Shown here: positions 1-64,000 of the stretch, in pieces | Numbering within the stretch: the first letter of the stretch is position 1 | Layout: the number at the start of each line of letters is the position of its first letter | Assembly: GCA_020073485.1 (NCBI GenBank) | Contig: JAIQFB010000001.1 | Span: 124,001 to 188,000 of the forward strand | Reading direction: 5' to 3' | DNA: 64,000 nucleotides | DNA from: Terriglobia bacterium | GTDB taxonomy: Bacteria > Acidobacteriota > Terriglobia > Acidiferrales > UBA7541 | Translations under genes and position numbers: made by a program | Notes under the pieces: model-generated | The model's input: the letters and a program-made list of their open reading frames with translations, nothing else | What the model was told of the DNA's origin: nothing | Database searches by the model: none

Positions 1-333
1 TCCCTTCAACATGCGCACCGGGCGCAGGTTCACGTATTGCTCGAAGCTGCGGCGGATCGGAATCAGCAGCCCCCAAAGCGAAATGTGGTCCGGCACGCCC
101 GGATAGCCGACCGCCCCCAGAAAAACGGCGTCGTACGGGCGCAACTGCGCCAGGCCGTCTTCGGGCATCATCTTTCCTGTCTTGAGGTAGGTCTCGCAGC
201 TCCATCCGAAATGCTGCTGCGACAAACTAAAACCATAACGCCGCCCCGCCGCTTCCAGCACGCGCAGTCCTTCGGGCACCACTTCCTTCCCGATGCCGTC
301 TCCGGGTATCACCGCAATTTTGTATGTATTCAT
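1..333 (-). CDS. Tartrate/D-malate dehydrogenase-like protein, N-terminal part (cut by window edge)
   Basis: The reading frame starts at the ATG complementary to 331-333 and runs off the left edge, giving the first 111 residues. It opens MNTYKIAVIPGDGIGKEVVP, the NAD-binding opening of the isocitrate/isopropylmalate dehydrogenase superfamily. It later has a VPDHISLWG segment followed by IPIRRSFEQYVNLRP. The DHISLWG stretch is typical of tartrate/D-malate dehydrogenases rather than LeuB. Members oxidise a 2-hydroxy acid with NAD and a divalent metal and often decarboxylate it. A GGAGG ribosome-binding site sits about 10 nt upstream. The gene lies 29 nt downstream of the class II aldolase-like gene on the same strand, so the two are probably co-transcribed. 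The substrate cannot be fixed from this fragment. Confidence 0.85.
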   Translation of the reverse strand, partial: MNTYKIAVIPGDGIGKEVVPEGLRVLEAAGRRYGFSLSQQHFGWSCETYLKTGKMMPEDGLAQLRPYDAVFLGAVGYPGVPDHISLWGLLIPIRRSFEQYVNLRPVRMLKG

Positions 334-362
334 GAAATGATTGCCTCCGCTTCCTCTATTTG

Positions 363-1160
363 TTATTCGATTTTTCCAACACGCGCCTTCCACAATTCCC
401 ACGGCCGCGACACCACGGCATCAATGGATACGCTCGCTTTGGCCGATTCTTCCGGTGACAAAAACTTGACCGCTCCGAGTTGCGCCGCCTGGGCCTGCAG
501 CCGCGCATTGATCTGGGTGTAGATCGCGCGAAACACTACTTGGGGAACCGCGTTGCCCACCGCGACGTACCCGTGTCCGCGCATCAGCACCACGGCGCTG
601 TTCCCCAGCGATTTCGCCAGCGCGTCGCCGAGCTTGTTGTCGCGGACCAGCATGTCGGTCATCCCGGCGGCGTCCCGGATTTCAAAAATGGGCGCGCCCG
701 AGCCCAGGAACGCGCTCATATGATAGACCGGGTGAAGCGCGGTTCCCGTCACCGTGAAGGGGATTACTTCCGGCGAGTGGCTGTGCACGATGGCCATCAC
801 GTCCGGCCGCGCGCGGTAAATCGCCGCGTGAATGTACCGTTCGGAGTACACGGCGCGGCCGCGCGCATCGATCGGCTCGCCCTCGCTGTTGTATTCCAGA
901 ATATCGCCGCGCGTGACGACCCCCGGCGCCATGCTGCGCGCCATCAAAAACCTGCTCGGATCTTTGACGTCGCGCGCGCTCACGTGCCCAAACCCGTCCA
1001 GCACATCCTGATCCGCCAGGATGCGATTGGCGTAAACCAGGTCTTCGACCTGCTTGGGATCGGGCGCCGCCGTCGCCACCTGCGCTTGCCCGGCCCACGC
1101 GTATGCGGCGAGCGCGCCGGCGCACAGCGCGATCAGGACACCAATTTTTACCTTCCGCAT
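363..1160 (-). CDS. Exported class II aldolase/adducin family protein
   Basis: 265 residues from the ATG at 1160; an in-frame extension to 1370 has no family similarity and was left out. The N-terminus (MRKVKIGVLIALCAGALAA, then AYAWAGQAQ) reads as a signal peptide, so the protein is probably periplasmic. The body matches the class II aldolase/ribulose-5-phosphate 4-epimerase fold: VYSERYIHAAIYRARPDV, the metal-binding IVHSHS pair, and a third histidine in MRGHGYVAVG. Class II aldolases use a divalent metal to cleave or epimerise sugar phosphates. Most are cytosolic, so an exported form is unusual and its substrate is unknown. It precedes the dehydrogenase-like gene in a likely two-gene operon. 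Confidence 0.85.
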   Translation of the reverse strand: MRKVKIGVLIALCAGALAAYAWAGQAQVATAAPDPKQVEDLVYANRILADQDVLDGFGHVSARDVKDPSRFLMARSMAPGVVTRGDILEYNSEGEPIDARGRAVYSERYIHAAIYRARPDVMAIVHSHSPEVIPFTVTGTALHPVYHMSAFLGSGAPIFEIRDAAGMTDMLVRDNKLGDALAKSLGNSAVVLMRGHGYVAVGNAVPQVVFRAIYTQINARLQAQAAQLGAVKFLSPEESAKASVSIDAVVSRPWELWKARVGKIE

Positions 1161-1399
1161 GACTGCTCTCCACAAGAAAGTTTGATTCCGTATTTCGCGA
1201 TGAACGCGCGGCCGGAAATCGCAGCCCGTGAATTGTATCAAGAGCAGGCCGGTTGGATAGAGAGAATCTGACACGCGAGCAACCCCGCATCCATCGGCAA
1301 TTCGCGGATGGATCGCCGCGCAATTCGGGTTACAATTACGCGAAAAGGTTTTAGAGGTTTTCTCATTCACTCGTGAAATGAATTCCAGGAGAGCTGCCG

Positions 1400-2368
1400 A
1401 TGTTGACGCGACGCGAGGTGTTGGTGGGCGGGGCTGTTGCAGGCGCGGGAATGTTTCTCGGCGGGCAGGAAACTTCCTCCGCCACCGCTTCCCAGCCTTC
1501 CACGCCCGTAAATTTCAAAGTCCCGGAAGGCGCATGCGATTGCCACACGCACGTCTTTGGCGACCCGCACCGTTTCCCCATGGCCCCCACGCGCAACTAC
1601 ACGCCGGAGCCGGCATCGGTCGAAGAAATGCGCGCCTTGCACCGCGCTTTGCACACCACGCGCGTGGTCATCGTGAACCCCTCCATTTACGGCACGGACA
1701 ATTCCTGCACGCTGGACGGGATCAAGCAGTTGGGCGCCGAGGCTCGCGGCGTGGCCGTGATCGACGAGAAAACGCCAGATTCCGCTCTCACCGACATGGA
1801 TCACGCCGGCATTCGTGGCATCAGAATTAATCTCGAAACTGCCGGCCAGACCGATCCCGCGGCCGCCCGGCGGCGTTTTCAAGAGGCCGTCGACCGCATC
1901 AAGGGCGGCAAATGGCACATCCAGATCTACACGCGTCTCTCGGTGATTGAGGGTTTGAAGGACCAGATTGCCGTGGCGCCCATGCCCGTGGTCTTCGATC
2001 ACTTCGGCGGCGCCCAAGCGGCCGCTGGAATCGCGCAGCCCGGCTTTGAAACTCTGTTGAGCTTGGTCCGGGCGGGCAAAGCCTACGTCAAGATTTCCGC
2101 GCCCTACCGCGCTTCCACCCAGCCCGGCTACGCGGACGTCGCACCGCTGGCCAAGGCGCTCATCTCCGCAAATCCGAAACGCATGTTGTGGGGCAGCGAC
2201 TGGCCGCATCCCGGGACTCCCATCCCCGGCCGCAGCCTTTCGGAACTTACGCCGCTTTTTAAGATTGATGACGGCCAGGTTTTGAACTTGCTGCCCGTGT
2301 GGGCTCCCGACGCCGCCGTGAGAAAAACAATTCTGGTGGAAAATCCCGCAGAGCTCTACGGATTCTGA
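1400..2368 (+). CDS. Tat-exported amidohydrolase-family (TIM-barrel) hydrolase
   Basis: 322 residues. The N-terminus carries a twin-arginine start (MLTRREVLVGGAVAGAG) followed by an Ala/Gly-rich hydrophobic stretch, so Tat export is likely. The mature part starts with the metal-binding DCHTHVFGDP motif (HxH) of the amidohydrolase_2 family. It ends with the GSDWPHPG motif that carries the catalytic aspartate. The overall pattern is closest to 2-pyrone-4,6-dicarboxylate lactonase-like and related aromatic-acid hydrolases. That family hydrolyses lactone or C-C bonds in aromatic breakdown, and an intradiol dioxygenase lies 1.5 kb downstream. The link is only suggestive because the two genes are on opposite strands. 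Substrate unassigned. Confidence 0.85.
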   Translation: MLTRREVLVGGAVAGAGMFLGGQETSSATASQPSTPVNFKVPEGACDCHTHVFGDPHRFPMAPTRNYTPEPASVEEMRALHRALHTTRVVIVNPSIYGTDNSCTLDGIKQLGAEARGVAVIDEKTPDSALTDMDHAGIRGIRINLETAGQTDPAAARRRFQEAVDRIKGGKWHIQIYTRLSVIEGLKDQIAVAPMPVVFDHFGGAQAAAGIAQPGFETLLSLVRAGKAYVKISAPYRASTQPGYADVAPLAKALISANPKRMLWGSDWPHPGTPIPGRSLSELTPLFKIDDGQVLNLLPVWAPDAAVRKTILVENPAELYGF

Positions 2369-2426
2369 AGTGGTTGCGGAAGCACGGAAAAAAAACCGCC
2401 ACAAAAAATAGCCGTCCTCAAAAAAA

Positions 2427-2510
2427 GCCGTCATTCCGAGCGAAGCGAGGAATCCCTCTTTCTTGAGTCTAAACCGAGGAGAGATTCCTCGCTTCGCTCG
2501 GAATGACGGC
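2427..2510. repeat. Long perfect inverted repeat (REP-like), possible bidirectional terminator
   Basis: Two 28-nt arms, 2427-2454 and 2483-2510, are exact reverse complements separated by 28 nt. The core is GTCATTCCGAGCGAAGCGAG and its complement. The element lies between two convergent genes (amidohydrolase ending at 2368, LTxxQ protein ending at 2568), where a long hairpin could stop transcription from both sides. A diverged copy is at 60265-60336. Confidence 0.85.
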
Positions 2511-2567
2511 GCAATGCACTTTTTCCGCAGCAGGCGACTGTAAAGTCACTTGGGTAAAAACGTCGCG

Positions 2568-3071
2568 TCAATTCTGAGGCGGAGGCGGCCCCGGATTATC
2601 ACCACCCGGATTCCCGCCGCCCTGATTATCGCCGCCCGGCCCGCCCATCCCGCCGCGCCTCCCCTGCATTCTCTGCATGCGTTCCTGCTCCATCTTGTCA
2701 AATTTCTCTTTCTGCTTGTCGTCGAACTGGTCGCGCACCTGGGCGTTCGTGTCCTGCATGAGTTTCATCATCTTGCCGCGCCGGTCCTGCCGGTCGCCCG
2801 ACGAATCGTCCCGCAGGTCGTCCATCTTTTTCTGCGAATCCACCAGAATTTGTTTGATCTTCGTTTGCTGGTCGGCGGTCAGGTCGAAATCCTTCGTCAT
2901 TTGCTTCACGCGTTCGTCGGGAGACATCGGCCCCATTCCCCGCCGTCCCCCTTCCGGTCTGGGCCCTCCGCCTCCTCCGCCCTGCGGCTGGGCAGCCCGC
3001 GCGCCCGTCAGAAGAAACGGTACAGCCAGCAATACCGCGAAAATCGTCAATACTTTGCGTCGCGATGACAT
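2568..3071 (-). CDS. Periplasmic LTxxQ-motif protein (Spy/CpxP-like)
   Basis: 167 residues from the ATG at 3071, preceded by a GGGAGGGA ribosome-binding site; an upstream extension lacks signals. A signal peptide (MSSRRKVLTIFAVLLAVPF ending near ARA) is followed by a Gly/Pro/Arg-rich linker. A helical core follows with LTADQQTKIKQIL, the LTxxQ signature, and heavily charged Lys/Asp/Gln helices. The C-terminus is a low-complexity Gly/Pro/Asn tail. Spy/CpxP-type proteins are small periplasmic helical chaperones or stress sensors. The Gly-rich flanks are a common acidobacterial variation. Function beyond family membership is not established. Confidence 0.8.
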   Translation of the reverse strand: MSSRRKVLTIFAVLLAVPFLLTGARAAQPQGGGGGGPRPEGGRRGMGPMSPDERVKQMTKDFDLTADQQTKIKQILVDSQKKMDDLRDDSSGDRQDRRGKMMKLMQDTNAQVRDQFDDKQKEKFDKMEQERMQRMQGRRGGMGGPGGDNQGGGNPGGDNPGPPPPQN

Positions 3072-3308
3072 GGTTAAAATCCCTCCCTCACTGATAGCAT
3101 GTGCATAACGATAGATGGGAAGATGCTCCCATGGGATGTTCCGCTTCCCTTGGCACTTAATAGATTCCCTTCGGCATGCCGAAAGGTTCCACAATCGGAG
3201 TAAAATATGGCTCGCCATGAACCCCCTGTGCCAATCCAGCCGCATGTCCGGGAACGTGCGACCTTATCAAAAAGATCTCTCGATGACCGCTCGAAAGGAC
3301 CAACCGCG

Positions 3309-3776
3309 ATGATCTCGATTCGAGACGCCAAAGTGAGCGACGCGGAAGCAATCGCCGGCCTGGTCAACGAAGCCTTTCTAGTCGAGCGATTTTTCATCGA
3401 ACGCGACAGGACCAATCCCGAAGTAGTCCGCGGCATGATGAAGAAGGGAAAATTTCTCCTGGCCAGGGACGAACAGGGGCTCCTTGGAAGCATCTACGTG
3501 GAATTGCGCGGAGAGCGCGGCTATTTCGGCATGCTGTCCATCGAGCCCTCGCGCCAGGGCACCGGCGTTGGGCACAGGCTCGTCGACACCGCGGAAAAAT
3601 ATTTTCGGGATGCGGGCTGCAAGTGGAGCGATCTGATCATCGTCAACGTTCGCACGGAGCTTCATGCGCTCTATGGCCGCTGGGGTTACAAGGAAACCGG
3701 CACCGCCCCCTACGACGATCCCACGCCCACCAAGATCCCCGTTCATTTCATCCTGATGTCTAAGCCGCTGGTTTAG
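3309..3776 (+). CDS. GNAT-family N-acetyltransferase
   Basis: 155 residues from the ATG at 3309; an upstream in-frame extension to 3207 looks non-homologous. It starts with MISIRDAKVSDAEAIAGLV, a typical GNAT opening. The acetyl-CoA pyrophosphate-binding motif A follows as SIEPSRQGTGVGHRLVDTAE. A later LHALYGRWGYKETG segment matches the conserved region near the C-terminus. The length fits a single-domain GNAT. The acceptor is unknown, and no neighbour suggests one. Confidence 0.85.
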   Translation: MISIRDAKVSDAEAIAGLVNEAFLVERFFIERDRTNPEVVRGMMKKGKFLLARDEQGLLGSIYVELRGERGYFGMLSIEPSRQGTGVGHRLVDTAEKYFRDAGCKWSDLIIVNVRTELHALYGRWGYKETGTAPYDDPTPTKIPVHFILMSKPLV

Positions 3777-3917
3777 GAATCTGTCCGTAGGAAAAATGTT
3801 GGTCACTCTTGCAGCCCATTGACCTGATTTTGCATTGAAGTCCTGGAGGGACGGCACTGTTTACGGCCGGGATGTAAAAAAACATCTGGCGTTCTGCGGG
3901 ACAGACTCCTGTTAGAC

Positions 3918-4778
3918 TCACTTCGCCGGGCTGAGCGCGAAATCGTAATTCACCACCAGGAACGGCGTTTCCGAAATTTCCCCCGTCGGAGTCTTGCCCG
4001 CCGGCATCTTCTTGAATTCCGCGATGAGCTTATCCTTCACCCCAAACACCACATCGCAATCGATATATTTCCCGTCTTTCTTGAACAGGTGCGTGATCAG
4101 CGTCTCGTACCCGGGCGCTTGAATCAGGAAATGGATGTGCGCCGGCCGAAAATGCGAAATATCCGTCTTCCTCAATAAGTCGCCCACGGTGCCGTCCATC
4201 GGAATGGAATAGCCGGGCGGGGCGATGGTCCGGATCACGTACTTGCCGTCCGTGCCGGTTTCAAATATGGCGCGCAGCAGCGGTTCCTCGGACCCAAGCT
4301 GCGATTCATACATGCCGTCCGCGTCGGCCTGCCAGATATCCAGCTTGGCGCCCGCGATCGGTTTCCCCGCCAGGTCGCGAACCGTCCCCACCAGAAAGCA
4401 GGTCTCTCCGCCGAGTCCTTCGGCCATGTTCGCGCCCATCGGCATTTCCGGCGAGCCCTCGATATGGAACGGCCCCATGACCGTCGATGGCGTCGCGCCG
4501 CTGGGAAGCCGGTGATTGATCGCGTCCACCAGCATGCTCACGCCGAGGACATCGGAGAACAGAATGAATTCGTGCCGCTTCTCCGAGCACAGCTTGCCCG
4601 TCTTTGCGAGCCAGTCCATGGCCGCCAGCCATTCCTGTTGTGTAAGATCCACTTCGCGCACGAAACCATGCACATGCTTCACCAGCGACTGCATGATTTC
4701 CCGCAGGCGCGGTGAGTGGCACGCTTCCCACTGTTTCAGTGCAAGCTCGGTCAAATTCTCTTCTGTGGCGTATGGCAT
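3918..4778 (-). CDS. Intradiol ring-cleavage dioxygenase (hydroxyquinol/catechol 1,2-dioxygenase type)
   Basis: 286 residues. An N-terminal helical dimerisation domain (about 1-95, with LVKHVHGFVREVDLTQQEW) precedes the catalytic beta-sandwich. The non-heme Fe(III) ligands are visible: Tyr in ADGMYESQ, Tyr in APPGYSIP, and the two His of SHFRPAHIHF. The TVMGPFHIEGSP segment is typical of the hydroxyquinol/catechol 1,2-dioxygenase branch. The enzyme would open 1,2-dihydroxylated aromatic rings to muconate-type acids with O2, in the cytoplasm. It appears monocistronic. The exact substrate (catechol or hydroxyquinol) is inferred from overall resemblance only. Confidence 0.88.
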   Translation of the reverse strand: MPYATEENLTELALKQWEACHSPRLREIMQSLVKHVHGFVREVDLTQQEWLAAMDWLAKTGKLCSEKRHEFILFSDVLGVSMLVDAINHRLPSGATPSTVMGPFHIEGSPEMPMGANMAEGLGGETCFLVGTVRDLAGKPIAGAKLDIWQADADGMYESQLGSEEPLLRAIFETGTDGKYVIRTIAPPGYSIPMDGTVGDLLRKTDISHFRPAHIHFLIQAPGYETLITHLFKKDGKYIDCDVVFGVKDKLIAEFKKMPAGKTPTGEISETPFLVVNYDFALSPAK

Positions 4779-4971
4779 GGGAGTCTCCTGTTCTGCTGTG
4801 CCCGCGATTCTCGCGCCTCAGACGCGCCCGTGTCCATTGCTTTCTTGCCGCCGATATTTTTTCAGGTAGACTCCAAGAGCGGCGCGGAATGCCAGACTGT
4901 TTTTCGGGCCTAGATTGAGTGCGGGCCATGTCCGCGAAAACGTGCGCAAATGCATATCGGAATCTTTGTAG

Positions 4972-5026
4972 GGCACGGCTTCAGCCGTGCCGTAAAGTAC
5001 CCAAATTCAAAGCGGCTTTAGCCGCT
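4972..5026. repeat. Two adjacent small hairpins in the 306-nt divergent intergenic region
   Basis: Region 4779-5084 separates the dioxygenase (-) from galE (+). It holds GGCACGGCTTCAGCCGTGCC at 4972-4991 (9-bp stem, 2-nt loop) and AGCGGCTTTAGCCGCT at 5011-5026 (6-bp stem). The 'GGCTTCAGCC' core recurs, in either orientation, at 16098-16119 and 60034-60053, so these look like members of one short palindrome family. No clear promoter could be picked out, although both flanking genes must start here. Confidence 0.7.
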
Positions 5027-5084
5027 GGCGTTCCGGTTTTGTTTTACTTGCGAATTCCGGAAACAAACTGAACAAAGGGGCATC

Positions 5085-6071
5085 ATGGCAATCCTGGTAA
5101 CCGGCGGTGCAGGCTACATCGGCAGTGTCACCGTCGAGCGCCTGCGCGCCAAAGGCGAGCAAGTCGTCGTCCTGGACGACCTCGAGCGCGGCCACCGCGC
5201 CGCGCTGGACCCCGATGTTCCGCTTTATCACGGGAAAATCGGCGACCGCGACCTCGTCGCCCGCATCGCCCGCGAACACGACCTGGAATCCTGCATCCAC
5301 TTTGCCGCTCTGATCGAAGTCGGAGAGTCCGTCAAGGATCCCGCCAAGTATTTTGAGAACAACGTCGGCCACGGAATCGCGTTCACAAGTGCGCTCGTGC
5401 AACAGGGCGTCCGCCGCATCGTATTTTCCTCCACGGCCGCCGCCTATGGCGACCCCGAGCAGATTCCCATCACCGAACAAAGCCGCAAATGGCCGAAAAA
5501 CCCATACGGCTGGTCCAAGCTCTTCATGGAGCGCCTGCTCGATTCCTATGACACCGCGTATGGAATGAAATTCGCCGCCTTGCGTTATTTCAACGCCGCC
5601 GGAGCCACCGAAAAATGCGGCGAGGACCACCGCCCGGAGTCCCACCTGATCCCCAACGTGCTCTCCGCGGCGCTGGGACTGCAGCAGGCCATACGCGTCT
5701 TTGGCAACAATTATCCGACTCCCGACGGCACGCCCATTCGCGATTACATTCACGTCATCGACCTGGCTGACGCGCACATCCGAGCTCTCGATCACCTTCG
5801 CCGCGGCGGCCCATCCGATTTTCTGAATCTGGGAACCGGCCACGGCTATTCCGTTCTGGAAGTCATCCAGTGCGCGCGCGAAATCACGGGAAGGGAAATT
5901 CCAGTTCAGATGGAGCCACCGCGCCCCGGCGACCCCGCCAGATTGGTTGCAGACCCGTCGCGGGCCAAAGCCGTGTTGGGCTGGGAGCCGGGCCAGTCGG
6001 ATTTGCCTTCGATCATGCGCTCCGCATGGCAGTGGCGGCTTCGACATCAGCGGGGTTATCCGGCTGAATAG
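5085..6071 (+). CDS. galE: UDP-glucose 4-epimerase
   Basis: 328 residues, the usual GalE length. The Rossmann motif GGAGYIG is at residues 7-13, the catalytic Ser/Thr lies in FSSTAAAYG (about 115-122), and the YxxxK pair is Tyr141/Lys145 in NPYGWSK. C-terminal GTGHGYSV and [11 protein letters not shown] segments are standard for GalE. It interconverts UDP-Glc and UDP-Gal (or the N-acetyl forms) in the cytoplasm, supplying precursors for the glycan locus. An AAGGGG ribosome-binding site lies just upstream. ugd follows 87 nt downstream in the same direction. Confidence 0.93.
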
Positions 6072-6158
6072 TCTTTTGTTGCGGATTAGAATGGGCGAGA
6101 ATTGAAATGCGTTTTTTGAGATGGAAGAACGGACCGGAAACGAACGAGGAGAACCAGC

Positions 6159-7535
6159 GTGAAATTAGCGGTGATCGGATGCGGGTACGTGGGTCTGGTG
6201 TCGGGCAGCTGTCTGGCGGAGGCGGGGCATGAGGTGATCGCCACCGACAACGACGCCTCGAAAATCGCCACGTTGCAGGCCGGCAAAATTCCCATCTACG
6301 AACCCAGTCTGGACAAGGTGCTGGAGACCGTGGTGCGCGAAGGGCGCCTGCGATTCACCGCCAATGGCGGGGAAGCGGTGCGCGAGGCCGATGTGGTGTT
6401 TATCTGCGTGGGCACGCCTCCCACCGAATCCGGCGACGCGGATCTGTCCGCGATTGACAGCGTGGCGCGCATGATCGCGAAGGAATCGCGGACGCCGAAA
6501 TTGGTCATCGAGAAGAGCACAGTCCCGGCGCAGACGGGTTCGCAGTTAAAGCGCGCGCTGCAAGTCTACGCGACCAACGCAGGAGCGAAATTCCGCGTGG
6601 CATCCAACCCGGAATTCTTGCGCGAAGGCACGGCCGTCGAGGATTTTTTCCATCCGGACCGTATCGTCATCGGAGTCGAGGATAAAGAGAGCGAGCAGGA
6701 ATTGCGCGAAATCTACGCGCCGATTCTCCAGGGCAGGTTCCGCTGCCCGGTGCACCTGCCGAATTGTCCCCCCGCGCCCACGCCGGATTTCGTGGTCACC
6801 ACGATTGCCAGCGCGGAATTGATCAAGCACGCCTCCAATTCGTTTCTCGGCCTGAAGATTTCCTACGCCAATGTGCTGGCCGATTTGTGCGAACAGCTCG
6901 GTGGAAACGTCGAGGAAGTGACCCGAGCCGTGGGCCTCGATCCCCGCATCGGAGGACAGTTTTTGAAGGCCGGCCTCGGCTTCGGCGGATTTTGTTTGCC
7001 GAAGGATATCCAGGCGTTCATTTCCCTGGCCGAGCGCGCGGGCGTGGATTTCGGTTTACTCAAGGAAGCCGAACGCGTCAACCGCCAGCGCGTCGATCTC
7101 TTGCTCGACAAAGTAAAAAAAGCCCTGTGGGTCATGAAGGGAAAACAGATTGGAGTCCTCGGCATCGCCTTCAAGCCAAACACGGACGACATTCGCCTGG
7201 CCCCGGCCATCGAAGTGATCCGCCGGCTGCTCGCCGAAGGCGCCGTGGTCCGAGCCACCGATCCGGAAGCGATGGAGCGTGCGCGCGGCGTGTTTCCCGA
7301 TCTCGCCTACAGCACGGACCCCTACGAAGTGGCTCGCGGCGCTGACGCATTGCTGGTTCTCACCGAGTGGGAGCAGTTCCGCCGTCTGGACTGGAAGCGC
7401 GTGCGCAACGAGATGGCGCGTCCCTTGGTCGTGGACGGCCGGAACATGCTGCGTCCCGCCGAAATGAAAGCTCTGGGTTTTGAATATATGAGTTTCGGTA
7501 GGCCGGAAAAGGCCGTCGCGACCCCCGCCTCATGA
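6159..7535 (+). CDS. ugd: UDP-glucose 6-dehydrogenase (nucleotide-sugar dehydrogenase)
   Basis: 458 residues starting at GTG, with AGGAG 7 nt upstream. The NAD-binding GCGYVGLVSG is at the N-terminus. The catalytic cysteine is near residue 279 in GFGGFCLPKD, and the C-terminal domain has GIAFKPNTDDIR. The family oxidises UDP-Glc to UDP-GlcA with two NAD. The sequence resembles the Ugd/TuaD type more than WbpA/WecC, but a UDP-GlcNAc substrate cannot be excluded. That matters because the wlbA-like gene at 43472 needs an acidic UDP-sugar and no other dehydrogenase of this type is in the window. Confidence 0.92.
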   Translation: MKLAVIGCGYVGLVSGSCLAEAGHEVIATDNDASKIATLQAGKIPIYEPSLDKVLETVVREGRLRFTANGGEAVREADVVFICVGTPPTESGDADLSAIDSVARMIAKESRTPKLVIEKSTVPAQTGSQLKRALQVYATNAGAKFRVASNPEFLREGTAVEDFFHPDRIVIGVEDKESEQELREIYAPILQGRFRCPVHLPNCPPAPTPDFVVTTIASAELIKHASNSFLGLKISYANVLADLCEQLGGNVEEVTRAVGLDPRIGGQFLKAGLGFGGFCLPKDIQAFISLAERAGVDFGLLKEAERVNRQRVDLLLDKVKKALWVMKGKQIGVLGIAFKPNTDDIRLAPAIEVIRRLLAEGAVVRATDPEAMERARGVFPDLAYSTDPYEVARGADALLVLTEWEQFRRLDWKRVRNEMARPLVVDGRNMLRPAEMKALGFEYMSFGRPEKAVATPAS

Positions 7536-8025
7536 CCATTACTCGTCGCGGAACTCGGGGCTTTTCAAGGGTTTGCCATTTCGAAACTTTTCCCCTCGAA
7601 AATATGCCGACCTTTGGAAACGCAATAGAACAACGTTGCAATTCTTTTCCCTATTTACCGATGACCCTTATGAAGGGAGTTTCTTACGTCATTGGAATTC
7701 TGAGGATATTCTTCTAAGCTGCTTGTTTTGAACATGATGGACATATGCCAACTTCTGCTGCCTTCAGGAAACTAAAAACAGTCTGGCAGGCCGATTGCCT
7801 CTAAATCCGCGCGCTTTGATGTCTGGTTCTGTTTTCTGACAACCGGGTCGAAATTTGCGCCTTGAACGCCTGACATCGCAAATGTAAGTAAGTAAAAGAG
7901 TTAATAGAAAATTAGTCCAGAACCGCGCTGCACTTGGGACCGCACCAGTTTTGCGCTGTTCTCGTGATTTCCTGGATGTCACGGAGGGAAACCTCCCTGG
8001 CAAGGTGTCCCCGGCAGGAGCCCAA
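7536..8025. other. 490-nt intergenic region, no gene recognised
   Basis: Comparatively AT-rich for this window. A 61-codon open frame at 7532-7717 has no ribosome-binding site or family features and is not called. TTTGCG at 7854-7859 pairs with CGCAAA at 7877-7882, a weak dyad. The region must hold the promoter of the phosphoglycosyl transferase gene, but no convincing -35/-10 pair was found. Confidence 0.5.
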
Positions 8026-9213
8026 ATGGCAAACAGTTATTCGAGAATCGGATCTCCGGAAAACCAGCAATCGGCCAAACAGCCGGCTCCGAAGTATTCC
8101 GAACCGCGCGACTTTGGCATACTGCCCGCTCCCGACGAGACCGCAATTACCGAAGGCGTTTTTCATTCCTTGCTCACACATGAGCGCCGGCGCGCGGAAC
8201 GTTCCCGCAAGCCGTTCGTTCTGATGTTGCTCGATGCCAACTTGGAAGACGGCACCCCCGCGGAAATCTTGAAGAATGCCGTCGAGGTGGTTCTAGCCTC
8301 CAAGAGGGAGACCGACCTCGTCGGCTGGTACAAGCAGGAGCTCATCCTGGGTGTCATTTTCACGGAAGTCAGCGTCGAGGGAGACGTCCCCGTCACCGAA
8401 ACCCTGCGGGCTAAAATCGAGACCGCGCTGATTAAACATTTGGGGCGCGAGCCGGCCTCCAAAATCGCCATCTCCCTGCATTTGTTTCCCGAAAATTGGG
8501 ACAAGGATCACACCGGCTGGGTCGCTGATTCCAAGCTTTATCCGGACCTCAAGAGAAAGAGTTCGAGAAAACGGCTGCCTCTGGTGATCAAGCGCGTGAT
8601 GGACATTGCAGGCAGCGGAGCACTGCTCCTTGTATTGTCGCCTCTGCTCGCGGCCATTGCCGCCCTCATCAAGCTCACCTCCAAGGGGCCGGTGATCTAC
8701 GAACAGGAGCGCCTGGGTCAGCTTGGCGCGCGCTTCAAGTGCCTGAAGTTTCGAACGATGTACACCAACAACGACCCCAAGATTCACCAGGAATACGTCC
8801 AGCAATTTATTGCCGGCAAGGATGGGCTGGACAAATCTGAATCCAGCGAGAAGCCGGTATACAAACTCACCAATGACCCGCGCGTCACTTCCATCGGGCG
8901 TCTGCTGAGGAAGGCCAGCTTGGACGAACTTCCGCAATTCTGGAATGTTCTGCGAGGCGAAATGTCGCTGGTGGGCCCGCGTCCCCCGGTTCCCTACGAA
9001 TTCGAAGTCTATGACGTTTGGCACCGCCGCCGGGTTCTGGAAGTGAAGCCCGGAGTGACTGGGTTGTGGCAGGTGAGCGGGCGAAATCGCACGCTCTTCG
9101 ATGAAATGGTCCGCCTGGACCTGCGTTATTGCCGGAGTTGGTCGTTGTGGCTGGACGTCAAGATACTTTTCGCAACGCCCCGCGCGGTTTTCCACGGGGA
9201 TGGGGCTTGCTGA
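8026..9213 (+). CDS. Phosphoglycosyl transferase (bacterial sugar transferase) with N-terminal degenerate GGDEF-like domain
   Basis: 395 residues from the ATG at 8026, chosen because AGGAG ends 5 nt upstream; a frame extension to 7951 lacks such a site. Residues about 185-395 form the bacterial sugar transferase domain: KRVMDIAGSG followed by a hydrophobic segment, LGQLGARFKCLKFRTMY, DELPQFWNVLRGEMSLVGPR and GVTGLWQVSGRN. These enzymes move a sugar phosphate from UDP-sugar to undecaprenyl phosphate, the first step of repeat-unit assembly at the inner membrane. Residues about 35-160 (HERRRAERSRKPFVLMLLD, then RETDLVGWYKQELILGVIF) align by eye with a GGDEF domain whose GGDEF signature is replaced by YKQEL. 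Any regulatory role of that domain is inference. Confidence 0.9.
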   Translation: MANSYSRIGSPENQQSAKQPAPKYSEPRDFGILPAPDETAITEGVFHSLLTHERRRAERSRKPFVLMLLDANLEDGTPAEILKNAVEVVLASKRETDLVGWYKQELILGVIFTEVSVEGDVPVTETLRAKIETALIKHLGREPASKIAISLHLFPENWDKDHTGWVADSKLYPDLKRKSSRKRLPLVIKRVMDIAGSGALLLVLSPLLAAIAALIKLTSKGPVIYEQERLGQLGARFKCLKFRTMYTNNDPKIHQEYVQQFIAGKDGLDKSESSEKPVYKLTNDPRVTSIGRLLRKASLDELPQFWNVLRGEMSLVGPRPPVPYEFEVYDVWHRRRVLEVKPGVTGLWQVSGRNRTLFDEMVRLDLRYCRSWSLWLDVKILFATPRAVFHGDGAC

Positions 9214-9284
9214 CGCCGGAAATGGGTCTCTTCCTGAAGTTCCTGCTTGATTGATCTCGCCGCACGTTGCGCCGATCCGAAAAA

Positions 9285-9896
9285 TCAGCTCTTGGAGTTC
9301 GCCTGCGCCGCCGAATTTGCCTGCGCCGTGGCGATCGCGTGCTCGACCGCGTCGCAGAGCGCGTGCCCGATCAGGATATGGCACTCTTGGATGCGCGGCG
9401 TTTCATCGGACGGCACGGCGATGAGCGCATCGACCAGATTGCTCAGGCGCCCGCCGGAAGAGCCGGTCAGCCCGATTGTGAACAGTCCCAGCCCGCGCGC
9501 GCGCGTTACTCCCTCGACTATATTTTGCGAATTTCCCGAAGTGCTGATGGCCACGGCCACGTCGCCCGGCACGGCGAGCGCCTCGATTTGCCGCGAAAAA
9601 ACATGCGCATATCCGAAATCGTTGGCGATGGCCGTGACTCCCGCGGTATTGTCCGCCAGCGCCACCGCCGGAAGCGGCCGCCGTTCCCGCAGGTAGCGTC
9701 CCAGAAATTCACCGGCCAGATGCTGCGCGTCGGTGGCGCTGCCGCCGTTCCCGAAAAACAGCGCTTTGTGGCCCGAGCGATAGGCCGACACCAGCGCGTT
9801 CGCCGCCGCGGTCATCGCCGGCAAACAATTTTCCAGCAGCCTGGCATGGACCTGCACGCTGCGCTCGATATTAGTGCGAAGAATGTCGCCGGTCAT
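9285..9896 (-). CDS. gmhA: Sedoheptulose-7-phosphate isomerase (SIS domain)
   Basis: 203 residues from the ATG at 9896, preceded by GGAGG with 6-nt spacing; a 26-residue upstream extension is not needed. The SIS fold is marked by FFGNGGSATDAQHLAGEF, the GmhA/DiaA signature, then VAISTSGNSQNI and GLTGSSGG. GmhA converts sedoheptulose 7-phosphate to D-glycero-D-manno-heptose 7-phosphate, the start of nucleotide-heptose synthesis for LPS or S-layer glycans. No other heptose genes (hldE, gmhB, hldD) are in the window, so a related SIS function such as DiaA is an alternative. The C-terminus ends in an Ala/Gln/Asn-rich tail. Confidence 0.85.
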   Translation of the reverse strand: MTGDILRTNIERSVQVHARLLENCLPAMTAAANALVSAYRSGHKALFFGNGGSATDAQHLAGEFLGRYLRERRPLPAVALADNTAGVTAIANDFGYAHVFSRQIEALAVPGDVAVAISTSGNSQNIVEGVTRARGLGLFTIGLTGSSGGRLSNLVDALIAVPSDETPRIQECHILIGHALCDAVEHAIATAQANSAAQANSKS

Positions 9897-10205
9897 GCTT
9901 GCCTCCGTTTCGGAGAAATAATCCCCAATCTCAGGTATCCGCAGGTCGCGATGAATCTGCCCTCGCGCGTTCACTCCGCGCGCCCATCATCTCTCAGGAA
10001 TGGTCTAGGAGCCAATACTACCGGAAATGTACGTCCCATCAAGCGAAGCATTCCACGATGCCTTCGAATCGATGGGTAAATCATCTGTGTTTTGCCGCCT
10101 TTTTGCGGCGAATGGATGGAAACACCCGGTCGCGTCCGCATTGAATCTGATATCTCATTCGGATATTCTTTTTTTCACTCGACGAAATTTGAGGAGGAAG
10201 GTCCG
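9897..10205. other. 309-nt divergent intergenic region between gmhA and the hexapeptide transferase
   Basis: Contains the ribosome-binding sites of both flanking genes (GGAGG for gmhA, GAGGAGGAAG for the transferase). No convincing promoter, repeat or RNA element was seen. In-frame extensions of gmhA (to 9974) and of the transferase (to 10092) run into it but lack homology. Confidence 0.5.
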
Positions 10206-10946
10206 ATGGAAATGGGAAAAATCAGCAAGCTGGCCGTGGTGGAAACCGACCGCATCGGATCCAACGTGACCATCGGCGAATTCAGCGTGGTCCGCAAGGG
10301 CGCCGTGCTGGGCGATGACGTCGTTATCCACCCTCATGTGGTCATCGAATCGGACGTCACCATCGGCAAAGGCACCGAGATTTTTCCCAGCACGTACATC
10401 GGCAAGGAACCCAAGGGCGCGGGCGCCACGGCGCGCAACCTGGATTTCATCCGTGAAGTCGCCATCGGTGAGCATTGCTGCGTCGGCCCCAATGCCGTGA
10501 TTTATTGCGACGTCCAAATCGGCGATTCCACGCTGGTCGGCGACGCCGCCTCGATCCGTGAAAAAAGCCGCGTCGGATCGAAATCCATCATCGGCCGTCA
10601 CGTCACGCTCAGCTACGTCTCCATCATCGGTTCCTACACCAAGATTCTCGACCACTGCACCATGGGCGGAAACGTCACCGTGGGGGATCACGTCTTCATC
10701 GGCACCGATACGCACACGGCCAACGACAATTCGTTCGGCGCCGAAGGCTGGAATGACGATATGATCGGCCCGACCATCAAGGATGGCGCCAACATCGGCG
10801 TGGGAGCTCTCCTTCTCCCCGGAGTCGTCATCGAAAAAGGAGTGCTGATCGGTGCAGGGTCGGTTGTTTACCGCAGCGTAAAAGAGGGTTTCGTGACCAT
10901 GGCCGCCGCGGCCCGCGAAATGCCGCGCCCCCCGAAAAAAGAGTAA
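10206..10946 (+). CDS. Left-handed beta-helix (hexapeptide repeat) acyltransferase, LpxA/LpxD-like
   Basis: 246 residues from the ATG at 10206, placed by a strong GAGGAGGAAG site; an upstream extension to 10092 is unlikely. From about residue 15 to 230 the protein is a run of [IV]GxxxxI hexads (SNVTIGEFSVV, AVLGDDVVIHPHVVIESDVT, and others), the left-handed beta-helix of acyl- and acetyltransferases. A loop with GTDTHTANDNS may carry the catalytic His. LpxA/LpxD relatives use acyl-ACP as donor. That is suggestive because an ACP gene lies 245 nt downstream on the same strand, followed by reductase and ligase genes. The sugar acceptor and acyl chain are unknown. Confidence 0.85.
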   Translation: MEMGKISKLAVVETDRIGSNVTIGEFSVVRKGAVLGDDVVIHPHVVIESDVTIGKGTEIFPSTYIGKEPKGAGATARNLDFIREVAIGEHCCVGPNAVIYCDVQIGDSTLVGDAASIREKSRVGSKSIIGRHVTLSYVSIIGSYTKILDHCTMGGNVTVGDHVFIGTDTHTANDNSFGAEGWNDDMIGPTIKDGANIGVGALLLPGVVIEKGVLIGAGSVVYRSVKEGFVTMAAAAREMPRPPKKE

Positions 10947-11191
10947 AAACAAGCCCTGGCCCCGGCCGTAAATCGCTTCGTCTGGAAATATCTAACCTCA
11001 TTGTATTGTTGTGCTTATCGACCATTACGAAGCAGGATTCCTTTTGATAACATGGCCCGATGAATACCTCGCCGCCCATGGCTCCTTCGCAGTTTACTAA
11101 TTCGAACCGGAGAATTTTGCCGCTCATCCCGCGATCCGTGCGGCGTGCTAGCATAAACAGGTAGCTCCAGCGAAACTTTAACTCAGGAGAA

Positions 11192-11458
11192 ATGTCCTTG
11201 CCGGCGAACACCATGAGCAACTTGGACACCTTGAAAAGCACGTTTGTGGATGTCATCGGCATCGACCCGGCAACGGATTTCAACAGCCTGGTGTACGGCA
11301 GCACGCCGGGCTGGGATAGCGTCGCGCACATGGCGCTGGTTGCGGCGATCGAAGGCGCATTCGACATCATGCTGCCCACCGACGACGTCATTGATATGAG
11401 CAGCTTCGCGAAAGCAAAGGAAATCGTCGCCAAGCACGGTGTCGCCCTTGATGCTTGA
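11192..11458 (+). CDS. Acyl carrier protein
   Basis: 88 residues. The phosphopantetheine attachment serine is Ser43 in GWDSVAHM, with the following helix ALVAAIEGAFDIMLPTDDV typical of carrier proteins. AGGAG lies only 2 nt before this ATG, so the start may instead be the ATG at 11213 (MSNLDTL), which gives a more usual 81 residues. The gene overlaps the reductase start by 8 nt, so the two are translationally coupled. The wording GWDSV rather than DSLD sets it apart from housekeeping AcpP and points to a dedicated carrier. It would hold acyl intermediates for the neighbouring reductase, ligase and hexapeptide transferase (inference). Confidence 0.88.
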   Translation: MSLPANTMSNLDTLKSTFVDVIGIDPATDFNSLVYGSTPGWDSVAHMALVAAIEGAFDIMLPTDDVIDMSSFAKAKEIVAKHGVALDA

Positions 11459-12194
11459 TGGCAAGGTGGCGTTTGTAACCGGATCGACCCGCGGGATCGG
11501 CTGGGCGACGGCGCGCACCTTCGCCTCGCAGGGCGCGGCGGTGATCGTCAACGGAGTCACTTCCCAGGAGCGCGTGGATAAGCGAGTCGAGGAAATCTGC
11601 ACGGAGTTCGGCGTCCCGTGCATTGGGTTTCTTTGCGACGTCTCGAATCCCGCCTGCGTCCGGTCCTGCTACGCGGAGATCTTCAAGAAATTCAAGCGGC
11701 TGGATGTGCTGGTGAATAACGCCGGCATCGTGCAGGACGCGCTGCTGGGCATGATTTCCGAGGCGTCCATCCGCCGGCAGATCGAGGTCAATACCATGGG
11801 CGCGATTTTTCACTTGCAGGAGGCCGCGCGCCTCATGCTGCGCAATCGCTCCGGCTCGATCATCAACGTCAGTTCGATCGTGGGACGCAATGGCAACGCG
11901 GGAGAGATTGTATACAGCGCATCCAAGGCCGCGCTGATCGGCCTCACCTACTCCGCGGCCAAGGAACTGGCGCCGAAAAATATTCGCGTGAATGCCGTGG
12001 CCCCGGGATTTATCGACACCGACCTGACCAAGGTTTTGCCCAAGGATGCGCACGCCGAATGGAGCAAGCGCGTCGGCCTGGGACGCATGGGCACCGCGCA
12101 AGAAGTGGCCAACACGATTTTGTTTCTAGCCTCGGACCAATCCAGCCACATTTCCGGACAAGTCGTGGGAGTAGACGGCTGCCTGGTTATCTGA
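11451..12194 (+). CDS. Short-chain dehydrogenase, 3-oxoacyl-ACP reductase (FabG) type
   Basis: 247 residues from the ATG at 11451, which overlaps the end of the ACP gene; a GTG at 11439 is an alternative. Motifs: TGSTRGIG (cofactor binding, residues 10-17), NNAG (89-92), Ser in INVSSIVG (141-142), Tyr155 and Lys159 in YSASK, and NAVAPGFIDTDLT. Length and motifs match FabG, which reduces 3-oxoacyl-ACP to 3-hydroxyacyl-ACP with NADPH. Its place directly after a dedicated ACP suggests it makes a 3-hydroxyacyl chain on that carrier. The ligase gene follows 9 nt downstream. Confidence 0.9.
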   Translation: MLDGKVAFVTGSTRGIGWATARTFASQGAAVIVNGVTSQERVDKRVEEICTEFGVPCIGFLCDVSNPACVRSCYAEIFKKFKRLDVLVNNAGIVQDALLGMISEASIRRQIEVNTMGAIFHLQEAARLMLRNRSGSIINVSSIVGRNGNAGEIVYSASKAALIGLTYSAAKELAPKNIRVNAVAPGFIDTDLTKVLPKDAHAEWSKRVGLGRMGTAQEVANTILFLASDQSSHISGQVVGVDGCLVI

Positions 12195-12203
12195 GCCGAT
12201 TCC

Positions 12204-13640
12204 ATGCTATTCGACACCGAACGCCAGCCCGCCCGCAGTCCCGCCATCTATGATGCCGCCCTGGGAAAATGGTGCACGTACGGGGAACTTCGCGAGTTGG
12301 TCGACCGCTTGGCCCATTCTCTTGATTATCCCCAAAAGGCGCTGACGTTTTGTTTCACCAGGAACGATCTCGCTTCCGTGGCCTGGTATCTGGCGGCAGT
12401 AGAGGCCGGGCATGCCGTCGCGCTGCTGGATGAAGGCCTCACCCGGGAATTCAAGGCCGCTCTGATTTCGTCCTACGCACCCGATTTTATCCTGACTTCA
12501 GTTGATACCACGGACTACGCAAGCGCCATCGAAGAACAGCCTGGCTACGACACTGCATCCACACCCGAGCCTCGGAATTATTTCTGGCGCCGCAAAGCCG
12601 TGCCGGAACAGACCGTGCATGCGGATTTGTCCGTGTTGCTTTCTACTTCCGGAAGCACGGGCAGCCCGAAATTCGTGCGCCTCTCCGGAAAAAATGTATT
12701 GAGCAACGCGCTGTCGATCAGCCAGGTGTTGGAAATCGGCGCGAACGACCGCGCCATCAGCAGCCTTCCATTTCACTACTCGTACGGCCTTTCGGTTCTG
12801 AATACCCACCTGCTGACGGGCGCAAGCGAAGTGATGACCAACGAAGGCCTGACCTCGCCCGCGTTCTGGAACGCGTTTCGCGAGGTGGAATGCACTTCCT
12901 TTGCTGGCGTCCCGTATTCGTATCAGATTATGAAACGCCTTGACGTCGACAAATTGAATCTTCCCAGCCTGCGCGTGATGACGCAGGCCGGAGGAAGGCT
13001 GCACAAGGATCTGGTGGCGCACTTTCATCAGGTGATGACCGCGCGCAACGGACGTTTCTACGTGATGTACGGACAGACGGAGGCCACCGCGCGCATCGCG
13101 ATTCTGCCTTCGCAATCTCTTCGCGAAAAACTTGGTTCGGCAGGACTGGCGATTCCGGGCGGATCGCTGGCCGTGCGGGTCGAAGGCCGCCTGACCACCG
13201 AGCCCAACCAGGCGGGCGAGCTGGTGTACACGGGACCGAACGTGATGATGGGATACGCGAACAGCCGGGAGGATCTGAGCCTGGGCGACGTCCTGGGCGG
13301 GACGCTCGAAACCGGCGACTCGGCGCACTTCGACGAGGAAGGTTTTATTTTCTTCGAGGGACGAATGAAGCGCGACGCCAAGGTGTTCGGTTTGCGCGTA
13401 AACCTGGACGAAGTCGAGAATCTGCTGCGCGTGCACGGCCCCACGGCTGTCGTCGCGGGCGGCGAAAATCTGCAGATTTATTGCGAGTATGGAGACCCCG
13501 AGGATTTCGCGCGCTACCGCCAGGACCTGGCGGCCAAGCTGCGCGTGCATCACAGCGCGTTCAAATTTCACCGCATCGAGCAGCTTCCGACCACGCCCAG
13601 CGGTAAAATCAACTATCCGGCGCTCACCGCCAAGACTTAA
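12204..13640 (+). CDS. AMP-dependent acyl-CoA/acyl-ACP synthetase (ANL superfamily)
   Basis: 478 residues. Adenylation motifs are intact: LLSTSGSTGSPKF (about 144-156), YGQTEATARI, the hinge-region FFEGRMKRDAKVFGLRV, and the C-terminal catalytic lysine in TPSGKINYP. It would activate a carboxylic acid with ATP to the acyl-AMP and pass it to a thiol, either CoA or the neighbouring ACP. It is somewhat shorter than a standard fatty acyl-CoA synthetase. The spacing (9 nt after the reductase, 7 nt before the LuxE-like gene) places it inside one operon. Substrate chain length cannot be read from the sequence. Confidence 0.88.
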   Translation: MLFDTERQPARSPAIYDAALGKWCTYGELRELVDRLAHSLDYPQKALTFCFTRNDLASVAWYLAAVEAGHAVALLDEGLTREFKAALISSYAPDFILTSVDTTDYASAIEEQPGYDTASTPEPRNYFWRRKAVPEQTVHADLSVLLSTSGSTGSPKFVRLSGKNVLSNALSISQVLEIGANDRAISSLPFHYSYGLSVLNTHLLTGASEVMTNEGLTSPAFWNAFREVECTSFAGVPYSYQIMKRLDVDKLNLPSLRVMTQAGGRLHKDLVAHFHQVMTARNGRFYVMYGQTEATARIAILPSQSLREKLGSAGLAIPGGSLAVRVEGRLTTEPNQAGELVYTGPNVMMGYANSREDLSLGDVLGGTLETGDSAHFDEEGFIFFEGRMKRDAKVFGLRVNLDEVENLLRVHGPTAVVAGGENLQIYCEYGDPEDFARYRQDLAAKLRVHHSAFKFHRIEQLPTTPSGKINYPALTAKT

Positions 13641-13647
13641 AAAAGTT

Positions 13648-14727
13648 ATGAAATTCGACGACCTGCTCAAACTGCCCCAATATTCTCTGCCTTACGCGGA
13701 GAAGGAACAGATTCTGCTCGACGGGCTGAACGAACTGGACGAGCACCACCGGCGCAATTGCCCCGAATACAACCGCCTGGTGTCCGTCCTCTGGCCGGAC
13801 TACCGCAAAGCGCGAACGCTTGCCGAGCTACCGTATCTGGCCGTGGGGCTTTTCAAGAGCCACCGCCTGTGCAGCATCCCGAAGGAAAAAATTTTCAAGA
13901 CCCTCACCTCCAGCGGAACCACCGGGCAGGCCGTCAGCCAGATTTTTCTGGATGTGGAAACCGCGCAGCGGCAGAGCGCCTCGCTCAGCCGCATCATGAC
14001 GCACGTCCTGGGGCCGAACCGGCTTCCCATGATCCTGGTCGAAAGCAGCGCTCTGCTGAAAGACCGCACGCGCTTCAGCGCGCGCGCCGCGGGTGTGCTC
14101 GGCATGATGACCTTCGGCCGCGACCATTTCTACGCGCTCGATGAGAAAATGGATCTGGACGAAAAGGGCCTGCACGCCTTCCTGGAAAAAGTAAACGGCA
14201 AACCCTTCTTCATGTTCGGCTTCACCTTCATGATCTGGCAATACCTGTACCAGCGCATCGCCGACCGCAGCGTGGACCTCTCGCAGGGAATTCTGGTGCA
14301 CGGCGGGGGTTGGAAAAAGCTGCAGGAATTGGCCGTCAGCAACGACGAATTCAAACGGCGGCTGCGCGAGAAAACGGGGCTCTCGCGAATTTACAATTTT
14401 TACGGCCTGGTCGAGCAGGTGGGAAGCATCTATGTGGAAGGGGACAACGGCTATCTGTTCGCGCCGAATTACGCGGACGTGATCGTGCGCGATCCCCTTA
14501 CCTGGGAGCCCGCGCCGATGGGCACACCCGGAGTCCTGCAAGTGCTCAGTCTGCTGCCGCTCAGCTATCCCGGACATTCGGTCCTGACTGAGGACCTGGG
14601 AATTATTCACGGTATCGACGATTCCGCGGGCGGGCGCTACGGCAAATATTTTTCCGTGCTGGGAAGGATTCCGAAGGCGGAATTGCGGGGCTGCAGCGAC
14701 GTGCATGCCAGCCAGGTGAGCGGATGA
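13648..14727 (+). CDS. LuxE-family acyl-protein synthetase
   Basis: 359 residues from the ATG at 13648; an in-frame extension into the ligase gene was rejected. It starts MKFDDLLKLPQYSLPYAEKE and has the ATP-binding TLTSSGTTGQAVSQ motif at about residues 86-99. FGFTFMIWQYLYQ and YNFYGLVEQVGSIY follow. This is the LuxE/acyl-protein synthetase family, which adenylates a fatty acid and hands the acyl group to LuxC. No luciferase or LuxD gene is nearby, so bioluminescence is not implied. The stop codon overlaps the LuxC-like start by 4 nt (ATGA), which suggests strict co-production. Confidence 0.87.
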   Translation: MKFDDLLKLPQYSLPYAEKEQILLDGLNELDEHHRRNCPEYNRLVSVLWPDYRKARTLAELPYLAVGLFKSHRLCSIPKEKIFKTLTSSGTTGQAVSQIFLDVETAQRQSASLSRIMTHVLGPNRLPMILVESSALLKDRTRFSARAAGVLGMMTFGRDHFYALDEKMDLDEKGLHAFLEKVNGKPFFMFGFTFMIWQYLYQRIADRSVDLSQGILVHGGGWKKLQELAVSNDEFKRRLREKTGLSRIYNFYGLVEQVGSIYVEGDNGYLFAPNYADVIVRDPLTWEPAPMGTPGVLQVLSLLPLSYPGHSVLTEDLGIIHGIDDSAGGRYGKYFSVLGRIPKAELRGCSDVHASQVSG

Positions 14728-15953
14728 AAGTCCAGCAGCTGGTGCCGCGCGCCGAGGAAGTGGTGCTCGAGGAGATCCTCGCCGGGCTGCGGGACATCTC
14801 CGGCGGCACGCTCTCTCCGCTGGCGCCGGAAATTCTGGAATTTTGCGCGAATTTTTCGCGCGCGCTGTTCAAGGACGCCGAGGCCAAGCGCTTCCCCGAG
14901 TTGCAGGCGCTGGCATTCTGGATGCGCAAGTCGGAACTTGAGCGTCTGCGCCAGGAATTCGACCGCCTGAATACCAAAAGTACTCTGCCGGTGCCGCGCG
15001 GCCTGGTGTTTCACGTTCCTCCCGCCAACGTGGATACGATTTTCATGTATTCCTGGATCATGTCCGTCCTGGTCGGCAACCGCAACATCCTGCGCATTTC
15101 GCCGCGGGCCGCGCAGCAGACCACGATCATTTGCCGGGTATTTAACGACTGCCTGGAGGCGGCCGGGGAGATCATGCGCCGCAATACGGTGATGATCCGT
15201 TACGGCCATGAGCAGGAAATTACCGCCGCGATTTCCGCCGTCGCCGATGTGCGAGTGATCTGGGGCGGAGACGCTTCCGTGAACAATATCCGGGCCGTGC
15301 GCATCCCTCCGCATTGCAAGGAGCTTGCGTTTCCGGACCGCTACTCGCTGTCGGTGGTGCGCACGTCGAATTATCTGGCGCTCGACGAAACCAAACGCAA
15401 GGACGTGGCCGCGCAATTTTATAATGACACCTACTGGTTCGACCAAATGGCGTGTTCCTCCCCCCGGCTGCTGGTCTGGTGCGGCAGCAAGGAGGAGAGT
15501 TCCAAGGCCAGCGCGATTTTCCTGCGCGACTTGCATGAGGAAGTGCAGCGCAGAGGCTACGCGCTGGACGCTTCCGGCAGCATGAACAAGTTCACATTCT
15601 TGTCGCGGGCGATTCTGGACCAGCCGGTGGTCTCGGCGCAGCAAGTGGACAATCAATTGACGGTCGCGCAGCTGGAGAACATCCGCCATCTGGACCGCGA
15701 TCATTGCGGCGGAGGATTCCTGTTCCAGTACTATGCCGAGGGGATCGAGGTTCTGGCCCAATGCGTCGCCCGCAAGGACCAGACGCTCACCTATTTCGGA
15801 TTTGAGCCTTCGGAAATGGCCGCCCTCGCACAATTGCTCAACGGCCGCGGGATCGACCGAATCGTGCCCATGGGCAAGGCCCTGACATTCAATCGCTACT
15901 GGGACGGGTACGATCTGTTGGCGGAGATGATTCGCCACGTGTACGTGGAGTAG
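14724..15953 (+). CDS. LuxC-family acyl-CoA/acyl-protein reductase
   Basis: 409 residues. The family cysteine that carries the acyl group is Cys244 in DQMACSSPR. Upstream are RGLVFHVPPANVDTIFMYSW and GNRNILRISPRAA, matching the NADPH-binding half of LuxC. LuxC reduces an acyl thioester to the aldehyde. Together with the LuxE-like protein it would form a fatty-acid reductase, here tied to a carrier protein, ketoreductase and ligase rather than luciferase. It is the last gene of the (+) cassette and is followed by two hairpins at 16098-16142. Confidence 0.88.
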   Translation: MKVQQLVPRAEEVVLEEILAGLRDISGGTLSPLAPEILEFCANFSRALFKDAEAKRFPELQALAFWMRKSELERLRQEFDRLNTKSTLPVPRGLVFHVPPANVDTIFMYSWIMSVLVGNRNILRISPRAAQQTTIICRVFNDCLEAAGEIMRRNTVMIRYGHEQEITAAISAVADVRVIWGGDASVNNIRAVRIPPHCKELAFPDRYSLSVVRTSNYLALDETKRKDVAAQFYNDTYWFDQMACSSPRLLVWCGSKEESSKASAIFLRDLHEEVQRRGYALDASGSMNKFTFLSRAILDQPVVSAQQVDNQLTVAQLENIRHLDRDHCGGGFLFQYYAEGIEVLAQCVARKDQTLTYFGFEPSEMAALAQLLNGRGIDRIVPMGKALTFNRYWDGYDLLAEMIRHVYVE

Positions 15954-16097
15954 CGGCAGTCAGAATTCTTCCCGCTAATAACCTCGTTTCGTCTTTTTTC
16001 ACTACTTTCACCTTCTGGTGAAGGCAATCCCTGCGGCGCCGGTTTAGGCCTGCTTTTCGCTCAATTTCCAGTCACGAAATTTGCATGGGGTAGTTGT

Positions 16098-16142
16098 AGC
16101 GTAGGCTGAAGCCTACGCTGCTAAAACACGCGTCCGCGTGTT
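16098..16142. terminator. Tandem hairpins between convergent operons (REP-like, probable bidirectional terminator)
   Basis: The 326-nt gap 15954-16279 separates the LuxC-like gene (+) from the BY-kinase gene (-), which converge. It holds a stem-loop at 16098-16119 (AGCGTAGGC / GCCTACGCT, 4-nt loop). A second follows at 16125-16142 (AACACGCG / CGCGTGTT, 2-nt loop). Neither has a classical T-run, so termination is inferred from position. The first hairpin shares the 'GGCTGAAGCC' core (the complement of GGCTTCAGCC) with the one at 4972. Confidence 0.65.
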
Positions 16143-16279
16143 CGTCGAGCAGAGATGCAGGGTAAGGAAATCCAACGGGACGGGAAATTCGCGCGGAAAT
16201 TCCAAGGAGGGAATTCAATACTCGGAACGTGCAGGAAAGACTTGGCTCTCCCGTGATGCTGTGCGAAGAATTTTTTGTC

Positions 16280-17215
16280 TTATCGCTTCAGCTTTTTTGC
16301 CGTCTTCACGCCGTAGTGTCCGCCGGAGTAATAGGAGCCGTACTCCGAGCTTTCGTCCGCGGTGTTCAGGACGACGCCAAGGACCTGAGAGTCCTGAAAT
16401 TCGCGGCAGGCTTTGCGAGCCATGTCCGAGGGCGTGGAGCTTGCCCGGACGACCAGCAGGACCCCATCGCACAATCCGCCCAGCACGGTTGCGTCGGCCA
16501 CCGGCAGCACGGGCGAGGAGTCGATGATGATCCAATCGAATTCCGGCTTGACGCGGTCCATGAATTCCTTCATGTGGCTGCTGGAAATCAATTCCGACGG
16601 GTGCGTGACGTGAGTTCCCGCGGGCGTGAAATAGAGCCCTTCTTCATGGCCTTTTTGAATTACCTCGAATTCCGAGGCACCGCCCTGCAAGTAATCCGCG
16701 AGTCCGGGGTTGGAGGGGGCGCCCAGCAGCGTGTGAACGCGCGGGGCGCGCAAATCCGCGTCGATGAGCAGGACGCGGCAGCCCTGTTGTCGAACCAGGG
16801 CGTGAGCCAGGTTGGTGGCCACCATCGTTTTGCCTTCGGCGGGGACGGCGCTGGAAATCAGCACGGTCTGCAGCGGCTGGTTTTCCCGGATGCGGGAAAG
16901 ACGGGAGCGCAGCGTACGAAATTGTTCGGTCCCGGGATAGAACGGGTCCGCGTTGGCGAACACCAGAAAAGCGGGATCGGGTTTCCAGTTGGGCTGGGCG
17001 CACCTGGCCAGAAAACCATCGGGGCGCACAGGCTCGGGAAGGGTTTCGACCGCGGCAGCGGTGGCCGCAGCCGGCACAACGTTGGGACGCGCCGGTTCCG
17101 GCTGCTTCTCCTGCTTCGGCGCCGGGACCTCGGCCAGCTCTTCGGGCTTCTGGCCGTTGTGGCCCGATGTCTTTTCCTGCTCCGCTCTTTTCAGTGCTTC
17201 GTGGATCCTGCTCAT
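16280..17215 (-). CDS. Bacterial tyrosine (BY) kinase, CpsD/CapB type
   Basis: 311 residues. Walker A is SSAVPAEGKTMVATNLA (Lys129; AEGKT replaces the common GEGKT). Walker A' is VLLIDADLR (148-156) and Walker B is WIIIDSSP (228-235). The C-terminus has a tyrosine cluster, YGSYYSGGHYG, the autophosphorylation site of BY-kinases. The N-terminus MSRIHEALKRAEQEK and a Pro/Ala linker resemble CpsD-type kinases of exosortase-associated EPS clusters. It would act at the inner membrane with the GNVR protein encoded 46 nt upstream, controlling polymer length and export by phosphorylation cycles. It is the last gene of the (-) series. Confidence 0.92.
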   Translation of the reverse strand: MSRIHEALKRAEQEKTSGHNGQKPEELAEVPAPKQEKQPEPARPNVVPAAATAAAVETLPEPVRPDGFLARCAQPNWKPDPAFLVFANADPFYPGTEQFRTLRSRLSRIRENQPLQTVLISSAVPAEGKTMVATNLAHALVRQQGCRVLLIDADLRAPRVHTLLGAPSNPGLADYLQGGASEFEVIQKGHEEGLYFTPAGTHVTHPSELISSSHMKEFMDRVKPEFDWIIIDSSPVLPVADATVLGGLCDGVLLVVRASSTPSDMARKACREFQDSQVLGVVLNTADESSEYGSYYSGGHYGVKTAKKLKR

Positions 17216-17261
17216 GATTCCCTTTCCTTACTGAACAAAGCCTAATGAATTTGGACGAGCC

Positions 17262-18779
17262 TTAAGCCCTGGCAGCCGCTCGCGGGCGTTGAGGACCCAC
17301 AAGGGAAGGCCGCGTATCCTTCTTGCCCTGATCTTTCGAAATCACGGGGATCATCGCCAGAACCGGCAAGTGCAGAGCCGCTTCGACGTCGCGTTCCGAG
17401 CGCATCGAAGTGTCCTGCATTTCCAGCAGGAGCGTTAAGCCGAGTCCCAGCGCCAAACCCGCGGCAAAGCCTCCCCCCGCGAAAACCGGAACCTTGGGGA
17501 AGGAGGGCTGGTTGGGAAGATTGGCCGGGTCGAGGACCTGGAACTGTTCGCCCTGCTGGCTTTGTTCCAGGTTCATGGCCATGGCCGATTGATCGCGTTT
17601 CTTCAGCAAATCGTTGTAGAAATCGAGCGCCGTCTGATGATCGCGGGTGACCAGTTTGTATTCCTGTTCGACCGCCGGGCTGGCTTGCACGCGCGCCTGG
17701 TAGAGCTTGATTTGCGCCTGAATGTCGGTCTGCTGCTGCGTGCGTTCCTTGATCACCTGGTCGTATTGATGAATCTGGGCTCGCAACTGTTGGATCTGAG
17801 CCGGTTCGGAAACGGGCTTGGCGGTCTTATCCATTCCCGCGGGTTTTTCGTCCTGATTCTCTTCGGCGATTTTCTTTCGCATCGTCGCGATGTCGTTCTT
17901 GGCCTTGATCACATCCGGATGATCGTTGGTATATTTCGATTGCAGAGTGGTCAACTGGGCTTCGAGCGCGGCCAGCTGCTGCTCGAGCGTTTCCGGATTC
18001 TGCCCGCTTTGCGTGGCCTGCCAGGCCGCTATTTGTTGCGCCAGCTGCGATTCCGCGAAGCTCTTATCCTGTTGCGCGCGGCTCAGCGCCTGCGTGGAAG
18101 CTTCCAGCTGCGGCGTCAGACCGGCCAGCAAGTTCAAGTTCGTCTGCGCTTCATCGGGAAGGATGCCCAGGTTCTTGCGTTGAAACGCCGCGAGCCTGGC
18201 GTCCTGTTCGTCCAACTTGGCTTTCGCTTCGTCGAGCTGTTTTCCCAGAAATTCGTTGGTCTGGATCGTTTGGCCCTGGCGGCTCTGAACGTTTTCCTCC
18301 AGGAACATGTTGGTGATCCGCGCGCAAATCGCCTGGGCCATATGCGGATCGTTGAATACGACGCTGATATAAAAGCCCGGAAGGTTCTGGGCGCGGGTCT
18401 CGGCCATGGGTTGCACCGGTGTAATGGTGACCGCCGATCGCAACCTTTCGACCAGGGCATCCATCGGCACCGAATCGATATCTTTGGCGTACAGGCCGAA
18501 TTGTTGGATCACCGGTTCCAGGCGGGACCTGCTCAGAATCTGCTGCTGCATCGCGGCCAATCTCTGATTGCTGTTGTCCGAAACGACCGGCGTGACCAAC
18601 GACGGGGAAACCGTGGGCGCCTGCACCAGCACCAAAGTCTGGGACGTGAACCGCTTTGGCAGCACGTGCGACGCGAAGAATCCGGCCGCGCCGCCGGCCA
18701 CGGCCAGCAAAGCGATCAAATACCATCGCCGCCGCAGAATGGAGATCACGTCACTCGGTTTTATGTCCTGATGTAGCAT
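17262..18779 (-). CDS. GNVR/Wzz-type polysaccharide chain-length determinant
   Basis: 505 residues. TM1 is about residues 19-40 (RWYLIALLAVAGGAAGFFAS) and TM2 about 440-465 (VFAGGGFAAGLALGLGLTLL). Between them is a long coiled-coil periplasmic domain rich in Gln/Ala/Glu, ending in SFPKVPVF before TM2, as in Wzz/GNVR proteins. It would be an inner-membrane polysaccharide co-polymerase that sets chain length and partners the BY-kinase encoded just downstream. The ribosome-binding site is in AAGGTGAGC. Two hairpins stand immediately upstream (18803-18839). Confidence 0.92.
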   Translation of the reverse strand: MLHQDIKPSDVISILRRRWYLIALLAVAGGAAGFFASHVLPKRFTSQTLVLVQAPTVSPSLVTPVVSDNSNQRLAAMQQQILSRSRLEPVIQQFGLYAKDIDSVPMDALVERLRSAVTITPVQPMAETRAQNLPGFYISVVFNDPHMAQAICARITNMFLEENVQSRQGQTIQTNEFLGKQLDEAKAKLDEQDARLAAFQRKNLGILPDEAQTNLNLLAGLTPQLEASTQALSRAQQDKSFAESQLAQQIAAWQATQSGQNPETLEQQLAALEAQLTTLQSKYTNDHPDVIKAKNDIATMRKKIAEENQDEKPAGMDKTAKPVSEPAQIQQLRAQIHQYDQVIKERTQQQTDIQAQIKLYQARVQASPAVEQEYKLVTRDHQTALDFYNDLLKKRDQSAMAMNLEQSQQGEQFQVLDPANLPNQPSFPKVPVFAGGGFAAGLALGLGLTLLLEMQDTSMRSERDVEAALHLPVLAMIPVISKDQGKKDTRPSLVGPQRPRAAARA

Positions 18780-19145
18780 TGCTTGCTCACCTTCTTTGCG
18801 CAGGCTCCATTTGGAGCCGGCACCCGCGCTTTGGCGGGTCTGAATTCTCCACCGCCACTTTACATTTGAGGCCCAAACCCCAGCCGCCTGCGAAACTTGG
18901 AGACACTGCGGCTATTCCAACACGCGGGGATCAGGAGCAATTCAGCGACCAAGCCCGGAAGAATAACTAACCGCTTTATTTGCTGTGATTTACAATCGCT
19001 TTCCGGATCGGTTTCCCGGAACTTTCTCATTCACTGGTCAAAACTATTTCCTCTTCATGGAATAACTTTGCCCAGGCGTACTGCGGTAACTTTATGAAAA
19101 TAGGTGTGTTAGAAAGGGACTCTTCCCCAGGGTGCACTGGCCGTA
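18780..19145. promoter_or_regulatory. 366-nt leader of the GNVR/BY-kinase pair with two tandem hairpins
   Basis: This is the longest gap in the distal half of the EPS series. Just upstream of the GNVR ribosome-binding site (on the - strand) are ACCCGC / GCGGGT (18822-18839) and GGCTCC / GGAGCC (18803-18818), separated by 3 nt. They could act as an attenuator, a processing site or an mRNA stabiliser, or be REP-like repeats. No promoter could be assigned with confidence. The rest (18840-19145) shows nothing recognisable. Confidence 0.5.
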
Positions 19146-20537
19146 TTACCGCGTCTGCCGGATAGGCTCTTCCTGATAAGTGGTTTTGCCTGTTATGGTA
19201 TAGCTTAGCCGCGTGCCTTCCATGCTTGCGTATGCGATTCGGGCACGCTCCTTGCCGGGGCCTTCGATCTCCAGGCGGCCGTTTCGCTCCACGATCTTCA
19301 TTTGGCTGCGGTCTCTCCACCAGCGGTTGAGGTCACGGGGCAGGGCCAGCCAGATATTTCGTTCCGATTCCAGGCTTGCCAGATAGGCCAGCAGCTGGGA
19401 ATAAACGGCGCGCGCCTTTTCTTCGATGACGTAGTCGGGATGAACGTTGAAAGTCGCCAGGCCGTGCCCATCCAGGATTCGCGCAATCTGCCGCTTCCAC
19501 ACTTCGATCGAATAATCCTGCAGGATGTGAAACAGGGAATAGTCCTGGATGGTGGTCAATGGAATTTCGAGCATGTTGCCGATGAAATAGGGCATGACGG
19601 TGCAGCATCCGCCGGGCTGCGGGTCCAGATGGCCGACATTGGGAACCGACATGTCGTAAGCGAAATTCAGGTCGCCGTACCAGTCCGTATTCCGGTACAA
19701 GACGCCGGAGCGGAACCCTTCGGCGCGATATTCCGCGGCCACTTCGTTGATTTTCGCGGCGCGGGAAAGAAACAATTCCCGGCTTGAGTACAAATGTCCG
19801 TCGTGATTCCAGTCGTGCACGTTCACTTCAAAGCCGCGGTTGCGGATCGTGTCCAGCTCGTGTTTCTGCGCATGATAGCGGCCCTCGGGGATTACCTGGA
19901 AGGCCGATTTGATTCCACAGGAATCGTTCAGGTCCATTAGTGTGGGGCAGAAATCGAGGCCCGTCCGCGTTTCGATATCGTGGGTCATGATGGCGCAGCC
20001 GGATTTTCCTTCCGGCCAGAACCAGATGAACGGAATTGTTTCCGCTTTTTGTTTTGCGATGGCCAGGGCCATGAGCTGGTCGAAAACGCTGTCCACCGAA
20101 CGGTCCACGGGCCACTTCGGAAACGGCTTGTTCGCCCATCCCTTGAGCGAAGCGCGCTGCAGGTGTTTGCGAACCGCTACCGGCAGCAGGGGCCGCACCA
20201 TGTAGTAGGCCTTGCGCACGAAGCCGCCGTTCGACGGGCCGCGACCCGGAGGAAGGGCCTCCGCGACGTAGCGCTCGCGCCGCAGATTTTCCACGACGGC
20301 GTCCGGTTCGAACGCGATCATGCACGAACCGTTTTCCAGGCGCACATCGGAGCTGGCGTCATAGAGTTCGGCGTCGGCCGATGGGGAGCAGAATCCCGTG
20401 CCCACGTGCCCGTAGCAAATCGCATCGGGCCCGAAGCGGAAAAAGCCGGGCGGGGTGTGGCCGTTGCCGATGGCCATGAATTCCGCGTGCTCTTCGGCGC
20501 AGCGGAAATGTTCGAGGAATGATTTGGAAATAGTCAT
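19146..20537 (-). CDS. Polysaccharide deacetylase-family (CE4/NodB-like) protein
   Basis: 463 residues. The central NodB-like domain has AIMTHDIETRTG, the metal-binding Asp motif in the 'HDIE' form of EPS-linked deacetylases, and VNVHDWNHDGHLY with the HxxxH metal pair. A C-terminal SLESERNIWLALPRDLNRWW segment and a beta-rich tail follow. An N-terminal region of about 150 residues (EEHAEFMAIGNGHTPPGFF) has no recognised match. The family removes N-acetyl groups from amino sugars of the polymer. The gene sits 12 nt after the FemAB-like gene, within the EPS series. No signal peptide is evident, so a cytoplasmic or membrane-associated site is possible. Confidence 0.85.
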   Translation of the reverse strand: MTISKSFLEHFRCAEEHAEFMAIGNGHTPPGFFRFGPDAICYGHVGTGFCSPSADAELYDASSDVRLENGSCMIAFEPDAVVENLRRERYVAEALPPGRGPSNGGFVRKAYYMVRPLLPVAVRKHLQRASLKGWANKPFPKWPVDRSVDSVFDQLMALAIAKQKAETIPFIWFWPEGKSGCAIMTHDIETRTGLDFCPTLMDLNDSCGIKSAFQVIPEGRYHAQKHELDTIRNRGFEVNVHDWNHDGHLYSSRELFLSRAAKINEVAAEYRAEGFRSGVLYRNTDWYGDLNFAYDMSVPNVGHLDPQPGGCCTVMPYFIGNMLEIPLTTIQDYSLFHILQDYSIEVWKRQIARILDGHGLATFNVHPDYVIEEKARAVYSQLLAYLASLESERNIWLALPRDLNRWWRDRSQMKIVERNGRLEIEGPGKERARIAYASMEGTRLSYTITGKTTYQEEPIRQTR

Positions 20538-20549
20538 GATGGAAGTGGT

Positions 20550-21659
20550 TTAACCGACGTGCCGGTACAGCAGTTTTCCCGCCAGGGTCAGGCAGGCGTC
20601 GGGAAGTTTTTCGCAAACGCGTTCGGCGAATTTCATTTTCCAGCCCTTGCCCTGGGGCGCTGCCGCCGGGGCGGCAAATGGGTAGCGGTAATAATGCAGG
20701 TTCGTGCGCGTGGTTCCCCAGTGGCCCTTGAAATTCACCAGGCCTTCGTTTTCGATTTCCGAGCGGCCGAAATCGAATTCCTCGAGGCCTTGTTTCTTGG
20801 CTTCCTGCATGGCGTCCCAGAACAGATACGGCGTTCCTCCCATGCTGCTGAAGGCGCCATCGGAGCAGCCGTACTTGTAGACCATGGTTTTCTTGTGGGT
20901 TACCGTGAAAATCGCGGAGACCGGGATCTCGCCTTTGTAGGCGACGCGAATGGCGGCATGCTCGCCCAGGCATTCCAGCACGTTGCGGAACCAGGCGATG
21001 GGCTGCGGGGGGATGCCGTGGCGGCGGCGCGTGATCAGCATCAGGCGGAAAAAGTCGCCGAGCAATTTCGCGCTTCGCCCGGTTTCGATTTTCAGGTCTT
21101 CCTTTTTGGCGCGCGTTATTTTTCTTTGGATATGGTTCTTATGAAAACACTGCAGGAGCGCTTCGGCCGGGGGACGCAGGTCCAGCATGTGAATGCAGAA
21201 GGAGCCGTCGACCGCAACATGGGCAGCCGCTTCGGTCGCCGCATCGAACGCGGCGAGTGGCCGAAGTTCGGCGTACTTGTACTTGCCGCCGCGGACCTGC
21301 TCCTCGAGATAGTTCAGAAAAACGTGCAGCGCGGCAGGATCGTCCACCAGCGGCTGGCAATGATCCGAGAAGGGAAGCGAGACCAGGCGGTTTCCGGTCA
21401 GCCAGCTGGAGACTTTGCACAGGACCAAGCCGTTTTCGAGTTCCTCGGCGTTTCCAGCCGTCGTGAACACAACCGGCTCATAGTTGTACGTGCGGCGCAG
21501 GGCTTCCAGCCACCTTTGCGTATGAAAGGCGCTCGACGCGGGATGGCGTTCCACCAGACGGCTCCAGCGCGGATCCCGCAGCGGGTCGATTTGATGTACA
21601 GCCATATTTGCCCGCCTGTTGGCCGGCGATTCCATAACTTCTTGCGTAGCGGGAGCCAT
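20550..21659 (-). CDS. FemAB-like GNAT protein of exosortase-associated EPS type
   Basis: 369 residues. Features of the FemAB-related (double-GNAT) family: HPASSAFHTQRWLEAL at the N-terminus, FHKNHIQRKITRAKKE in the middle, KKTMVYKYGCSDGAFSSMGG, and GLEEFDFGRSEIENEGLVNFK near the C-terminus. Similar proteins occur beside PEP-CTERM/XrtA exopolysaccharide genes and are thought to attach amino-acid or acyl groups to a surface polymer. No exosortase was found in this window. The gene starts 11 nt after the pyruvyl transferase gene. Internal methionines at 21635 and 21605 are alternative starts. Confidence 0.82.
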   Translation of the reverse strand: MAPATQEVMESPANRRANMAVHQIDPLRDPRWSRLVERHPASSAFHTQRWLEALRRTYNYEPVVFTTAGNAEELENGLVLCKVSSWLTGNRLVSLPFSDHCQPLVDDPAALHVFLNYLEEQVRGGKYKYAELRPLAAFDAATEAAAHVAVDGSFCIHMLDLRPPAEALLQCFHKNHIQRKITRAKKEDLKIETGRSAKLLGDFFRLMLITRRRHGIPPQPIAWFRNVLECLGEHAAIRVAYKGEIPVSAIFTVTHKKTMVYKYGCSDGAFSSMGGTPYLFWDAMQEAKKQGLEEFDFGRSEIENEGLVNFKGHWGTTRTNLHYYRYPFAAPAAAPQGKGWKMKFAERVCEKLPDACLTLAGKLLYRHVG

Positions 21660-21670
21660 TTTCCGTTTTC

Positions 21671-23041
21671 TTAGCGGGACGATGAAATTCCGGCGGCGAC
21701 CGGCGCGGATTTTGCCGGGTCGTTCATTTCCGCGCTGCGTGCCGAATCGGAAGGATCGACGAACAGGTTCATGACTCGCGATTTCACTTCCGGCATTTGC
21801 CGGGCCAGCCGCTCGCGGATCGCGGCCCGGGCGTCCAGGGAATTCTCGATAAATTTCAACATCTCTTGCTCATCCAGCTTACGGGCATCGGCAACGATCG
21901 AATCGACTCCGATGGCGCCCATCACGCCGATAAATTTGTCGCTGTAGGCCACGCACACCGCGGGAATGCATTGCGAAACGGCGGCGATGCACGCGTGCAT
22001 CCGCGCGCCGATCAGAAGATCGCACTTCCCGATCACATATTTGATTTCGTGCTGGTTATATTCGCCGAGGACCAGGCCCAGGCGTCCCGGGTACTTGTCT
22101 TTTAATTCCGCGTAGAGCTGCTCGCACGCGGCGGTATCGGTTTCCCCTTCCTGGCCAAAGACGTGAGGGACCAGCAGAACGGTGGCGCCTTTTTCAATCA
22201 GCAACTCGATGGCGTCGCGGCTGAATTGGCGGTAATCGGCGCGCAGGCCGAACATGTTGTCGCGCGTGTAGCCGCCCATGAACAGCAGTCCGCTGACGTT
22301 CAGGCCCACGAGCGGGCCGATGTGTTCGTCCAGCGATGAGAGACCAGCCAGGCCGATGCGCGCCGGGACGGCGGGCTGCAACACAAAACCCACGTCGTAG
22401 CAAAACTCGAATTTGGAGGATGGGTAGCGGGGTCCGACCAGCGACTTGATTTCCTCGAGTCCCTGGAGATCCCGCGAGTACACATGGTCGGCGCGCTTCA
22501 GGATGAATCGCGTCAGGGATTTCGCGAGGCCGCCGCGGAACGGGCCGTAGGTTTGCGGCAACAGCACCAGTTTCTTGCCGAGCAGGAGAACAAGAATCTG
22601 CGGCAGGGAAACATAAAAGTACCGCTCCATGCCGTAGATGTCGCTGAAACTGTCGCCGCCGGCAATGGATGCGAACAGGTCGATGGCGTCGATTTCCGAA
22701 AGGCACGCGTTTTTGGAGATCACCCAGTTGCGGAACGTTTTGGAAGGAACGATTCTGGCAAGCAGCGCGAGAACCGTCAGCAGCGCGATGTTGTTGGGCA
22801 GTAAGAGGCGCTTGGAGAAGCGCATGGGGATGACGGGAACGCGCACTTGTTCGCCATCGATGGTCAGCGTCTGGACCGAGGGGCTCTTGGCGAAATGCAG
22901 GAAATGAATTTCCGCGGCCGGATAGGCGTGCGCGAAGCAGCGCACGGCTCCCGCGGCAAGCGCACACACACCCATATTGGTGGAATCGAGCGTCGCGCCG
23001 AGAATTGCGATCCGTGGTTTTTTAGTGTCCTGCATGAGCAT
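21671..23041 (-). CDS. Polysaccharide pyruvyl transferase-family protein
   Basis: 456 residues. It opens KKPRIAILGATLDSTNMGVCALAAG and has FASIAGGDSFSDIYG in the first half. The C-terminal part has HEIKYVIGKCDLLIGARMHACIAAV and PAVCVAYSDKFIGVM, the conserved half of the CsaB/WcaK-type pyruvyl transferase family. Members move pyruvate from phosphoenolpyruvate onto a sugar as a ketal, adding negative charge to the polymer. It fits the set of decorating enzymes around it. Some family members have other roles, so the donor is inferred. Confidence 0.85.
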   Translation of the reverse strand: MLMQDTKKPRIAILGATLDSTNMGVCALAAGAVRCFAHAYPAAEIHFLHFAKSPSVQTLTIDGEQVRVPVIPMRFSKRLLLPNNIALLTVLALLARIVPSKTFRNWVISKNACLSEIDAIDLFASIAGGDSFSDIYGMERYFYVSLPQILVLLLGKKLVLLPQTYGPFRGGLAKSLTRFILKRADHVYSRDLQGLEEIKSLVGPRYPSSKFEFCYDVGFVLQPAVPARIGLAGLSSLDEHIGPLVGLNVSGLLFMGGYTRDNMFGLRADYRQFSRDAIELLIEKGATVLLVPHVFGQEGETDTAACEQLYAELKDKYPGRLGLVLGEYNQHEIKYVIGKCDLLIGARMHACIAAVSQCIPAVCVAYSDKFIGVMGAIGVDSIVADARKLDEQEMLKFIENSLDARAAIRERLARQMPEVKSRVMNLFVDPSDSARSAEMNDPAKSAPVAAGISSSR

Positions 23042-23074
23042 CGAGTATTCGGAAACGAGAGCGATGTGGAGCGA

Positions 23075-24592
23075 TTAGTCCTTCGCTCCCACGAAAATAA
23101 ATTCCTCGGCGATCAAGCCGTCGCCCAGGTTGGCCATTTTTTTGCGCAGCGGCAGGCGCTTTTCGGGGATCACCGGAACATCCTGGCGCAAGGCAAGCCC
23201 GGCGTCCTTGAACCATCCGCGAATCATACGGCGCGATGTCTGGTGAATCCCCGCACTGGCAAAACTTCCCTGATTGAGCGTCGTGGCCTCGCGCTGGATC
23301 CTCTTTTTCCACACACCCAGTTCGGAAAGATTGGGTATGGTGATCACAATCACGCCGCCCGGAGCCAGGAGTCCGGAAAATCTTTTCAAAAGTTCTTCAG
23401 GCTTGGCGAACCGGTGCAGCGAGTCCGTGGCCAGAATGCAATCGAAGCGTTCGCTTGAGACTTTCGCCAGCGCGCTATCCAGGTCTCCGTAACGTACCTC
23501 GACGCCCCGGGTTTCGGCGCACGCGCCGATCACGGAATCCATCGGAAGAGCGGTGACATGAATTCCCCGCTTGCCGAGTTCCGCCTCCATCGCGCCCCAT
23601 CCGCAGCCGAAGGAAAGCAGGCGGCGCGTGCCCGATGGAATCACGTCCAGAATATCCTGCCGCACGGGCTCATAGTAGCTCTTGGACCATTTGGATTGTC
23701 CGACGCGGGTTTCGGTGTTGAACAGAACCGCGGAGGGCCGCTTTCCCGCTCCAATGTCCTCGAGCGCGCGCAACTGCGTAAACATTTCCGAATCGCGCAG
23801 CCCGAGCTTGCCGACGTATTTGTTGGGAAGATGCGGGAGGACGAAATCCTCGAACCGCGAAATGTTGATGAGTTTCCGGAAGCCGCATTGCGTGTAGGGA
23901 TCGGTGGCCGCGGAAACCAGAAGGTCGTATTTTTCCTGGTGCGGCTGAACCAGAAATCCACCGGAGGCGATGGCGCGCTTGAGCTGGTTGCGCGTGAGGA
24001 TGTAGCAGGCCGAATGTTCGTTCGAGAAAAACGCGAACGTCTGGCCGCCGCGGGAAACCACCGATGCGGGATCCCAGTGAAAGTGATAGTGAACGGTGGA
24101 GAAATGAGTCTCGCCTTCGGCGCCGCGCTCGGAGCGCATGAAACCGGCGATTTCGTTGTCGCGCAGAATCTCGGTGGCCTTCAGGAACGCATCGATATTT
24201 TTTTCGGTGATCAGCGTGTCGTCCTCGGAATAGATGAACAGGTCGTAGTCGTCCACGTGATCGGCCATCATCTGCTTGTGCGGAAACGGGAAGGACCAGG
24301 GATCTCCGACCGGAGGCTGAACGATGACCTCGACTTTTTCGCCCAGGTTCTTGGGAACGTTGGTGAGCAGGACGGGATGCACGTCAAAGGGCATGGACGC
24401 GTATTCCTCCAGCAGGCGCTTCATGAATCCGTCGTTCTTGGTTCCGAAATTCGCGAGGATCACCAGGATTTTGAGCCTGTCCGATCCCAGCGCCACGCCC
24501 GAGCCGCGCGGGGTATTCGATTGAGTCGATTCCGGCATTGAATGTGTTTTCATAGAATTCAGGGCCACCTGGCTTGCGCCATGGTTTTCCAC
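23075..24592 (-). CDS. Fusion: glycosyltransferase-like N-terminal domain and SAM-dependent methyltransferase C-terminal domain
   Basis: 505 residues. Residues about 40-280 look like a GT-A nucleotide-sugar fold: KILVILANFGTKNDGFMKRL, VDDYDLFIYSEDDTLITEKN with a D-x-D-like EDD, and FSNEHSACYILTRNQLKRAI. Residues about 330-470 are a class I methyltransferase: RRLLSFGCGWGAMEAELGKR (SAM-binding glycine motif), RFDCILATDSLHRFAKPEE and LLAPGGVIVITIPNLSELG. One chain could thus both add and methylate a sugar. The start at 24592 is supported by GGTGGA; a methionine at 24553 is an alternative. The same frame runs through both domains with no stop. Confidence 0.8.
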   Translation of the reverse strand: MENHGASQVALNSMKTHSMPESTQSNTPRGSGVALGSDRLKILVILANFGTKNDGFMKRLLEEYASMPFDVHPVLLTNVPKNLGEKVEVIVQPPVGDPWSFPFPHKQMMADHVDDYDLFIYSEDDTLITEKNIDAFLKATEILRDNEIAGFMRSERGAEGETHFSTVHYHFHWDPASVVSRGGQTFAFFSNEHSACYILTRNQLKRAIASGGFLVQPHQEKYDLLVSAATDPYTQCGFRKLINISRFEDFVLPHLPNKYVGKLGLRDSEMFTQLRALEDIGAGKRPSAVLFNTETRVGQSKWSKSYYEPVRQDILDVIPSGTRRLLSFGCGWGAMEAELGKRGIHVTALPMDSVIGACAETRGVEVRYGDLDSALAKVSSERFDCILATDSLHRFAKPEELLKRFSGLLAPGGVIVITIPNLSELGVWKKRIQREATTLNQGSFASAGIHQTSRRMIRGWFKDAGLALRQDVPVIPEKRLPLRKKMANLGDGLIAEEFIFVGAKD

Positions 24593-24634
24593 CCGGACCG
24601 AAACGTCCGAGGGTCGCTCCAGTTCCGTTGACTG

Positions 24635-26140
24635 CTATACCTTGACGGCAACTTCCTCGCTTTTCGCTTCGTGTTTCGCGGCCGAGGATTCGACCGCCTC
24701 AGGTTCCCGGGAGGCCATGAATTCCCGCCAGATCACGATGAGGCTGGGGATGCCCACGGCAAAGGCGAACGCCAGCGCGACCGGGGTCCGGTAACCGGCG
24801 AACCGCGTGGCAGGCATGAGCCGAACGATGAACGCGGCAGCCAGCGCGCCAAGCATCATTTGCTTGTTGCGCGGCGTCCAGACCAGATGAACCTCCCGGC
24901 GAATGGTGATCCATACCGCCAGGTAGTAAATAAAGTAGCTGGCCAGAAATCCGATGCCCAGGCCGGGCAGCCCCAGCCAGCGCACCGCAAGCCAGGTGGT
25001 TACAATCGTGGCCACGCCGCCAATCGATTCCATTAGGAAATAGACCGAACTCTTGCACCGTGCCAGGACGGCGAACGACATCGTCCAGCTGGAAAACTTG
25101 AACAAGTCGCCGATCAACTGCCACTCCAGAATTTCCACCGTGGGGGTGAACTTGTTGGAATACACCAGAGGGATAAGCACGGGCAACAGTGCCAGCATCC
25201 CCAGAATCATGGGGACACCGAGGAGCATGACCAGGCGGTGCTGTTCGTTGATGAGCTTGACCAGTTCCTTGGGTTTGTCGGCGACCGCGGAAAGACGCGG
25301 ATAATAATCCTGGCCCATGGCCGTCACCAGGAATCCCAGATAGCCAACGGAAATGGCCGTCGCCGCTTTGTAATAACCTACGCTTTCCGGATTGAGCAGG
25401 TGCACCACGACCATCGGAAGGGCGAGCTGCACGCCGGCTCCGACCAGAGAGCTGGCCGTGAACGGAGCCCCGAACCGGAGAAGGTCCCACGCGGATTTGA
25501 CCGCTTCCGCACGCGAGGGTTTCGCCTTCACCGTCCCGAGTTCCCGGTGGATGAAATACCGCGAGGCGGCGTAGGTCAGCACGGCTCCTGCAATAATCGC
25601 GGGAACCACGCCGCGGGTTTGCCAGAGGATCACGGCGCAGATGGTGATCAGCGATGCGAACAGGGTGTTGATGATGCCGTATTTCGCAAGCGAAGTGACG
25701 CGATGATAGGCGTTGAGAATTCCAATCTGAACGTTTCCGGCGATGGTGAACAGCAGGGCGACGCCCATGGCCACGATGGTCCAGCCGTGATCCGGGGTGC
25801 CGAGCGCCCAGCGGCTCAGCCCGACGCGGAAGATCGTCAGCGCCGCCATGGCGATGATTGCCACTCCGGCGAACAAGACCCATGCGCCGCCCCTCAGATT
25901 GGCGATGGCCTGTTCGTCATTGCGTTTGGCCGCGCCCGCACCGAGGCGCACCAGGCCCGTGGCCATGCCCAGCCCCGCGATCAACGTGGTCAGTCCCACG
26001 AAGCTTTGCAGCAAGCCGTAATACCCGTACCCGGATGGTTGCAGGTAGAGGGCGAGGACCTTCGCCGACACCATCCCCAGGATGATGCTGATGATGGAAC
26101 TCCCGCTTAAAATCGCGGTCGCGCGGAAAATCGACTTCAT
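24635..26140 (-). CDS. Lipid-linked oligosaccharide flippase (Wzx/MATE-like)
   Basis: 501 residues, almost entirely hydrophobic, with about 12-14 transmembrane segments. It starts [20 protein letters not shown] and continues [20 protein letters not shown], the typical opening of the polysaccharide biosynthesis/Wzx family (PF01943-like). The C-terminus is a charged tail after the last membrane segment. It would flip undecaprenyl-linked repeat units to the periplasm. Its start overlaps the end of the fdtB-like gene by 4 nt (ATGA). Confidence 0.9.
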
Positions 26141-27297
26141 GCCCTGAACTCCTGTATGGCCCGGATGACGGTCGCGGCTTGTGATTCGGACAGATGCGGA
26201 CCGATCGGCAGGCTCAAAACTTCTTCGTGAATGCGCTCGGAAATCGGCAGGCTGCCCGGCCGCATGGCCATGTCCTTATAGGCGTTCTGTAGGTGCGGAG
26301 GGATGGGATAGTGGATGAGCGCGCCGATGCCGGATTTTTCCAGATGCTGGCGCAGCGCGTCCCGCCGTTTCGACCGCACGACGAATAGATGATGCACCGG
26401 GTCCGCCCACTCCGGAACGTAGGGAAGAACCAGCCCGGAATGTGCAAGCCCTTCGTGATACTGCGCGGCGATCGCGCGCCTGCGGGCGTTCCAATTGTCC
26501 AGGCGCCGGAGCTTTACGCGAAGAATGGCGGCCTGGATTTCGTCGAGGCGGCTGTTGACGCCTTTGACCTCGTTCAGGTACTTGATGCGCGACCCGTAAT
26601 TCCGCAGGACGCGAACGCGGTCGGCCAGGTCGTCGCTGTTGGTGGTGACGGCTCCGCCGTCGCCCAGCGCGCCCAGATTTTTCCCGGGATAAAAACTCCA
26701 TCCGGCGATGTTTCCCAGTCCGCCCGTGCGCTTTCCTTTGTAGCGCGCGCCGTGGGCCTGCGCGGCGTCCTCCAGAATCCACAAATCGTGTTTCGCCGCG
26801 ATTTCCTTGATCCGGCCGATGTCCGCGGGCTGCCCGTAGAGATGGACGGGGAGAATTCCCTTCGTGTGTTTCGTGATAGCCGCTTCGATTTTTTCCGGAT
26901 CGATGTTGTAGGTACGCTCGTCCGGCTCGACCGGCACGGGGCGCGCGCCGCAATAGCTGACCGCGAGCCAGGTGGCGATGTACGTGTTGCCCGGCACGAT
27001 CACTTCGTCCCCGGCGCGAACGCCAAGGGCTTTCAGCGACAGCACCAGCGCGTCGAGTCCGTTGCCGACGCCGATGCAGTGCTTGACTCCGGCATACTCG
27101 GCAAACTCGCTCTCAAAGGCTTCGAGTTCCTTGCCCAGCAGGTAGTAGCCGCTGTCGAGCACGCGAGCGACGGCCGAGTCGATCTCCTCGCGGAGCTCGC
27201 ACGTGGCTGCCTGCAAGTCCAAAAACGGAACGTTACTTTTGATTTCGGAAGGCTTTGAGGAAGGCCTTGTAACTTCGGTAGTAGTCCGATTCGTCAT
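26137..27297 (-). CDS. fdtB: DegT/DnrJ/EryC1-family sugar aminotransferase, FdtB/QdtB-like
   Basis: 386 residues. The N-terminal [45 protein letters not shown] and the PLP-lysine motif [16 protein letters not shown] are all present. Its partner upstream is an FdtA-like ketoisomerase, which points to a dTDP-3-keto-6-deoxyhexose 3-aminotransferase (FdtB/QdtB type). The start codon lies inside the fdtA-like gene (65-nt overlap), with GGAGG placed immediately before it, so the overlap appears genuine. No matching FdtC-type N-acetyltransferase was identified next to it. Confidence 0.88.
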
Positions 27298-27646
27298 ATT
27301 CCTCCGAGGCTAAAACCACGCAAATCGATCCCGAGGAAAAATCCTCGAGTTCGCGCCAGACCATGCGCGGGATGTACAGCCCGTAGTGCGGGCGGTTCAA
27401 AAAGAATTTCCGGCGCTTGCGGCCGTCGTCGATCACGACGGTGAAACTTCCGGAAGCGGCAATCACGAATTGCTCGAGTTTCTTGTGCGCGTGGCCGCCG
27501 CGCATGGCGCCCGCGGGGACGTCGTACAGGTAGTACACGCGCTTCACCGCGAAGGGAATGTGGCGATTGCCTTCGATGAAGGTGAGGTTTCCCCGTTGAT
27601 CGGTGATCTTGGGGAGGTTGATGACCCGGGCGGTTTTCGGCGGCAT
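27233..27646 (-). CDS. fdtA: dTDP-4-oxo-6-deoxyglucose 3,4-ketoisomerase (cupin), FdtA/QdtA-like
   Basis: 137 residues, the usual size. [20 protein letters not shown] and [24 protein letters not shown] mark the FdtA/QdtA/WxcM cupin family; the RGGHAHKK histidines are the catalytic region. [19 protein letters not shown] at the C-terminus is also conserved. The enzyme shifts the keto group of dTDP-4-keto-6-deoxyglucose from C4 to C3 before transamination. Its substrate is made by RfbB, encoded about 29 kb away in this window. Whether the product is the galacto (Fuc3N) or gluco (Qui3N) form cannot be told by eye. Confidence 0.9.
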
Positions 27647-27882
27647 CTTTAGAGTATCCTCTTGTCAGAATTGCGGCGCGAGCTGGCAATCATGGTTGGC
27701 TCAGGCCTATTGCTCGGTTCCGATCCATTATGATTCCATACCGAGGAATTGAGGGAAACGCCGGATGGAACGCTTCCCGGCGCTTGCCATGAATCCAAAC
27801 AGTCAATGCACTTGAAAAGTGCGCGAAAAACATGGCGGATCAAAACGACGCTTGCGCGTGCGCAATTGAAATTTGTGGCGTG

Positions 27883-28899
27883 CTACTGAGTAAGCTCGGC
27901 ACCGTGGCTTGCGTCGCTTCCCTCGCGTAGCATCGTAATTCGAGTGGCCAAATGGGGCGCCAGGCGCGCGAGCACCCATTTGAGGGCGATGCCGGGGGTG
28001 AGGCCGTATCGCGCGGCCGTCGAGACCGCTTCCTTGGCCTTCGCATAGTTTCTATTCTTGAGATGCAAGTTGGTCCACTTGCTGTAGTGCCCCTGCAGAT
28101 TGGCGCGCACCGCTTGCCTGACGGCATCCGCGGAACCCTCGGTGAGTTGCAGCTGTTTCTTTAGGAGGCGCTCCTCCATCTGAAGTCTGAATTCCTCTTT
28201 TTGCCAATTTAAGGCCGGTCCTTCGCGGCGCGTGGGCGAAATCGTTCGATCGATTAACACCATCGGTATGCCGACATAGCAGAATTTCGTCACCAGGGCC
28301 AAGCGAAAAACAAAATCGCAATCCTCGGCATATCGCATCGCGGGATCGAATCCGCCGATTTTACGGACCAGTTCCGTCCGGGCAAGCACGGTTTGGACCC
28401 AGACCGGCTGGTCGTGAAGCAAAAGGCGAACCGGATCGTCGACCATGCCGGTCGTTTTAGCGAAACGTTTCTTCACGGATTCAAACAGTGTGACGTTCTT
28501 CCAGTGAGGGTTGTTCATGAACCAGGCATCGGTGAAACAAACCCCGCACGAGTCTCCGAATGTCTCGATCGCCTTGAACTGCCACTCCAATTTTTGCGGC
28601 AGCCACAGGTCGTCGTTGGCATTGAATGCAATCCAGTCGCCGGTCGCTTGGGCGATGCCGTGATTCAGCGCAATACTTTGCCCTTGATTCTCCTGGCGAA
28701 AGTATTTCACGCGATCACGCCAGGCGGGTTTCTCGGCCATATAGCCGCGGACTGTGTCTTCCACCTCCTGCACCGAGCCGTCATCCACCAGGATGACCTC
28801 CGACACCGGAAGGGTTTGCCCCAAAACGCTCTCGACCACTTGCCGGATGAGGCCCGCGCGGTTATAGAGGGGAATGACAACAGAGATGATCGGATTCAT
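27883..28899 (-). CDS. Glycosyltransferase family 2
   Basis: 338 residues. The GT-A start ISVVIPLYNRAGLIRQVVES and ILVDDGSVQEVED are classic GT2. IAFNANDDLWLPQKLEWQF carries the metal-binding D-D-x pair (NDD), and MRYAEDCDFVFRL is the ED catalytic-base region. It would add one sugar of the repeat unit from a nucleotide sugar at the cytoplasmic face of the membrane. It is separated by 236 nt from fdtA downstream and by 411 nt from the beta-helix gene upstream, so it may have its own transcript start. Confidence 0.9.
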   Translation of the reverse strand: MNPIISVVIPLYNRAGLIRQVVESVLGQTLPVSEVILVDDGSVQEVEDTVRGYMAEKPAWRDRVKYFRQENQGQSIALNHGIAQATGDWIAFNANDDLWLPQKLEWQFKAIETFGDSCGVCFTDAWFMNNPHWKNVTLFESVKKRFAKTTGMVDDPVRLLLHDQPVWVQTVLARTELVRKIGGFDPAMRYAEDCDFVFRLALVTKFCYVGIPMVLIDRTISPTRREGPALNWQKEEFRLQMEERLLKKQLQLTEGSADAVRQAVRANLQGHYSKWTNLHLKNRNYAKAKEAVSTAARYGLTPGIALKWVLARLAPHLATRITMLREGSDASHGAELTQ

Positions 28900-29310
28900 G
28901 GATTTGTCTCTTCCGGGAAGGCAAGCTTTCCGAATTCTTCAAAATGCCCGCCGCCTGTTACGCGCGGATCCAAGGCTCTTACGCTCGTGGATTGCATGCC
29001 GTGTGGCGTTCGGCTTTCCTGGCAAGCCAGCCTAGTTTCGGCCGGAACGTGGCCAGTAGGCGTCGTGTTTGCGCTTTCAGGAAGCGGTGGAGGTAATTTG
29101 ACTATCCCAAATCATGCTGGTGTGCGAAGTGGACAAACGCCCATGCGTCCTTCGCTGGCAACTGCCCGCTTTCATCCCGCATTGGTTGAGGGATCGTGTT
29201 GCCAAACAACTTCAGGCATCCATGCGCATGGCTTCCTAGCCCTGCCGGCGTAGCGCATGGATCGCCCGATTTGCTCGGAAAGCCCTTGGGACCGCGGTCC
29301 CCTCATGACC
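28900..29310. other. 411-nt intergenic region, nothing recognised
   Basis: Lies between the beta-helix protein gene (ending at 29311) and the GT2 start. The only structure noted is a perfect 14-nt palindrome, GGGACCGCGGTCCC at 29288-29301, just after the beta-helix stop codon, which could be part of a terminator. Open frames here lack ribosome-binding sites and family features. Confidence 0.5.
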
Positions 29311-30780
29311 TCACTGAATCGAGACCACATGCAAGTTTTGAGGTACGGGAGGCAAGGAAGACGATGTTCCGGACAGTTGCAGAGCGCCAATGTCCCAAAT
29401 GCCGCTGGACCCGCGCGTTGTGCCCAGCATGTCCGTATTGAAGGGAGACGCCACCTGCACCCCCGTGTTGGTATCCGCGGTCAGCATGAATCCCGCAACC
29501 GTGCTTGCCGCCGGGTTGACAAACGGGTTTGTGCTGCTGGAGTAACTGTGCGCTCCGTTGTCGCCCTTGCCGCCGCTGACCTGATAGTAGGCGTTGTAGT
29601 CATACGTGCCGGCTGCACCCGCGCCTGCTCCGCATTCGCTCGAATTGAAGTTGTACCAAATGTTGTTATAAGCCTGTACCGTCGCCAGGACCATCGGGCT
29701 GTTAATTTCGTAGACCACTGTAGTGCAATTTTGCGAGGAAGCTAGACCCGGGCTGGTGATGGTGTTGTTGTAGAACCGAAGGATTCCCGAGGTGTTGGCA
29801 ACGCTGTAAAGGCCGATGATCCCGTTATCCAGCCCAACCCAGCTGTCTCCCCGCCATTTGGCGATCCAAGCGGCATCCCAAAAGAAGAGATTTCCATAGA
29901 TATCCCATTCCGTAAAATTAGCGTTACCTCCCGCCGCGTCCGTGATCACGCCGCTGGATTGGATGTCCTGCCACACGTCGTACTTGGCCGTAAAGGTGGC
30001 TGCGGTGTGCTGAATTCCCTGACAGTGGGCAAAACTACCGGAGATGTTGGCGTGTCCAGCGTCGTTGTACGCAATCCAGTCATAGGACAACACAAGATTG
30101 GCGGCGTTTCCGGAATTGAAGGAAAGTGTGTCGCATCCGGCGGAATGGACATAAGAGTGGTCAATGGTGGTGTTGTTGCATGTTTGATAACAATAAATGC
30201 CTTCGTCCGAAAAGTTTCCACCCTTAACTTCGGTATTCGAGCCGAGAACATCAACGTATTCCAGCAGATAATTCGTGCAGGTGCCCGAGCCGTTGCATAG
30301 GAACAGGGCCTGGCCCGCGGCAGGGCTGCTGCCAACGGCCGGATTCACAAACTTGATGGTGTAACAGGCATCGTTGTTTGAAGGATAGGAACATCCGGGG
30401 ACAGCCTGCCCATTGATCGTCCAGTAGCTCGTGCTGAATTGGCTGGAACCCCCGCTCAGCAAAGCCTGCCCTTGAAAGCTGTCGCTCCATCCGGTCGAGG
30501 TCCCATGGTCCCCGGTCCCGCCGATTGCCCCGCGGATTTCGATCGTGGATGTGCCACTGGTGGATGTGCTGAACGTAAAGGTTCCATAGCTTCCAGCGGC
30601 AATGTAATAGACGTCCCCGCGCGTCCAGGACACCTGGGACAACGAAGACCAGGCATTGGTCCAGTCGGTGCCATTATTCGCCCCGCTGGCTCCGGAGCGG
30701 ATATAGTGATTGGCTGCAAATGCGTTCGTTCCGGCAAGCACAAAAACCAGCATCAGTAAAACTAAAATTCTCTTTGTCAT
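29311..30780 (-). CDS. Secreted right-handed beta-helix repeat protein
   Basis: 489 residues from the ATG at 30780; a GTG at 30828 adds 16 non-signal residues and was left out. The signal peptide is MTKRILVLLMLVFVLAGTNA followed by FAANHYIRSGA. The body is rich in Asn, Ser, Thr and Gly with short strand-turn repeats (YLLEYVDVLGSN, TTIDHSYVHSAG, LVLSYDWIAYND), as in polysaccharide-binding or lyase-like parallel beta-helices. It ends with SGIWDIGALQL and a short Pro-rich tail (LPPVPQNLHVV). Its place inside the EPS series suggests it binds or trims the polymer outside the inner membrane. No catalytic residues could be assigned. Confidence 0.78.
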   Translation of the reverse strand: MTKRILVLLMLVFVLAGTNAFAANHYIRSGASGANNGTDWTNAWSSLSQVSWTRGDVYYIAAGSYGTFTFSTSTSGTSTIEIRGAIGGTGDHGTSTGWSDSFQGQALLSGGSSQFSTSYWTINGQAVPGCSYPSNNDACYTIKFVNPAVGSSPAAGQALFLCNGSGTCTNYLLEYVDVLGSNTEVKGGNFSDEGIYCYQTCNNTTIDHSYVHSAGCDTLSFNSGNAANLVLSYDWIAYNDAGHANISGSFAHCQGIQHTAATFTAKYDVWQDIQSSGVITDAAGGNANFTEWDIYGNLFFWDAAWIAKWRGDSWVGLDNGIIGLYSVANTSGILRFYNNTITSPGLASSQNCTTVVYEINSPMVLATVQAYNNIWYNFNSSECGAGAGAAGTYDYNAYYQVSGGKGDNGAHSYSSSTNPFVNPAASTVAGFMLTADTNTGVQVASPFNTDMLGTTRGSSGIWDIGALQLSGTSSSLPPVPQNLHVVSIQ

Positions 30781-30859
30781 TCTCGCTACCTGTCTTCCTT
30801 TGCGCTGAATGCGTGCGTCATTTCCCACTTGTGTTATCCCACGCTCCCAAATGAAGCGT

Positions 30860-30878
30860 CTACTGCACCAAAGGACAG
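30860..30878 (-). promoter_or_regulatory. Shared upstream motif (CTGTCCTT...CAGTAG), short-spacer form
   Basis: On the - strand CTGTCCTT (30878-30871) and CAGTAG (30865-30860) are separated by 5 nt, 80 nt upstream of the beta-helix start. The same two blocks, 16 nt apart, precede both Ig/FN3 lipoprotein genes (60121-60150 and 63019-63048). In this copy TACTG-N10-CAGTA forms a perfect dyad. A regulator site is inferred. Confidence 0.45.
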
Positions 30879-30928
30879 TACATGGCCAGTTTTTCGGTTC
30901 AGGGGCGCGGCAGTCATGCCAGGAGGCG

Positions 30929-32125
30929 CTAGGTGGCCCCGCCGACCGTTCCGGGCTGCTCGGGTTTCATGATGCGGTCGCGCCACATCCGCTTGACCTT
31001 CACCAGGAGGCTCGTCTTTCCCAGGATTTCCTGCGCCCAGTGATTCAGCCATGCGGTGGGCATGCGCAGCAGGTTGATGCCGATCCCTTTCCAGGAGGGC
31101 GCGAAAATATAAATGGAGGATTCCTGCCATTCCTGGTTCGCCAGCACGGTCTTGTATTGCGCGTCCCCAAATCCGAAATCGATCTGCTGCGCGCGGTCCT
31201 CGCTCTTTTCGCCGCAAAAATATTCCACCACGTGCATGATCAGATAGATCCCGGGGGAATGTTTGCCGTAGGCCGGATCGTAGCCCATGCTGTCGCTGCA
31301 AAAACTATTTTGGTAGAGCTTGCCGATCCAGAACGCGACGGGTTTGTCCCCGATATACAGGACGAAGGCGCGCAGCCAGCCCTTGGCGATTTCCAGTTGC
31401 AGGCGCTCGCGCATCGCCGCGCTGGTATCGAATCCGACGCCCAGGCCCCGCTGGTAGGTTTTGGCCGCGACCTGCTCGATATCCCGCATCATCTCGTCGA
31501 AGTCCGCGGCGCCGCGAAAGGTGCGGATTCTCGCCTGGCCCGGAAATTCGGCGGCAAACTTTTTCAATTTCGATTTCAAGGTCGTCCGCGATTTCTTGGA
31601 GAGAGCCGCGTAAACACCGTCCATGTTCATGGGCAGGGCCATGGACCGGTGCATGGTGGCGGACGTGCCGTGATCGCGGCATAAGAATCCCGGCATGGTT
31701 AGGCCGAGCTCCGACAGCGGCGATTCGAGACGGGCATGGCCCAACATGGCGGCGTCCGCCTCGTTCCGTTTCAGTGAATCGATGACTTCCTGGACCAGGG
31801 CTGTGGTGTTTTCCTCGGACGCGTCGCCCAACAATCCCTTGTAAATGAAAGTGAGGACCCGGGCTTTTGGTTTCAGGAGCGTCTTATATCCGAATTTTAA
31901 ATCGATTCGCCCTTTCTCGAGACGTCCGACGAGCAGGGCCCGGGGCTTTTCTCCCCGGTACAGCACGATGACATAGGGGCTCACTTCTCCGGGCATCGAG
32001 CGAAGAATGGTCAGGTAAAAATCGATATCCGAATTCGGATGGCTGTGCCAGGCCGACCACACCTCGCGGATTTTCTCAATCCCGGCAAAATCCCGAATGA
32101 TGCGAAGCCGCAACCCCTCAGCCAT
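30929..32125 (-). CDS. GNAT/FemAB-like acyltransferase (Acetyltransf_6 type)
   Basis: 398 residues. It starts LRIIRDFAGIEKIREVWSAW and has SKKSRTTLKSKLKKFAAEFP, then GWLRAFVLYIGDKPVAFWIGK, SDSMGYDPAYGKHSPGIYLI and IDFGFGDAQYKT. This is the order of conserved blocks in BioF2/FemAB-like GNAT proteins found in EPS loci. The probable role is acyl or aminoacyl transfer to a sugar of the polymer. It follows the ligase/polymerase gene by 74 nt. It is only distantly similar to the other FemAB-like protein at 20550. Confidence 0.8.
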   Translation of the reverse strand: MAEGLRLRIIRDFAGIEKIREVWSAWHSHPNSDIDFYLTILRSMPGEVSPYVIVLYRGEKPRALLVGRLEKGRIDLKFGYKTLLKPKARVLTFIYKGLLGDASEENTTALVQEVIDSLKRNEADAAMLGHARLESPLSELGLTMPGFLCRDHGTSATMHRSMALPMNMDGVYAALSKKSRTTLKSKLKKFAAEFPGQARIRTFRGAADFDEMMRDIEQVAAKTYQRGLGVGFDTSAAMRERLQLEIAKGWLRAFVLYIGDKPVAFWIGKLYQNSFCSDSMGYDPAYGKHSPGIYLIMHVVEYFCGEKSEDRAQQIDFGFGDAQYKTVLANQEWQESSIYIFAPSWKGIGINLLRMPTAWLNHWAQEILGKTSLLVKVKRMWRDRIMKPEQPGTVGGAT

Positions 32126-32199
32126 TTGCTAAATTGCCTTTCCCAGGAAGAATTTCGGATAGCGATATGAGTCGATAGCTTTCTTGTTTCGCGGCACGT

Positions 32200-33600
32200 C
32201 TACCGCAATACCTCGGCCAGGCGCCTTTCCATGACGGGACTCTCCGTCGCAGGCTCTTCCGCGACCGCGCCTTCCTTCTCAAGCAGGCCCGGGTAAATCA
32301 TGGCCATGGCTATCACGATCCATGCCATGTAGCTTTGCTGTCCCCAACCCAATATAGCTACGTTCGTCATCAGAAAAACAAACGCGCAGATATTCACGAA
32401 CAGGACCACGCAGGGAAGATTCGCCGGCTTGGGAATCTTCAGGGAATATCGAAACGCCTTGTACCCCGCGATCAAGAAAACGGAAATGGCCAGAAGAAAA
32501 CCAACGTATCCCGTCTCGATCATCAATTGGGCGATGGAACTGTCGCAACTCTCAAACGGCACGATCTGGCCCTGAAACAACCCTTTCCATCCCAGGAAGA
32601 AAAAGGATTCCGGGCCATACCCCCAGAGGGCTCGCCAGAAATCGTGATTCAGATGCAGGAAGGCCTGGTCATACAGAGCGTACCTCCACTCATAGGAGCT
32701 TCCCTGCACCGATTCCGGAGTCAGCGTCTGGCTATAGAGATTCGCAATAGTTTCCCAGATTCCCGGCCGGGCAAGCAATGCAATCACGGCGAGTGCGCCA
32801 ATCCACATGACGTATCGCCGTATCTGCCTTCCCCCGCTTAAAAGCACTACGGCCATCGAAAGGGCCGCTGCCAGCCAGGGACCGCGGCTGGTTGTCTTAT
32901 AGAGGTTTAAAATCATCAGCATGGTGGCCGTCCAGAGAAACACCTTCTGCTTGGCCGTCTTGGAGACGCTGATCAGGTAGAGACCCATGGGAATGGTCAT
33001 TGCCAGGGCCGCTCCAAACAAAATGGCGTGTCCAAACGTCGTTTGCACCCTATCGCTGCGATCCGGCACTGCCCCCAAGAGATTCGCGAACCGGTGATAA
33101 ACCTCGGGGAACAAGCCCATCACGCTCCAGTTCCAATAGGTTTCCGCAATGCCGAGCAGGGAGCAGACCACCATGGAGGCCACGAAACCGTACATGATCT
33201 TGCGGACGGTTTCGGTCCGGGTGATGCTCTTGGCGAAAATGTAGTAGATCAGAAAGAAATCGAAAAACTCGGAGAGGACCGATTTGATGCTGGTCACGAA
33301 CACGACCGAAAACGCCGAAGCGATCAGCATCCAGGCCATCAGGAAAAAGATGGTATTTCTCAGCGGAAGCTTTCCCCTTTCCTTGGCCTCGCTGGAAAAC
33401 ACATACAGCAGGAAGGTCAGGATGACGATCAGGCGCTGCGTGGTCAGGTCGAAATATCCCGTCAAAGTGACCTGGGATTCATAGGGGAACAGCATCAATA
33501 GAAACGCGATCAGGGGCAGCGTGCGCTCCAGCCCCTTCAGAAAGGCGCATCCCAGAATCAGGCAGATGACGACGGCGTCGATAATGAGAACGAGGGTCAT
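32200..33600 (-). CDS. O-antigen ligase/Wzy-type polymerase family membrane protein
   Basis: 466 residues with about 10-12 hydrophobic segments. The start MTLVLIIDAVVICLILGCAF is a membrane helix. A long periplasmic loop after the central helices has QGSSYEWRYALYDQAFLH and WGYGPESFFFLGWKG, the place where Wzy_C proteins carry conserved residues. It would polymerise or ligate lipid-linked repeat units in the periplasm. The first 4 nt overlap the end of the membrane-anchored CE4-like gene (ATGA). It cannot be told by sequence whether it is a polymerase or a ligase; the EPS context favours polymerase. Confidence 0.85.
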   Translation of the reverse strand: MTLVLIIDAVVICLILGCAFLKGLERTLPLIAFLLMLFPYESQVTLTGYFDLTTQRLIVILTFLLYVFSSEAKERGKLPLRNTIFFLMAWMLIASAFSVVFVTSIKSVLSEFFDFFLIYYIFAKSITRTETVRKIMYGFVASMVVCSLLGIAETYWNWSVMGLFPEVYHRFANLLGAVPDRSDRVQTTFGHAILFGAALAMTIPMGLYLISVSKTAKQKVFLWTATMLMILNLYKTTSRGPWLAAALSMAVVLLSGGRQIRRYVMWIGALAVIALLARPGIWETIANLYSQTLTPESVQGSSYEWRYALYDQAFLHLNHDFWRALWGYGPESFFFLGWKGLFQGQIVPFESCDSSIAQLMIETGYVGFLLAISVFLIAGYKAFRYSLKIPKPANLPCVVLFVNICAFVFLMTNVAILGWGQQSYMAWIVIAMAMIYPGLLEKEGAVAEEPATESPVMERRLAEVLR

Positions 33601-35630
33601 AGGGTCGTGATCGGTCTTACTTTCTCAGGCGTTTGCCCGTGTTTCGACCGTGATTTCTTCTTGATGAATTTGGCGATCCCCGCAGCCACGGCGGCTAGAA
33701 GCAGGAAGGGGATGATTTTTTCCAGGTAGAGTTCGTACACGTCCAGATCGTGCTTGTAATAGTATTTCGTCAATTTGCGGCCGAACGACCAGGTCGATAG
33801 CGTGGTATCCCGAAATTCCGCCATGCGCCGCACCATCAGTACATAGAGGCTGGTCTTTGAAACGTCGATCGAGGCGAGGTTCAAGTCGTTCTTGTACTCG
33901 ATGAACATGTGGCGGCTGCTCATCGCGGACACGGTGACCTGGAACGCGAGCTCGTCCTGTTTGCGGTCAAAAGCCTGCGGTTTGCCGTCGACTGTGAGCG
34001 AGGCGATTTCGGGCTGAAAATTTTCCTGCTTGGACACCCAGAACGTGGTTTCCCGCGGCGAGGGGTTTTCCAGAGTCAGGTCGCCGGCAAAGGCCCGCAC
34101 ATCCACCCCGCCGTCGTCGCGCCGCCGCTCGACATACAGGTGCTCGACCACGCACTTCATCCCGCACCAGTGAATGTCCGGCTGCATGGCGTTCACTTCG
34201 TCGGCAATCGGGTCGAACGTGGCGATGCCTTCGTCAAACAGCGTTTCATGGCCGTAGACCAGGGCCGGGTTATCCAGAAACAGTTGAATCGCGAGGATCG
34301 CCTTGGGCAGCGGGATCTCCGCAGAATACCGCAGCAAGGTCGGGAAGTTCGAGTAACGCAGCGTCACCGGCCGCAAATAAAACAGGAAATCGTCATCCGG
34401 AGCGGACGAGCCCAGCGGAACGTCCTCGGAATTCGCCGTGGCCAGGTAATTGTATTTTTTCATGGCCGCGAAAGTTTCGTTCGGGGCGATGGCGTGGGGG
34501 AAGACCATCACGCGGTCGTATGGAATCCCGGTCAGATTGGTGAATTGTTCCATTCGCGCAATGCCTTGCTGCAGGTTTGCTACTTGATTCGCCAGCGGCG
34601 CAATGGTGTAGGCGTCGAATTCCCGGTGGTCGTGATTGTTGCCGTGAACGGAAATCGAATAACGGTCGGGATGCTCGCGGAACATGGCGATGATGTCGGG
34701 CTTGTTGCGGTTGTAATTCAGGGGGATGAAGGCGATGGTCGTGTGGAAATTGTGCTTTTCCATTTCGCCGAGCAGCGCATGGTAATTGATGTGTCCATAT
34801 GGTTCGGTGAGAAAAGAGTCATCGAGCGTGAGATTCGCGTAGTGCCCCGGATTGTGCCAGCCCTTGTCGCCCGCGGCGTAACGCACGAACATCATTTCCG
34901 GAGCGACCTCGGAAAAAATGTCGGGCAAGTGCCTGCGGGGAAGTTGCGCAAGCGCTCCCGCGGGATTCATGGCTGCAAGGAAGAAGAAGTCCCCGGATTC
35001 GAGAGGAAGGCGCACAAACACCGGCATGCTCTTTCCGTCGAGATCGGCGGAAAGCACGGCCTGCGCGCCGCCCGCATTGGCCGTAGCGAAACCGCAGGCC
35101 GCTTGAGCGACGGCCGGAAGCGCGACCCCCGAAAGCTGTCTAGTGATCTCCGTTTTTGGGCCCACGACATAGGAAGCATTGGAAACAGTCGGCGGAAGGG
35201 CGCTGCAGCCGGAAAGCTGCTGGGCGGACGACACGGCCAGTTGCCGGAAGTCCGTTGCTGGCGTGATTCCAAAAATCATGATGGGAATGCTCTTTGCACC
35301 GTTGCGCCGCGCAGCGGAGAGTAGTTGCTGCATGGAAACCGATTGCAGTGCCGCGGGAGTGGCCACGACTCCCAGCGTTTCGGTGCTCTCGATTGCTTTC
35401 AGCGCGGCAGCCGAATCCCCGGCGGTCTTTACCAGAACCGAGTTGAGCTTTACGCCGTAAAACTGCGCCGCGATGTCCCAATGCTGCTGACCGGCAGAGG
35501 CGTCCTTGTCCGTTTGCAGGTACACCACATCCCCCGCGGCGCACACACGGGCCAGGCTCAGCAGGAATAGAAAAACCAGCGCAGGGAACACCCTCCGCGT
35601 GATCAATGTCCGCTTGAAAGACTTCTTCAT
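33597..35630 (-). CDS. Large exported, membrane-anchored NodB/CE4-like protein
   Basis: 677 residues from the ATG at 35630, 11 nt after the amidotransferase gene; an upstream extension into that gene was rejected. A signal peptide (RRVFPALVFLFLLSLARVCA) leads to an N-terminal domain of about 200 residues with no recognised family. Next comes a deacetylase-like barrel with HYANLTLDDSFLTEPYG (Asp pair) and RYSISVHGNNHDHREF (HxxxH). A beta-rich region follows, then one C-terminal transmembrane helix (about 645-661, IPFLLLAAVAAGIAKF) and a Lys/Arg-rich cytoplasmic tail. It probably acts on the polymer at the periplasmic face. It is far larger than ordinary CE4 enzymes. Confidence 0.78.
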   Translation of the reverse strand: MKKSFKRTLITRRVFPALVFLFLLSLARVCAAGDVVYLQTDKDASAGQQHWDIAAQFYGVKLNSVLVKTAGDSAAALKAIESTETLGVVATPAALQSVSMQQLLSAARRNGAKSIPIMIFGITPATDFRQLAVSSAQQLSGCSALPPTVSNASYVVGPKTEITRQLSGVALPAVAQAACGFATANAGGAQAVLSADLDGKSMPVFVRLPLESGDFFFLAAMNPAGALAQLPRRHLPDIFSEVAPEMMFVRYAAGDKGWHNPGHYANLTLDDSFLTEPYGHINYHALLGEMEKHNFHTTIAFIPLNYNRNKPDIIAMFREHPDRYSISVHGNNHDHREFDAYTIAPLANQVANLQQGIARMEQFTNLTGIPYDRVMVFPHAIAPNETFAAMKKYNYLATANSEDVPLGSSAPDDDFLFYLRPVTLRYSNFPTLLRYSAEIPLPKAILAIQLFLDNPALVYGHETLFDEGIATFDPIADEVNAMQPDIHWCGMKCVVEHLYVERRRDDGGVDVRAFAGDLTLENPSPRETTFWVSKQENFQPEIASLTVDGKPQAFDRKQDELAFQVTVSAMSSRHMFIEYKNDLNLASIDVSKTSLYVLMVRRMAEFRDTTLSTWSFGRKLTKYYYKHDLDVYELYLEKIIPFLLLAAVAAGIAKFIKKKSRSKHGQTPEKVRPITTL

Positions 35631-35641
35631 GGAATTTTCGT

Positions 35642-37588
35642 TTACTTCGACACCGGAACGGAACCGGCCGCGGCCAATTGCTCGGAACCCATCGCATCGC
35701 CGTCGATGAACATGCGATGCCACAGTTCCAGGATCACCAGGGAAAAAATTTCCTTGGAGCGGTTCACACCGTTCGAGTTTTCATGCAAGATTTTCTCGAC
35801 GGCGTCGCGCTGGAAGTAGCCCCGCTCCGCGGTGCGTTTGTCGGTGAGGACGTCGCGAACGTAATCGCGCATCTCGCCCCGGATCCAGGTCTCGTAAGGA
35901 ACCGGGAAGCCGGTCTTCTTGCGGTTCAGAATTTTCTCCGGGACTCTGTTCTCCAAAGCTCTCTTCAGCACATATTTCGTGGTGAGGCCGTGCAGCTTGG
36001 ACGACCGCGGAAGCGACGCGGCGAATTCCAGGACGCGGTGATCGAGCAGCGGAACGCGCAGCTCGAGCGAGTTGGCCATGGTGATCTTGTCGGCCTTGAT
36101 CAGCAGATCGTCGGGCAGCCAGCTTTTCGTGTCGATAAAGAGCATGCGGTCGAGAACGTCCATGCCGGACATCTGCGCCGCATACTGGCGCGCCAGCGTT
36201 TTCGGCGAGTGGCCGTTCACCGGGAGGCTGGCGCGGAAGCCCGCGGAGTAAAGCTGCCCCTTCATGCTGTTGAAGGATTCGTTCGGGCCCGAAGTTCGAC
36301 TGAAATAATAGTCTTCAAACGTCTGGCTCATCAGCGGTGCGTATTTGTTCAGCCGCGAGAAACCCGGAAAGTGCCCCAGAGCGGCAGCGGCCATGCCGGA
36401 AGTTCCCGCCGCCGGGCCGAGCGCGCGCTTCATTTTTTCCAGCCAGTAAATGTTGCGGTAGTTCTGATAGCCGGCAAAGGCTTCGTCTCCGCCCTCGCCC
36501 GAGAGCAGCACGGTAACGTGTTCCCGCGCGAGTTTCGTGATGTAGTAGAGCGCGATGGCCGGAGGCTCGCACACCGGCTCTTCCATGTGCCAGACGTAGC
36601 GCGGCAGGCACTCCTCGAAGTCGCGGGCGGCGATGGTCATTTCAAAATGACGGGCGCCGTAGCGGTCGGCGGCCAGCTGCGCGTAGGGCCGCTCGTCGGC
36701 GAACTGCTCGCCCTCAAATCCAATGGTGAACGTGCTGATCTGTTTTCCGGTCTGCTCGGTGGCAAAGCTCAGCATGGCGGTCGAATCCACCCCGCCGCTG
36801 AGCAGCACGCCGACCGGCACGTCCGCGATCATGTGTCCGCGCACGGTTTCCGAGAGCAGTTCGACCAGCTCGCGCTCGTAGTCTTGCTCGGTTCCGGTTT
36901 TTCTTTTTCCGGCGAACGAGAGATCCCAGTACTGCTCGATGCGGACCTTGCCGTCCTGGATCATCATGTAGTGGCCGGACAGGAGCTTTGAAATTCCCTT
37001 GAACAGCGTTTCCGCGCCCGGAACATAGAGATAGGTGAGGAAGGTGTCGAGCTGCGCGGGATCCATTTCCGCTTTTACGGAAGGGTCCCGCAGAATCGCT
37101 TTGATTTCCGAGGAAAACAGCAGAGCGTCCCGAGTCACCGCGTAATAGAGCGGCTTGATGCCCACGCGGTCGCGGGCGATCAGAAGGGTTTTCTTCTTGT
37201 TGTCCCAGATCGCAAAGCTGAACATGCCCCAAAGTTTTTCGATGGCCGCTTCGCCCAGCTCCTCGTACAGGTGGACGATGACTTCGGTGTCGGTGGCCGT
37301 GCGGAAGGTGTGCCCCTTATCGATCAGGAAGGACCGCAGCTCTTTGTAATTATAAATTTCACCGTTGAAAATGATCCACACGGAGCCGTCTTCATTGCAA
37401 ATTGGCTGCTTGCCGGTGCTCAGGTCGATGATGTTCAGGCGCAGGTGGCCCAAGCCGACGTTCGAGGCAAAGTAGGTGCCATTCTCATCCGGGCCGCGAT
37501 GGCGGATGACGGACATCATCTCGCGTATGAGCGCTGGCGGAACCGGCTGGCTGGCGTCGAAATTCAGTTTTCCGCAGATGCCGCACAT
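35642..37588 (-). CDS. asnB: Asparagine synthase-like glutamine amidotransferase (EPS-associated)
   Basis: 648 residues. Cys2 (MCGICGKL) is the N-terminal nucleophile for glutamine hydrolysis, followed by RHRGPDENGTYF. The synthetase domain has the pyrophosphate loop VLLSGGVDSTAML and SGEGGDEAFAGYQNY. The C-terminal RKKTGFPVPYETWIRGEM is conserved. AsnB-like amidotransferases are regular members of exosortase-type EPS loci, where they are thought to amidate a uronic acid of the polymer rather than make asparagine. A uronic acid route (ugd, wlbA) is encoded nearby, which agrees. The GT2 gene upstream ends 4 nt before its start codon. Confidence 0.9.
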   Translation of the reverse strand: MCGICGKLNFDASQPVPPALIREMMSVIRHRGPDENGTYFASNVGLGHLRLNIIDLSTGKQPICNEDGSVWIIFNGEIYNYKELRSFLIDKGHTFRTATDTEVIVHLYEELGEAAIEKLWGMFSFAIWDNKKKTLLIARDRVGIKPLYYAVTRDALLFSSEIKAILRDPSVKAEMDPAQLDTFLTYLYVPGAETLFKGISKLLSGHYMMIQDGKVRIEQYWDLSFAGKRKTGTEQDYERELVELLSETVRGHMIADVPVGVLLSGGVDSTAMLSFATEQTGKQISTFTIGFEGEQFADERPYAQLAADRYGARHFEMTIAARDFEECLPRYVWHMEEPVCEPPAIALYYITKLAREHVTVLLSGEGGDEAFAGYQNYRNIYWLEKMKRALGPAAGTSGMAAAALGHFPGFSRLNKYAPLMSQTFEDYYFSRTSGPNESFNSMKGQLYSAGFRASLPVNGHSPKTLARQYAAQMSGMDVLDRMLFIDTKSWLPDDLLIKADKITMANSLELRVPLLDHRVLEFAASLPRSSKLHGLTTKYVLKRALENRVPEKILNRKKTGFPVPYETWIRGEMRDYVRDVLTDKRTAERGYFQRDAVEKILHENSNGVNRSKEIFSLVILELWHRMFIDGDAMGSEQLAAAGSVPVSK

Positions 37589-37592
37589 AAAA

Positions 37593-38582
37593 CTAGATTT
37601 CTCCTGTACGGTGCTGGCGCACCGGCCCGAGACGTTTTACCCACTTCTCAAAACCGAAACTCCAGTTGAGAATGCGGCGCCACTTGCGCAACGCGAACCG
37701 GATATACTCCCTCTCGCGCCGCGGCAGCGGCGTGACAAACCCCACGCCCAGCACAATCAGGCGGAGAATGGCGGCGGCGGCCATGGCGCTGCGATAGCCT
37801 TGGGCGTAGAGAGGTCCGCGCGTCTTGCGCAGAAATTTGCAGACGGCCTCGCGCGTGGCGATATCCCCAAAACCCGTGTCGGATTTCTTCTTGGAGCTGC
37901 CACAGCCATGGTGTACGATTTCGGCGCCGGAATCGTACCCGACCAGAAATCCCGCATGGCGCGTCTGGTAGCAGAGATCGATGTCCTCGCCGTACATGAA
38001 ATATTCCGTAGTGAATTGCCCGATGCGGTCAAACACTTCCCGCAGAATCATAATATTCGCGCCGCACAGCGCCTCGACCTCGGCCGGCGTGCCCGTGGAT
38101 TTCTCAAACAGCGGGCGCATGCCCCACAGGCGCAGGCGCGGGAACGCCATCTTCAGTTCTTCTACATCCAGCAGTTGATTCAGGATCGTCGGAATCGGCT
38201 GGATGCAGCTGGTCTGCAGCGTCTTGTCGGTATTCAGCAATTTGCAGCCGAGCGCTCCGAACGCGGGCGAAGCCAGGAGCGTGGCATACATGCGGTCGAG
38301 GGCCGCCCCGACCAGCTCGGTGTCGGGATTCAGAAACAGCAGGACCCGGCCGGTGCTCTGCACGGCGCCCAGGTTGTTCGCGTGGGCGAAACCGAGATTT
38401 TCGCGGTTGGCGATCAGCCGAATGTCGAGCGTTTCCAGGACTTTCAGGGAATCGTCGGTGGAGGCGTTATCGACCACGATGATTTCGTATTCGATCGTGT
38501 GCGTGTTCGCGCGAATGCTGGCGACGCACTCCCGCGTGTAGGCCGCGCTGTTCCAGTTCACGATGATGATTGACAGGTCCAT
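37593..38582 (-). CDS. Glycosyltransferase family 2 (rhamnosyltransferase-like)
   Basis: 329 residues. LSIIIVNWNSAAYTRECVAS, IIVVDNASTDDSLKVL, NRENLGFAHANNLGA and LFLNPDTELVG form the pattern of the GT2 branch that includes rhamnosyl- and galactofuranosyltransferases (N-P-D-T as the metal motif). EYFMYGEDIDLCYQTRHAG holds the ED pair. A dTDP-rhamnose pathway (rfbABCD) is encoded in the window, making rhamnose a plausible donor, though this is inference. Confidence 0.9.
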   Translation of the reverse strand: MDLSIIIVNWNSAAYTRECVASIRANTHTIEYEIIVVDNASTDDSLKVLETLDIRLIANRENLGFAHANNLGAVQSTGRVLLFLNPDTELVGAALDRMYATLLASPAFGALGCKLLNTDKTLQTSCIQPIPTILNQLLDVEELKMAFPRLRLWGMRPLFEKSTGTPAEVEALCGANIMILREVFDRIGQFTTEYFMYGEDIDLCYQTRHAGFLVGYDSGAEIVHHGCGSSKKKSDTGFGDIATREAVCKFLRKTRGPLYAQGYRSAMAAAAILRLIVLGVGFVTPLPRREREYIRFALRKWRRILNWSFGFEKWVKRLGPVRQHRTGEI

Positions 38583-38613
38583 GTTGGGTTGCGGCGCTTT
38601 TCCCGGTTTTCTG

Positions 38614-39525
38614 TTATTTCCAGATCGATTCCCGGAATGTCAGGCGGCGAAGCTGCTGGCTGCGCACGTAGCGAATCAGTTCCGGGTCGTCCACGGTCCT
38701 GATCTTGTTCCAGTAGCCGTAGAGGTAGCCGTACGCCAGGCCGACGGCGGCCACGAAGTAGGGCTTCTGCGGCACGCGCTTTACGCACTTCAGCAGCATG
38801 AAGAGCGGATGGTAGCCGGTGATGTAATTCGCGCGGCCGTTCTTCACATAATCTTTCCACACGCCGTCGTTCGAGCCCGTGGCGCGGCGCTGCAGCACGG
38901 GTATATGCGAGAAGCTGCGCGTATGCCAGCCCAGCATGTTGGCTTTCGCTTCGTCGAGAGTGTCCCAGCCGGGAGCGGGGAATAATCCCCCGAGGCCTTC
39001 CCAACAATCGCGGCGGTAGATTTTCGTCGCCCCGCGCACGTGAAACGCGGGATTGGATTCGATCTCGCGCTCGCCGTTCGCCAGGTTGTAGACCGTGCCG
39101 CCACCCACTCCGAGCTTGGGATCGGCCGAGAATTCCGCCAGGCAGCGCTCGAAATAATTTGATTCCAGGACCAGATCGGCGTCCAGCTTGACGATGAAAT
39201 CCCAATCCGTCACGGCCAGGGCGCGGTAGCCGTCCAGAACGGCTTCAACCACGCCGCCGCCGGGATGCCGGAATCCGCGGTCCTTGCGGTGCACGACCTT
39301 GAGCCAGGGAATCTGCTGCGCGAAGCGGTCGAGGATCGCGCCGGTATCGTCGGTCGAGCCGTCATCCACAATCACCCATGCGGCCGGGCGCACCGTCTGC
39401 TGCAGGACGCTGTGAATGGTCTGCTTGATTTCCGAGCCTTCATTTCGAGCCGGTGTGATGACCACGTACCGGCCGACGCTGGCGTCGGCGCCAATCGATC
39501 CGCTCTGCACGCTAGCGAGACTCAA
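38614..39525 (-). CDS. Glycosyltransferase family 2
   Basis: 303 residues. YVVITPARNEGSEIKQTIHS, WVIVDDGSTDDTGAILDRF and DFIVKLDADLVLESNYFERC (D-A-D metal motif) mark a GT2 catalytic domain. The C-terminal part has GWHTRSFSHIPVLQRRATGS. It adds a sugar to the growing lipid-linked unit. Its start lies within the end of the deacetylase gene (14-nt overlap), so translation is probably coupled. Confidence 0.9.
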   Translation of the reverse strand: MSLASVQSGSIGADASVGRYVVITPARNEGSEIKQTIHSVLQQTVRPAAWVIVDDGSTDDTGAILDRFAQQIPWLKVVHRKDRGFRHPGGGVVEAVLDGYRALAVTDWDFIVKLDADLVLESNYFERCLAEFSADPKLGVGGGTVYNLANGEREIESNPAFHVRGATKIYRRDCWEGLGGLFPAPGWDTLDEAKANMLGWHTRSFSHIPVLQRRATGSNDGVWKDYVKNGRANYITGYHPLFMLLKCVKRVPQKPYFVAAVGLAYGYLYGYWNKIRTVDDPELIRYVRSQQLRRLTFRESIWK

Positions 39526-40393
39526 TGGGTTGCCCCTGCTCCTGCCAGAATTTCTTCGTCATTTTGAACAGGTATTGCGGCTTGTGCAGCCAGTCGTAAC
39601 CGCCTTCGAGCTTGGCCTCAAGGAAGCGAAGATCGTCGAACGAATTGACCGGAAGGCGCGGCATAAAGAACCAGTCATCGTCGGGCCGTGCCGTGCCGAT
39701 GATCGTGCACACGCCGTTTTCATAACCGTGCGTCTGCAGCAGTTCCCGCAGGTGCGAGGTGAATTTCTTATCGTCCTCGGGAAACGCGTACGGGTAGGCG
39801 AAGGATTGAATGGCTTCGCCCAGTTCGTCCTCGATGGTCTCCTTCGATTGCCGGACTTCGTACTCGACTTGATTCGGGCCTAGCTTGTAAAGCTCCGGAT
39901 GGTTTACCGTATGCGAGCCGATTTGAATCCCGCGGGCGTGAATCTCGCGCACTTCCGCCCAGGTCATGTACTCCTTGCCGTCGGCGCACACGGTTTCGTT
40001 GGCGGTGAGGCCCGAGACGATGAACATGGTCGCCTTGAAATTGTATTCGGCGAGGATCGGGAAGGCGTGCGTGTAGAAATCGCGAAACCCGTCGTCAAAC
40101 GTGATGACCACGCGCTTTTCGCTGTTGCGCCCGGTCATCATGGCTTCCAGCGCTTCGTGCAGGTTCACGGTGGTGTAACCGTTTTCGTGCAGGAATTTCA
40201 TGTGCGCGGCGAAGCGTTCCTGGCTGGTGTTGGTCTCGTAATACGGATGCCGCCCTGCGACTTCGGATTGCATTCCGTGATACATCAGGATCGGAACGCG
40301 CGGGGCGCGCTGCCTGCGCAACATGTGCGAAAACGGGTGAATCAGGCCGATGCTGATGGCGCGGTCCAGTCGAAAGCTGGTCATGGTGCTCAT
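39512..40393 (-). CDS. Polysaccharide deacetylase (NodB/CE4 domain)
   Basis: 293 residues. VPILMYHGM, VVITFDDGFRDFYTHAFPIL (the TFDDG metal motif), GIQIGSHTVNHPEL (HxxxH) and SFAYPYAFPEDDKKF (the arginine/proline-motif region) define a complete NodB domain. It would remove acetyl groups from N-acetylated sugars. No signal peptide is obvious; a short hydrophobic patch near residues 13-24 may associate with the membrane. The start overlaps the GT4 gene by 4 nt. Confidence 0.92.
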   Translation of the reverse strand: MSTMTSFRLDRAISIGLIHPFSHMLRRQRAPRVPILMYHGMQSEVAGRHPYYETNTSQERFAAHMKFLHENGYTTVNLHEALEAMMTGRNSEKRVVITFDDGFRDFYTHAFPILAEYNFKATMFIVSGLTANETVCADGKEYMTWAEVREIHARGIQIGSHTVNHPELYKLGPNQVEYEVRQSKETIEDELGEAIQSFAYPYAFPEDDKKFTSHLRELLQTHGYENGVCTIIGTARPDDDWFFMPRLPVNSFDDLRFLEAKLEGGYDWLHKPQYLFKMTKKFWQEQGQPIESR

Positions 40394-41652
40394 CTTGGGG
40401 AAATTTTATGAACAGGTTGCGCGCCGGGCGTAGCGCCGGCGCCCGCGGCGGGTTCGCGGCGATCCGAAACGCTTCCGGCGGATTGCGCCGGCCGATGCAA
40501 CCGGTCCACCAGGTTCAGGTAGTCCAGTTTCCGCACCGTCCAGCTGTTTTGCTCGATGTACTGGCTGGCGCCGGCGACCAGTTGCGCGCGCAAGTCCGGA
40601 TCGCTCCAGAGTTCCAGCATGGCCTCGCCCAGGTCCGCTTCGTTTTCGGATTCAAAAAATCGCACGCGCGTGTCGTCGTGATAGAACGTGTCGATCTTCG
40701 TGTTGGAGACAATCAGCGGGACGCCCAGGGACATGAATTCCATGATCTTGGTGCTGGCCGCTTCGTTTCCAAAGCCGGAACTGGCGCGTTTCGGAACCAC
40801 GGCCAGATCGCTGGCGGCCATGATTTCGGCGATTTCCTCGGTCGGGAGCGCGTCGTGAAACAGGATGCGGTCCGACATCCCCAGGTCCGAAGCCAGCTGG
40901 ATCAGCGCGGGCTTGGTGGAGCCTTCGCCATAAATGTGATACTCGGCGCCTGGCATTTCGCCGGCCACGCGCGCGAACGCGCCGATGGCCACATCCAGGC
41001 CCTGGTGATGGTTGAGCGAGCCGGGATAGAGAATGATGAATTTTCCGTCCGCCGGACATTTTGCGCGCGGCGCGAATATTTTCGGGTCGGGATAATTGAT
41101 CACCACGGAGCATTTCTCAGCGGCCACTGATCGCGATAGCAGCCGGTCGTACCACAGGTGATTCGCGATGATGACGTGATCGGAAAATGCGATCGACAAT
41201 TTCTCGACCCACACCAGGCTTTTGAACAGGAATGAATCCTTCGATGCCCCGAACTTGCTGGCATAAAACTCCGGCAGGATGTCGTGAATATCCAGAATGA
41301 CGCGCGCGCCGAGCAGTTTCGGGACGATGGCGGCAAACACCAGGAAGTCCGGCACCGAATGCACGTGAATCACGTCGTAGCGTTTGATAAACTGATTTTT
41401 CGTGAGCAGCAGCGCGGACGCGATCAGGAACCGCAAAATGCGGAACAGGTACATGAACTGCGAAGTTTCGTTTACCTGGCGTTCCTGGATGCGGTAGACG
41501 TTTACGCCCTGCAGGATCTCGAAGCGCGCATCGCCTTCCTTGCGCAGCGCCAGCACGTCAACCTGATCGCCGCGTCCGGCCAGGGCGGTGGCGTACTGAA
41601 TGACGCGCGTGTCACCTTCGTAAAACGAATAGGTGACCATGCACACTCTCAT
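40390..41652 (-). CDS. Glycosyltransferase family 4
   Basis: 420 residues with the GT-B fold. The N-terminal half has RVCMVTYSFYEGDTRVIQYA and YDVIHVHSVPDFLVFAA. The C-terminal half has KFIILYPGSLNHHQGLDVAI, MSDRILFHDALPTEEIAEIM and the donor-binding GNEAASTKIMEFMSLGVPLI (the E-x7-E region). It probably acts early in repeat-unit assembly on the inner leaflet. The C-terminus extends about 25 low-complexity residues beyond the fold. A 114-nt gap with a hairpin separates it from wlbC upstream. Confidence 0.92.
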   Translation of the reverse strand: MRVCMVTYSFYEGDTRVIQYATALAGRGDQVDVLALRKEGDARFEILQGVNVYRIQERQVNETSQFMYLFRILRFLIASALLLTKNQFIKRYDVIHVHSVPDFLVFAAIVPKLLGARVILDIHDILPEFYASKFGASKDSFLFKSLVWVEKLSIAFSDHVIIANHLWYDRLLSRSVAAEKCSVVINYPDPKIFAPRAKCPADGKFIILYPGSLNHHQGLDVAIGAFARVAGEMPGAEYHIYGEGSTKPALIQLASDLGMSDRILFHDALPTEEIAEIMAASDLAVVPKRASSGFGNEAASTKIMEFMSLGVPLIVSNTKIDTFYHDDTRVRFFESENEADLGEAMLELWSDPDLRAQLVAGASQYIEQNSWTVRKLDYLNLVDRLHRPAQSAGSVSDRREPAAGAGATPGAQPVHKISPR

Positions 41653-41712
41653 CGTTGCTCTCCGCCGGATAGCCTCATGATTCTCATTGCGATCTTTGGT
41701 GGTGTTGCAGTT

Positions 41713-41747
41713 GTGGGGACATCCGCCGTGGCGGACCGTGTCCCTAC
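41713..41747. repeat. Imperfect hairpin within the EPS operon
   Basis: Between the wlbC and GT4 genes. GTGGGGACA-TCCGCC pairs with GGCGGA-CCG-TGTCCCTAC around a 2-nt loop, with one 3-nt bulge. It could lower downstream expression, stabilise mRNA, or be an intergenic palindrome like others in this window. It is one of the few real gaps in the promoter-proximal half of the operon. Confidence 0.6.
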
Positions 41748-41766
41748 AATCCGCAAGATTGCTGGG

Positions 41767-42981
41767 TTAACGCTTCGCTCCGGGCGCGCCCGATGGCTGC
41801 GCCAGGAACTGCGAGACGCATTCGGCGACAAGCTTCTGTTGTTCCGCGGTGAGCCCGGGGAACATCGGCAGGGAAAGAGTCTCCGCGGCGATTCTTTCCG
41901 ATACCGGAAAGTCGCCCGGCTTGTAACCGAGAACTTTGTACGGGGTCTGCAGGTGCACCGGAATCGGGTAGTGAATGCCCACGCCGATCCCCGCGCGGTT
42001 GAATTGCTCCATCATTTTTTCGCGTTCCGGAGTCAGGATCGCGTAGATGTGATAGATCGATTTGGACCAGCTGGGCTGGTTGGGAAGCGTGATGGCGCCG
42101 GCCATGGGAGCGAGCAGTTCATTGTAACGGGCGGCGGCGTCGCGGCGTTTGCTGTTCCATTCGGCCAGGTGGGGCAGCTTGATACGCAGAATGGCCGCTT
42201 GAATCGAGTCGAGGCGCCCGTTGTAGCCTTCCATGTCGTGGTAATACTTTTTCGACTGGCCGTGATCGCGCAGCATGCGCACCTGCTTGGCGATGGCTTC
42301 GTCGTTGGTGGTCGTGGCGCCGCCTTCTCCGCAGGCGCCCAGGTTTTTTCCGGGATAAAAGCTGAACGCGGCCGCGTGGCCCATCGATCCCGCCTTCATC
42401 CAGCGGTTCTGTTTTTTAGAGAAATACTCAGCGCCGTGCGCCTGGCAGGCGTCTTCGACCACGATCAGGTTGTGTTTCGCGGCCAGGTCCAGAATGGCGT
42501 CCATGTCGGCCACCTGTCCATACAGGTGCACGGGAACCACGGCGGTCACGGGCCGGCCGAGCTTGCGGTGGATGAGCTTGCCTTTCTCGACCGAGCACTG
42601 CTTCTCGATGAATTCCTTCAGCTTGACCGGGTCCATCGTGTAGGTCTTGGGATCGACGTCGACAAACACGGCGCGCGCGCCGGATTGCGTGACGGCTTCG
42701 GTGGTGGCGATGAACGTCATGGGCACGGTGACCACCACGTCGCCTTCCTTGACGCCCGCAGCCATCAGCGCAAAGCGCAGCGCGTCTGTGCCGCTGCTGA
42801 CGGCGATGGAATAGCGCGTCTGGCAGAATTCCGCGAACTCCTTCTCGAGCCCTTCCACCGCGGGGCCGCCGATGAACCCGGCGGTGCGCAGCGCGGCGCG
42901 GAAAGCGCCGACGAGCTGTTCCTCCAGCTCGACGTGAGGAGTTACCAGATCCAGAAAGGGAATTTTTGAGCTAGCTGTCAT
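41767..42981 (-). CDS. wlbC: DegT/DnrJ/EryC1-family aminotransferase, WlbC/WbpE-like
   Basis: 404 residues. IPFLDLVTPHVELEEQL, VSSGTDALRFALMAAGV, VPVHLYGQVADMDAI, EDACQAHGAEYF and the PLP-lysine motif [18 protein letters not shown] are all present. Directly upstream are an N-acetyltransferase (WlbB-like) and an oxidoreductase (WlbA-like). The three together match the route that turns UDP-GlcNAcA into UDP-2,3-diacetamido-2,3-dideoxy-glucuronate, in which this enzyme puts the amino group on C3. The start overlaps wlbB by 4 nt. The assignment leans on gene order. Confidence 0.87.
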   Translation of the reverse strand: MTASSKIPFLDLVTPHVELEEQLVGAFRAALRTAGFIGGPAVEGLEKEFAEFCQTRYSIAVSSGTDALRFALMAAGVKEGDVVVTVPMTFIATTEAVTQSGARAVFVDVDPKTYTMDPVKLKEFIEKQCSVEKGKLIHRKLGRPVTAVVPVHLYGQVADMDAILDLAAKHNLIVVEDACQAHGAEYFSKKQNRWMKAGSMGHAAAFSFYPGKNLGACGEGGATTTNDEAIAKQVRMLRDHGQSKKYYHDMEGYNGRLDSIQAAILRIKLPHLAEWNSKRRDAAARYNELLAPMAGAITLPNQPSWSKSIYHIYAILTPEREKMMEQFNRAGIGVGIHYPIPVHLQTPYKVLGYKPGDFPVSERIAAETLSLPMFPGLTAEQQKLVAECVSQFLAQPSGAPGAKR

Positions 42982-43475
42982 TTCGCCACCTTCGTTTCCA
43001 TTGAGATTGAACGCAAAACTTTTGCAGGGTTCCCGGCCACAATCGTGTTGGGGGGAACGTTGCGGGTCACGACGCTGCCCGCGCCCACGATGGCGTTCTC
43101 GCCGACCGTGATGCTGGACAGAATGGTCGCGCCGGAGCCGATCGAAGCGCCCCGCTTAATCAGGGTTTTGTCCACTTTCCAGTCCGCCTCGGTCTGCAAT
43201 TCGCCTTCCGGAGTCGTGGAGCGCGGGTACACGTCGTTGATGAACGTGACGCCGTGCCCGATGAATACGTTGTCCTCGATGTGCACGCCCTCGCAGATGA
43301 ACGTGTGGCTGGAGATCTTGCAGCGGCGCCCCACGCTGGCGTTCTTTTGAATTTCGACGAATGCGCCGATCTTGGTTTCGTCGCCGACTTCGCATCCGTA
43401 CATGTTGATGAATTTCGAGAGTTTGACTCCCTTGCCCAGTTTTACGTCGGGAGCGATGCAGCAGAATTCGTTCAC
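42978..43475 (-). CDS. wlbB: Hexapeptide N-acetyltransferase, WlbB/WbpD-like
   Basis: 165 residues from the GTG at 43475, which overlaps the wlbA stop as GTGA; a longer frame to 43649 runs antisense-like through wlbA and is rejected. The left-handed beta-helix is clear: FCCIAPDVKLGKGVKLSKF, IGAFVEIQKNASVG, HTFICEGVHIEDNVFIGHG, FINDVYPRS and AIVGAGSVVTRNVPPNTI. VAGNPAKVL closes the family domain. The GHGVTFINDVYPRS region is typical of WlbB/WbpD, which acetylates the 3-amino group of UDP-GlcNAc(3NH2)A with acetyl-CoA. Size is slightly below the family norm. Confidence 0.88.
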   Translation of the reverse strand: MNEFCCIAPDVKLGKGVKLSKFINMYGCEVGDETKIGAFVEIQKNASVGRRCKISSHTFICEGVHIEDNVFIGHGVTFINDVYPRSTTPEGELQTEADWKVDKTLIKRGASIGSGATILSSITVGENAIVGAGSVVTRNVPPNTIVAGNPAKVLRSISMETKVAK

Positions 43476-44473
43476 AGTGTGATCAACTCTCCTCTCTTCT
43501 GAATCGAATGCTCGGCGGCTTCCAGCATGCGCACCACGCGCAGGCCGGCGTGGCCGTCGTTGAAGGGTTTTTGGCGCGTCATGATGCAGTCGGCGAAATA
43601 ATCCAGCTCCACGCGCAGCGCTTCGAGCTGTTCGATCTGCGGCGCCCACATGTCTCCGGTCCGGTAGCTGACCAGCACATTGTGAAGTCCTTCGCCGGAC
43701 TTGAGCTGCACGCCTTTGTCGTACACGCGGACTTTTTCGTCGGCCACCAGGTCGTTCCAGACCACCATTTTTTTCTGGCCGCCGATCAGCGTGGTGCGGA
43801 TTTTCACCGGCGAGAGCCAGTTGACGTTGATGTGCGCGATCACGCTGTTGGGGAAATAAATGGTCATGTAGGCCACGTCTTCCACGCCGTTCAGGTGTTT
43901 TTCGCCGGTCGCCACGATGGCCTCCGGCTCACTCTTGATCAGGTGATCCATGATGGAGAGGTCGTGAGGGGCCAGGTCCCAGATCACGCTCACGTCATGC
44001 TGGAACAATCCCAGATTGATGCGCAGCGAGTCGTAGTAATACAGGTCGCCCAGCGTTCCGCTCTCGACCAGTTCGCGAATCTTGCGCACCGCTCCGGTAA
44101 AAAGGAACGTGTGATCGACCATGATGGTCAGTTTCTTGCGCTCGGCCAGCTCGATCAGTTCCTCGGCCTGCGCCGAGCTGGACGTGAACGGCTTTTCGAC
44201 GAACACATGCTTTCCGTTTTCCAGCGCCCGTTTGGCCAGCGCGTAGTGGGTCCAGACCGGAGTGATTACGGCCACCGCATCGATGGTCGGAGAAGTCAGG
44301 ATATCGTCGGGATTGGTGCAGGTCTTGACGCCCGGAAAAGCTTTCCTGACCTTGGCCAGCGCCGCCTCGCTTTTGTCGCAGACCATTTCGACGCGCGTGG
44401 AATCCAAACCGTGCAGGTTGCGCACGATATTCGGTCCCCAGTATCCGTACCCGATCACTCCTACGTTAATCAT
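43472..44473 (-). CDS. wlbA: Gfo/Idh/MocA oxidoreductase, WlbA/WbpB-like
   Basis: 333 residues. The NAD-binding start INVGVIGYGYWGPNIVRNL and the GKHVFVEKPFTSS motif (the EKP lysine) define the family. DLAPHDLSIMDHLIKSE is the catalytic-domain histidine region. In the WlbA/WbpB role it oxidises C3 of UDP-GlcNAcA. A GAGGT ribosome-binding site lies 7 nt before the ATG. The 244-nt gap to the NusG paralog upstream contains no classical terminator. WlbA needs a UDP-GlcNAc 6-dehydrogenase (WbpA) product; the only dehydrogenase here is at 6159. Confidence 0.88.
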   Translation of the reverse strand: MINVGVIGYGYWGPNIVRNLHGLDSTRVEMVCDKSEAALAKVRKAFPGVKTCTNPDDILTSPTIDAVAVITPVWTHYALAKRALENGKHVFVEKPFTSSSAQAEELIELAERKKLTIMVDHTFLFTGAVRKIRELVESGTLGDLYYYDSLRINLGLFQHDVSVIWDLAPHDLSIMDHLIKSEPEAIVATGEKHLNGVEDVAYMTIYFPNSVIAHINVNWLSPVKIRTTLIGGQKKMVVWNDLVADEKVRVYDKGVQLKSGEGLHNVLVSYRTGDMWAPQIEQLEALRVELDYFADCIMTRQKPFNDGHAGLRVVRMLEAAEHSIQKRGELITL

Positions 44474-44717
44474 ATGATTACCTCGATGGTGGATGTCGTT
44501 TTAGGATGCCTTGTCTGGGTTCCGGCTTGGTGTCCCGGCGTGAGAGCAGTTCGCGCGCAGGCCGAGTTCGGTTCCCAATCTGGCGTCTCTGCGGAGGATT
44601 GCGAAAAATGGACTGTCGAGCTTGCCGCTTGCGGGCGGCCTTTCTAGCGAATCCATCGTTTCCCGGCCGCTCCATCCCCTCAGAATGGAAAGCCGCGTCC
44701 GGAAAACTTGGGATCCG

Positions 44718-45290
44718 CTATTTCAGCCCCTGGTTGAGCAACGCGTGGGCTGGCACAAATCCAACGCGGGCTGCCCGGGAGGGGCTAAGAGGCACGATTC
44801 GCGCGCGGTCGATCTCCAGGGACACGGAGCGACGCAGCAACGTAACCGAAACCACGATTCGGTGGGTTCCCTTAAAACTGATCAAGATCCCCTCCAGCCC
44901 GGAGAGCGCTTCGTCCTGAATACGGACGCGCTCGCCGATTTCCAGGTAGGGCCAAGGCTGGACGGGCAAATTCGATTGCACGATGGTTTGCACAGCGGCC
45001 AGTTCGGAATCCTCCAGTGGAATGGGGAGGCGTCCCCGGCTGACCACGGAAATAACCCCGGGTGTAACCAGAATCGGCAGGCGATCCTGTGGATCGAACC
45101 TGCAAAATACGTATCCCGGAAACAACGGAAATTGGACGTCCTTCATGCGCCCGTTGCGGCGCACCCGGTTCATGTATTTGGGAAGGAATGTCTCAAAGCC
45201 CTTGCCGGAAAGCAGGGACTCGGTGGAACTCTCCCATCGGGTTCTTACCTGAAGGGCAAACCATTTGTCCGGTTCTGTTTGGGTCGGCAT
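44718..45290 (-). CDS. NusG-like specialised transcription antiterminator (RfaH/UpxY/LoaP type)
   Basis: 190 residues. The NGN domain begins KWFALQVRTRWESSTESLL and continues FETFLPKYMNRVRRNG and FPGYVFCRFDPQDRLPILVTPGVISVV. A C-terminal KOW domain follows as IGERVRIQDEALSGLEGILISF. This is a NusG paralog rather than housekeeping NusG: no ribosomal-protein or secE genes are nearby and it is the first gene of a long EPS operon. Such paralogs (RfaH, UpxY, LoaP) join RNA polymerase at a leader signal and suppress termination in long sugar operons. An ops-like sequence lies 56-66 nt upstream in the same transcript. Confidence 0.9.
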   Translation of the reverse strand: MPTQTEPDKWFALQVRTRWESSTESLLSGKGFETFLPKYMNRVRRNGRMKDVQFPLFPGYVFCRFDPQDRLPILVTPGVISVVSRGRLPIPLEDSELAAVQTIVQSNLPVQPWPYLEIGERVRIQDEALSGLEGILISFKGTHRIVVSVTLLRRSVSLEIDRARIVPLSPSRAARVGFVPAHALLNQGLK

Positions 45291-45345
45291 CGGGCCTTTT
45301 TTGCTTTCCCTTCGCTCTATTGGGAGCCTGAAAAGAGATCCTGAT

Positions 45346-45356
45346 AGGCTACCGCC
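45346..45356 (-). promoter_or_regulatory. ops-like element in the leader of the NusG-paralog/EPS operon
   Basis: On the - strand the sequence is GGCGGTAGCCT. It matches the enterobacterial ops core GGCGGTAGC and the following N-T of the signal that recruits RfaH. It lies inside the leader, downstream of a small hairpin (CGGTA-GAGA-TACCG, 45375-45388) and upstream of the NusG-paralog start. Position, strand and neighbour all fit an ops role; function is inferred. Confidence 0.55.
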
Positions 45357-45480
45357 ATTAACGCATCAGAAGTACGGTAGAGATACCGCAATCGACATGC
45401 CAGTCGCATGGGTGGACAGGCTCAAACATGCACCCCGGTGCCCAGATTCAGGCTATTGAAAATAAATGACTTGCATACGG

Positions 45481-45486
45481 ATTATA
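45481..45486 (-). promoter_or_regulatory. Possible -10 box (TATAAT) of the EPS operon promoter
   Basis: A perfect TATAAT on the - strand, about 190 nt upstream of the NusG-paralog start. A matching -35 is poor (GGTCCC at the expected spacing), so an activator or another sigma factor may be needed. The same stretch also contains TTGCAT-N18-TATACA on the + strand (45471-45500), so assignment of direction is uncertain. Confidence 0.3.
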
Positions 45487-46200
45487 GGGCCCTGTATACA
45501 ATAGGGACCACTTGCCCTGGGCAGTCTACGGAAATAGAAGAAAATCATTACCATCATGTGCCTACAGGTTGCCGTAACGGTATTCTAATCTCAAATTGGA
45601 CATCCCAGCGGAATTGGGGCCGGGTCAAGGACGGCCGGGGGGCCTCTAAAAGCGGTTTCCAGCCGCCGGACGTTTTGCCGACGAACTTCTAGCTAGGCTG
45701 TAGAAGATTGAAGGATCTAAGGCAGGAATCTACCGACCGAATTTCGGGCCTGCAGGGATACATCGGGAGGAACTGGCGAAGGGTGAACCTACGTTCTTGG
45801 GTCCACCTTACAGAAGCCGCACCGAAAGCAGCTGGGATCACAAAAAGATGAATGACAATTGTTGCGCATATTCTGCTGCGAAGTTCCTGTTTTTTGTGTT
45901 TCATTTTGCGAATTTATCTATCCACATTTGTGCACACCCCCTAACCTAAAGATCAGTGGGCAATAAGCTTAGAGACATTCTCCCCTCGCAATGGCGCTTG
46001 AGTTGCGCATACAAGTGCCGGGTATGGAGAATTCTGAAATTTGAATGATCGATCCGCGCCTGATGTTGTGAACTGAAATTTGTTTGCAGCGGCCGGAGGT
46101 GCTGGCATTCGGGCCCCTTTCCAGATTTCGGGGGATTGTTCGGACAGATTGGAATCCAGGGGGCGCAGTCGATTCCACTCTTATATCCATGGAGACATAG

Positions 46201-49200
46201 ATGAAACGGTTCTTCCAGCGGGTAATGTTGCTCATTCTGATTCCATTTCTCTGGGTTTCCTCTTCGCGGGCTCAGGCCGATGTCGTGGGGCAATGGACGA
46301 CGTTGCCCTATCAAATGCCGATCAATCCGGTGCACTCGGCCTTGTTGAATAACGGGAAGGTGCTGATCGTTTCCGGCTCGGGCTGGGTCGCCGGCAACAC
46401 CAATTACCTGGCAGCGATCTGGGATCCGGTCGCGGGCACGATAACGCAGCAAAAGCTCACTTGGGACATGTTCTGCAGCGGGATTTCGATTTTGCCCGAC
46501 GGGCGGCCCTTCGTTGTGAGCGGGACACTGCAATATGACCCGTTCGAGGGCCTGGTGAACACGGCCGTTTACAACCCTTCCACCGGGCAATTTACTAATA
46601 TGCAAAATCTGGCGCATGGGCGCTGGTATCCGACGACCACGGTACTGGGCGACGGCCGCATCCTGGCTTTTTCCGGGCTCACCGAGACCGGAAAAACAAA
46701 CTCCACCGTCGAAATCTACACCGTCGGAACCGGCTGGAGCACTCAGTACGCCTCGCCGTTTACCCCGCCGCTGTACCCGTGGATGCATCTGCTTCCGAAT
46801 GGGAACGTCTTCTTCTCGGGATCGAGTCCGATCTCCGCGATTTTTAATCCCACCACGGACACGTGGACCACTAACGTGGCTACCACGAACTACGGCGGCA
46901 CGCGGACTTACGGCACTTCCGTCATGCTTCCCCTGACTCCCGCCAATGGATACAAGCCGGTGGTCATGATCATGGGGGGCGCGAACCCCGCCACGGCAAC
47001 CACCGAACTGATAGATCTTTCCGTCAGCAAGCCGAAGTGGGTGTATGGACCATCCATGTCGCAAGCCCGCATTGAGATGAGCTCGGTCATCCTGCCTTCC
47101 GGACAAATTCTTGCCTTGGGTGGATCGGCCAATGACGAGGACAGCAGCACCGCCGGTCTGAATGCGGACTTGTACGACCCGGTCAGCAACACGTTCAGCC
47201 CTGCCGGAACGAATGCCTATCCGCACCTGTACCACTCGGTAGCGCTGCTGTTGCCCGATGCGACGGTCATGATCACCGGAGGAAATCCCCAGCGCGGCAG
47301 CTACGAATCCCACATGGAGGTTTACTCGCCCGCATACCTGTTCACCACGGACTCAAACGGCCAGGCGGTTCCCGCTACCAGGCCCACGATTTCCAGCCTC
47401 GGCTCCAGCACGCTCGCTTACGGCGGCACGTTCACCGTAAACACGCCGGATGCGGCAAATATTTCTTCCGTAGTTTTGGTCCGGCCTGGCGCGGATACGC
47501 ATGCCTTCAACTTCGACCAGCGTCTGGCGGGCCTCAACTTCACCACGGGCAGCGGATTGCTCCATGTGACCGCGCCGCCCAACAGCAACATTGCGCCCCC
47601 CGGCTATTACATGCTGTTTCTCTTGAATTCTTCAGGAGTTCCTTCGGTGGCAAGTTTTGTGCAACTCCCGGTCATCGGTACATTGCAGCCTCCCACGGGC
47701 GCGATCACTAGCCCCGCCACAAACACCACGATTGGCGTGGGGCAATCCGTAATCTTCGCGGGAACGGGCACGGATCCCAATCCCAACGGCTCGATCACCG
47801 GTTATTCCTGGGTATTTCCCGGCGGAACTCCGGCCGCCAGCAGCGTGCAAAATCCGGGTGCCGTGACCTTCTCCGCGGCCGGAACGGATGTTGCGTCACT
47901 CACGGTGACGGACAATAGCGGTCTCAGCGATCCGAATCCGCCTACGCGGACCATTACGGTGGTACCCGGATTTACCTTGTCGGTAACCCCCGCCTCTCAA
48001 ACGGTTTCCGTGGGCAACAGCACTTCTTATACGGCGACCGTCACTCCGGGGACTAACTTTACCGGCACCGTTAACTTTACATTAACTGGCCTGCCCACCG
48101 GCGCTACAGCTTCGTTCAGCCCAACCTCGGTGACTGGATCAGGATCATCCACCTTAACCGTCTCCACTTTGGCGACCACGCCCACCGGGACCTACACACT
48201 GACCATCAAAGGCACGGCCGGAACGCTGGTTCAGACCGCGACGGTCACCCTGGTGGCCAATAATGCCGTGGATTTTTCAATCACCACGGCTCCCAGTTCG
48301 CAAAGCGTGACCCAGGGCGGCGGCACCACGTTCACTTCCACGATTGCTGGCTTTGGCGGGTTCAGCGGCACAACTACCTTTAGTGTCAGTGGATTGCCGG
48401 CAGGCGTCACCGGCACGTTCAGCCCCACCACCGTTACCGGTTCCGGCTCCACGAACCTGAATGTGGCGGCCTCCGCCACGGCAACGACCGGAGCGTACAC
48501 CATTACGATCACGGCCATCAGCGGAAGCCTGACGCACAGCTCGACCACAAATCTACTGGTGTTAAGTTCTTCTCCGGTTCTGGTATCGATCGCCGTGACC
48601 CCGGCAAGTCCTTCCATTTTCATTGGGGGCACACAGCAATTCATCGCGACGGGAACCTACAGCGATTCCAGCACCCAAAATCTCACCAGTTCGGTTACCT
48701 GGACGTCATCGACTCCCGCTGCAGCCACGATCAACAGCGCCGGGTTGGCGACGGGCGTAGCGTCGGGGACCACCACGATCAAGGCCGCTTCCGGAGCTTT
48801 CAGCGGGTCGGTAACTTTGACCGTTACGAGCGCCTTGACAGGATTGGTAGGCCACTGGACCTTTGACGCCGGTTCCGGCACAACGGCAGTCGATTCTTCC
48901 GGCAGCGGTTACACGGCCACTCTGTTCAACGGTGTCACCTGGGTGCCCGGCAAAATCGGAAATGCCATTTCCGCCAACAACACCAATCAATATGCCAGCA
49001 CGGCTTCGATTAATCTGACCGCGACCAGTGCGGTCACGGTCGCGGCGTGGGTCAACCGTACTTACACCAGTGGAGGAACCAACGGGAACACCCTGTTTGA
49101 ATTCAGCAGTAATTTCAACAACGTCAACAACGCCTTTGCCTTCTTCCCGGATGAGGCGCCGGACTGCGGCGTGACCGCCATGGAAATCGGCATCGACGGC

Positions 49201-52200
49201 AACGTGGGTTACAACATCAAGTGCTACGCGCAGCCCACGTCGGGCGTCTGGCATCATCTGGCGGTTGTCTATGACATGACCCAGGCGGCGGCCAACGAGG
49301 TGAACCTCTACATCGACGGCGTTTTGCAAACAGCATTGTCCCAGTCCTACAACAGCAACAATATCGGAAAATTCGGCACCTACCCCCTGTATCTCTTCTC
49401 GCGCGCCGGCACTACGTCCTTCTCCGGCGGCCAAATGGACGATCTGCAGCTGTACAACCGGGCATTGTCGGCGACCGAGGTGAAACAGGTTTACACCGGA
49501 GTTACACCTTCCGCCGATTTCACGCTGGCGTCCTTGCCCGCTTCGCAGACCGTGGTGCAAGGAAACAGTACGACGTACACCGCGATCGCGGCCGCCGCGA
49601 ACGGCTTCAGCGGGACTGTGGCCTTCACCGTGAGCGGCTTGCCGGCCGGCGCCACCGCGGCGTTCAGCCCCGCGTCGGTCACGGGGTCCGGAACTTCGAC
49701 CCTGACGGTGACCACCGCGTCCACGACCCCGACGGGAACCTACCCGTTGACGATTACCGGCACCAGCGGAAGCCTGGTGCACACCTCGGCCGCGACGCTG
49801 GTCGTCAGCGCTCCCGCGGATTTCACCTTAAACTCCTCCACGAATTACGAAAGTGTAAATAAGGGCAGCAGCATAACCAGTACGATAACAATCGCTGCCG
49901 TCAACGCGTTCAGCGGCACCGTTGCATTTAGCGTGACCGGATTGCCAGCCGGCGCGACCGGGACGTTCGTGCCTTCATCTCTGACCGCCTCGGGGACATC
50001 CACTCTTACAATTACCACCGCGCCCACGACGCTGATCGGAAACTACACCGTAACGGTCACGGGCACCAGCGGAAGCCTGGTGCACACTGCGGACATAACT
50101 CTGGAAGTCAATGCGCCGCCCGATTTCACCCTGACGGCCTCCCCGGTCACGCAGACCGTGGCCCAAGGCGCCGGCACGACGTACACGCCAACGGTAGCCG
50201 CCGTGAATGGCTTCACCGGCGCGGTTGCCTTCACCGTGAGCGGATTGCCGACCGGAGCAACGGGGACGTTCAGTCCCACGTCGGTCACCGGATCGGGGAT
50301 CTCGACTCTAACGGTAACGACCGCGGCGACGACCCCCGCCGGGTCCTATACGTTGACCATCACGGGAACCAGCGGAAGCCTGGTCCACACCACAACCACG
50401 ACACTGGTGGTCGCCCTGACGCCCGACTTTACGCTGGCATCATCGCCCGCTTCGCAATCGGTGATCCAGGGCGGCAGCACGACCTACACGCCAACGATTG
50501 CGGCCGTGAATGGTTTCAGCGGCGCGGTTGCCTTCACCGTGAGCGGGTTGCCAACCGGCGCAACCGGTGCATTCAATCCTGCTTCCGTCACCGCTTCGGG
50601 AACCTCGACGCTCACAGTAACGACTGCGGCAACGACACCCACCGGCACGTACACGCTGACGATCACGGGAACCAGCGGAAGCCTGACGCACAGCTCAACC
50701 GTAAGCCTTGTCGTTCAGAGTTTGAGCGGTGCAACGCTGACGTCGATAGCAGTGACTCCGGCAAATAATTCCGTCGTGCTTGGCGGCACGCAGCAGTACA
50801 TCGCAACGGGAATCTATAGCGACTCTAGCACGCAAAATCTCACCAGTACAGTTACCTGGACGTCATCGATTCCTGCCGCGGCCACCATCAACGCCGCCGG
50901 TTTGGCGACCGGCATAGCTGCGGGGAGCACCACGATCAAGGCAACTTCGGGAGCAATCAGTGGGTCCGCCACCTTAACCGTTGCTACCACTTTGTCGGGT
51001 CTGGCAGGGCACTGGACCTTTGACGCCGGTTCCGGCACAACGGCAGTTGATTCATCGGGCAACGGCCATACGGCCACGCTATTTAACGGCGTGACTTGGG
51101 TGCCGGGGAAGATCGGGGATGCGATTTCCGCGAACGGCACCAATCAGTATGCCAGCACGGCAGCGATTAATCTGAGCGGGACCAACGCGGTCACCGTTGC
51201 CATGTGGCTGAATCGCACCTACACCAGCGGGGGAACAAGCGGAACAACGCTGTTCGAATTCAGCGACAACTACAACAATTACAGCGACGCCTTTGCCTTT
51301 TTCCCGGACGAGGCGCCGGACTGCGGCGTGACCGCCATGGAAATCGGCATCGACGGCAACGCCGGATACAACCTCAAGTGCTACGCCCAGCCGACTTCGG
51401 GCGTGTGGCACCATTTGGCGGTTGTCTATGACATGAGCCAGGCCGCAGCGAACGAGGTAAATCTCTACATCGATGGCGTATTGCAGACAGCCCTGACACA
51501 AGACTATAACAGCAACAATACCGGGAATTTTGGCAACCACCCGTTGTATCTATATTCACGCGCCGGCTCGGCGTTCTTCGCCGGCGGCCAAATGGACGAT
51601 CTGCAGCTCTACAGCCGGGCGTTGTCGGCATCCGAAGTGAAACAGGTTTATTCCGGCATTACGCCCTCTCCCGACTTCGCGCTAGCGTCCTTGCCTGCGT
51701 CGCAGAGCGTGACCCAAGGCGGGAGCACGATGTACACGGCTGCCGCGGCTGCCGCAAACGGTTTCAGCGGAGTGGTTGCGTTGAGCGTGAGCGGTTTGCC
51801 TACCGGTGCGACCGGAACGTTCAGTCCCTCCTCCGTCACGGGATCGGGAACCTCGACGCTTACGGTCACGACGTCGGCAACTACCCCTGCTGGCACATAC
51901 ACGCTGACATTTACGGGCACGAGTGGAACACTGACGCACACCGCGACCTCGACACTCGTGGTGAGCGCAGTAGCAGGGCCGGACTTCACACTCTCCTCCT
52001 CGCCCACTTCGCAAACGGTGGTGCAAGGTTCCAGCACCACGTACACGCCTTCGGTTACGGCCGTGAATGGTTTCAGCGCACCGGTTGGATTTACAGTGAG
52101 CGGCCTGCCGACCGGCGCGACCGGGACGTTCAATCCCACTTCGGTCACCGGGTCCGGAACCTCGACGCTTACGGTGAAGACGGCTTCCACGACACCCGCC

Positions 52201-53238
52201 GGCAGCTACACGTTGACGATCACCGGCACCAGCGGAAGTCTGGTCCATACCGCGACGGCGACACTGGTGGTGAATTCGGCGCCCAACTTCACGCTGACAT
52301 CGTCTCCCGCGTCGCAGAGCGTGAATCAGGGCGGCAGCACGACGTACACGCAAACGGTCACAGCCACCGGAGGATTCACCAGCGTAGTTGGATTTACAGT
52401 GAGCGGATTGCCGACCGGCGCGACCGGGACGTTCAGTCCCACTTCGGTCACCGGATCGGGAACCTCGACACTCACGGTGAAGACGGCTTCCACGACACCC
52501 ACCGGCACTTATACGTTAACGATCACGGGCACCAGTGGAAGTCTGGTTCACACGGCAACTGCGACGCTGGTGGTGAGTACGCCAGGCGTCCCCGGCGGCG
52601 TGGACGGCGGTTATGTCACCGTCTCGGCATGTAATGCGCCGGAGCAGAGTTGCATCGGATACATCGGGGGGACGGTTCCGACAGGCGACGCCATTTTGGT
52701 GATTGCTTCCTGGGGCGGCACATCGACCACGGCAACGGTCAGCGACGGGGTCAATACGTATACCTCCATCGCCGGGCCAATCAATGCCGCAGCAGGAACC
52801 AATCGTGGCCAGGCATGGATCGCGAAGAGCAGCGGAGCCGGCGTTACGCAGGCCGCAGTCACCCTCAGCGCACCCACTTCCGGCGAGCAAATCCTCATCT
52901 GGGTTGTGCCACTGACGGGAATCGATCCCACATCTCCCATTGATGCGAACGTCACCCATTTCACCGGCGGAAACGGCACGAGCATGACCACGGGCACTTC
53001 CGGGGTTGCGAGCGCTTTCGCGAACGAAATGATCTGGGGCGTTTTCCTGGAAGACAACTATTCCTCGAACTACACTCCCGGCTCCGGATTCACAAGCATC
53101 TCCGGACAGGAAGCAGCTTCCCTGCTCGAGTATAAAAACGTAGCCCAGACCGGAACGCAGTCGGCAACGGGAACAAACGGCAACGGCACGAATAATTGGA
53201 TTGGCCTGGTGTTCGGATTGAAGGCGGCCGGGCAATGA
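46201..53238 (+). CDS. Giant secreted copper-radical-oxidase-like (galactose oxidase fold, AA5) protein with Ig, Big_2 and LamG modules
   Basis: 2345 residues with a signal peptide (MKRFFQRVMLLILIPFLWVS, cut near AQA-DVV). Residues about 30-390 are Kelch-type repeats and about 395-490 an E-set domain, as in galactose/glyoxal oxidases. The cofactor residues are all present: Cys92 in WDMFCSGISILPDG, Tyr143 in GRWYPTTT, Tyr344-His345 in LYHSVALLLPD, and His434 in THAFNFDQR. Then come a PKD-like domain (about 500-588), two Ig-like modules, Big_2 and LamG (about 790-1100), four Ig-like modules, a second Big_2 and LamG (about 1510-1820), three more Ig-like modules, and a distinct C-terminal domain from about 2125. 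It is probably a cell-surface or matrix oxidase/adhesin. GGAG stands 7 nt before the ATG. No sorting motif was seen at the C-terminus. Confidence 0.9.
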   Translation: MKRFFQRVMLLILIPFLWVSSSRAQADVVGQWTTLPYQMPINPVHSALLNNGKVLIVSGSGWVAGNTNYLAAIWDPVAGTITQQKLTWDMFCSGISILPDGRPFVVSGTLQYDPFEGLVNTAVYNPSTGQFTNMQNLAHGRWYPTTTVLGDGRILAFSGLTETGKTNSTVEIYTVGTGWSTQYASPFTPPLYPWMHLLPNGNVFFSGSSPISAIFNPTTDTWTTNVATTNYGGTRTYGTSVMLPLTPANGYKPVVMIMGGANPATATTELIDLSVSKPKWVYGPSMSQARIEMSSVILPSGQILALGGSANDEDSSTAGLNADLYDPVSNTFSPAGTNAYPHLYHSVALLLPDATVMITGGNPQRGSYESHMEVYSPAYLFTTDSNGQAVPATRPTISSLGSSTLAYGGTFTVNTPDAANISSVVLVRPGADTHAFNFDQRLAGLNFTTGSGLLHVTAPPNSNIAPPGYYMLFLLNSSGVPSVASFVQLPVIGTLQPPTGAITSPATNTTIGVGQSVIFAGTGTDPNPNGSITGYSWVFPGGTPAASSVQNPGAVTFSAAGTDVASLTVTDNSGLSDPNPPTRTITVVPGFTLSVTPASQTVSVGNSTSYTATVTPGTNFTGTVNFTLTGLPTGATASFSPTSVTGSGSSTLTVSTLATTPTGTYTLTIKGTAGTLVQTATVTLVANNAVDFSITTAPSSQSVTQGGGTTFTSTIAGFGGFSGTTTFSVSGLPAGVTGTFSPTTVTGSGSTNLNVAASATATTGAYTITITAISGSLTHSSTTNLLVLSSSPVLVSIAVTPASPSIFIGGTQQFIATGTYSDSSTQNLTSSVTWTSSTPAAATINSAGLATGVASGTTTIKAASGAFSGSVTLTVTSALTGLVGHWTFDAGSGTTAVDSSGSGYTATLFNGVTWVPGKIGNAISANNTNQYASTASINLTATSAVTVAAWVNRTYTSGGTNGNTLFEFSSNFNNVNNAFAFFPDEAPDCGVTAMEIGIDGNVGYNIKCYAQPTSGVWHHLAVVYDMTQAAANEVNLYIDGVLQTALSQSYNSNNIGKFGTYPLYLFSRAGTTSFSGGQMDDLQLYNRALSATEVKQVYTGVTPSADFTLASLPASQTVVQGNSTTYTAIAAAANGFSGTVAFTVSGLPAGATAAFSPASVTGSGTSTLTVTTASTTPTGTYPLTITGTSGSLVHTSAATLVVSAPADFTLNSSTNYESVNKGSSITSTITIAAVNAFSGTVAFSVTGLPAGATGTFVPSSLTASGTSTLTITTAPTTLIGNYTVTVTGTSGSLVHTADITLEVNAPPDFTLTASPVTQTVAQGAGTTYTPTVAAVNGFTGAVAFTVSGLPTGATGTFSPTSVTGSGISTLTVTTAATTPAGSYTLTITGTSGSLVHTTTTTLVVALTPDFTLASSPASQSVIQGGSTTYTPTIAAVNGFSGAVAFTVSGLPTGATGAFNPASVTASGTSTLTVTTAATTPTGTYTLTITGTSGSLTHSSTVSLVVQSLSGATLTSIAVTPANNSVVLGGTQQYIATGIYSDSSTQNLTSTVTWTSSIPAAATINAAGLATGIAAGSTTIKATSGAISGSATLTVATTLSGLAGHWTFDAGSGTTAVDSSGNGHTATLFNGVTWVPGKIGDAISANGTNQYASTAAINLSGTNAVTVAMWLNRTYTSGGTSGTTLFEFSDNYNNYSDAFAFFPDEAPDCGVTAMEIGIDGNAGYNLKCYAQPTSGVWHHLAVVYDMSQAAANEVNLYIDGVLQTALTQDYNSNNTGNFGNHPLYLYSRAGSAFFAGGQMDDLQLYSRALSASEVKQVYSGITPSPDFALASLPASQSVTQGGSTMYTAAAAAANGFSGVVALSVSGLPTGATGTFSPSSVTGSGTSTLTVTTSATTPAGTYTLTFTGTSGTLTHTATSTLVVSAVAGPDFTLSSSPTSQTVVQGSSTTYTPSVTAVNGFSAPVGFTVSGLPTGATGTFNPTSVTGSGTSTLTVKTASTTPAGSYTLTITGTSGSLVHTATATLVVNSAPNFTLTSSPASQSVNQGGSTTYTQTVTATGGFTSVVGFTVSGLPTGATGTFSPTSVTGSGTSTLTVKTASTTPTGTYTLTITGTSGSLVHTATATLVVSTPGVPGGVDGGYVTVSACNAPEQSCIGYIGGTVPTGDAILVIASWGGTSTTATVSDGVNTYTSIAGPINAAAGTNRGQAWIAKSSGAGVTQAAVTLSAPTSGEQILIWVVPLTGIDPTSPIDANVTHFTGGNGTSMTTGTSGVASAFANEMIWGVFLEDNYSSNYTPGSGFTSISGQEAASLLEYKNVAQTGTQSATGTNGNGTNNWIGLVFGLKAAGQ
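48580..49500 (+). repeat. Big_2-LamG cassette, copy 1 (inside the giant gene)
   Basis: Encodes a Big_2 domain (VSIAVTPASPSIFIGGTQQF onward) followed by a LamG-like domain (GHWTFDAGSGTTAVDSSGSG to DDLQLYNRALSATEVKQVY). It is closely similar at both protein and nucleotide level to 50735-51660, with long identical stretches, for example around 48857 and 51013. Confidence 0.85.
50735..51660 (+). repeat. Big_2-LamG cassette, copy 2 (inside the giant gene)
   Basis: Second copy of the cassette at 48580-49500, offset by about 2155 nt. The pairs TFDAGSGTTAVDSSG, FFPDEAPDCGVTAMEIGIDG and QPTSGVWHHLAVVYDM are identical between copies. Four Ig-like modules lie between the two copies. Confidence 0.85.
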
Positions 53239-53262
53239 ATTTCACCTGCGCCGGTGTTGATG

Positions 53263-53540
53263 GAGACGTTTACGGTCTGCATATCGCCAGCCGCCAATGC
53301 CATCACAGCAGGATCGGCCTCGACAGCAGGCGTCGGATTCACCGAAACCGGGGCCTTCACGATCCGCGGAGTGCCTGGCGGCACTCCCCGTTTCCAGTCC
53401 GGCGTCCATGGCTGGTTCGGGGGGCGTCCCCGCTTACGGTGAGTACCACTTCCGCTACCAGGAAGAGAACCTTTGCTCTCACTATCCCCGGGGCCAGCGG
53501 TACCATCGTAGCGAATGCAACCGCGACCATGACGGTGTAA
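53263..53540 (+). pseudogene. Decayed Ig-like module (frameshifted remnant)
   Basis: Just after the giant gene stop, one frame reads ETFTVCISPAANAITAGSAS and another, after a shift near 53425, reads SPLTVSTTSATRKRTFALTI then ASGTIVANATATMTV before a stop at 53538. These are the start and end of the same Ig-like module that is repeated in the giant protein (FTL..SPASQTV..GS, STLTVTT..TPTGTYTLTI). The middle of the module is shortened. It has no start codon or signal of its own. It may be a relic of a lost extra module or of a former neighbouring gene. Confidence 0.7.
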
Positions 53541-53669
53541 TAAGGCCGCGGCCGATGGGACAACAATCAGGTCTGCCGTCAAGCCAGGCGCCCTTGTCCC
53601 ATCCAACCTGGTGCCCATAGCACCCCAAGGCGTTCAAAACTCGCTGTTCTGAAGACGACGGTGAATCGT

Positions 53670-54821
53670 ATGTCCATCTCCCGAAGAAAATTGTTGGGCA
53701 AGCTTGGCGCTGCCGCGATCGCCGGCGCGGGAATCAACGCGCTGGAGGGTTCCGCGCGCGCGGCGCAATCCATGGACATGCCCATGCCGCCGCATCGAGA
53801 GGGCGGCACGATCTTGTTGAACCGTAACGAGAACGCCTACGGGCCCTCCGCGCAGGTTGTCCTGGCGATGCAGCGAAGCCTGACCCGCGCGAACCGGTTT
53901 CCACGCAAGGCCTCGGAAGATCTCGCCAGCCAGATTGCGGCGTTTCATAAGGTGAAACCCGACCAGGTCGTGGTTGGCTGCGGCTCCACCGAAATCTTCA
54001 AATCGGCCGTGGATGCGTACCTGGGCTCCGGAAAAACACTGATCCTTTCTTCGCCCACATTCGATGTCATCGGCACGTACGCGTCGGCAAGCGGAGCAAG
54101 AGTGGCCAGCGTCCCGCTCAGCCGCTTTTGGTCCAACGATCTGGACGGCATGCTGGGCCGGGTCGATGCCTCCACCGGGCTGATCTATATTTGTAATCCC
54201 AATAATCCCACGGCCATTCTCAATTCCCGGAGCGAGCTGGAAACGTTTATCGGCAAGCTGCCGGCAAACGTCCGCGTGATCATCGACGAGGCTTATCACC
54301 ACTACGCCGGGAATTCTTCCTCGTACGCATCGTTCATCGACCGCCCGATGGATGACGAACGCGTGATCGTGACGCGCACGTTCTCCAAGATTCATGCGCT
54401 GGCTGGTCTTCGGGTCGGATATGCCATTGCCGGCGCTCAAACCGCGCGCGCACTCTGTGCGCACTCTTTTCAGGAAAACCTCAACGTGGTGGCGGCCGAA
54501 GCGGCCATGGCGGCGCTGCTCGACACGCAGAGCGTGCAGGTGAATATTCAGCGAAACGCGGACAATCGCCAGGAATTTTTGAATCAGGCCTATGCGCGCA
54601 TGATGCGGCCCTTGGACTCCCACACCAACTTCGTCATGTTCAAGACCGTGCGCACGGCCGACGAACTCATCGATCATTTTAGGCAATACAACATCCAGAT
54701 CGGCCCGCGCTATCCTTCCATGGAAAACTACATCCGCGTATCGATCGGCCTGCCCGAAGAGATGAAGGAATTCTGGCGCGTGTGGGATTTGATGCCGTTC
54801 ATCAACAAGATGGCGATGTAG
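53670..54821 (+). CDS. Tat-exported histidinol-phosphate-aminotransferase-like PLP enzyme
   Basis: 383 residues from the ATG at 53670 (GGTGA 5 nt upstream); the GTG at 53661 would add three residues. The N-terminus MSISRRKLLGKLGAAAIAGA has the twin-arginine motif and hydrophobic stretch of a Tat signal, ending near ARA-AQS. The mature part is a fold-type I aminotransferase of the HisC family: LNRNENAYGPS, VGCGSTEIFKSAVDAYL, YICNPNNPTA, IIDEAYHHY and the PLP lysine in TRTFSKIHALAGLRVGY. HisC enzymes normally work in the cytoplasm, so export is unusual. There are no other his genes nearby. The substrate is unknown. Confidence 0.85.
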   Translation: MSISRRKLLGKLGAAAIAGAGINALEGSARAAQSMDMPMPPHREGGTILLNRNENAYGPSAQVVLAMQRSLTRANRFPRKASEDLASQIAAFHKVKPDQVVVGCGSTEIFKSAVDAYLGSGKTLILSSPTFDVIGTYASASGARVASVPLSRFWSNDLDGMLGRVDASTGLIYICNPNNPTAILNSRSELETFIGKLPANVRVIIDEAYHHYAGNSSSYASFIDRPMDDERVIVTRTFSKIHALAGLRVGYAIAGAQTARALCAHSFQENLNVVAAEAAMAALLDTQSVQVNIQRNADNRQEFLNQAYARMMRPLDSHTNFVMFKTVRTADELIDHFRQYNIQIGPRYPSMENYIRVSIGLPEEMKEFWRVWDLMPFINKMAM

Positions 54822-54864
54822 GGAGGAATCGCAATTCATCGCCACGCTATTGGGCTCAGGTTTT

Positions 54865-54939
54865 GTAGCGCCGGCGTCTCGCCGGCAGTTTTTGGGGATT
54901 CGAGAAGAGGCAAAAAAGCCGGCGAGACGCCGGCGCTAC
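54865..54939. repeat. Inverted repeat of the GCCGGCG family between convergent genes
   Basis: Arms at 54865-54886 and 54918-54939 are exact 22-nt reverse complements, starting GTAGCGCCGGCGTCTCGCC. Each arm also contains a smaller GCCGGC dyad. It lies between the exported aminotransferase (ends 54821) and rfbD (ends 54972), which converge, so it may terminate both. Related copies are at 58872-58944 and 63219-63315. Confidence 0.85.
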
Positions 54940-54971
54940 GAAAGCAATGTTATTCCGCCTTCCTCACAGTT

Positions 54972-55928
54972 TCATATCGCTTTTCGGTCCATCGTTGGAC
55001 GCTGGCCGGCAAAACACGAATTCAATTGAACGCGCCAGTGCCACAGCCGAAACCCAAATATGCGCGCCAGGCGGTCGTTCGAGAGAACCGAGTACGTGGG
55101 CCGCTTCGCGGGAGTCGGATATTCCGCGGCCGTGATCGGAACTACTGAGCGGGCAATCAGCGGCTGCCCACTGGTCGCGGTAGCGAGCCAAGGATCCTCG
55201 GCCTTTCCCGAAGCTTCTTCCAGAATGGCTTTTGCAAATTCGTACCAGCTCGTCTGGCCGCCAGCAGTCATGTGGTAGGTTCCACTCACGCCGGAAAACA
55301 CGAGGGCATTGTCATTCGGCGCATAAATCCGTGACAAAATTTCCGCCGTCGCCAGCGCGATGTCCTGGGTCGCGGTGGGCGCGCCGAATTGATCGCGGAC
55401 AATTTTCAATTCTTCCCGCTGCGTGGCCAGCCGCAAAATTGTGCGCAGGAAATTTTTCCCTTCTCTTCCGTACACCCACGCGGTCCGAAAAATCAGGTGC
55501 GGTGCGCCGGAGTTCCGGACGGCTTCTTCCCCCACCAGTTTCGTGCGTCCGTAGGCGTTGATGGGGCTCGTCGGATCTGTTTCCAGATAGGGCGTGGCCT
55601 TCAACCCGTCAAAAACGTAATCGGTGGAATAGTGCACTAGCGCGGCGCCGATTTTTTTCGCCTCTTCGGCCATCAAGCCCGGCGCATCGGCGTTAACCGC
55701 GCGCGCGATCGCTTCCTCGGACTCAGCCTGATCCACTGCCGTGTAGGCCGCTGCGTTGACGATGAGTTGCGGGCGGACGGCGCGAATCGCCTGGCGAATT
55801 TTGTCCGGCTTGGTCAGATCCAATTCCGCGTGGCCCAGCGCGACGACGTCGCCCAGCGGATGCAGGGATGCGATCAGCTCGCGCCCCAGCTGTCCGTTCT
55901 TTCCGGTAAGCAAAATCTTGAGGGTCAT
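54972..55928 (-). CDS. rfbD: dTDP-4-dehydrorhamnose reductase
   Basis: 318 residues. KILLTGKNGQLGRELIASL (Rossmann motif), NAAAYTAVDQAESEEAIA, YSTDYVFDG, INAYGRTKLVGEE (YxxxK) and FRTAWVYGREGKNFL are characteristic of RfbD. It reduces dTDP-4-keto-L-rhamnose to dTDP-L-rhamnose, the last pathway step. Its start overlaps rfbC by 4 nt. The C-terminus (FRLWHWRVQLNSCFAGQRPT and beyond) is about 15 residues longer than usual and runs close to the inverted repeat, perhaps extended by loss of an earlier stop. Confidence 0.93.
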   Translation of the reverse strand: MTLKILLTGKNGQLGRELIASLHPLGDVVALGHAELDLTKPDKIRQAIRAVRPQLIVNAAAYTAVDQAESEEAIARAVNADAPGLMAEEAKKIGAALVHYSTDYVFDGLKATPYLETDPTSPINAYGRTKLVGEEAVRNSGAPHLIFRTAWVYGREGKNFLRTILRLATQREELKIVRDQFGAPTATQDIALATAEILSRIYAPNDNALVFSGVSGTYHMTAGGQTSWYEFAKAILEEASGKAEDPWLATATSGQPLIARSVVPITAAEYPTPAKRPTYSVLSNDRLARIFGFRLWHWRVQLNSCFAGQRPTMDRKAI

Positions 55929-56485
55929 TTCCGGGGATATTGTGGCAGAAATTCAGCGGGCACGCTTGCCAGTCCCGGGTGCATGGCATCTTTTTCCGAT
56001 ACGAGCGGATTCGTGACGGGCCACGAGATGCCGAGGGCGGGATCGTTCCACAGGATCCCGTGTTCGTCGCGGGCATTGTAGAAATCGCTGCACTTGTACA
56101 GGAATTGCACCCGATCGGTGAGCGCAAGAAATCCGTGCGCGAATCCGGCGGGAATATAGAGCTGATTTTGCTTTTCCGCGGAAAGCGTCACGGCGGTCCA
56201 TTTTCCGAAATGCGGCGAGCCGGCACGGATATCGACGGCGACGTCCCACGCTTCGCCCTCGATCACGCGGCACAGCTTGGCCTGCGCGTGCGGCCACTGG
56301 TAGTGCAGCCCGCGCAAGGTGCCCTTGCCGGAGGAGGAGTGGTTGTCCTGAACGAAAGTGTCGGTCACGCCCAGCGCGCCGAATTTTTCCTGGTGGTAAG
56401 TCTCCATGAAAAAGCCGCGGGGATCGCGAAGGATGTTCGGGCGGATTTCCCAGACTCCGGGGAGCGATGTGTCCAGTCGTTGCAA
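55925..56485 (-). CDS. rfbC: dTDP-4-dehydrorhamnose 3,5-epimerase
   Basis: 186 residues. The start is a TTG at 56485; no ATG or GTG fits, and the protein begins where the family normally does (LDTSLPGVWEIRPNILRDPR). GTLRGLHYQWPHAQ has the catalytic His region, and FAHGFLALTD and KCSDFYNARDEHGI are conserved. It epimerises C3 and C5 of dTDP-4-keto-6-deoxyglucose. There is a 130-nt gap to rfbB. GAGG lies about 11 nt upstream of the TTG, so translation may be modest. Confidence 0.92.
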   Translation of the reverse strand: MQRLDTSLPGVWEIRPNILRDPRGFFMETYHQEKFGALGVTDTFVQDNHSSSGKGTLRGLHYQWPHAQAKLCRVIEGEAWDVAVDIRAGSPHFGKWTAVTLSAEKQNQLYIPAGFAHGFLALTDRVQFLYKCSDFYNARDEHGILWNDPALGISWPVTNPLVSEKDAMHPGLASVPAEFLPQYPRK

Positions 56486-56615
56486 AGCGAAAATGGCCTC
56501 GGCGGATCGGCCATCGGGTTCGCCAATCGCGCACCAACGGTTATGCGTTCAGACTACCAGATATTTTGCGACGAAGGCGGCTTGTGTATTGCAGGTTTGC
56601 CATCCGGTTGCGGAA

Positions 56616-57641
56616 TTAGATGGCCTGCAGCGAGTGATCCCGGTTTTCGTAATATTTAGCGTAGTAGGAACGGTAATCGCCGCCGCGAACTCCGGCCAGC
56701 CACGCCGAATTGTTCTTGTACCAGTCGATGGTCTGCAGCAGGCCCTGTTCCAGGGGGATTGCGGGCGTCCAGCCCAGGTCTTTTTCCATCTTTTCGCAGC
56801 GCAGGGCATAGCGCCTGTCGTGGCCGGGGCGGTCTTTCACGTAAGACAACAGAGACTCGGGCTTGCCCATCAAGCGCAGGACATGCTTGACGATGGAGAG
56901 ATTTTCCTCGATGTCGATTCCGCCGATGTTGTAGACCTCTCCCTCGCGCCCGCGCTCGAGAACCGCAAGAACGCCGCGGCAGTTGTCTTCCACGTGCAGC
57001 CAGTCGCGCTGCTGCTTTCCATCGCCGTAGATCGGCAGCGCCTTGTTGTCCATGGCGTTGGTGATAACCAGCGGGAGAAATTTTTCGGGGAACTGGTACG
57101 GGCCGTAATTGTTCGAGGAGCGCGTGATGACGGCGGGGAACCCGTAGGTGCGAACATAGGAGCGGACCAGCAAATCGGAACCCGCCTTGGACGCCGAATA
57201 GGGGCTACTCGGCTGCAACTGGGAGTTCTCGTCCGCGAACTGGCCGGGACGCATGTCGCCGTACACTTCGTCGGTGGAAATGTGCACGAATTTCTCGACT
57301 TGCAGCTTACGAGCCACCTGCAGCATGACGGCGGTTCCGGTCATGTTGGTTTCGATCACCGGGCCGGGCTCGTAGATGCTGCGGTCCACGTGCGATTCCG
57401 CGGCGAAGTGCACCACCGCGTGACAGCCCTTGATGGCGGCCTCGACCGCCTGCAGGTCGCAGATATCGCCCTTCACGAAGGAATACTTGGGATGCTCGGC
57501 CACGCCGTCAAGATTGGCGAGGTTTCCGGCGTACGTCAGCTTGTCGTAGTTGACGATCTGATAGTCTTTTTTCAGGGAAAGAACGTGGCGGATGAAATTC
57601 GATCCGATGAATCCCGCTCCACCCGTGACGAAGATTTTCAT
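56616..57641 (-). CDS. rfbB: dTDP-glucose 4,6-dehydratase
   Basis: 341 residues. KIFVTGGAGFIGSNFIRHVL (NAD-binding), FVHISTDEVYGDM (the T-D-E catalytic triad), SPYSASKAGSDLLVRSY (YxxxK) and ITRSSNNYGPYQFPEKFLPL are diagnostic. RPGHDRRYALRCEKMEKDLGW closes the domain. The product, dTDP-4-keto-6-deoxyglucose, feeds both RfbC/D and the FdtA/FdtB pair encoded in the EPS operon. The start overlaps rfbA by 4 nt. Confidence 0.95.
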   Translation of the reverse strand: MKIFVTGGAGFIGSNFIRHVLSLKKDYQIVNYDKLTYAGNLANLDGVAEHPKYSFVKGDICDLQAVEAAIKGCHAVVHFAAESHVDRSIYEPGPVIETNMTGTAVMLQVARKLQVEKFVHISTDEVYGDMRPGQFADENSQLQPSSPYSASKAGSDLLVRSYVRTYGFPAVITRSSNNYGPYQFPEKFLPLVITNAMDNKALPIYGDGKQQRDWLHVEDNCRGVLAVLERGREGEVYNIGGIDIEENLSIVKHVLRLMGKPESLLSYVKDRPGHDRRYALRCEKMEKDLGWTPAIPLEQGLLQTIDWYKNNSAWLAGVRGGDYRSYYAKYYENRDHSLQAI

Positions 57642-58417
57642 CGCGCGACTCCCTCGGGTACCTTGGCCTGCTTGTCATTTTTTTTTGGCGACATTTTGTT
57701 CGCCCCGGTCTCCGCGACCAGGTTGTTGGCCCGCAGCAGGGACTCGAACGTCCCCGCATCGGTCCACCAGCCGTCCAGCACCTCGTACGTGAGCTTTCCT
57801 TCCTCGATGTAGAAATTGTTCACGTCGGTGATTTCCAGTTCGCCGCGGCCGGAGGGCTTCAGGCGGCGAATCTTCTGAAACACGGTCTTATCGTACAGGT
57901 AAATTCCGATGACGGCGTAATTGGATTTCGGGGCCTTGGGCTTTTCCTCGATGCCGATGACGTGGTTGCCGCGAATCTCCGCGACGCCGAATCGCTGCGC
58001 GTCGGTGACTTCCTTCACCAGGATCTTCGCGCCCTCGCCCTGCTTCTTGAAATTCTCCACGGCCTGGCAAATGTTGTTCTCGATGATGTTGTCGCCCAGG
58101 ATCACGCAGATGGGCTCGTCGCCGGCGAAATATTCGGCCAGGCCCAGGGCTTCCGCGATGCCGCCCTCGCCTTCCTGGTACGTGTAATTGATGTGCTTCA
58201 GTCCGAAATCGCGGCCGTTTCCAAGCAGGCGCAGGAACTCTCCGGCATTGCGTCCTCCGGTCACCAGCAGGATCTCCTCGATCCCGGCATTCACCAGGGT
58301 TTGAATGGGGTAATACACCATCGGTTTTTCGTAGATGGGCAGCAGGTGCTTATTGGTGACGCGCGTCAGAGGGTTCAACCGGCTTCCGGTTCCGCCTGCC
58401 AGTACGATGCCTTTCAT
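57638..58417 (-). CDS. rfbA: Glucose-1-phosphate thymidylyltransferase (short RmlA type)
   Basis: 259 residues. KGIVLAGGTGSRLNPLT is the nucleotide-binding signature; LLPIYEKPMVYYPIQTLVNA, ICVILGDNIIENN and VIGIEEKPKAPKSNYAVIGI follow. It is the short form of RmlA (about 240 residues) lacking the C-terminal helical part of the 290-residue enzyme, with an added Lys-rich tail. It joins dTTP and glucose 1-phosphate to dTDP-glucose. GGAG lies 5 nt before the ATG. It heads the rfbABCD set. Confidence 0.93.
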   Translation of the reverse strand: MKGIVLAGGTGSRLNPLTRVTNKHLLPIYEKPMVYYPIQTLVNAGIEEILLVTGGRNAGEFLRLLGNGRDFGLKHINYTYQEGEGGIAEALGLAEYFAGDEPICVILGDNIIENNICQAVENFKKQGEGAKILVKEVTDAQRFGVAEIRGNHVIGIEEKPKAPKSNYAVIGIYLYDKTVFQKIRRLKPSGRGELEITDVNNFYIEEGKLTYEVLDGWWTDAGTFESLLRANNLVAETGANKMSPKKNDKQAKVPEGVAR

Positions 58418-59015
58418 GGAATCTCCTATACTCCCACTCGGGTTTGGCCTATTGCGCCCTTGCCTGAAAAACCGCTGGTCCCCGGCGAGCCAAACAGCTA
58501 TTGCCCGCCATTGCCGTAATCAAAGCAATCACTAGCCACACGCGGTCCGGGCGTATGTAGTGCACGTCTAATGCCAAGGCTCCCGGAAAGGTTTCCGTGT
58601 TTCTATCTAACTCCTGCTATTGTAATTAGTTGCAAGGACCTCTCCACCGCCGAAGACAGATCGTTGAAGATACCCTGTTAGTGTGGAAAAAATTTATCCC
58701 AATGTGCCCTAACGCCTCCAGTCCGATCAATTCGGTAATAATTTCTTGGAAGCGTCGCCGAGGATTTGTCCCGAGTGTGTCATCGGCAATAACAGGCGCG
58801 GCGTTTAGGGGTAAATGGATGGATTTCCAAGAAGTTTGAGACTGGCCGGTCGATTCGGCGGAGCGTGGTTAGTGGCGCCGGAGTCTCACCGGCGGAATTG
58901 CGCATAGGGTGAGTTCAAGAACGCCGGCGGGACGCCTGCGCCACCGAACCCCGCTCCCCGTGCGAGGGCGGGGTGCCACGAATTCACCGCCGAGCCGCGC
59001 CACGACAGATCGAGG
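58418..59015. other. 598-nt intergenic region upstream of rfbA
   Basis: Separates rfbA (start 58417) from the lipoprotein gene ending at 59016, both on the - strand. It must contain the rfb promoter, but no convincing -35/-10 pair was seen. The only clear structure is the inverted repeat at 58872-58944. A weak AT-rich patch at 58610-58690 could hold a promoter. Open frames are short and featureless. Confidence 0.5.
58872..58944. repeat. Imperfect inverted repeat of the GCCGGCG family
   Basis: Arms at 58872-58894 (GTGGCGCCGGAGTCTCACC...) and 58922-58944 pair with 4 mismatches in 23. It is a diverged relative of the perfect copy at 54865-54939 and stands downstream of the lipoprotein gene at 59016, where it could terminate transcription. 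Confidence 0.75.
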
Positions 59016-60086
59016 CTACGGAGTAGGAATGACTGCCGAAACTTGGGTGGAATCCAGACTCTCCGCGCCTGCCGAAGAAACGGCTGTTACTACGTAGAAG
59101 TAGGTCAGCCCGCCGGAAACGGTGGAATCGGTGTACGCCGCTGAAGTCACCGGGGTCGCATTGAGTTTCGTATACGGCCCGCCGGAAACGATGGAGCGGT
59201 GCACGTTGTAACCGGCCACGGAAGTAGTGTCCGCGGTCCAGGCCAGTGATACCGAGTGCGGCACGGCTGCGGCGACCCCCGCGCCGGAAAGGGAAACGGT
59301 CGCCGGAGAATTGCTGGCATTGCTGGCCACGGTGACGCTGCCGGACAATGCGCCCACGGCGGACGGAGAGAAGGTCACGTTCAGCACCGCATGCTGTCCT
59401 GGCGAGAGAATCAGGCCGCTGGAAACTCCGCTGGCCGAAAATTTCGCGCCCGAAACGCTGACGCCGGAAATGGTCACGTTGGAATTGCCAGCATTGGTGA
59501 GCGTGACGCTCTGGGCGCCGCTGGCGCCGGCGGTAATGTTTCCAAAATTCAAGGTGGCTGCGCTGGAGTTGAGAAGCGCCGCGGCGGCGACACCGGTGCC
59601 GTTGACCGAAACCGTGCTCGGCGTGCTGGAGGCGTTGCTCATGACCGACACGCTGCCGCTGACGGCTCCTGTGGCCTTCGGAGCGAACACAATCGTAAAG
59701 GTGGATTGCTTGCCCGCGGCGACGGTCATGGGAAGTGTGGCGCCGGTGATTGAAAATCCGCTGGCCGTGGTGCTGGCCTGCGTTACGGTGAGGGCCGAAC
59801 CGCCGGGATTGGATACGGTCACCGATTGCGAAACGGTGCCGCCGACGGCCACGGATCCAAAATTCACTGACGCCGGCGCGACGGAAATCGCCGCAGCCGA
59901 GGGCGCCGACGTGGAGCTGGCTGGTTTTGACGCGCCGGTTAGTCCGATACATCCGGAAATCGAAAGGGTGGCACAAAGCAAGAAAAGCAGCGCGGCCAGC
60001 CGCGCCGGGCTTCGCTTGTTTGAGGTCTCGCGCGGCGCCAGGGCTTCAGCGCCGCCACACATCACGCGAATGAATGTTTTGTTCAT
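59016..60086 (-). CDS. Lipoprotein with choice-of-anchor D (HYDIN/ASPM-like) domains and C-terminal FN3
   Basis: 356 residues. A hydrophobic stretch and lipobox (LAALLFLLCATLSISGC, Cys46) predict an outer-membrane or periplasmic lipoprotein. Two immunoglobulin-like 'choice-of-anchor D' domains follow (ISVAPASVNFGSVAVGGTVS, and SAATLNFGNITAGASG), then a fibronectin type III domain starting HSVSLAWTADTTSVAGYNVH. It shares this plan with the larger protein at 60373. The positively charged start is long (about 30 residues). Part of it, MCGGAEALAPRE, is encoded by a palindrome like those found between genes. Role unknown; probably surface adhesion or matrix binding. Confidence 0.82.
   Translation of the reverse strand: MNKTFIRVMCGGAEALAPRETSNKRSPARLAALLFLLCATLSISGCIGLTGASKPASSTSAPSAAAISVAPASVNFGSVAVGGTVSQSVTVSNPGGSALTVTQASTTASGFSITGATLPMTVAAGKQSTFTIVFAPKATGAVSGSVSVMSNASSTPSTVSVNGTGVAAAALLNSSAATLNFGNITAGASGAQSVTLTNAGNSNVTISGVSVSGAKFSASGVSSGLILSPGQHAVLNVTFSPSAVGALSGSVTVASNASNSPATVSLSGAGVAAAVPHSVSLAWTADTTSVAGYNVHRSIVSGGPYTKLNATPVTSAAYTDSTVSGGLTYFYVVTAVSSAGAESLDSTQVSAVIPTP
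60034..60053. repeat. Palindrome inside the start of the lipoprotein gene
   Basis: GGCGC / GCGCC arms around a 10-nt core, GGCGCCAGGGCTTCAGCGCC on the + strand. It resembles the intergenic hairpins at 4972 and 16098 (the GGCTTCAGC core) but lies within codons for the N-terminal region before the lipobox, explaining the odd sequence there. Confidence 0.5.
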
Positions 60087-60120
60087 CGCGAGGATTGTGC
60101 TTGGCGGGAAGAAATCGACT

Positions 60121-60150
60121 CTACTGTACGCGCGGACAGATGAAGGACAG
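60121..60150 (-). promoter_or_regulatory. Shared upstream motif (CTGTCCTT-N16-CAGTAG)
   Basis: CTGTCCTT (60150-60143) and CAGTAG (60126-60121), 16 nt apart on the - strand, 35 nt upstream of the lipoprotein start at 60086. The same blocks and spacing occur before the paralogous gene at 62982, and with a 5-nt spacer before the beta-helix gene at 30780. Could be a promoter or an operator. Confidence 0.45.
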
Positions 60151-60264
60151 GCATACTCCCTGACCGCGCTGGTCAGCTATCGGAGCGGGCGCTTCTAAAC
60201 ATTTGGGGAAAACAGAAAGGGTATTTACCACCGTTACGCGGAGCCTCCGGCAAATCCACCTCGT

Positions 60265-60336
60265 CCCGCTTGTGAAGAATCCCTCTGCGTCCTGATTTTC
60301 AGACGCAGAGGGATTCCTCAGTTCGTTGGGGACGAC
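60265..60336. repeat. Inverted repeat, diverged relative of the element at 2427-2510
   Basis: A perfect 15-bp stem (GAATCCCTCTGCGTC, 60277-60291, with its complement at 60302-60316) and a 10-nt loop. The outer right arm (GATTCCTCAGTTCGTTGG...) resembles the right arm of the 2427-2510 element, and GAATCCCTCT is shared. It lies just downstream of the larger lipoprotein gene (ending at 60373). Confidence 0.75.
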
Positions 60337-60372
60337 GCCGGAAAATTGCCGGCAATCGGCCAGGGCCGTTCC

Positions 60373-62982
60373 TTACGGGATCGTCGCGGAGACTTCCGCC
60401 GAGAAGGTGCTCTCGGCGCCGGTGGAGTTCACCGCGGTCGCCACGTAGAAGTACGTCTGGGCGGATTGCACGGTCGAATCGACGTAGGTGGTCAAGGTGT
60501 CGACCGACGAGTTCACTTTGGTGTAGGGCCCGCCGGAAACCGACGCGCGGTACACGTTGTAGCCGGACACCGTGGAAGTGCTGGCGTTCCAACCCAAGGT
60601 GACCGAGTGCGCAACCGGAGCCACGCCTGTTCCGGAAAGAGCGATCGTCGCCGGAGACGAGGTGGCGTTGCTGGCTACGGTGGCGGTTCCAGTCACGGCT
60701 CCCGTGGCGGAAGGAGCAAAAGTCACGTTGAGCGTGGCTGTTTGTCCAGGCGTCAGGATTTGTCCAGAGGAGACGCCGCTGCCGGTGAACCCGGAGCCGG
60801 AAACGCTGACGTTGGAGATGTTGACATTCGAGTTGCCGGCGTTGGTGAAGGTCACGGTCAGGGCGCTGCTGGTTCCCGTGGTAACGTTGCCGAAACTCAG
60901 GCTGGTCTTGTTTGCATTCAGAATGAGTGTGGCTGCGGTCACGGTCAAGGTCGCGGCGTTGCTGGTCACATTGCCCGCGCCGTTGGTGACCTTGACGCTG
61001 AACGTCGCGCCATTATCTGCGGACGTCGTGGCCGGAGTGGTGTAGGAAGCCGAAGTCGCTCCGGAGATGGCCGTGCCGTTTCGATTCCACTGGTAGGTGA
61101 GCGTCCCGGCGCCCGAGGCCGTGACCGAGAAGGTCGCGGTCTGCCCGGCGGTGACGGTCTTGTTCGCGGGTTGCGTCGAGATCGTCGGAGGCGCATTGAC
61201 GGTCAGGGTGGCGGCGCTGCTGTTCACCGAGGCCACGGAGTCGGTCACGGTGACGGTGAAGAGCGCGCCGTTGTCCGAAGCCAACGTTGCCGGAGTCGTG
61301 TAGGACGCGGAAGTCGCACCGCTGATGGTGGCACCATTCTTTTTCCACTGATAGGTCAGCGTTCCCGTGCCCGTCGCCGTGACGCTGAACGTTGCCGTTT
61401 GTCCCACATTGACAGTGGTGCTTGCGGGCTGCGCCGAAATCGAGGGCGGCACGTTGACCGTCAAGACAGCGGCATTACTGGTCACACTGCCCACGCTGTT
61501 GGTGACCGTGACGGTGAACTGAGCGCCACCATCGGAAGCGACCGTAGCAGGCATGGTGTAGGAGGCGGAAGTGGCGCCGCCGATGGCCGCGCCGTTCTTC
61601 TTCCATTGATACGTCAATGTTGCCGTGCCCGTCGCGGTGACGCTAAAGGCGGCGGTTTGTCCAGCGGTGACCGTGCGGCTGGCCGGCTGTCCCGTGATCG
61701 TTGGAGCCACGGGGGCTGCGTTGACCGTGAGTACCGCGGAAATGCTGGTTACGCTACCCGTGCTGCCGCCCACGGTGACCGCGAAAAGCGCGCCATTGTC
61801 CGAAATTGTCGTTGCCGGAGTGGTGTAGGACGCGGAAGTTGCGCCGCTGATGGCGACGCCGTTCTTAAACCACAGATAGGTCAGCGTTCCCGTTCCCGTT
61901 GCGGTGACGCTGAACGTCGCCGTTTGTCCCGCGGTGACGGTCTTGCTTGCGGGTTGCGCGGTAATCGTGGGAAGCACTTTGACGGTCAAGGTGGCGGCGT
62001 TGCTGGTCACGCTGCTCACGCTGTTGGTAACCGTGACGGTGAACGAAGCGCCGTTATCGGCAGCAGTCGTGGCAGGCGTGGTATACGACGCGGAAGTGGC
62101 GCCGCTGATGGCCGCGCCGTTTTTCTTCCATTGATAAGAGAGCGTTGCGGTGCCGGCCGCGGTGACGTTGAACGTCGCCGTTTGTCCCGCGGTGACGGTC
62201 TGGCTGGCTGGCTGCTGCGAAATCGATGGAGCAACGGGAGCGGCGGTGACGGTGAGCATCGCGGAGGTGCTGGTCACGTTGCTCGTGCCGCTGGAAATGG
62301 TGACGTTGAAGATCGCGCCGTTATTTGCAGCCACCGTCGCCGGAGTCGTGTAAGACGCGGAAGTCGCGCCGGGGATGGCGACGCCATTCTTAAACCAAAG
62401 ATAGGTCAGTGTTCCTGGTCCGGTTGCGGCAACGCTGAAGGTTGCCGTTTGTCCCGCGGTGACGGTTTGGTTCGCCGGCTGTGTGTTGATCGCGAGAGCC
62501 GTCATGGCCGTTCCCGAGAGAGCAACGGAAAGCGTGGGATCGCTTGCATTGCTGGTCACCGAGACGCTGCCGGTTGCGCTGCCCGCCGCGTGCGGGGCGA
62601 ACTGGACTTGAAACGCGTGGCTCTGCCCGGCCGGCACGGAAATGCCCGCCGCGCTGCCCACGAGGCTGAATTCCGCGCCAGTAACGGTCGCCTGGGAAAT
62701 CATGACGTCGGCAGTGCCGCTGTTGGTCAGGGTCAGGGTCTGTGCGACGGCCGTGCCGACGTTGACGCTTCCGAACGTGACGCTGGTCGCGCTGGCCGCG
62801 AGCGTACCCGCGGCCGAGGAAGTGCTAGCGGCGGCGGGAGCGCCCGCGCCGGTCAGGCCCACGCAGCCCGAAAGAGACAAGGCGGCGATGACGGCAAGGA
62901 AAATGGTCAGGAGTCGGAACGTTGGCGCATTCTGGACTCGTTGGAGTGGCGTGCGATTGTTCGCTTGTGTGTTGAGTTTCAT
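60373..62982 (-). CDS. Large lipoprotein: choice-of-anchor D, six tandem Ig-like modules, choice-of-anchor D, FN3
   Basis: 869 residues. Lipobox LAVIAALSLSGC is followed by VGLTGAGAPAA, almost the same start as its paralog (IGLTGAS). One choice-of-anchor D domain is followed by six Ig-like modules of about 87 residues, each beginning QPAxxTVTAGQTATFSV and ending ATLTV, with a WFKNGVAI or WKKNGAAI core. A second choice-of-anchor D domain (SLSFGNVTTGTSSALTVTF) and an FN3 domain (HSVTLGWNASTSTVSGYNVY) complete it. It is a probable surface lipoprotein extending from the outer membrane. Very low codon variety in the repeats makes it prone to recombination, so module number may vary. Confidence 0.85.
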   Translation of the reverse strand: MKLNTQANNRTPLQRVQNAPTFRLLTIFLAVIAALSLSGCVGLTGAGAPAAASTSSAAGTLAASATSVTFGSVNVGTAVAQTLTLTNSGTADVMISQATVTGAEFSLVGSAAGISVPAGQSHAFQVQFAPHAAGSATGSVSVTSNASDPTLSVALSGTAMTALAINTQPANQTVTAGQTATFSVAATGPGTLTYLWFKNGVAIPGATSASYTTPATVAANNGAIFNVTISSGTSNVTSTSAMLTVTAAPVAPSISQQPASQTVTAGQTATFNVTAAGTATLSYQWKKNGAAISGATSASYTTPATTAADNGASFTVTVTNSVSSVTSNAATLTVKVLPTITAQPASKTVTAGQTATFSVTATGTGTLTYLWFKNGVAISGATSASYTTPATTISDNGALFAVTVGGSTGSVTSISAVLTVNAAPVAPTITGQPASRTVTAGQTAAFSVTATGTATLTYQWKKNGAAIGGATSASYTMPATVASDGGAQFTVTVTNSVGSVTSNAAVLTVNVPPSISAQPASTTVNVGQTATFSVTATGTGTLTYQWKKNGATISGATSASYTTPATLASDNGALFTVTVTDSVASVNSSAATLTVNAPPTISTQPANKTVTAGQTATFSVTASGAGTLTYQWNRNGTAISGATSASYTTPATTSADNGATFSVKVTNGAGNVTSNAATLTVTAATLILNANKTSLSFGNVTTGTSSALTVTFTNAGNSNVNISNVSVSGSGFTGSGVSSGQILTPGQTATLNVTFAPSATGAVTGTATVASNATSSPATIALSGTGVAPVAHSVTLGWNASTSTVSGYNVYRASVSGGPYTKVNSSVDTLTTYVDSTVQSAQTYFYVATAVNSTGAESTFSAEVSATIP

Positions 62983-63018
62983 TACTCTTGCAGTTTAGAA
63001 ATCGCACCGAAAACTCCT

Positions 63019-63048
63019 CTACTGGTCGTTGGATCAAACAAAGGACAG
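63019..63048 (-). promoter_or_regulatory. Shared upstream motif (CTGTCCTT-N16-CAGTAG)
   Basis: CTGTCCTT (63048-63041) and CAGTAG (63024-63019), 16 nt apart on the - strand, 37 nt upstream of the start at 62982. Spacing and distance agree with the copy before the paralogous gene (35 nt from its start). Confidence 0.45.
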
Positions 63049-63218
63049 GGAATGCTACTGGCCGCACGAACAATGGCCTGGTGTACTCGGCGAATAGTGG
63101 TTTTGAATAAGAATTTGTGAGCGGGAAAATTGCAGGAGGGAAATTAGCCGCAATTCATCGCTGCGAACCGGGGAATGGCACGGGCGGGTGCGAAATTTTA
63201 CGAAGGGAGAGCGGTGTC

Positions 63219-63315
63219 GTGGGGCCAGCGCCTCGCCGGCGGCTTTCTGGTGCGCAGCACTTGCGAAATATCGCCGGTTCCTCTTGCATCGGGGCAAGCG
63301 GGACGCCGGCGCCAC
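63219..63315. repeat. Diverged inverted repeat of the GCCGGCG family in the 382-nt gap 62983-63364
   Basis: Left arm GTGGGGCCAGCGCCTCGCC... (63219-63242), right arm ending GACGCCGGCGCCAC (63302-63315), with several mismatches and a long middle. It is related to the elements at 54865 and 58872. Apart from this and the shared motif at 63019, the gap holds nothing recognisable. Confidence 0.6.
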
Positions 63316-63364
63316 CCAAACCAGTCCTCTTCTCTTTGCTGACCAGCGCGATTTGTTTCGCGGA

Positions 63365-63739
63365 CTACTTGCGGCGTTTCCGTTTGCCGGCTCCGGGCTT
63401 TACGCCGATGCGCGGATCGTTCTTCAGAGCCTGCTGCGCGAGCTGCTGGGCGGTTTCTTCAAACGCGTCGCAGGATTGCGCCAGGTAAAGCCACTTGGGC
63501 AACACCGGATGAGGTTGCAAGGCGGGGTAATCGCGGATAAGCACGGAATGAAATTCGCGGGACGTGCACACCAGCAGGCCGTTCCAGGGTTCCTCCTGCG
63601 CGGCCAGCACCAGGACCAGCCTTCCATGCAGATAGGCCGCCTGGCACCCGAACATATGCTTCTGGAAAAAAGACGGCTCCGCTTCCACCGGCTCCAGGAT
63701 CCATTGCAGAGGATGCGGGTGTTTGACTTTCGATTTCAT
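63365..63739 (-). CDS. Small hypothetical protein, weakly TfoX-N-like
   Basis: 124 residues from the ATG at 63739; an upstream extension would run through the tRNA gene and is rejected. MKSKVKHPHPLQWILEPVEA is followed by FFQKHMFGCQAAYLHGRLVLVLA. The MFG-x(6)-G-x-(hydrophobic) pattern recalls the N-terminal domain of TfoX/Sxy proteins, but the match is short. The C-terminus is a basic tail (KPGAGKRKRRK) that might bind nucleic acid. It is not membrane-bound or exported. It stands 12 nt downstream of tRNA-Cys on the same strand. Function not assigned. Confidence 0.65.
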   Translation of the reverse strand: MKSKVKHPHPLQWILEPVEAEPSFFQKHMFGCQAAYLHGRLVLVLAAQEEPWNGLLVCTSREFHSVLIRDYPALQPHPVLPKWLYLAQSCDAFEETAQQLAQQALKNDPRIGVKPGAGKRKRRK

Positions 63740-63751
63740 GGCTTGAAATTT

Positions 63752-63825
63752 TGGAGGCGCGGGGCGGGATCGAACCGCCGATAAAGGTTTTGCAGACCTT
63801 TGCCTTACCACTTGGCGACCGCGCC
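63752..63825 (-). tRNA. tRNA-Cys (anticodon GCA)
   Basis: 74 nt folding as a cloverleaf. The acceptor stem is GGCGCGG / CCGCGCC with discriminator T and an encoded CCA (63752-63754). The anticodon stem is AAAGG / CCTTT with loop CTGCAAA (GCA anticodon), and the T-arm is GGCGG-TTCGATC-CCGCC. The D-arm has GCCAAGTGGTAAGGC. All conserved tRNA positions are seen. It is the only tRNA gene found in the window. Confidence 0.95.
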
Positions 63826-63831
63826 TCGGGT

Positions 63832-63915
63832 GCGGGCTCTGCATGGAGCCCGCCTTAAAAATTGTGCGGGCTTTACTTTTACGCTGAACGCTTCAAGTGA
63901 AGCGTGGAGCCCGCC
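63832..63915. repeat. Palindromes on the 5' side of tRNA-Cys
   Basis: GCGGGCTC / GAGCCCGC (63832-63839 with 63846-63853) and ACGCTTCA / TGAAGCGT (63888-63905) are perfect stems. A further GAGCCCGCC copy lies at 63907-63915. They recall the GGAGCC and GCGGGT hairpins at 18803-18839. The tRNA promoter must overlap this stretch. No gene was seen from here to the end of the window. Confidence 0.6.
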
Positions 63916-64000
63916 CAATGACTATCGCAAACTTCATTCTACCAGAGAGCAGCCCCGGCACCGCCTCTCATCCGACGATCGGCAATGCCGGGCCCCGGCC

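Follow-up and report, generated by a model that had tools for sequence, protein, structure and literature searches.

What does a pair of proteins related to the luminescence enzymes LuxC and LuxE do inside the surface-polysaccharide (EPS) gene cluster of a soil bacterium of the Acidobacteriota? In the window analysed here – the whole stretch of 64,000 nucleotides – genes for an acyl carrier protein (ACP), a short-chain dehydrogenase/reductase (SDR), an AMP-forming ligase, LuxE and LuxC follow one another in that order, with a hexapeptide acyltransferase gene in front (Table 1). We judge it about as likely as not that these genes, together with the hexapeptide protein, work as an acyl-group module serving a surface glycan, which would most probably be the EPS of their own locus.

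The cassette and its proteins

Table 1. Cassette genes and selected neighbours, with positions in the window
Feature	Position	Strand	Details
UDP-glucose/GDP-mannose dehydrogenase	6159..7535	+	context
Polysaccharide sugar transferase	7951..9213	+	context; PF02397; possible initiating transferase of the EPS
SIS-domain gene	9285-9974	opposite strand	separates the sugar transferase from the hexapeptide gene
Hexapeptide-repeat (left-handed beta-helix) acyltransferase	10206..10946	+	246 aa; Pfam Hexapep 9.4e-32
ACP	11192..11458	+	Pfam score just under the cut-off; Ser43 in GWDSVAHM is the phosphopantetheine site
FabG-like SDR	11451..12194	+	247 aa; adh_short_C2 5.6e-65
AMP-forming acyl ligase	12204..13640	+	478 aa; Pfam AMP-binding 6.6e-47
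LuxE-like acyl-protein synthetase	13648..14727	+	359 aa; PF04443 1.1e-50; conserved RGCSD at Cys349
LuxC-like acyl reductase	14724..15953	+	409 aa; PF05893 7.1e-30; catalytic Cys244
ParA/CpsD-type ATPase (AAA_31) and Wzz/GNVR chain-length protein	16280..18779	-	context
DegT/DnrJ/EryC1 aminotransferase	26137..27297	-	context; amino sugar source
Polysaccharide deacetylase	39512..40393	-	context; could expose free amino groups
Second DegT aminotransferase	41767..42981	-	context

The preliminary description of the locus reported five tightly packed genes, and the overlaps (8 nt between ACP and SDR, 4 nt between LuxE and LuxC) and gaps (9 and 7 nt) proved exact. The residues that it listed as intact – Ser43 of the ACP, Cys244 of LuxC and the TPSGK motif of the ligase – were all found, and the set does lie among EPS genes, adjoined by glycan and sugar-nucleotide genes and surrounded by genes of the Wzz, Wzx and O-antigen ligase types.

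With the LuxC–LuxE fatty acid reductase of luminous bacteria (7xc6), the window pair shares its folds, its catalytic cysteines and its two-protein arrangement. Cys244, invariant in 27 LuxC proteins, aligns with a cysteine of the solved LuxC, which is also the best PDB fold match of the AlphaFold model (pLDDT 93.3); window LuxE matches its 7xc6 counterpart at 2.1e-17, and its Cys349 aligns with the GCS cysteine of the solved LuxE. A literal luminescence reading was nevertheless rejected: both proteins fall far below the cut-offs of the light-organ equivalog models (39.2 against 750 bits for LuxC, 66.3 against 550 for LuxE), and neither LuxA/LuxB nor LuxD is encoded beside the cassette. Window LuxE is in fact nearer to a Vibrionaceae LuxE–LuxC fusion (176 bits) than to light-organ LuxE (66.7 bits). 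The earlier statement that the set comes without luciferase holds for the neighbourhood; elsewhere the genome encodes one PF00296 protein, a member of a broad family.

Among the remaining proteins, the ACP scores 20.0 bits in Pfam, slightly below the 20.8 cut-off, and carries a WDSxxHM motif that is invariant in 18 ACPs from such loci; its start is probably at 11213 rather than at 11192. The SDR stays below the FabG equivalog TIGR01830 (257.4 bits, cut-off 297.75), and the ligase weakly resembles many ligases – amino acid adenylation domains included – all below cut-off.

The gene upstream, 245 nt from the cassette and thus not packed tightly with the five, does encode a hexapeptide protein, as had been described, but its assignment to the LpxA type is doubtful on sequence grounds. 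It misses every NCBIfam cut-off, that of the LpxA equivalog TIGR01852 among them (87.6 bits, cut-off 231.05), and among solved proteins it comes closest to the sugar N-acetyltransferase QdtC (64 bits), followed by Helicobacter pylori LpxA (52 bits). In one pairwise alignment, the catalytic histidine of the LpxA AHD motif is absent, the window protein having SYVSIIG and H. pylori LpxA AHDCVIG. A structure predicted from the single sequence (pLDDT 41.6) was not used as evidence.

Recurrence beside glycan genes

Relatives of LuxE occur in at least 586 bacterial genome stretches, and we surveyed 70 loci with a callable LuxE. Half of these (35/70) have the exact order ACP–SDR–AMP ligase–LuxE–LuxC, and glycan families lie at most 9 kb away in 53; a DegT aminotransferase is present in 29, a candidate acyltransferase in 34 and a transketolase N/C pair in 11. 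None of the tested glycan families was found in 17 of the 70, some of which are on short contigs. As the same five genes recur together across many phyla, the set is not a product of chance. The preliminary description had named a lack of conservation as a unit, or a place mainly beside unrelated metabolism, as able to overturn its proposal; the unit is in fact conserved, mostly beside glycan genes, and the proposal withstood this check.

Within the Acidobacteriota the cassette is rare (4 of 396 genomes). The acyltransferase gene is not conserved across cassettes; the hexapeptide gene of the window is present in 3 of 89 genomes of its family, exactly those that carry a close LuxC (Fisher value 8.8e-6, which ignores kinship between the genomes).

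The earlier proposal, a pathway dedicated to equipping a surface glycan with an unusual group of acyl or aldehyde origin, thus fits well with the conserved unit and its glycan neighbours. The 3-hydroxyacyl chain suggested along with it is less favoured, since the set contains no ketosynthase and such a route would leave LuxE and LuxC idle.

A possible acyl-group pathway and its alternatives

The analysis establishes which enzyme families are present, that their active-site residues and the gene set are conserved, and that the context is one of glycan genes; step order, substrate, product and acceptor are inferred along the following lines. LuxE would activate the carboxyl group of a small acid with ATP and hand it to Cys244 of LuxC, which would reduce the bound acyl group to an aldehyde. 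The SDR is proposed to convert the aldehyde into an alcohol, and the ligase to load the remaining carboxyl group of the resulting hydroxy acid on the dedicated ACP. The hexapeptide protein may then use the loaded ACP to acylate an amino sugar. The product would probably be a short acyl chain with several hydroxyl groups, for instance dihydroxybutanoyl, which could be made from malate.

In support of the module, the window locus holds two of the four full-length DegT aminotransferases of the genome together with a deacetylase. The recurring gene order and glycan context of the survey, the Deinococcus cassette described below and the co-occurrence of the hexapeptide gene with close LuxC point the same way, as do, by analogy, the Vibrio cholerae tetronate genes and the Vibrionaceae loci whose LuxE–LuxC fusion the window LuxE resembles more than it does light-organ LuxE. 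Against it, LuxE and the ligase both activate acids and could act on two different ones; the acyltransferase varies across cassettes, and the tested glycan families are missing from the 17 loci mentioned above.

The tetronate parallel suggests what the product might be. In V. cholerae O1, VC0248-VC0252 (wbeK-wbeO) supply the tetronate, a 2,4-dihydroxybutanoyl group, that perosamine carries. The pathway is said to have been set out originally by Morona et al. in Gene in 1995. The genes are annotated as RfbL, an iron alcohol dehydrogenase, an acyl protein synthase/acyl-CoA reductase and an acetyltransferase (PMC9201469), so that by annotation the ligase, alcohol dehydrogenase, acyl-protein synthase/acyl reductase and acyltransferase kinds are alike; the product, 3-deoxy-tetronate, acylates an amino sugar, and acylation of an amino sugar is likewise proposed for the window. 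Unlike the window, V. cholerae O1 has LuxE- and LuxC-like parts annotated as one protein, and an iron alcohol dehydrogenase where the window has an SDR.

Four Vibrionaceae loci (L127-L130) have the ligase, an Fe-alcohol dehydrogenase – in the SDR's place beside LuxC – and a LuxE–LuxC fusion in order, with an ACP gene called in front in three. These look-alikes are 24–31% identical to the window proteins, and as the Vibrio-type ligase and ACP reach only 24% and 26%, the likeness to the tetronate genes looks like analogy rather than orthology. A search of 228 genomes of the Vibrio-type genus gave these four fusion loci and three more in which the genes are separate; the V. cholerae O1 locus was not found among them, and no O1-type perosamine setting was recognised at the seven loci.

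Other products have been or may be imagined. A chain derived from a fatty acid or fatty aldehyde, giving a lipid-bearing sugar, was guessed from homology in both papers that report these genes in flagellin glycosylation islands (PMC7874193, PMC4875605), where the product is called a ‘liposugar’, and LuxC and LuxE of luminous bacteria do act on long-chain acids; yet the set has neither ketosynthase nor thioesterase, the window proteins score 66 (LuxE) and 39 (LuxC) bits against light-organ cut-offs of 550 and 750, and the group made by the V. cholerae genes, which are related in kind, has four carbons (C4), so that we regard this product as unlikely. Alternatively, the aldehyde could be a building block for chain extension by a TPP enzyme or NeuB-type aldolase, yielding an unusual sugar or polyhydroxy acid. 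The transketolase pairs near the cassette in 11 of the 70 loci, a transketolase pair beside the cassette on Rhizobium plasmids, and Vibrionaceae variants that encode a NeuB homologue along with FabA-like and IlvB-like (TPP enzyme) proteins speak for such an extension, which we consider very unlikely here, the window set and most exact-order cassettes being without a TPP enzyme.

The genome is that of a flagellated bacterium, so the target could also be flagellin, with the location in an EPS locus incidental. Published cassettes sit in flagellin glycosylation islands, many loci have pseudaminic-acid-type genes and the window genome has a flagellin gene; but flagellin is encoded on a different contig, where none of the 10 neighbours scanned is a glycosylation gene, and the cassette has neighbours of the Wzz, Wzx and O-antigen ligase types, which makes a flagellin target decidedly unlikely. 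Pairs of the LuxE/LuxC kind also serve purposes other than luminescence, an example being GriC/GriD, LuxC/LuxE-like proteins of grixazone biosynthesis. A comparable reduction of an aryl compound or amino acid on the way to a small molecule, to which the ligase's resemblance to amino acid adenylation domains would lend itself, is most improbable: no secondary-metabolite core genes lie beside the set, the glycan context recurs, and no open-access paper on GriC/GriD was found under the terms used.

Comparison with known glycan-modification systems

The five-gene combination is not new, having already been described in flagellin glycosylation islands (PMC7874193, PMC4875605). In the Group II island of Aeromonas it appears as orf1-orf2-orf3-luxE-luxC (PMC7874193): five matching gene kinds (ACP, 3-oxoacyl-ACP reductase, AMP synthetase, LuxE and LuxC, in the published order) beside sugar genes, a likeness drawn from the published gene list rather than from sequence. 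That island is a flagellin locus with pseudaminic acid genes, whereas the window has an EPS locus with a hexapeptide acyltransferase. Enterobacterial flagellin glycosylation islands carry Acp, LuxE, LuxC, CaiC and FabG (PMC4875605), five families in common with the window, but differ in glycan and location. The window set – five genes in order, on one strand, in a glycan neighbourhood – was therefore filed with the glycan-associated cassettes and not with the flagellin islands, the flagellin genes of this genome lying on another contig. A place in a flagellin island characterises the published cases rather than cassettes of this type at large.

The cassette, present in so many genomes, is yet termed ‘fatty acid synthesis’ in the literature. 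By analogy with V. cholerae tetronate, it may be a general bacterial module for dihydroxybutanoyl-like acyl groups formed by carboxylate reduction – a generalisation that we regard as unlikely, although the likeness in kind to the tetronate genes gives what had been a vague guess a definite product and mass. If it is true, such groups would be predicted in the glycans of hundreds of species, the window's EPS included, and would explain a 102 Da unit in the flagellin glycan of Aeromonas AH-3, the dihydroxybutanoyl residue (C4H6O3) weighing 102.03 Da. When the known residues are taken off 1491.5 Da, 102.05 Da remain, a mass that C4H6O3 fits but that C5H10O2 (102.07), among other formulas, fits as well; the deletion published for Aeromonas left the cassette intact, so that the link is no more than a lead. 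A 376 Da pseudaminic derivative would also agree with one acetyl replaced by C4H6O3 (376.15), an observation on which we put no weight.

Shewanella sfmABCDE (PMC3765264), considered as a further precedent, was set aside: besides a NeuB-like protein it encodes a TPP enzyme and an SDR, but both LuxC and LuxE are missing. An EPS cassette on a plasmid of Deinococcus sp. NW-56 has the identical five-gene order, with 47–61% identity to the window, and is flanked by a sugar transferase on one side and a PglD-like acetyltransferase on the other; this acyltransferase, of the PglD type, follows LuxC, whereas the hexapeptide gene of the window precedes the ACP. Together, the acidobacterial EPS and Deinococcus cases show that the module is not confined to flagellar systems.

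The cassette and its hexapeptide neighbour

All six genes have exactly the positions, overlaps and gaps of the preliminary description, whose observation as a whole is confirmed. Pfam supports the hexapeptide transferase, SDR, AMP ligase, LuxE and LuxC, with the acyl carrier protein (ACP) slightly below its cut-off. Aligned with ACPs of such loci – 18 of them, all with an invariant WDSxxHM around the attachment serine – the window ACP probably starts at 11213. Cys244 of LuxC, invariant in 27 relatives, lines up with a cysteine of solved LuxC; in LuxE, Cys349 lines up with the cysteine of GCS in the solved protein. The LuxC model is confident (pLDDT 93.3) and has solved LuxC as its best PDB match. 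The ligase weakly matches the exosortase-associated ligase model TIGR03098.

The 'LpxA-type' label initially given to the hexapeptide protein (ACYLTRANSFERASE) is not clearly appropriate: the LpxA equivalog cut-off is widely missed, and the one alignment examined has no histidine at the place of the LpxA catalytic histidine. Among solved proteins, the dTDP-3-amino-sugar N-acetyltransferase QdtC is its best relative. The protein occurs in 3 of 89 genomes of the window's family, exactly the three with a close LuxC (100, 92 and 61% identity, window included). In the most distant of these, the hexapeptide gene stops about 150 bp short of a contig end, and the contig bearing ligase, LuxE and LuxC starts within the SDR gene, as expected if one operon had been broken by assembly.

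Distribution and glycan context

Any LuxC relative (at 1e-5) is found in five of the 89 family genomes, and in 4 of 396 across the phylum sample, window included. A scan with a LuxE alignment over 84,980 species genomes confirmed at least 586 stretches. In the LuxE tree, the window groups with other Acidobacteriota; the ten phylum labels require 14 changes vs a minimum of 9, which points to some mixing among phyla rather than random scatter.

Since the 80 loci taken for comparison were chosen as the closest LuxE relatives, the following fractions hold only for close relatives of window LuxE. Of the 70 loci in which a LuxE gene could be called, 35 show the exact order ACP-SDR-AMP-LuxE-LuxC, and most of the others retain AMP-LuxE-LuxC and have ACP and SDR close by. 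Up to 9 kb away from LuxE lie at least one tested glycan family (53/70), a DegT aminotransferase (29/70), a NeuB homologue (16/70) and a candidate acyltransferase – PglD-like, hexapeptide motif or GNAT – (34/70). The background frequency of DegT is low, judging by the window genome (5.05 Mb), which has four full-length DegT proteins, two of them within the cassette's EPS locus.

Upstream, the strand of the cassette carries genes for a nucleotide-sugar dehydrogenase and for a sugar transferase; an SIS-domain gene on the opposite strand stands between these and the hexapeptide gene. A long EPS locus lies downstream. A congener retains this layout, and its flanking EPS genes encode proteins 87-98% identical to those of the window. 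The window genome is flagellated; the flagellin locus sits on a different contig from the cassette, and a scan of ten neighbours there showed no glycosylation gene. Judged solely by position, EPS is more likely than flagellin to be the acceptor. The EPS locus includes two FemAB/Acetyltransf_6-type proteins, which are frequent in exosortase-type EPS clusters, and a 2345-aa open reading frame lies directly past it.

Features of the window and of compared loci (L numbers: genome stretches around LuxE/LuxC relatives)
Feature	Locus	Coordinates	Strand
EPS locus, downstream: CpsD-type ATPase, Wzz, FemAB-type proteins, pyruvyl transferase, methyltransferase, Wzx-type flippase, two DegT aminotransferases, glycosyltransferases, O-antigen ligase-type protein, deacetylase	window		opposite to cassette
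FemAB/Acetyltransf_6-type proteins	window	20550-21659; 30929-32125	-
2345-aa reading frame	window	46201-53238	+
Transketolase N/C pair	L066, L085, L086, L088, L093, L096 and five more
Transketolase pair	L009	8282-10106
Two LuxE-LuxC pairs	L096	2359-3539; 9998-11055	opposite strands
Ligase, Fe-alcohol dehydrogenase, LuxE-LuxC fusion (Vibrionaceae)	L127	5391-10674
Same	L128	5094-10354
Same	L129	5092-10115
Same	L130	6468-11729
IlvB-like/FabA-like/NeuB cassette (Vibrionaceae)	L131	5380-17656
Same	L132	8140-16175
Same	L133	8954-16965
Metallo-beta-lactamase-fold protein	L076	7862-8596
Same	L084	9098-9895
Same	L088
Same	L133	12706-13413
Plasmid-borne run	L134	10668-16426

Proposed chemistry

The preliminary reading, a dedicated pathway for an acyl or aldehyde-derived group on a surface glycan or lipid, is partly supported. 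Window LuxE and LuxC fall far short of the light-organ models, so a long-chain aldehyde is not implied. A tetronate-like model can be proposed: LuxE and LuxC would convert a carboxyl to an aldehyde, a dehydrogenase (the SDR in the window) would convert this to an alcohol, ligase and ACP would activate the second carboxyl, and the acyltransferase would place the acyl group on an amino group. With L-malate as an example substrate, C4 reduction would, by our own reasoning, give exactly 2,4-dihydroxybutanoate.

In some loci the LuxC product may rather be lengthened, because TPP enzymes take aldehydes as acceptors. A transketolase divided into N and C halves recurs next to the cassette, in 11 of the 70 loci and also on Rhizobium plasmids, which suggests such carbon-chain extension. 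Some Vibrionaceae copies (L131-L133) adjoin an IlvB-like TPP enzyme, a NeuB homologue and a FabA-like protein of 157 aa, a combination that in part resembles the sfm flagellin genes of Shewanella, where a NeuB-like protein likewise occurs with a TPP enzyme. For variants of both sorts, extension stands as a rival reading. An Oscillospiraceae locus carries two LuxE-LuxC pairs, one adjoining the transketolase pair. In several cassettes, a metallo-beta-lactamase-fold protein, which could be a thioesterase, adjoins ACP or ligase. A conjugative Salmonella plasmid carries, in a row, genes for an acyl-protein synthase, an AMP-binding protein that has a LuxC-like part, a phenylacetate-CoA ligase family protein and a GNAT acetyltransferase, flanked on either side by genes for transposase and recombinase.

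Comparison with known systems

The tetronate-like model takes its name from Vibrio cholerae O1, whose perosamine is acylated with 3-deoxy-L-glycero-tetronate, that is 2,4-dihydroxybutanoate, through VC0248-VC0252 (PMC3441752), annotated as including RfbL, an iron-containing alcohol dehydrogenase, the acyl protein synthase/acyl-CoA reductase RfbN and an acetyltransferase (PMC9201469). Four Vibrionaceae loci (L127-L130) have the same enzyme kinds in another setting: ligase, Fe-alcohol dehydrogenase and LuxE-LuxC fusion, in that order, with an ACP gene called ahead of the ligase in three. The fusion has 825 aa, and nonulosonate-type genes adjoin. As these proteins are distant from those of the window (identity 24% for ligase, 26% for ACP, 31% for LuxE, 26% for LuxC), the link lies in the kinds of enzyme.

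Aeromonas Group II flagellin glycosylation islands contain acyl carrier protein, 3-oxoacyl-ACP reductase, AMP-dependent synthetase, luxE and luxC (PMC7874193), and enterobacterial islands of some 70-80 strains contain the same families (PMC4875605); both papers suggested, from homology, a lipid-bearing sugar ('liposugar'). The island of A. piscicola AH-3 includes the five cassette genes, and its flagellin glycan ends in a 102 Da unit not identified there (PMC7874193). A dihydroxybutanoyl residue has 102.03 Da vs the 102.05 Da left by the published numbers, whose precision is low and which other formulas also fit; that the cassette makes this unit is a lead, not evidence. With the cassette already described in such islands, the window copy is a further member of a known, biochemically uncharacterised gene set, in a new setting.
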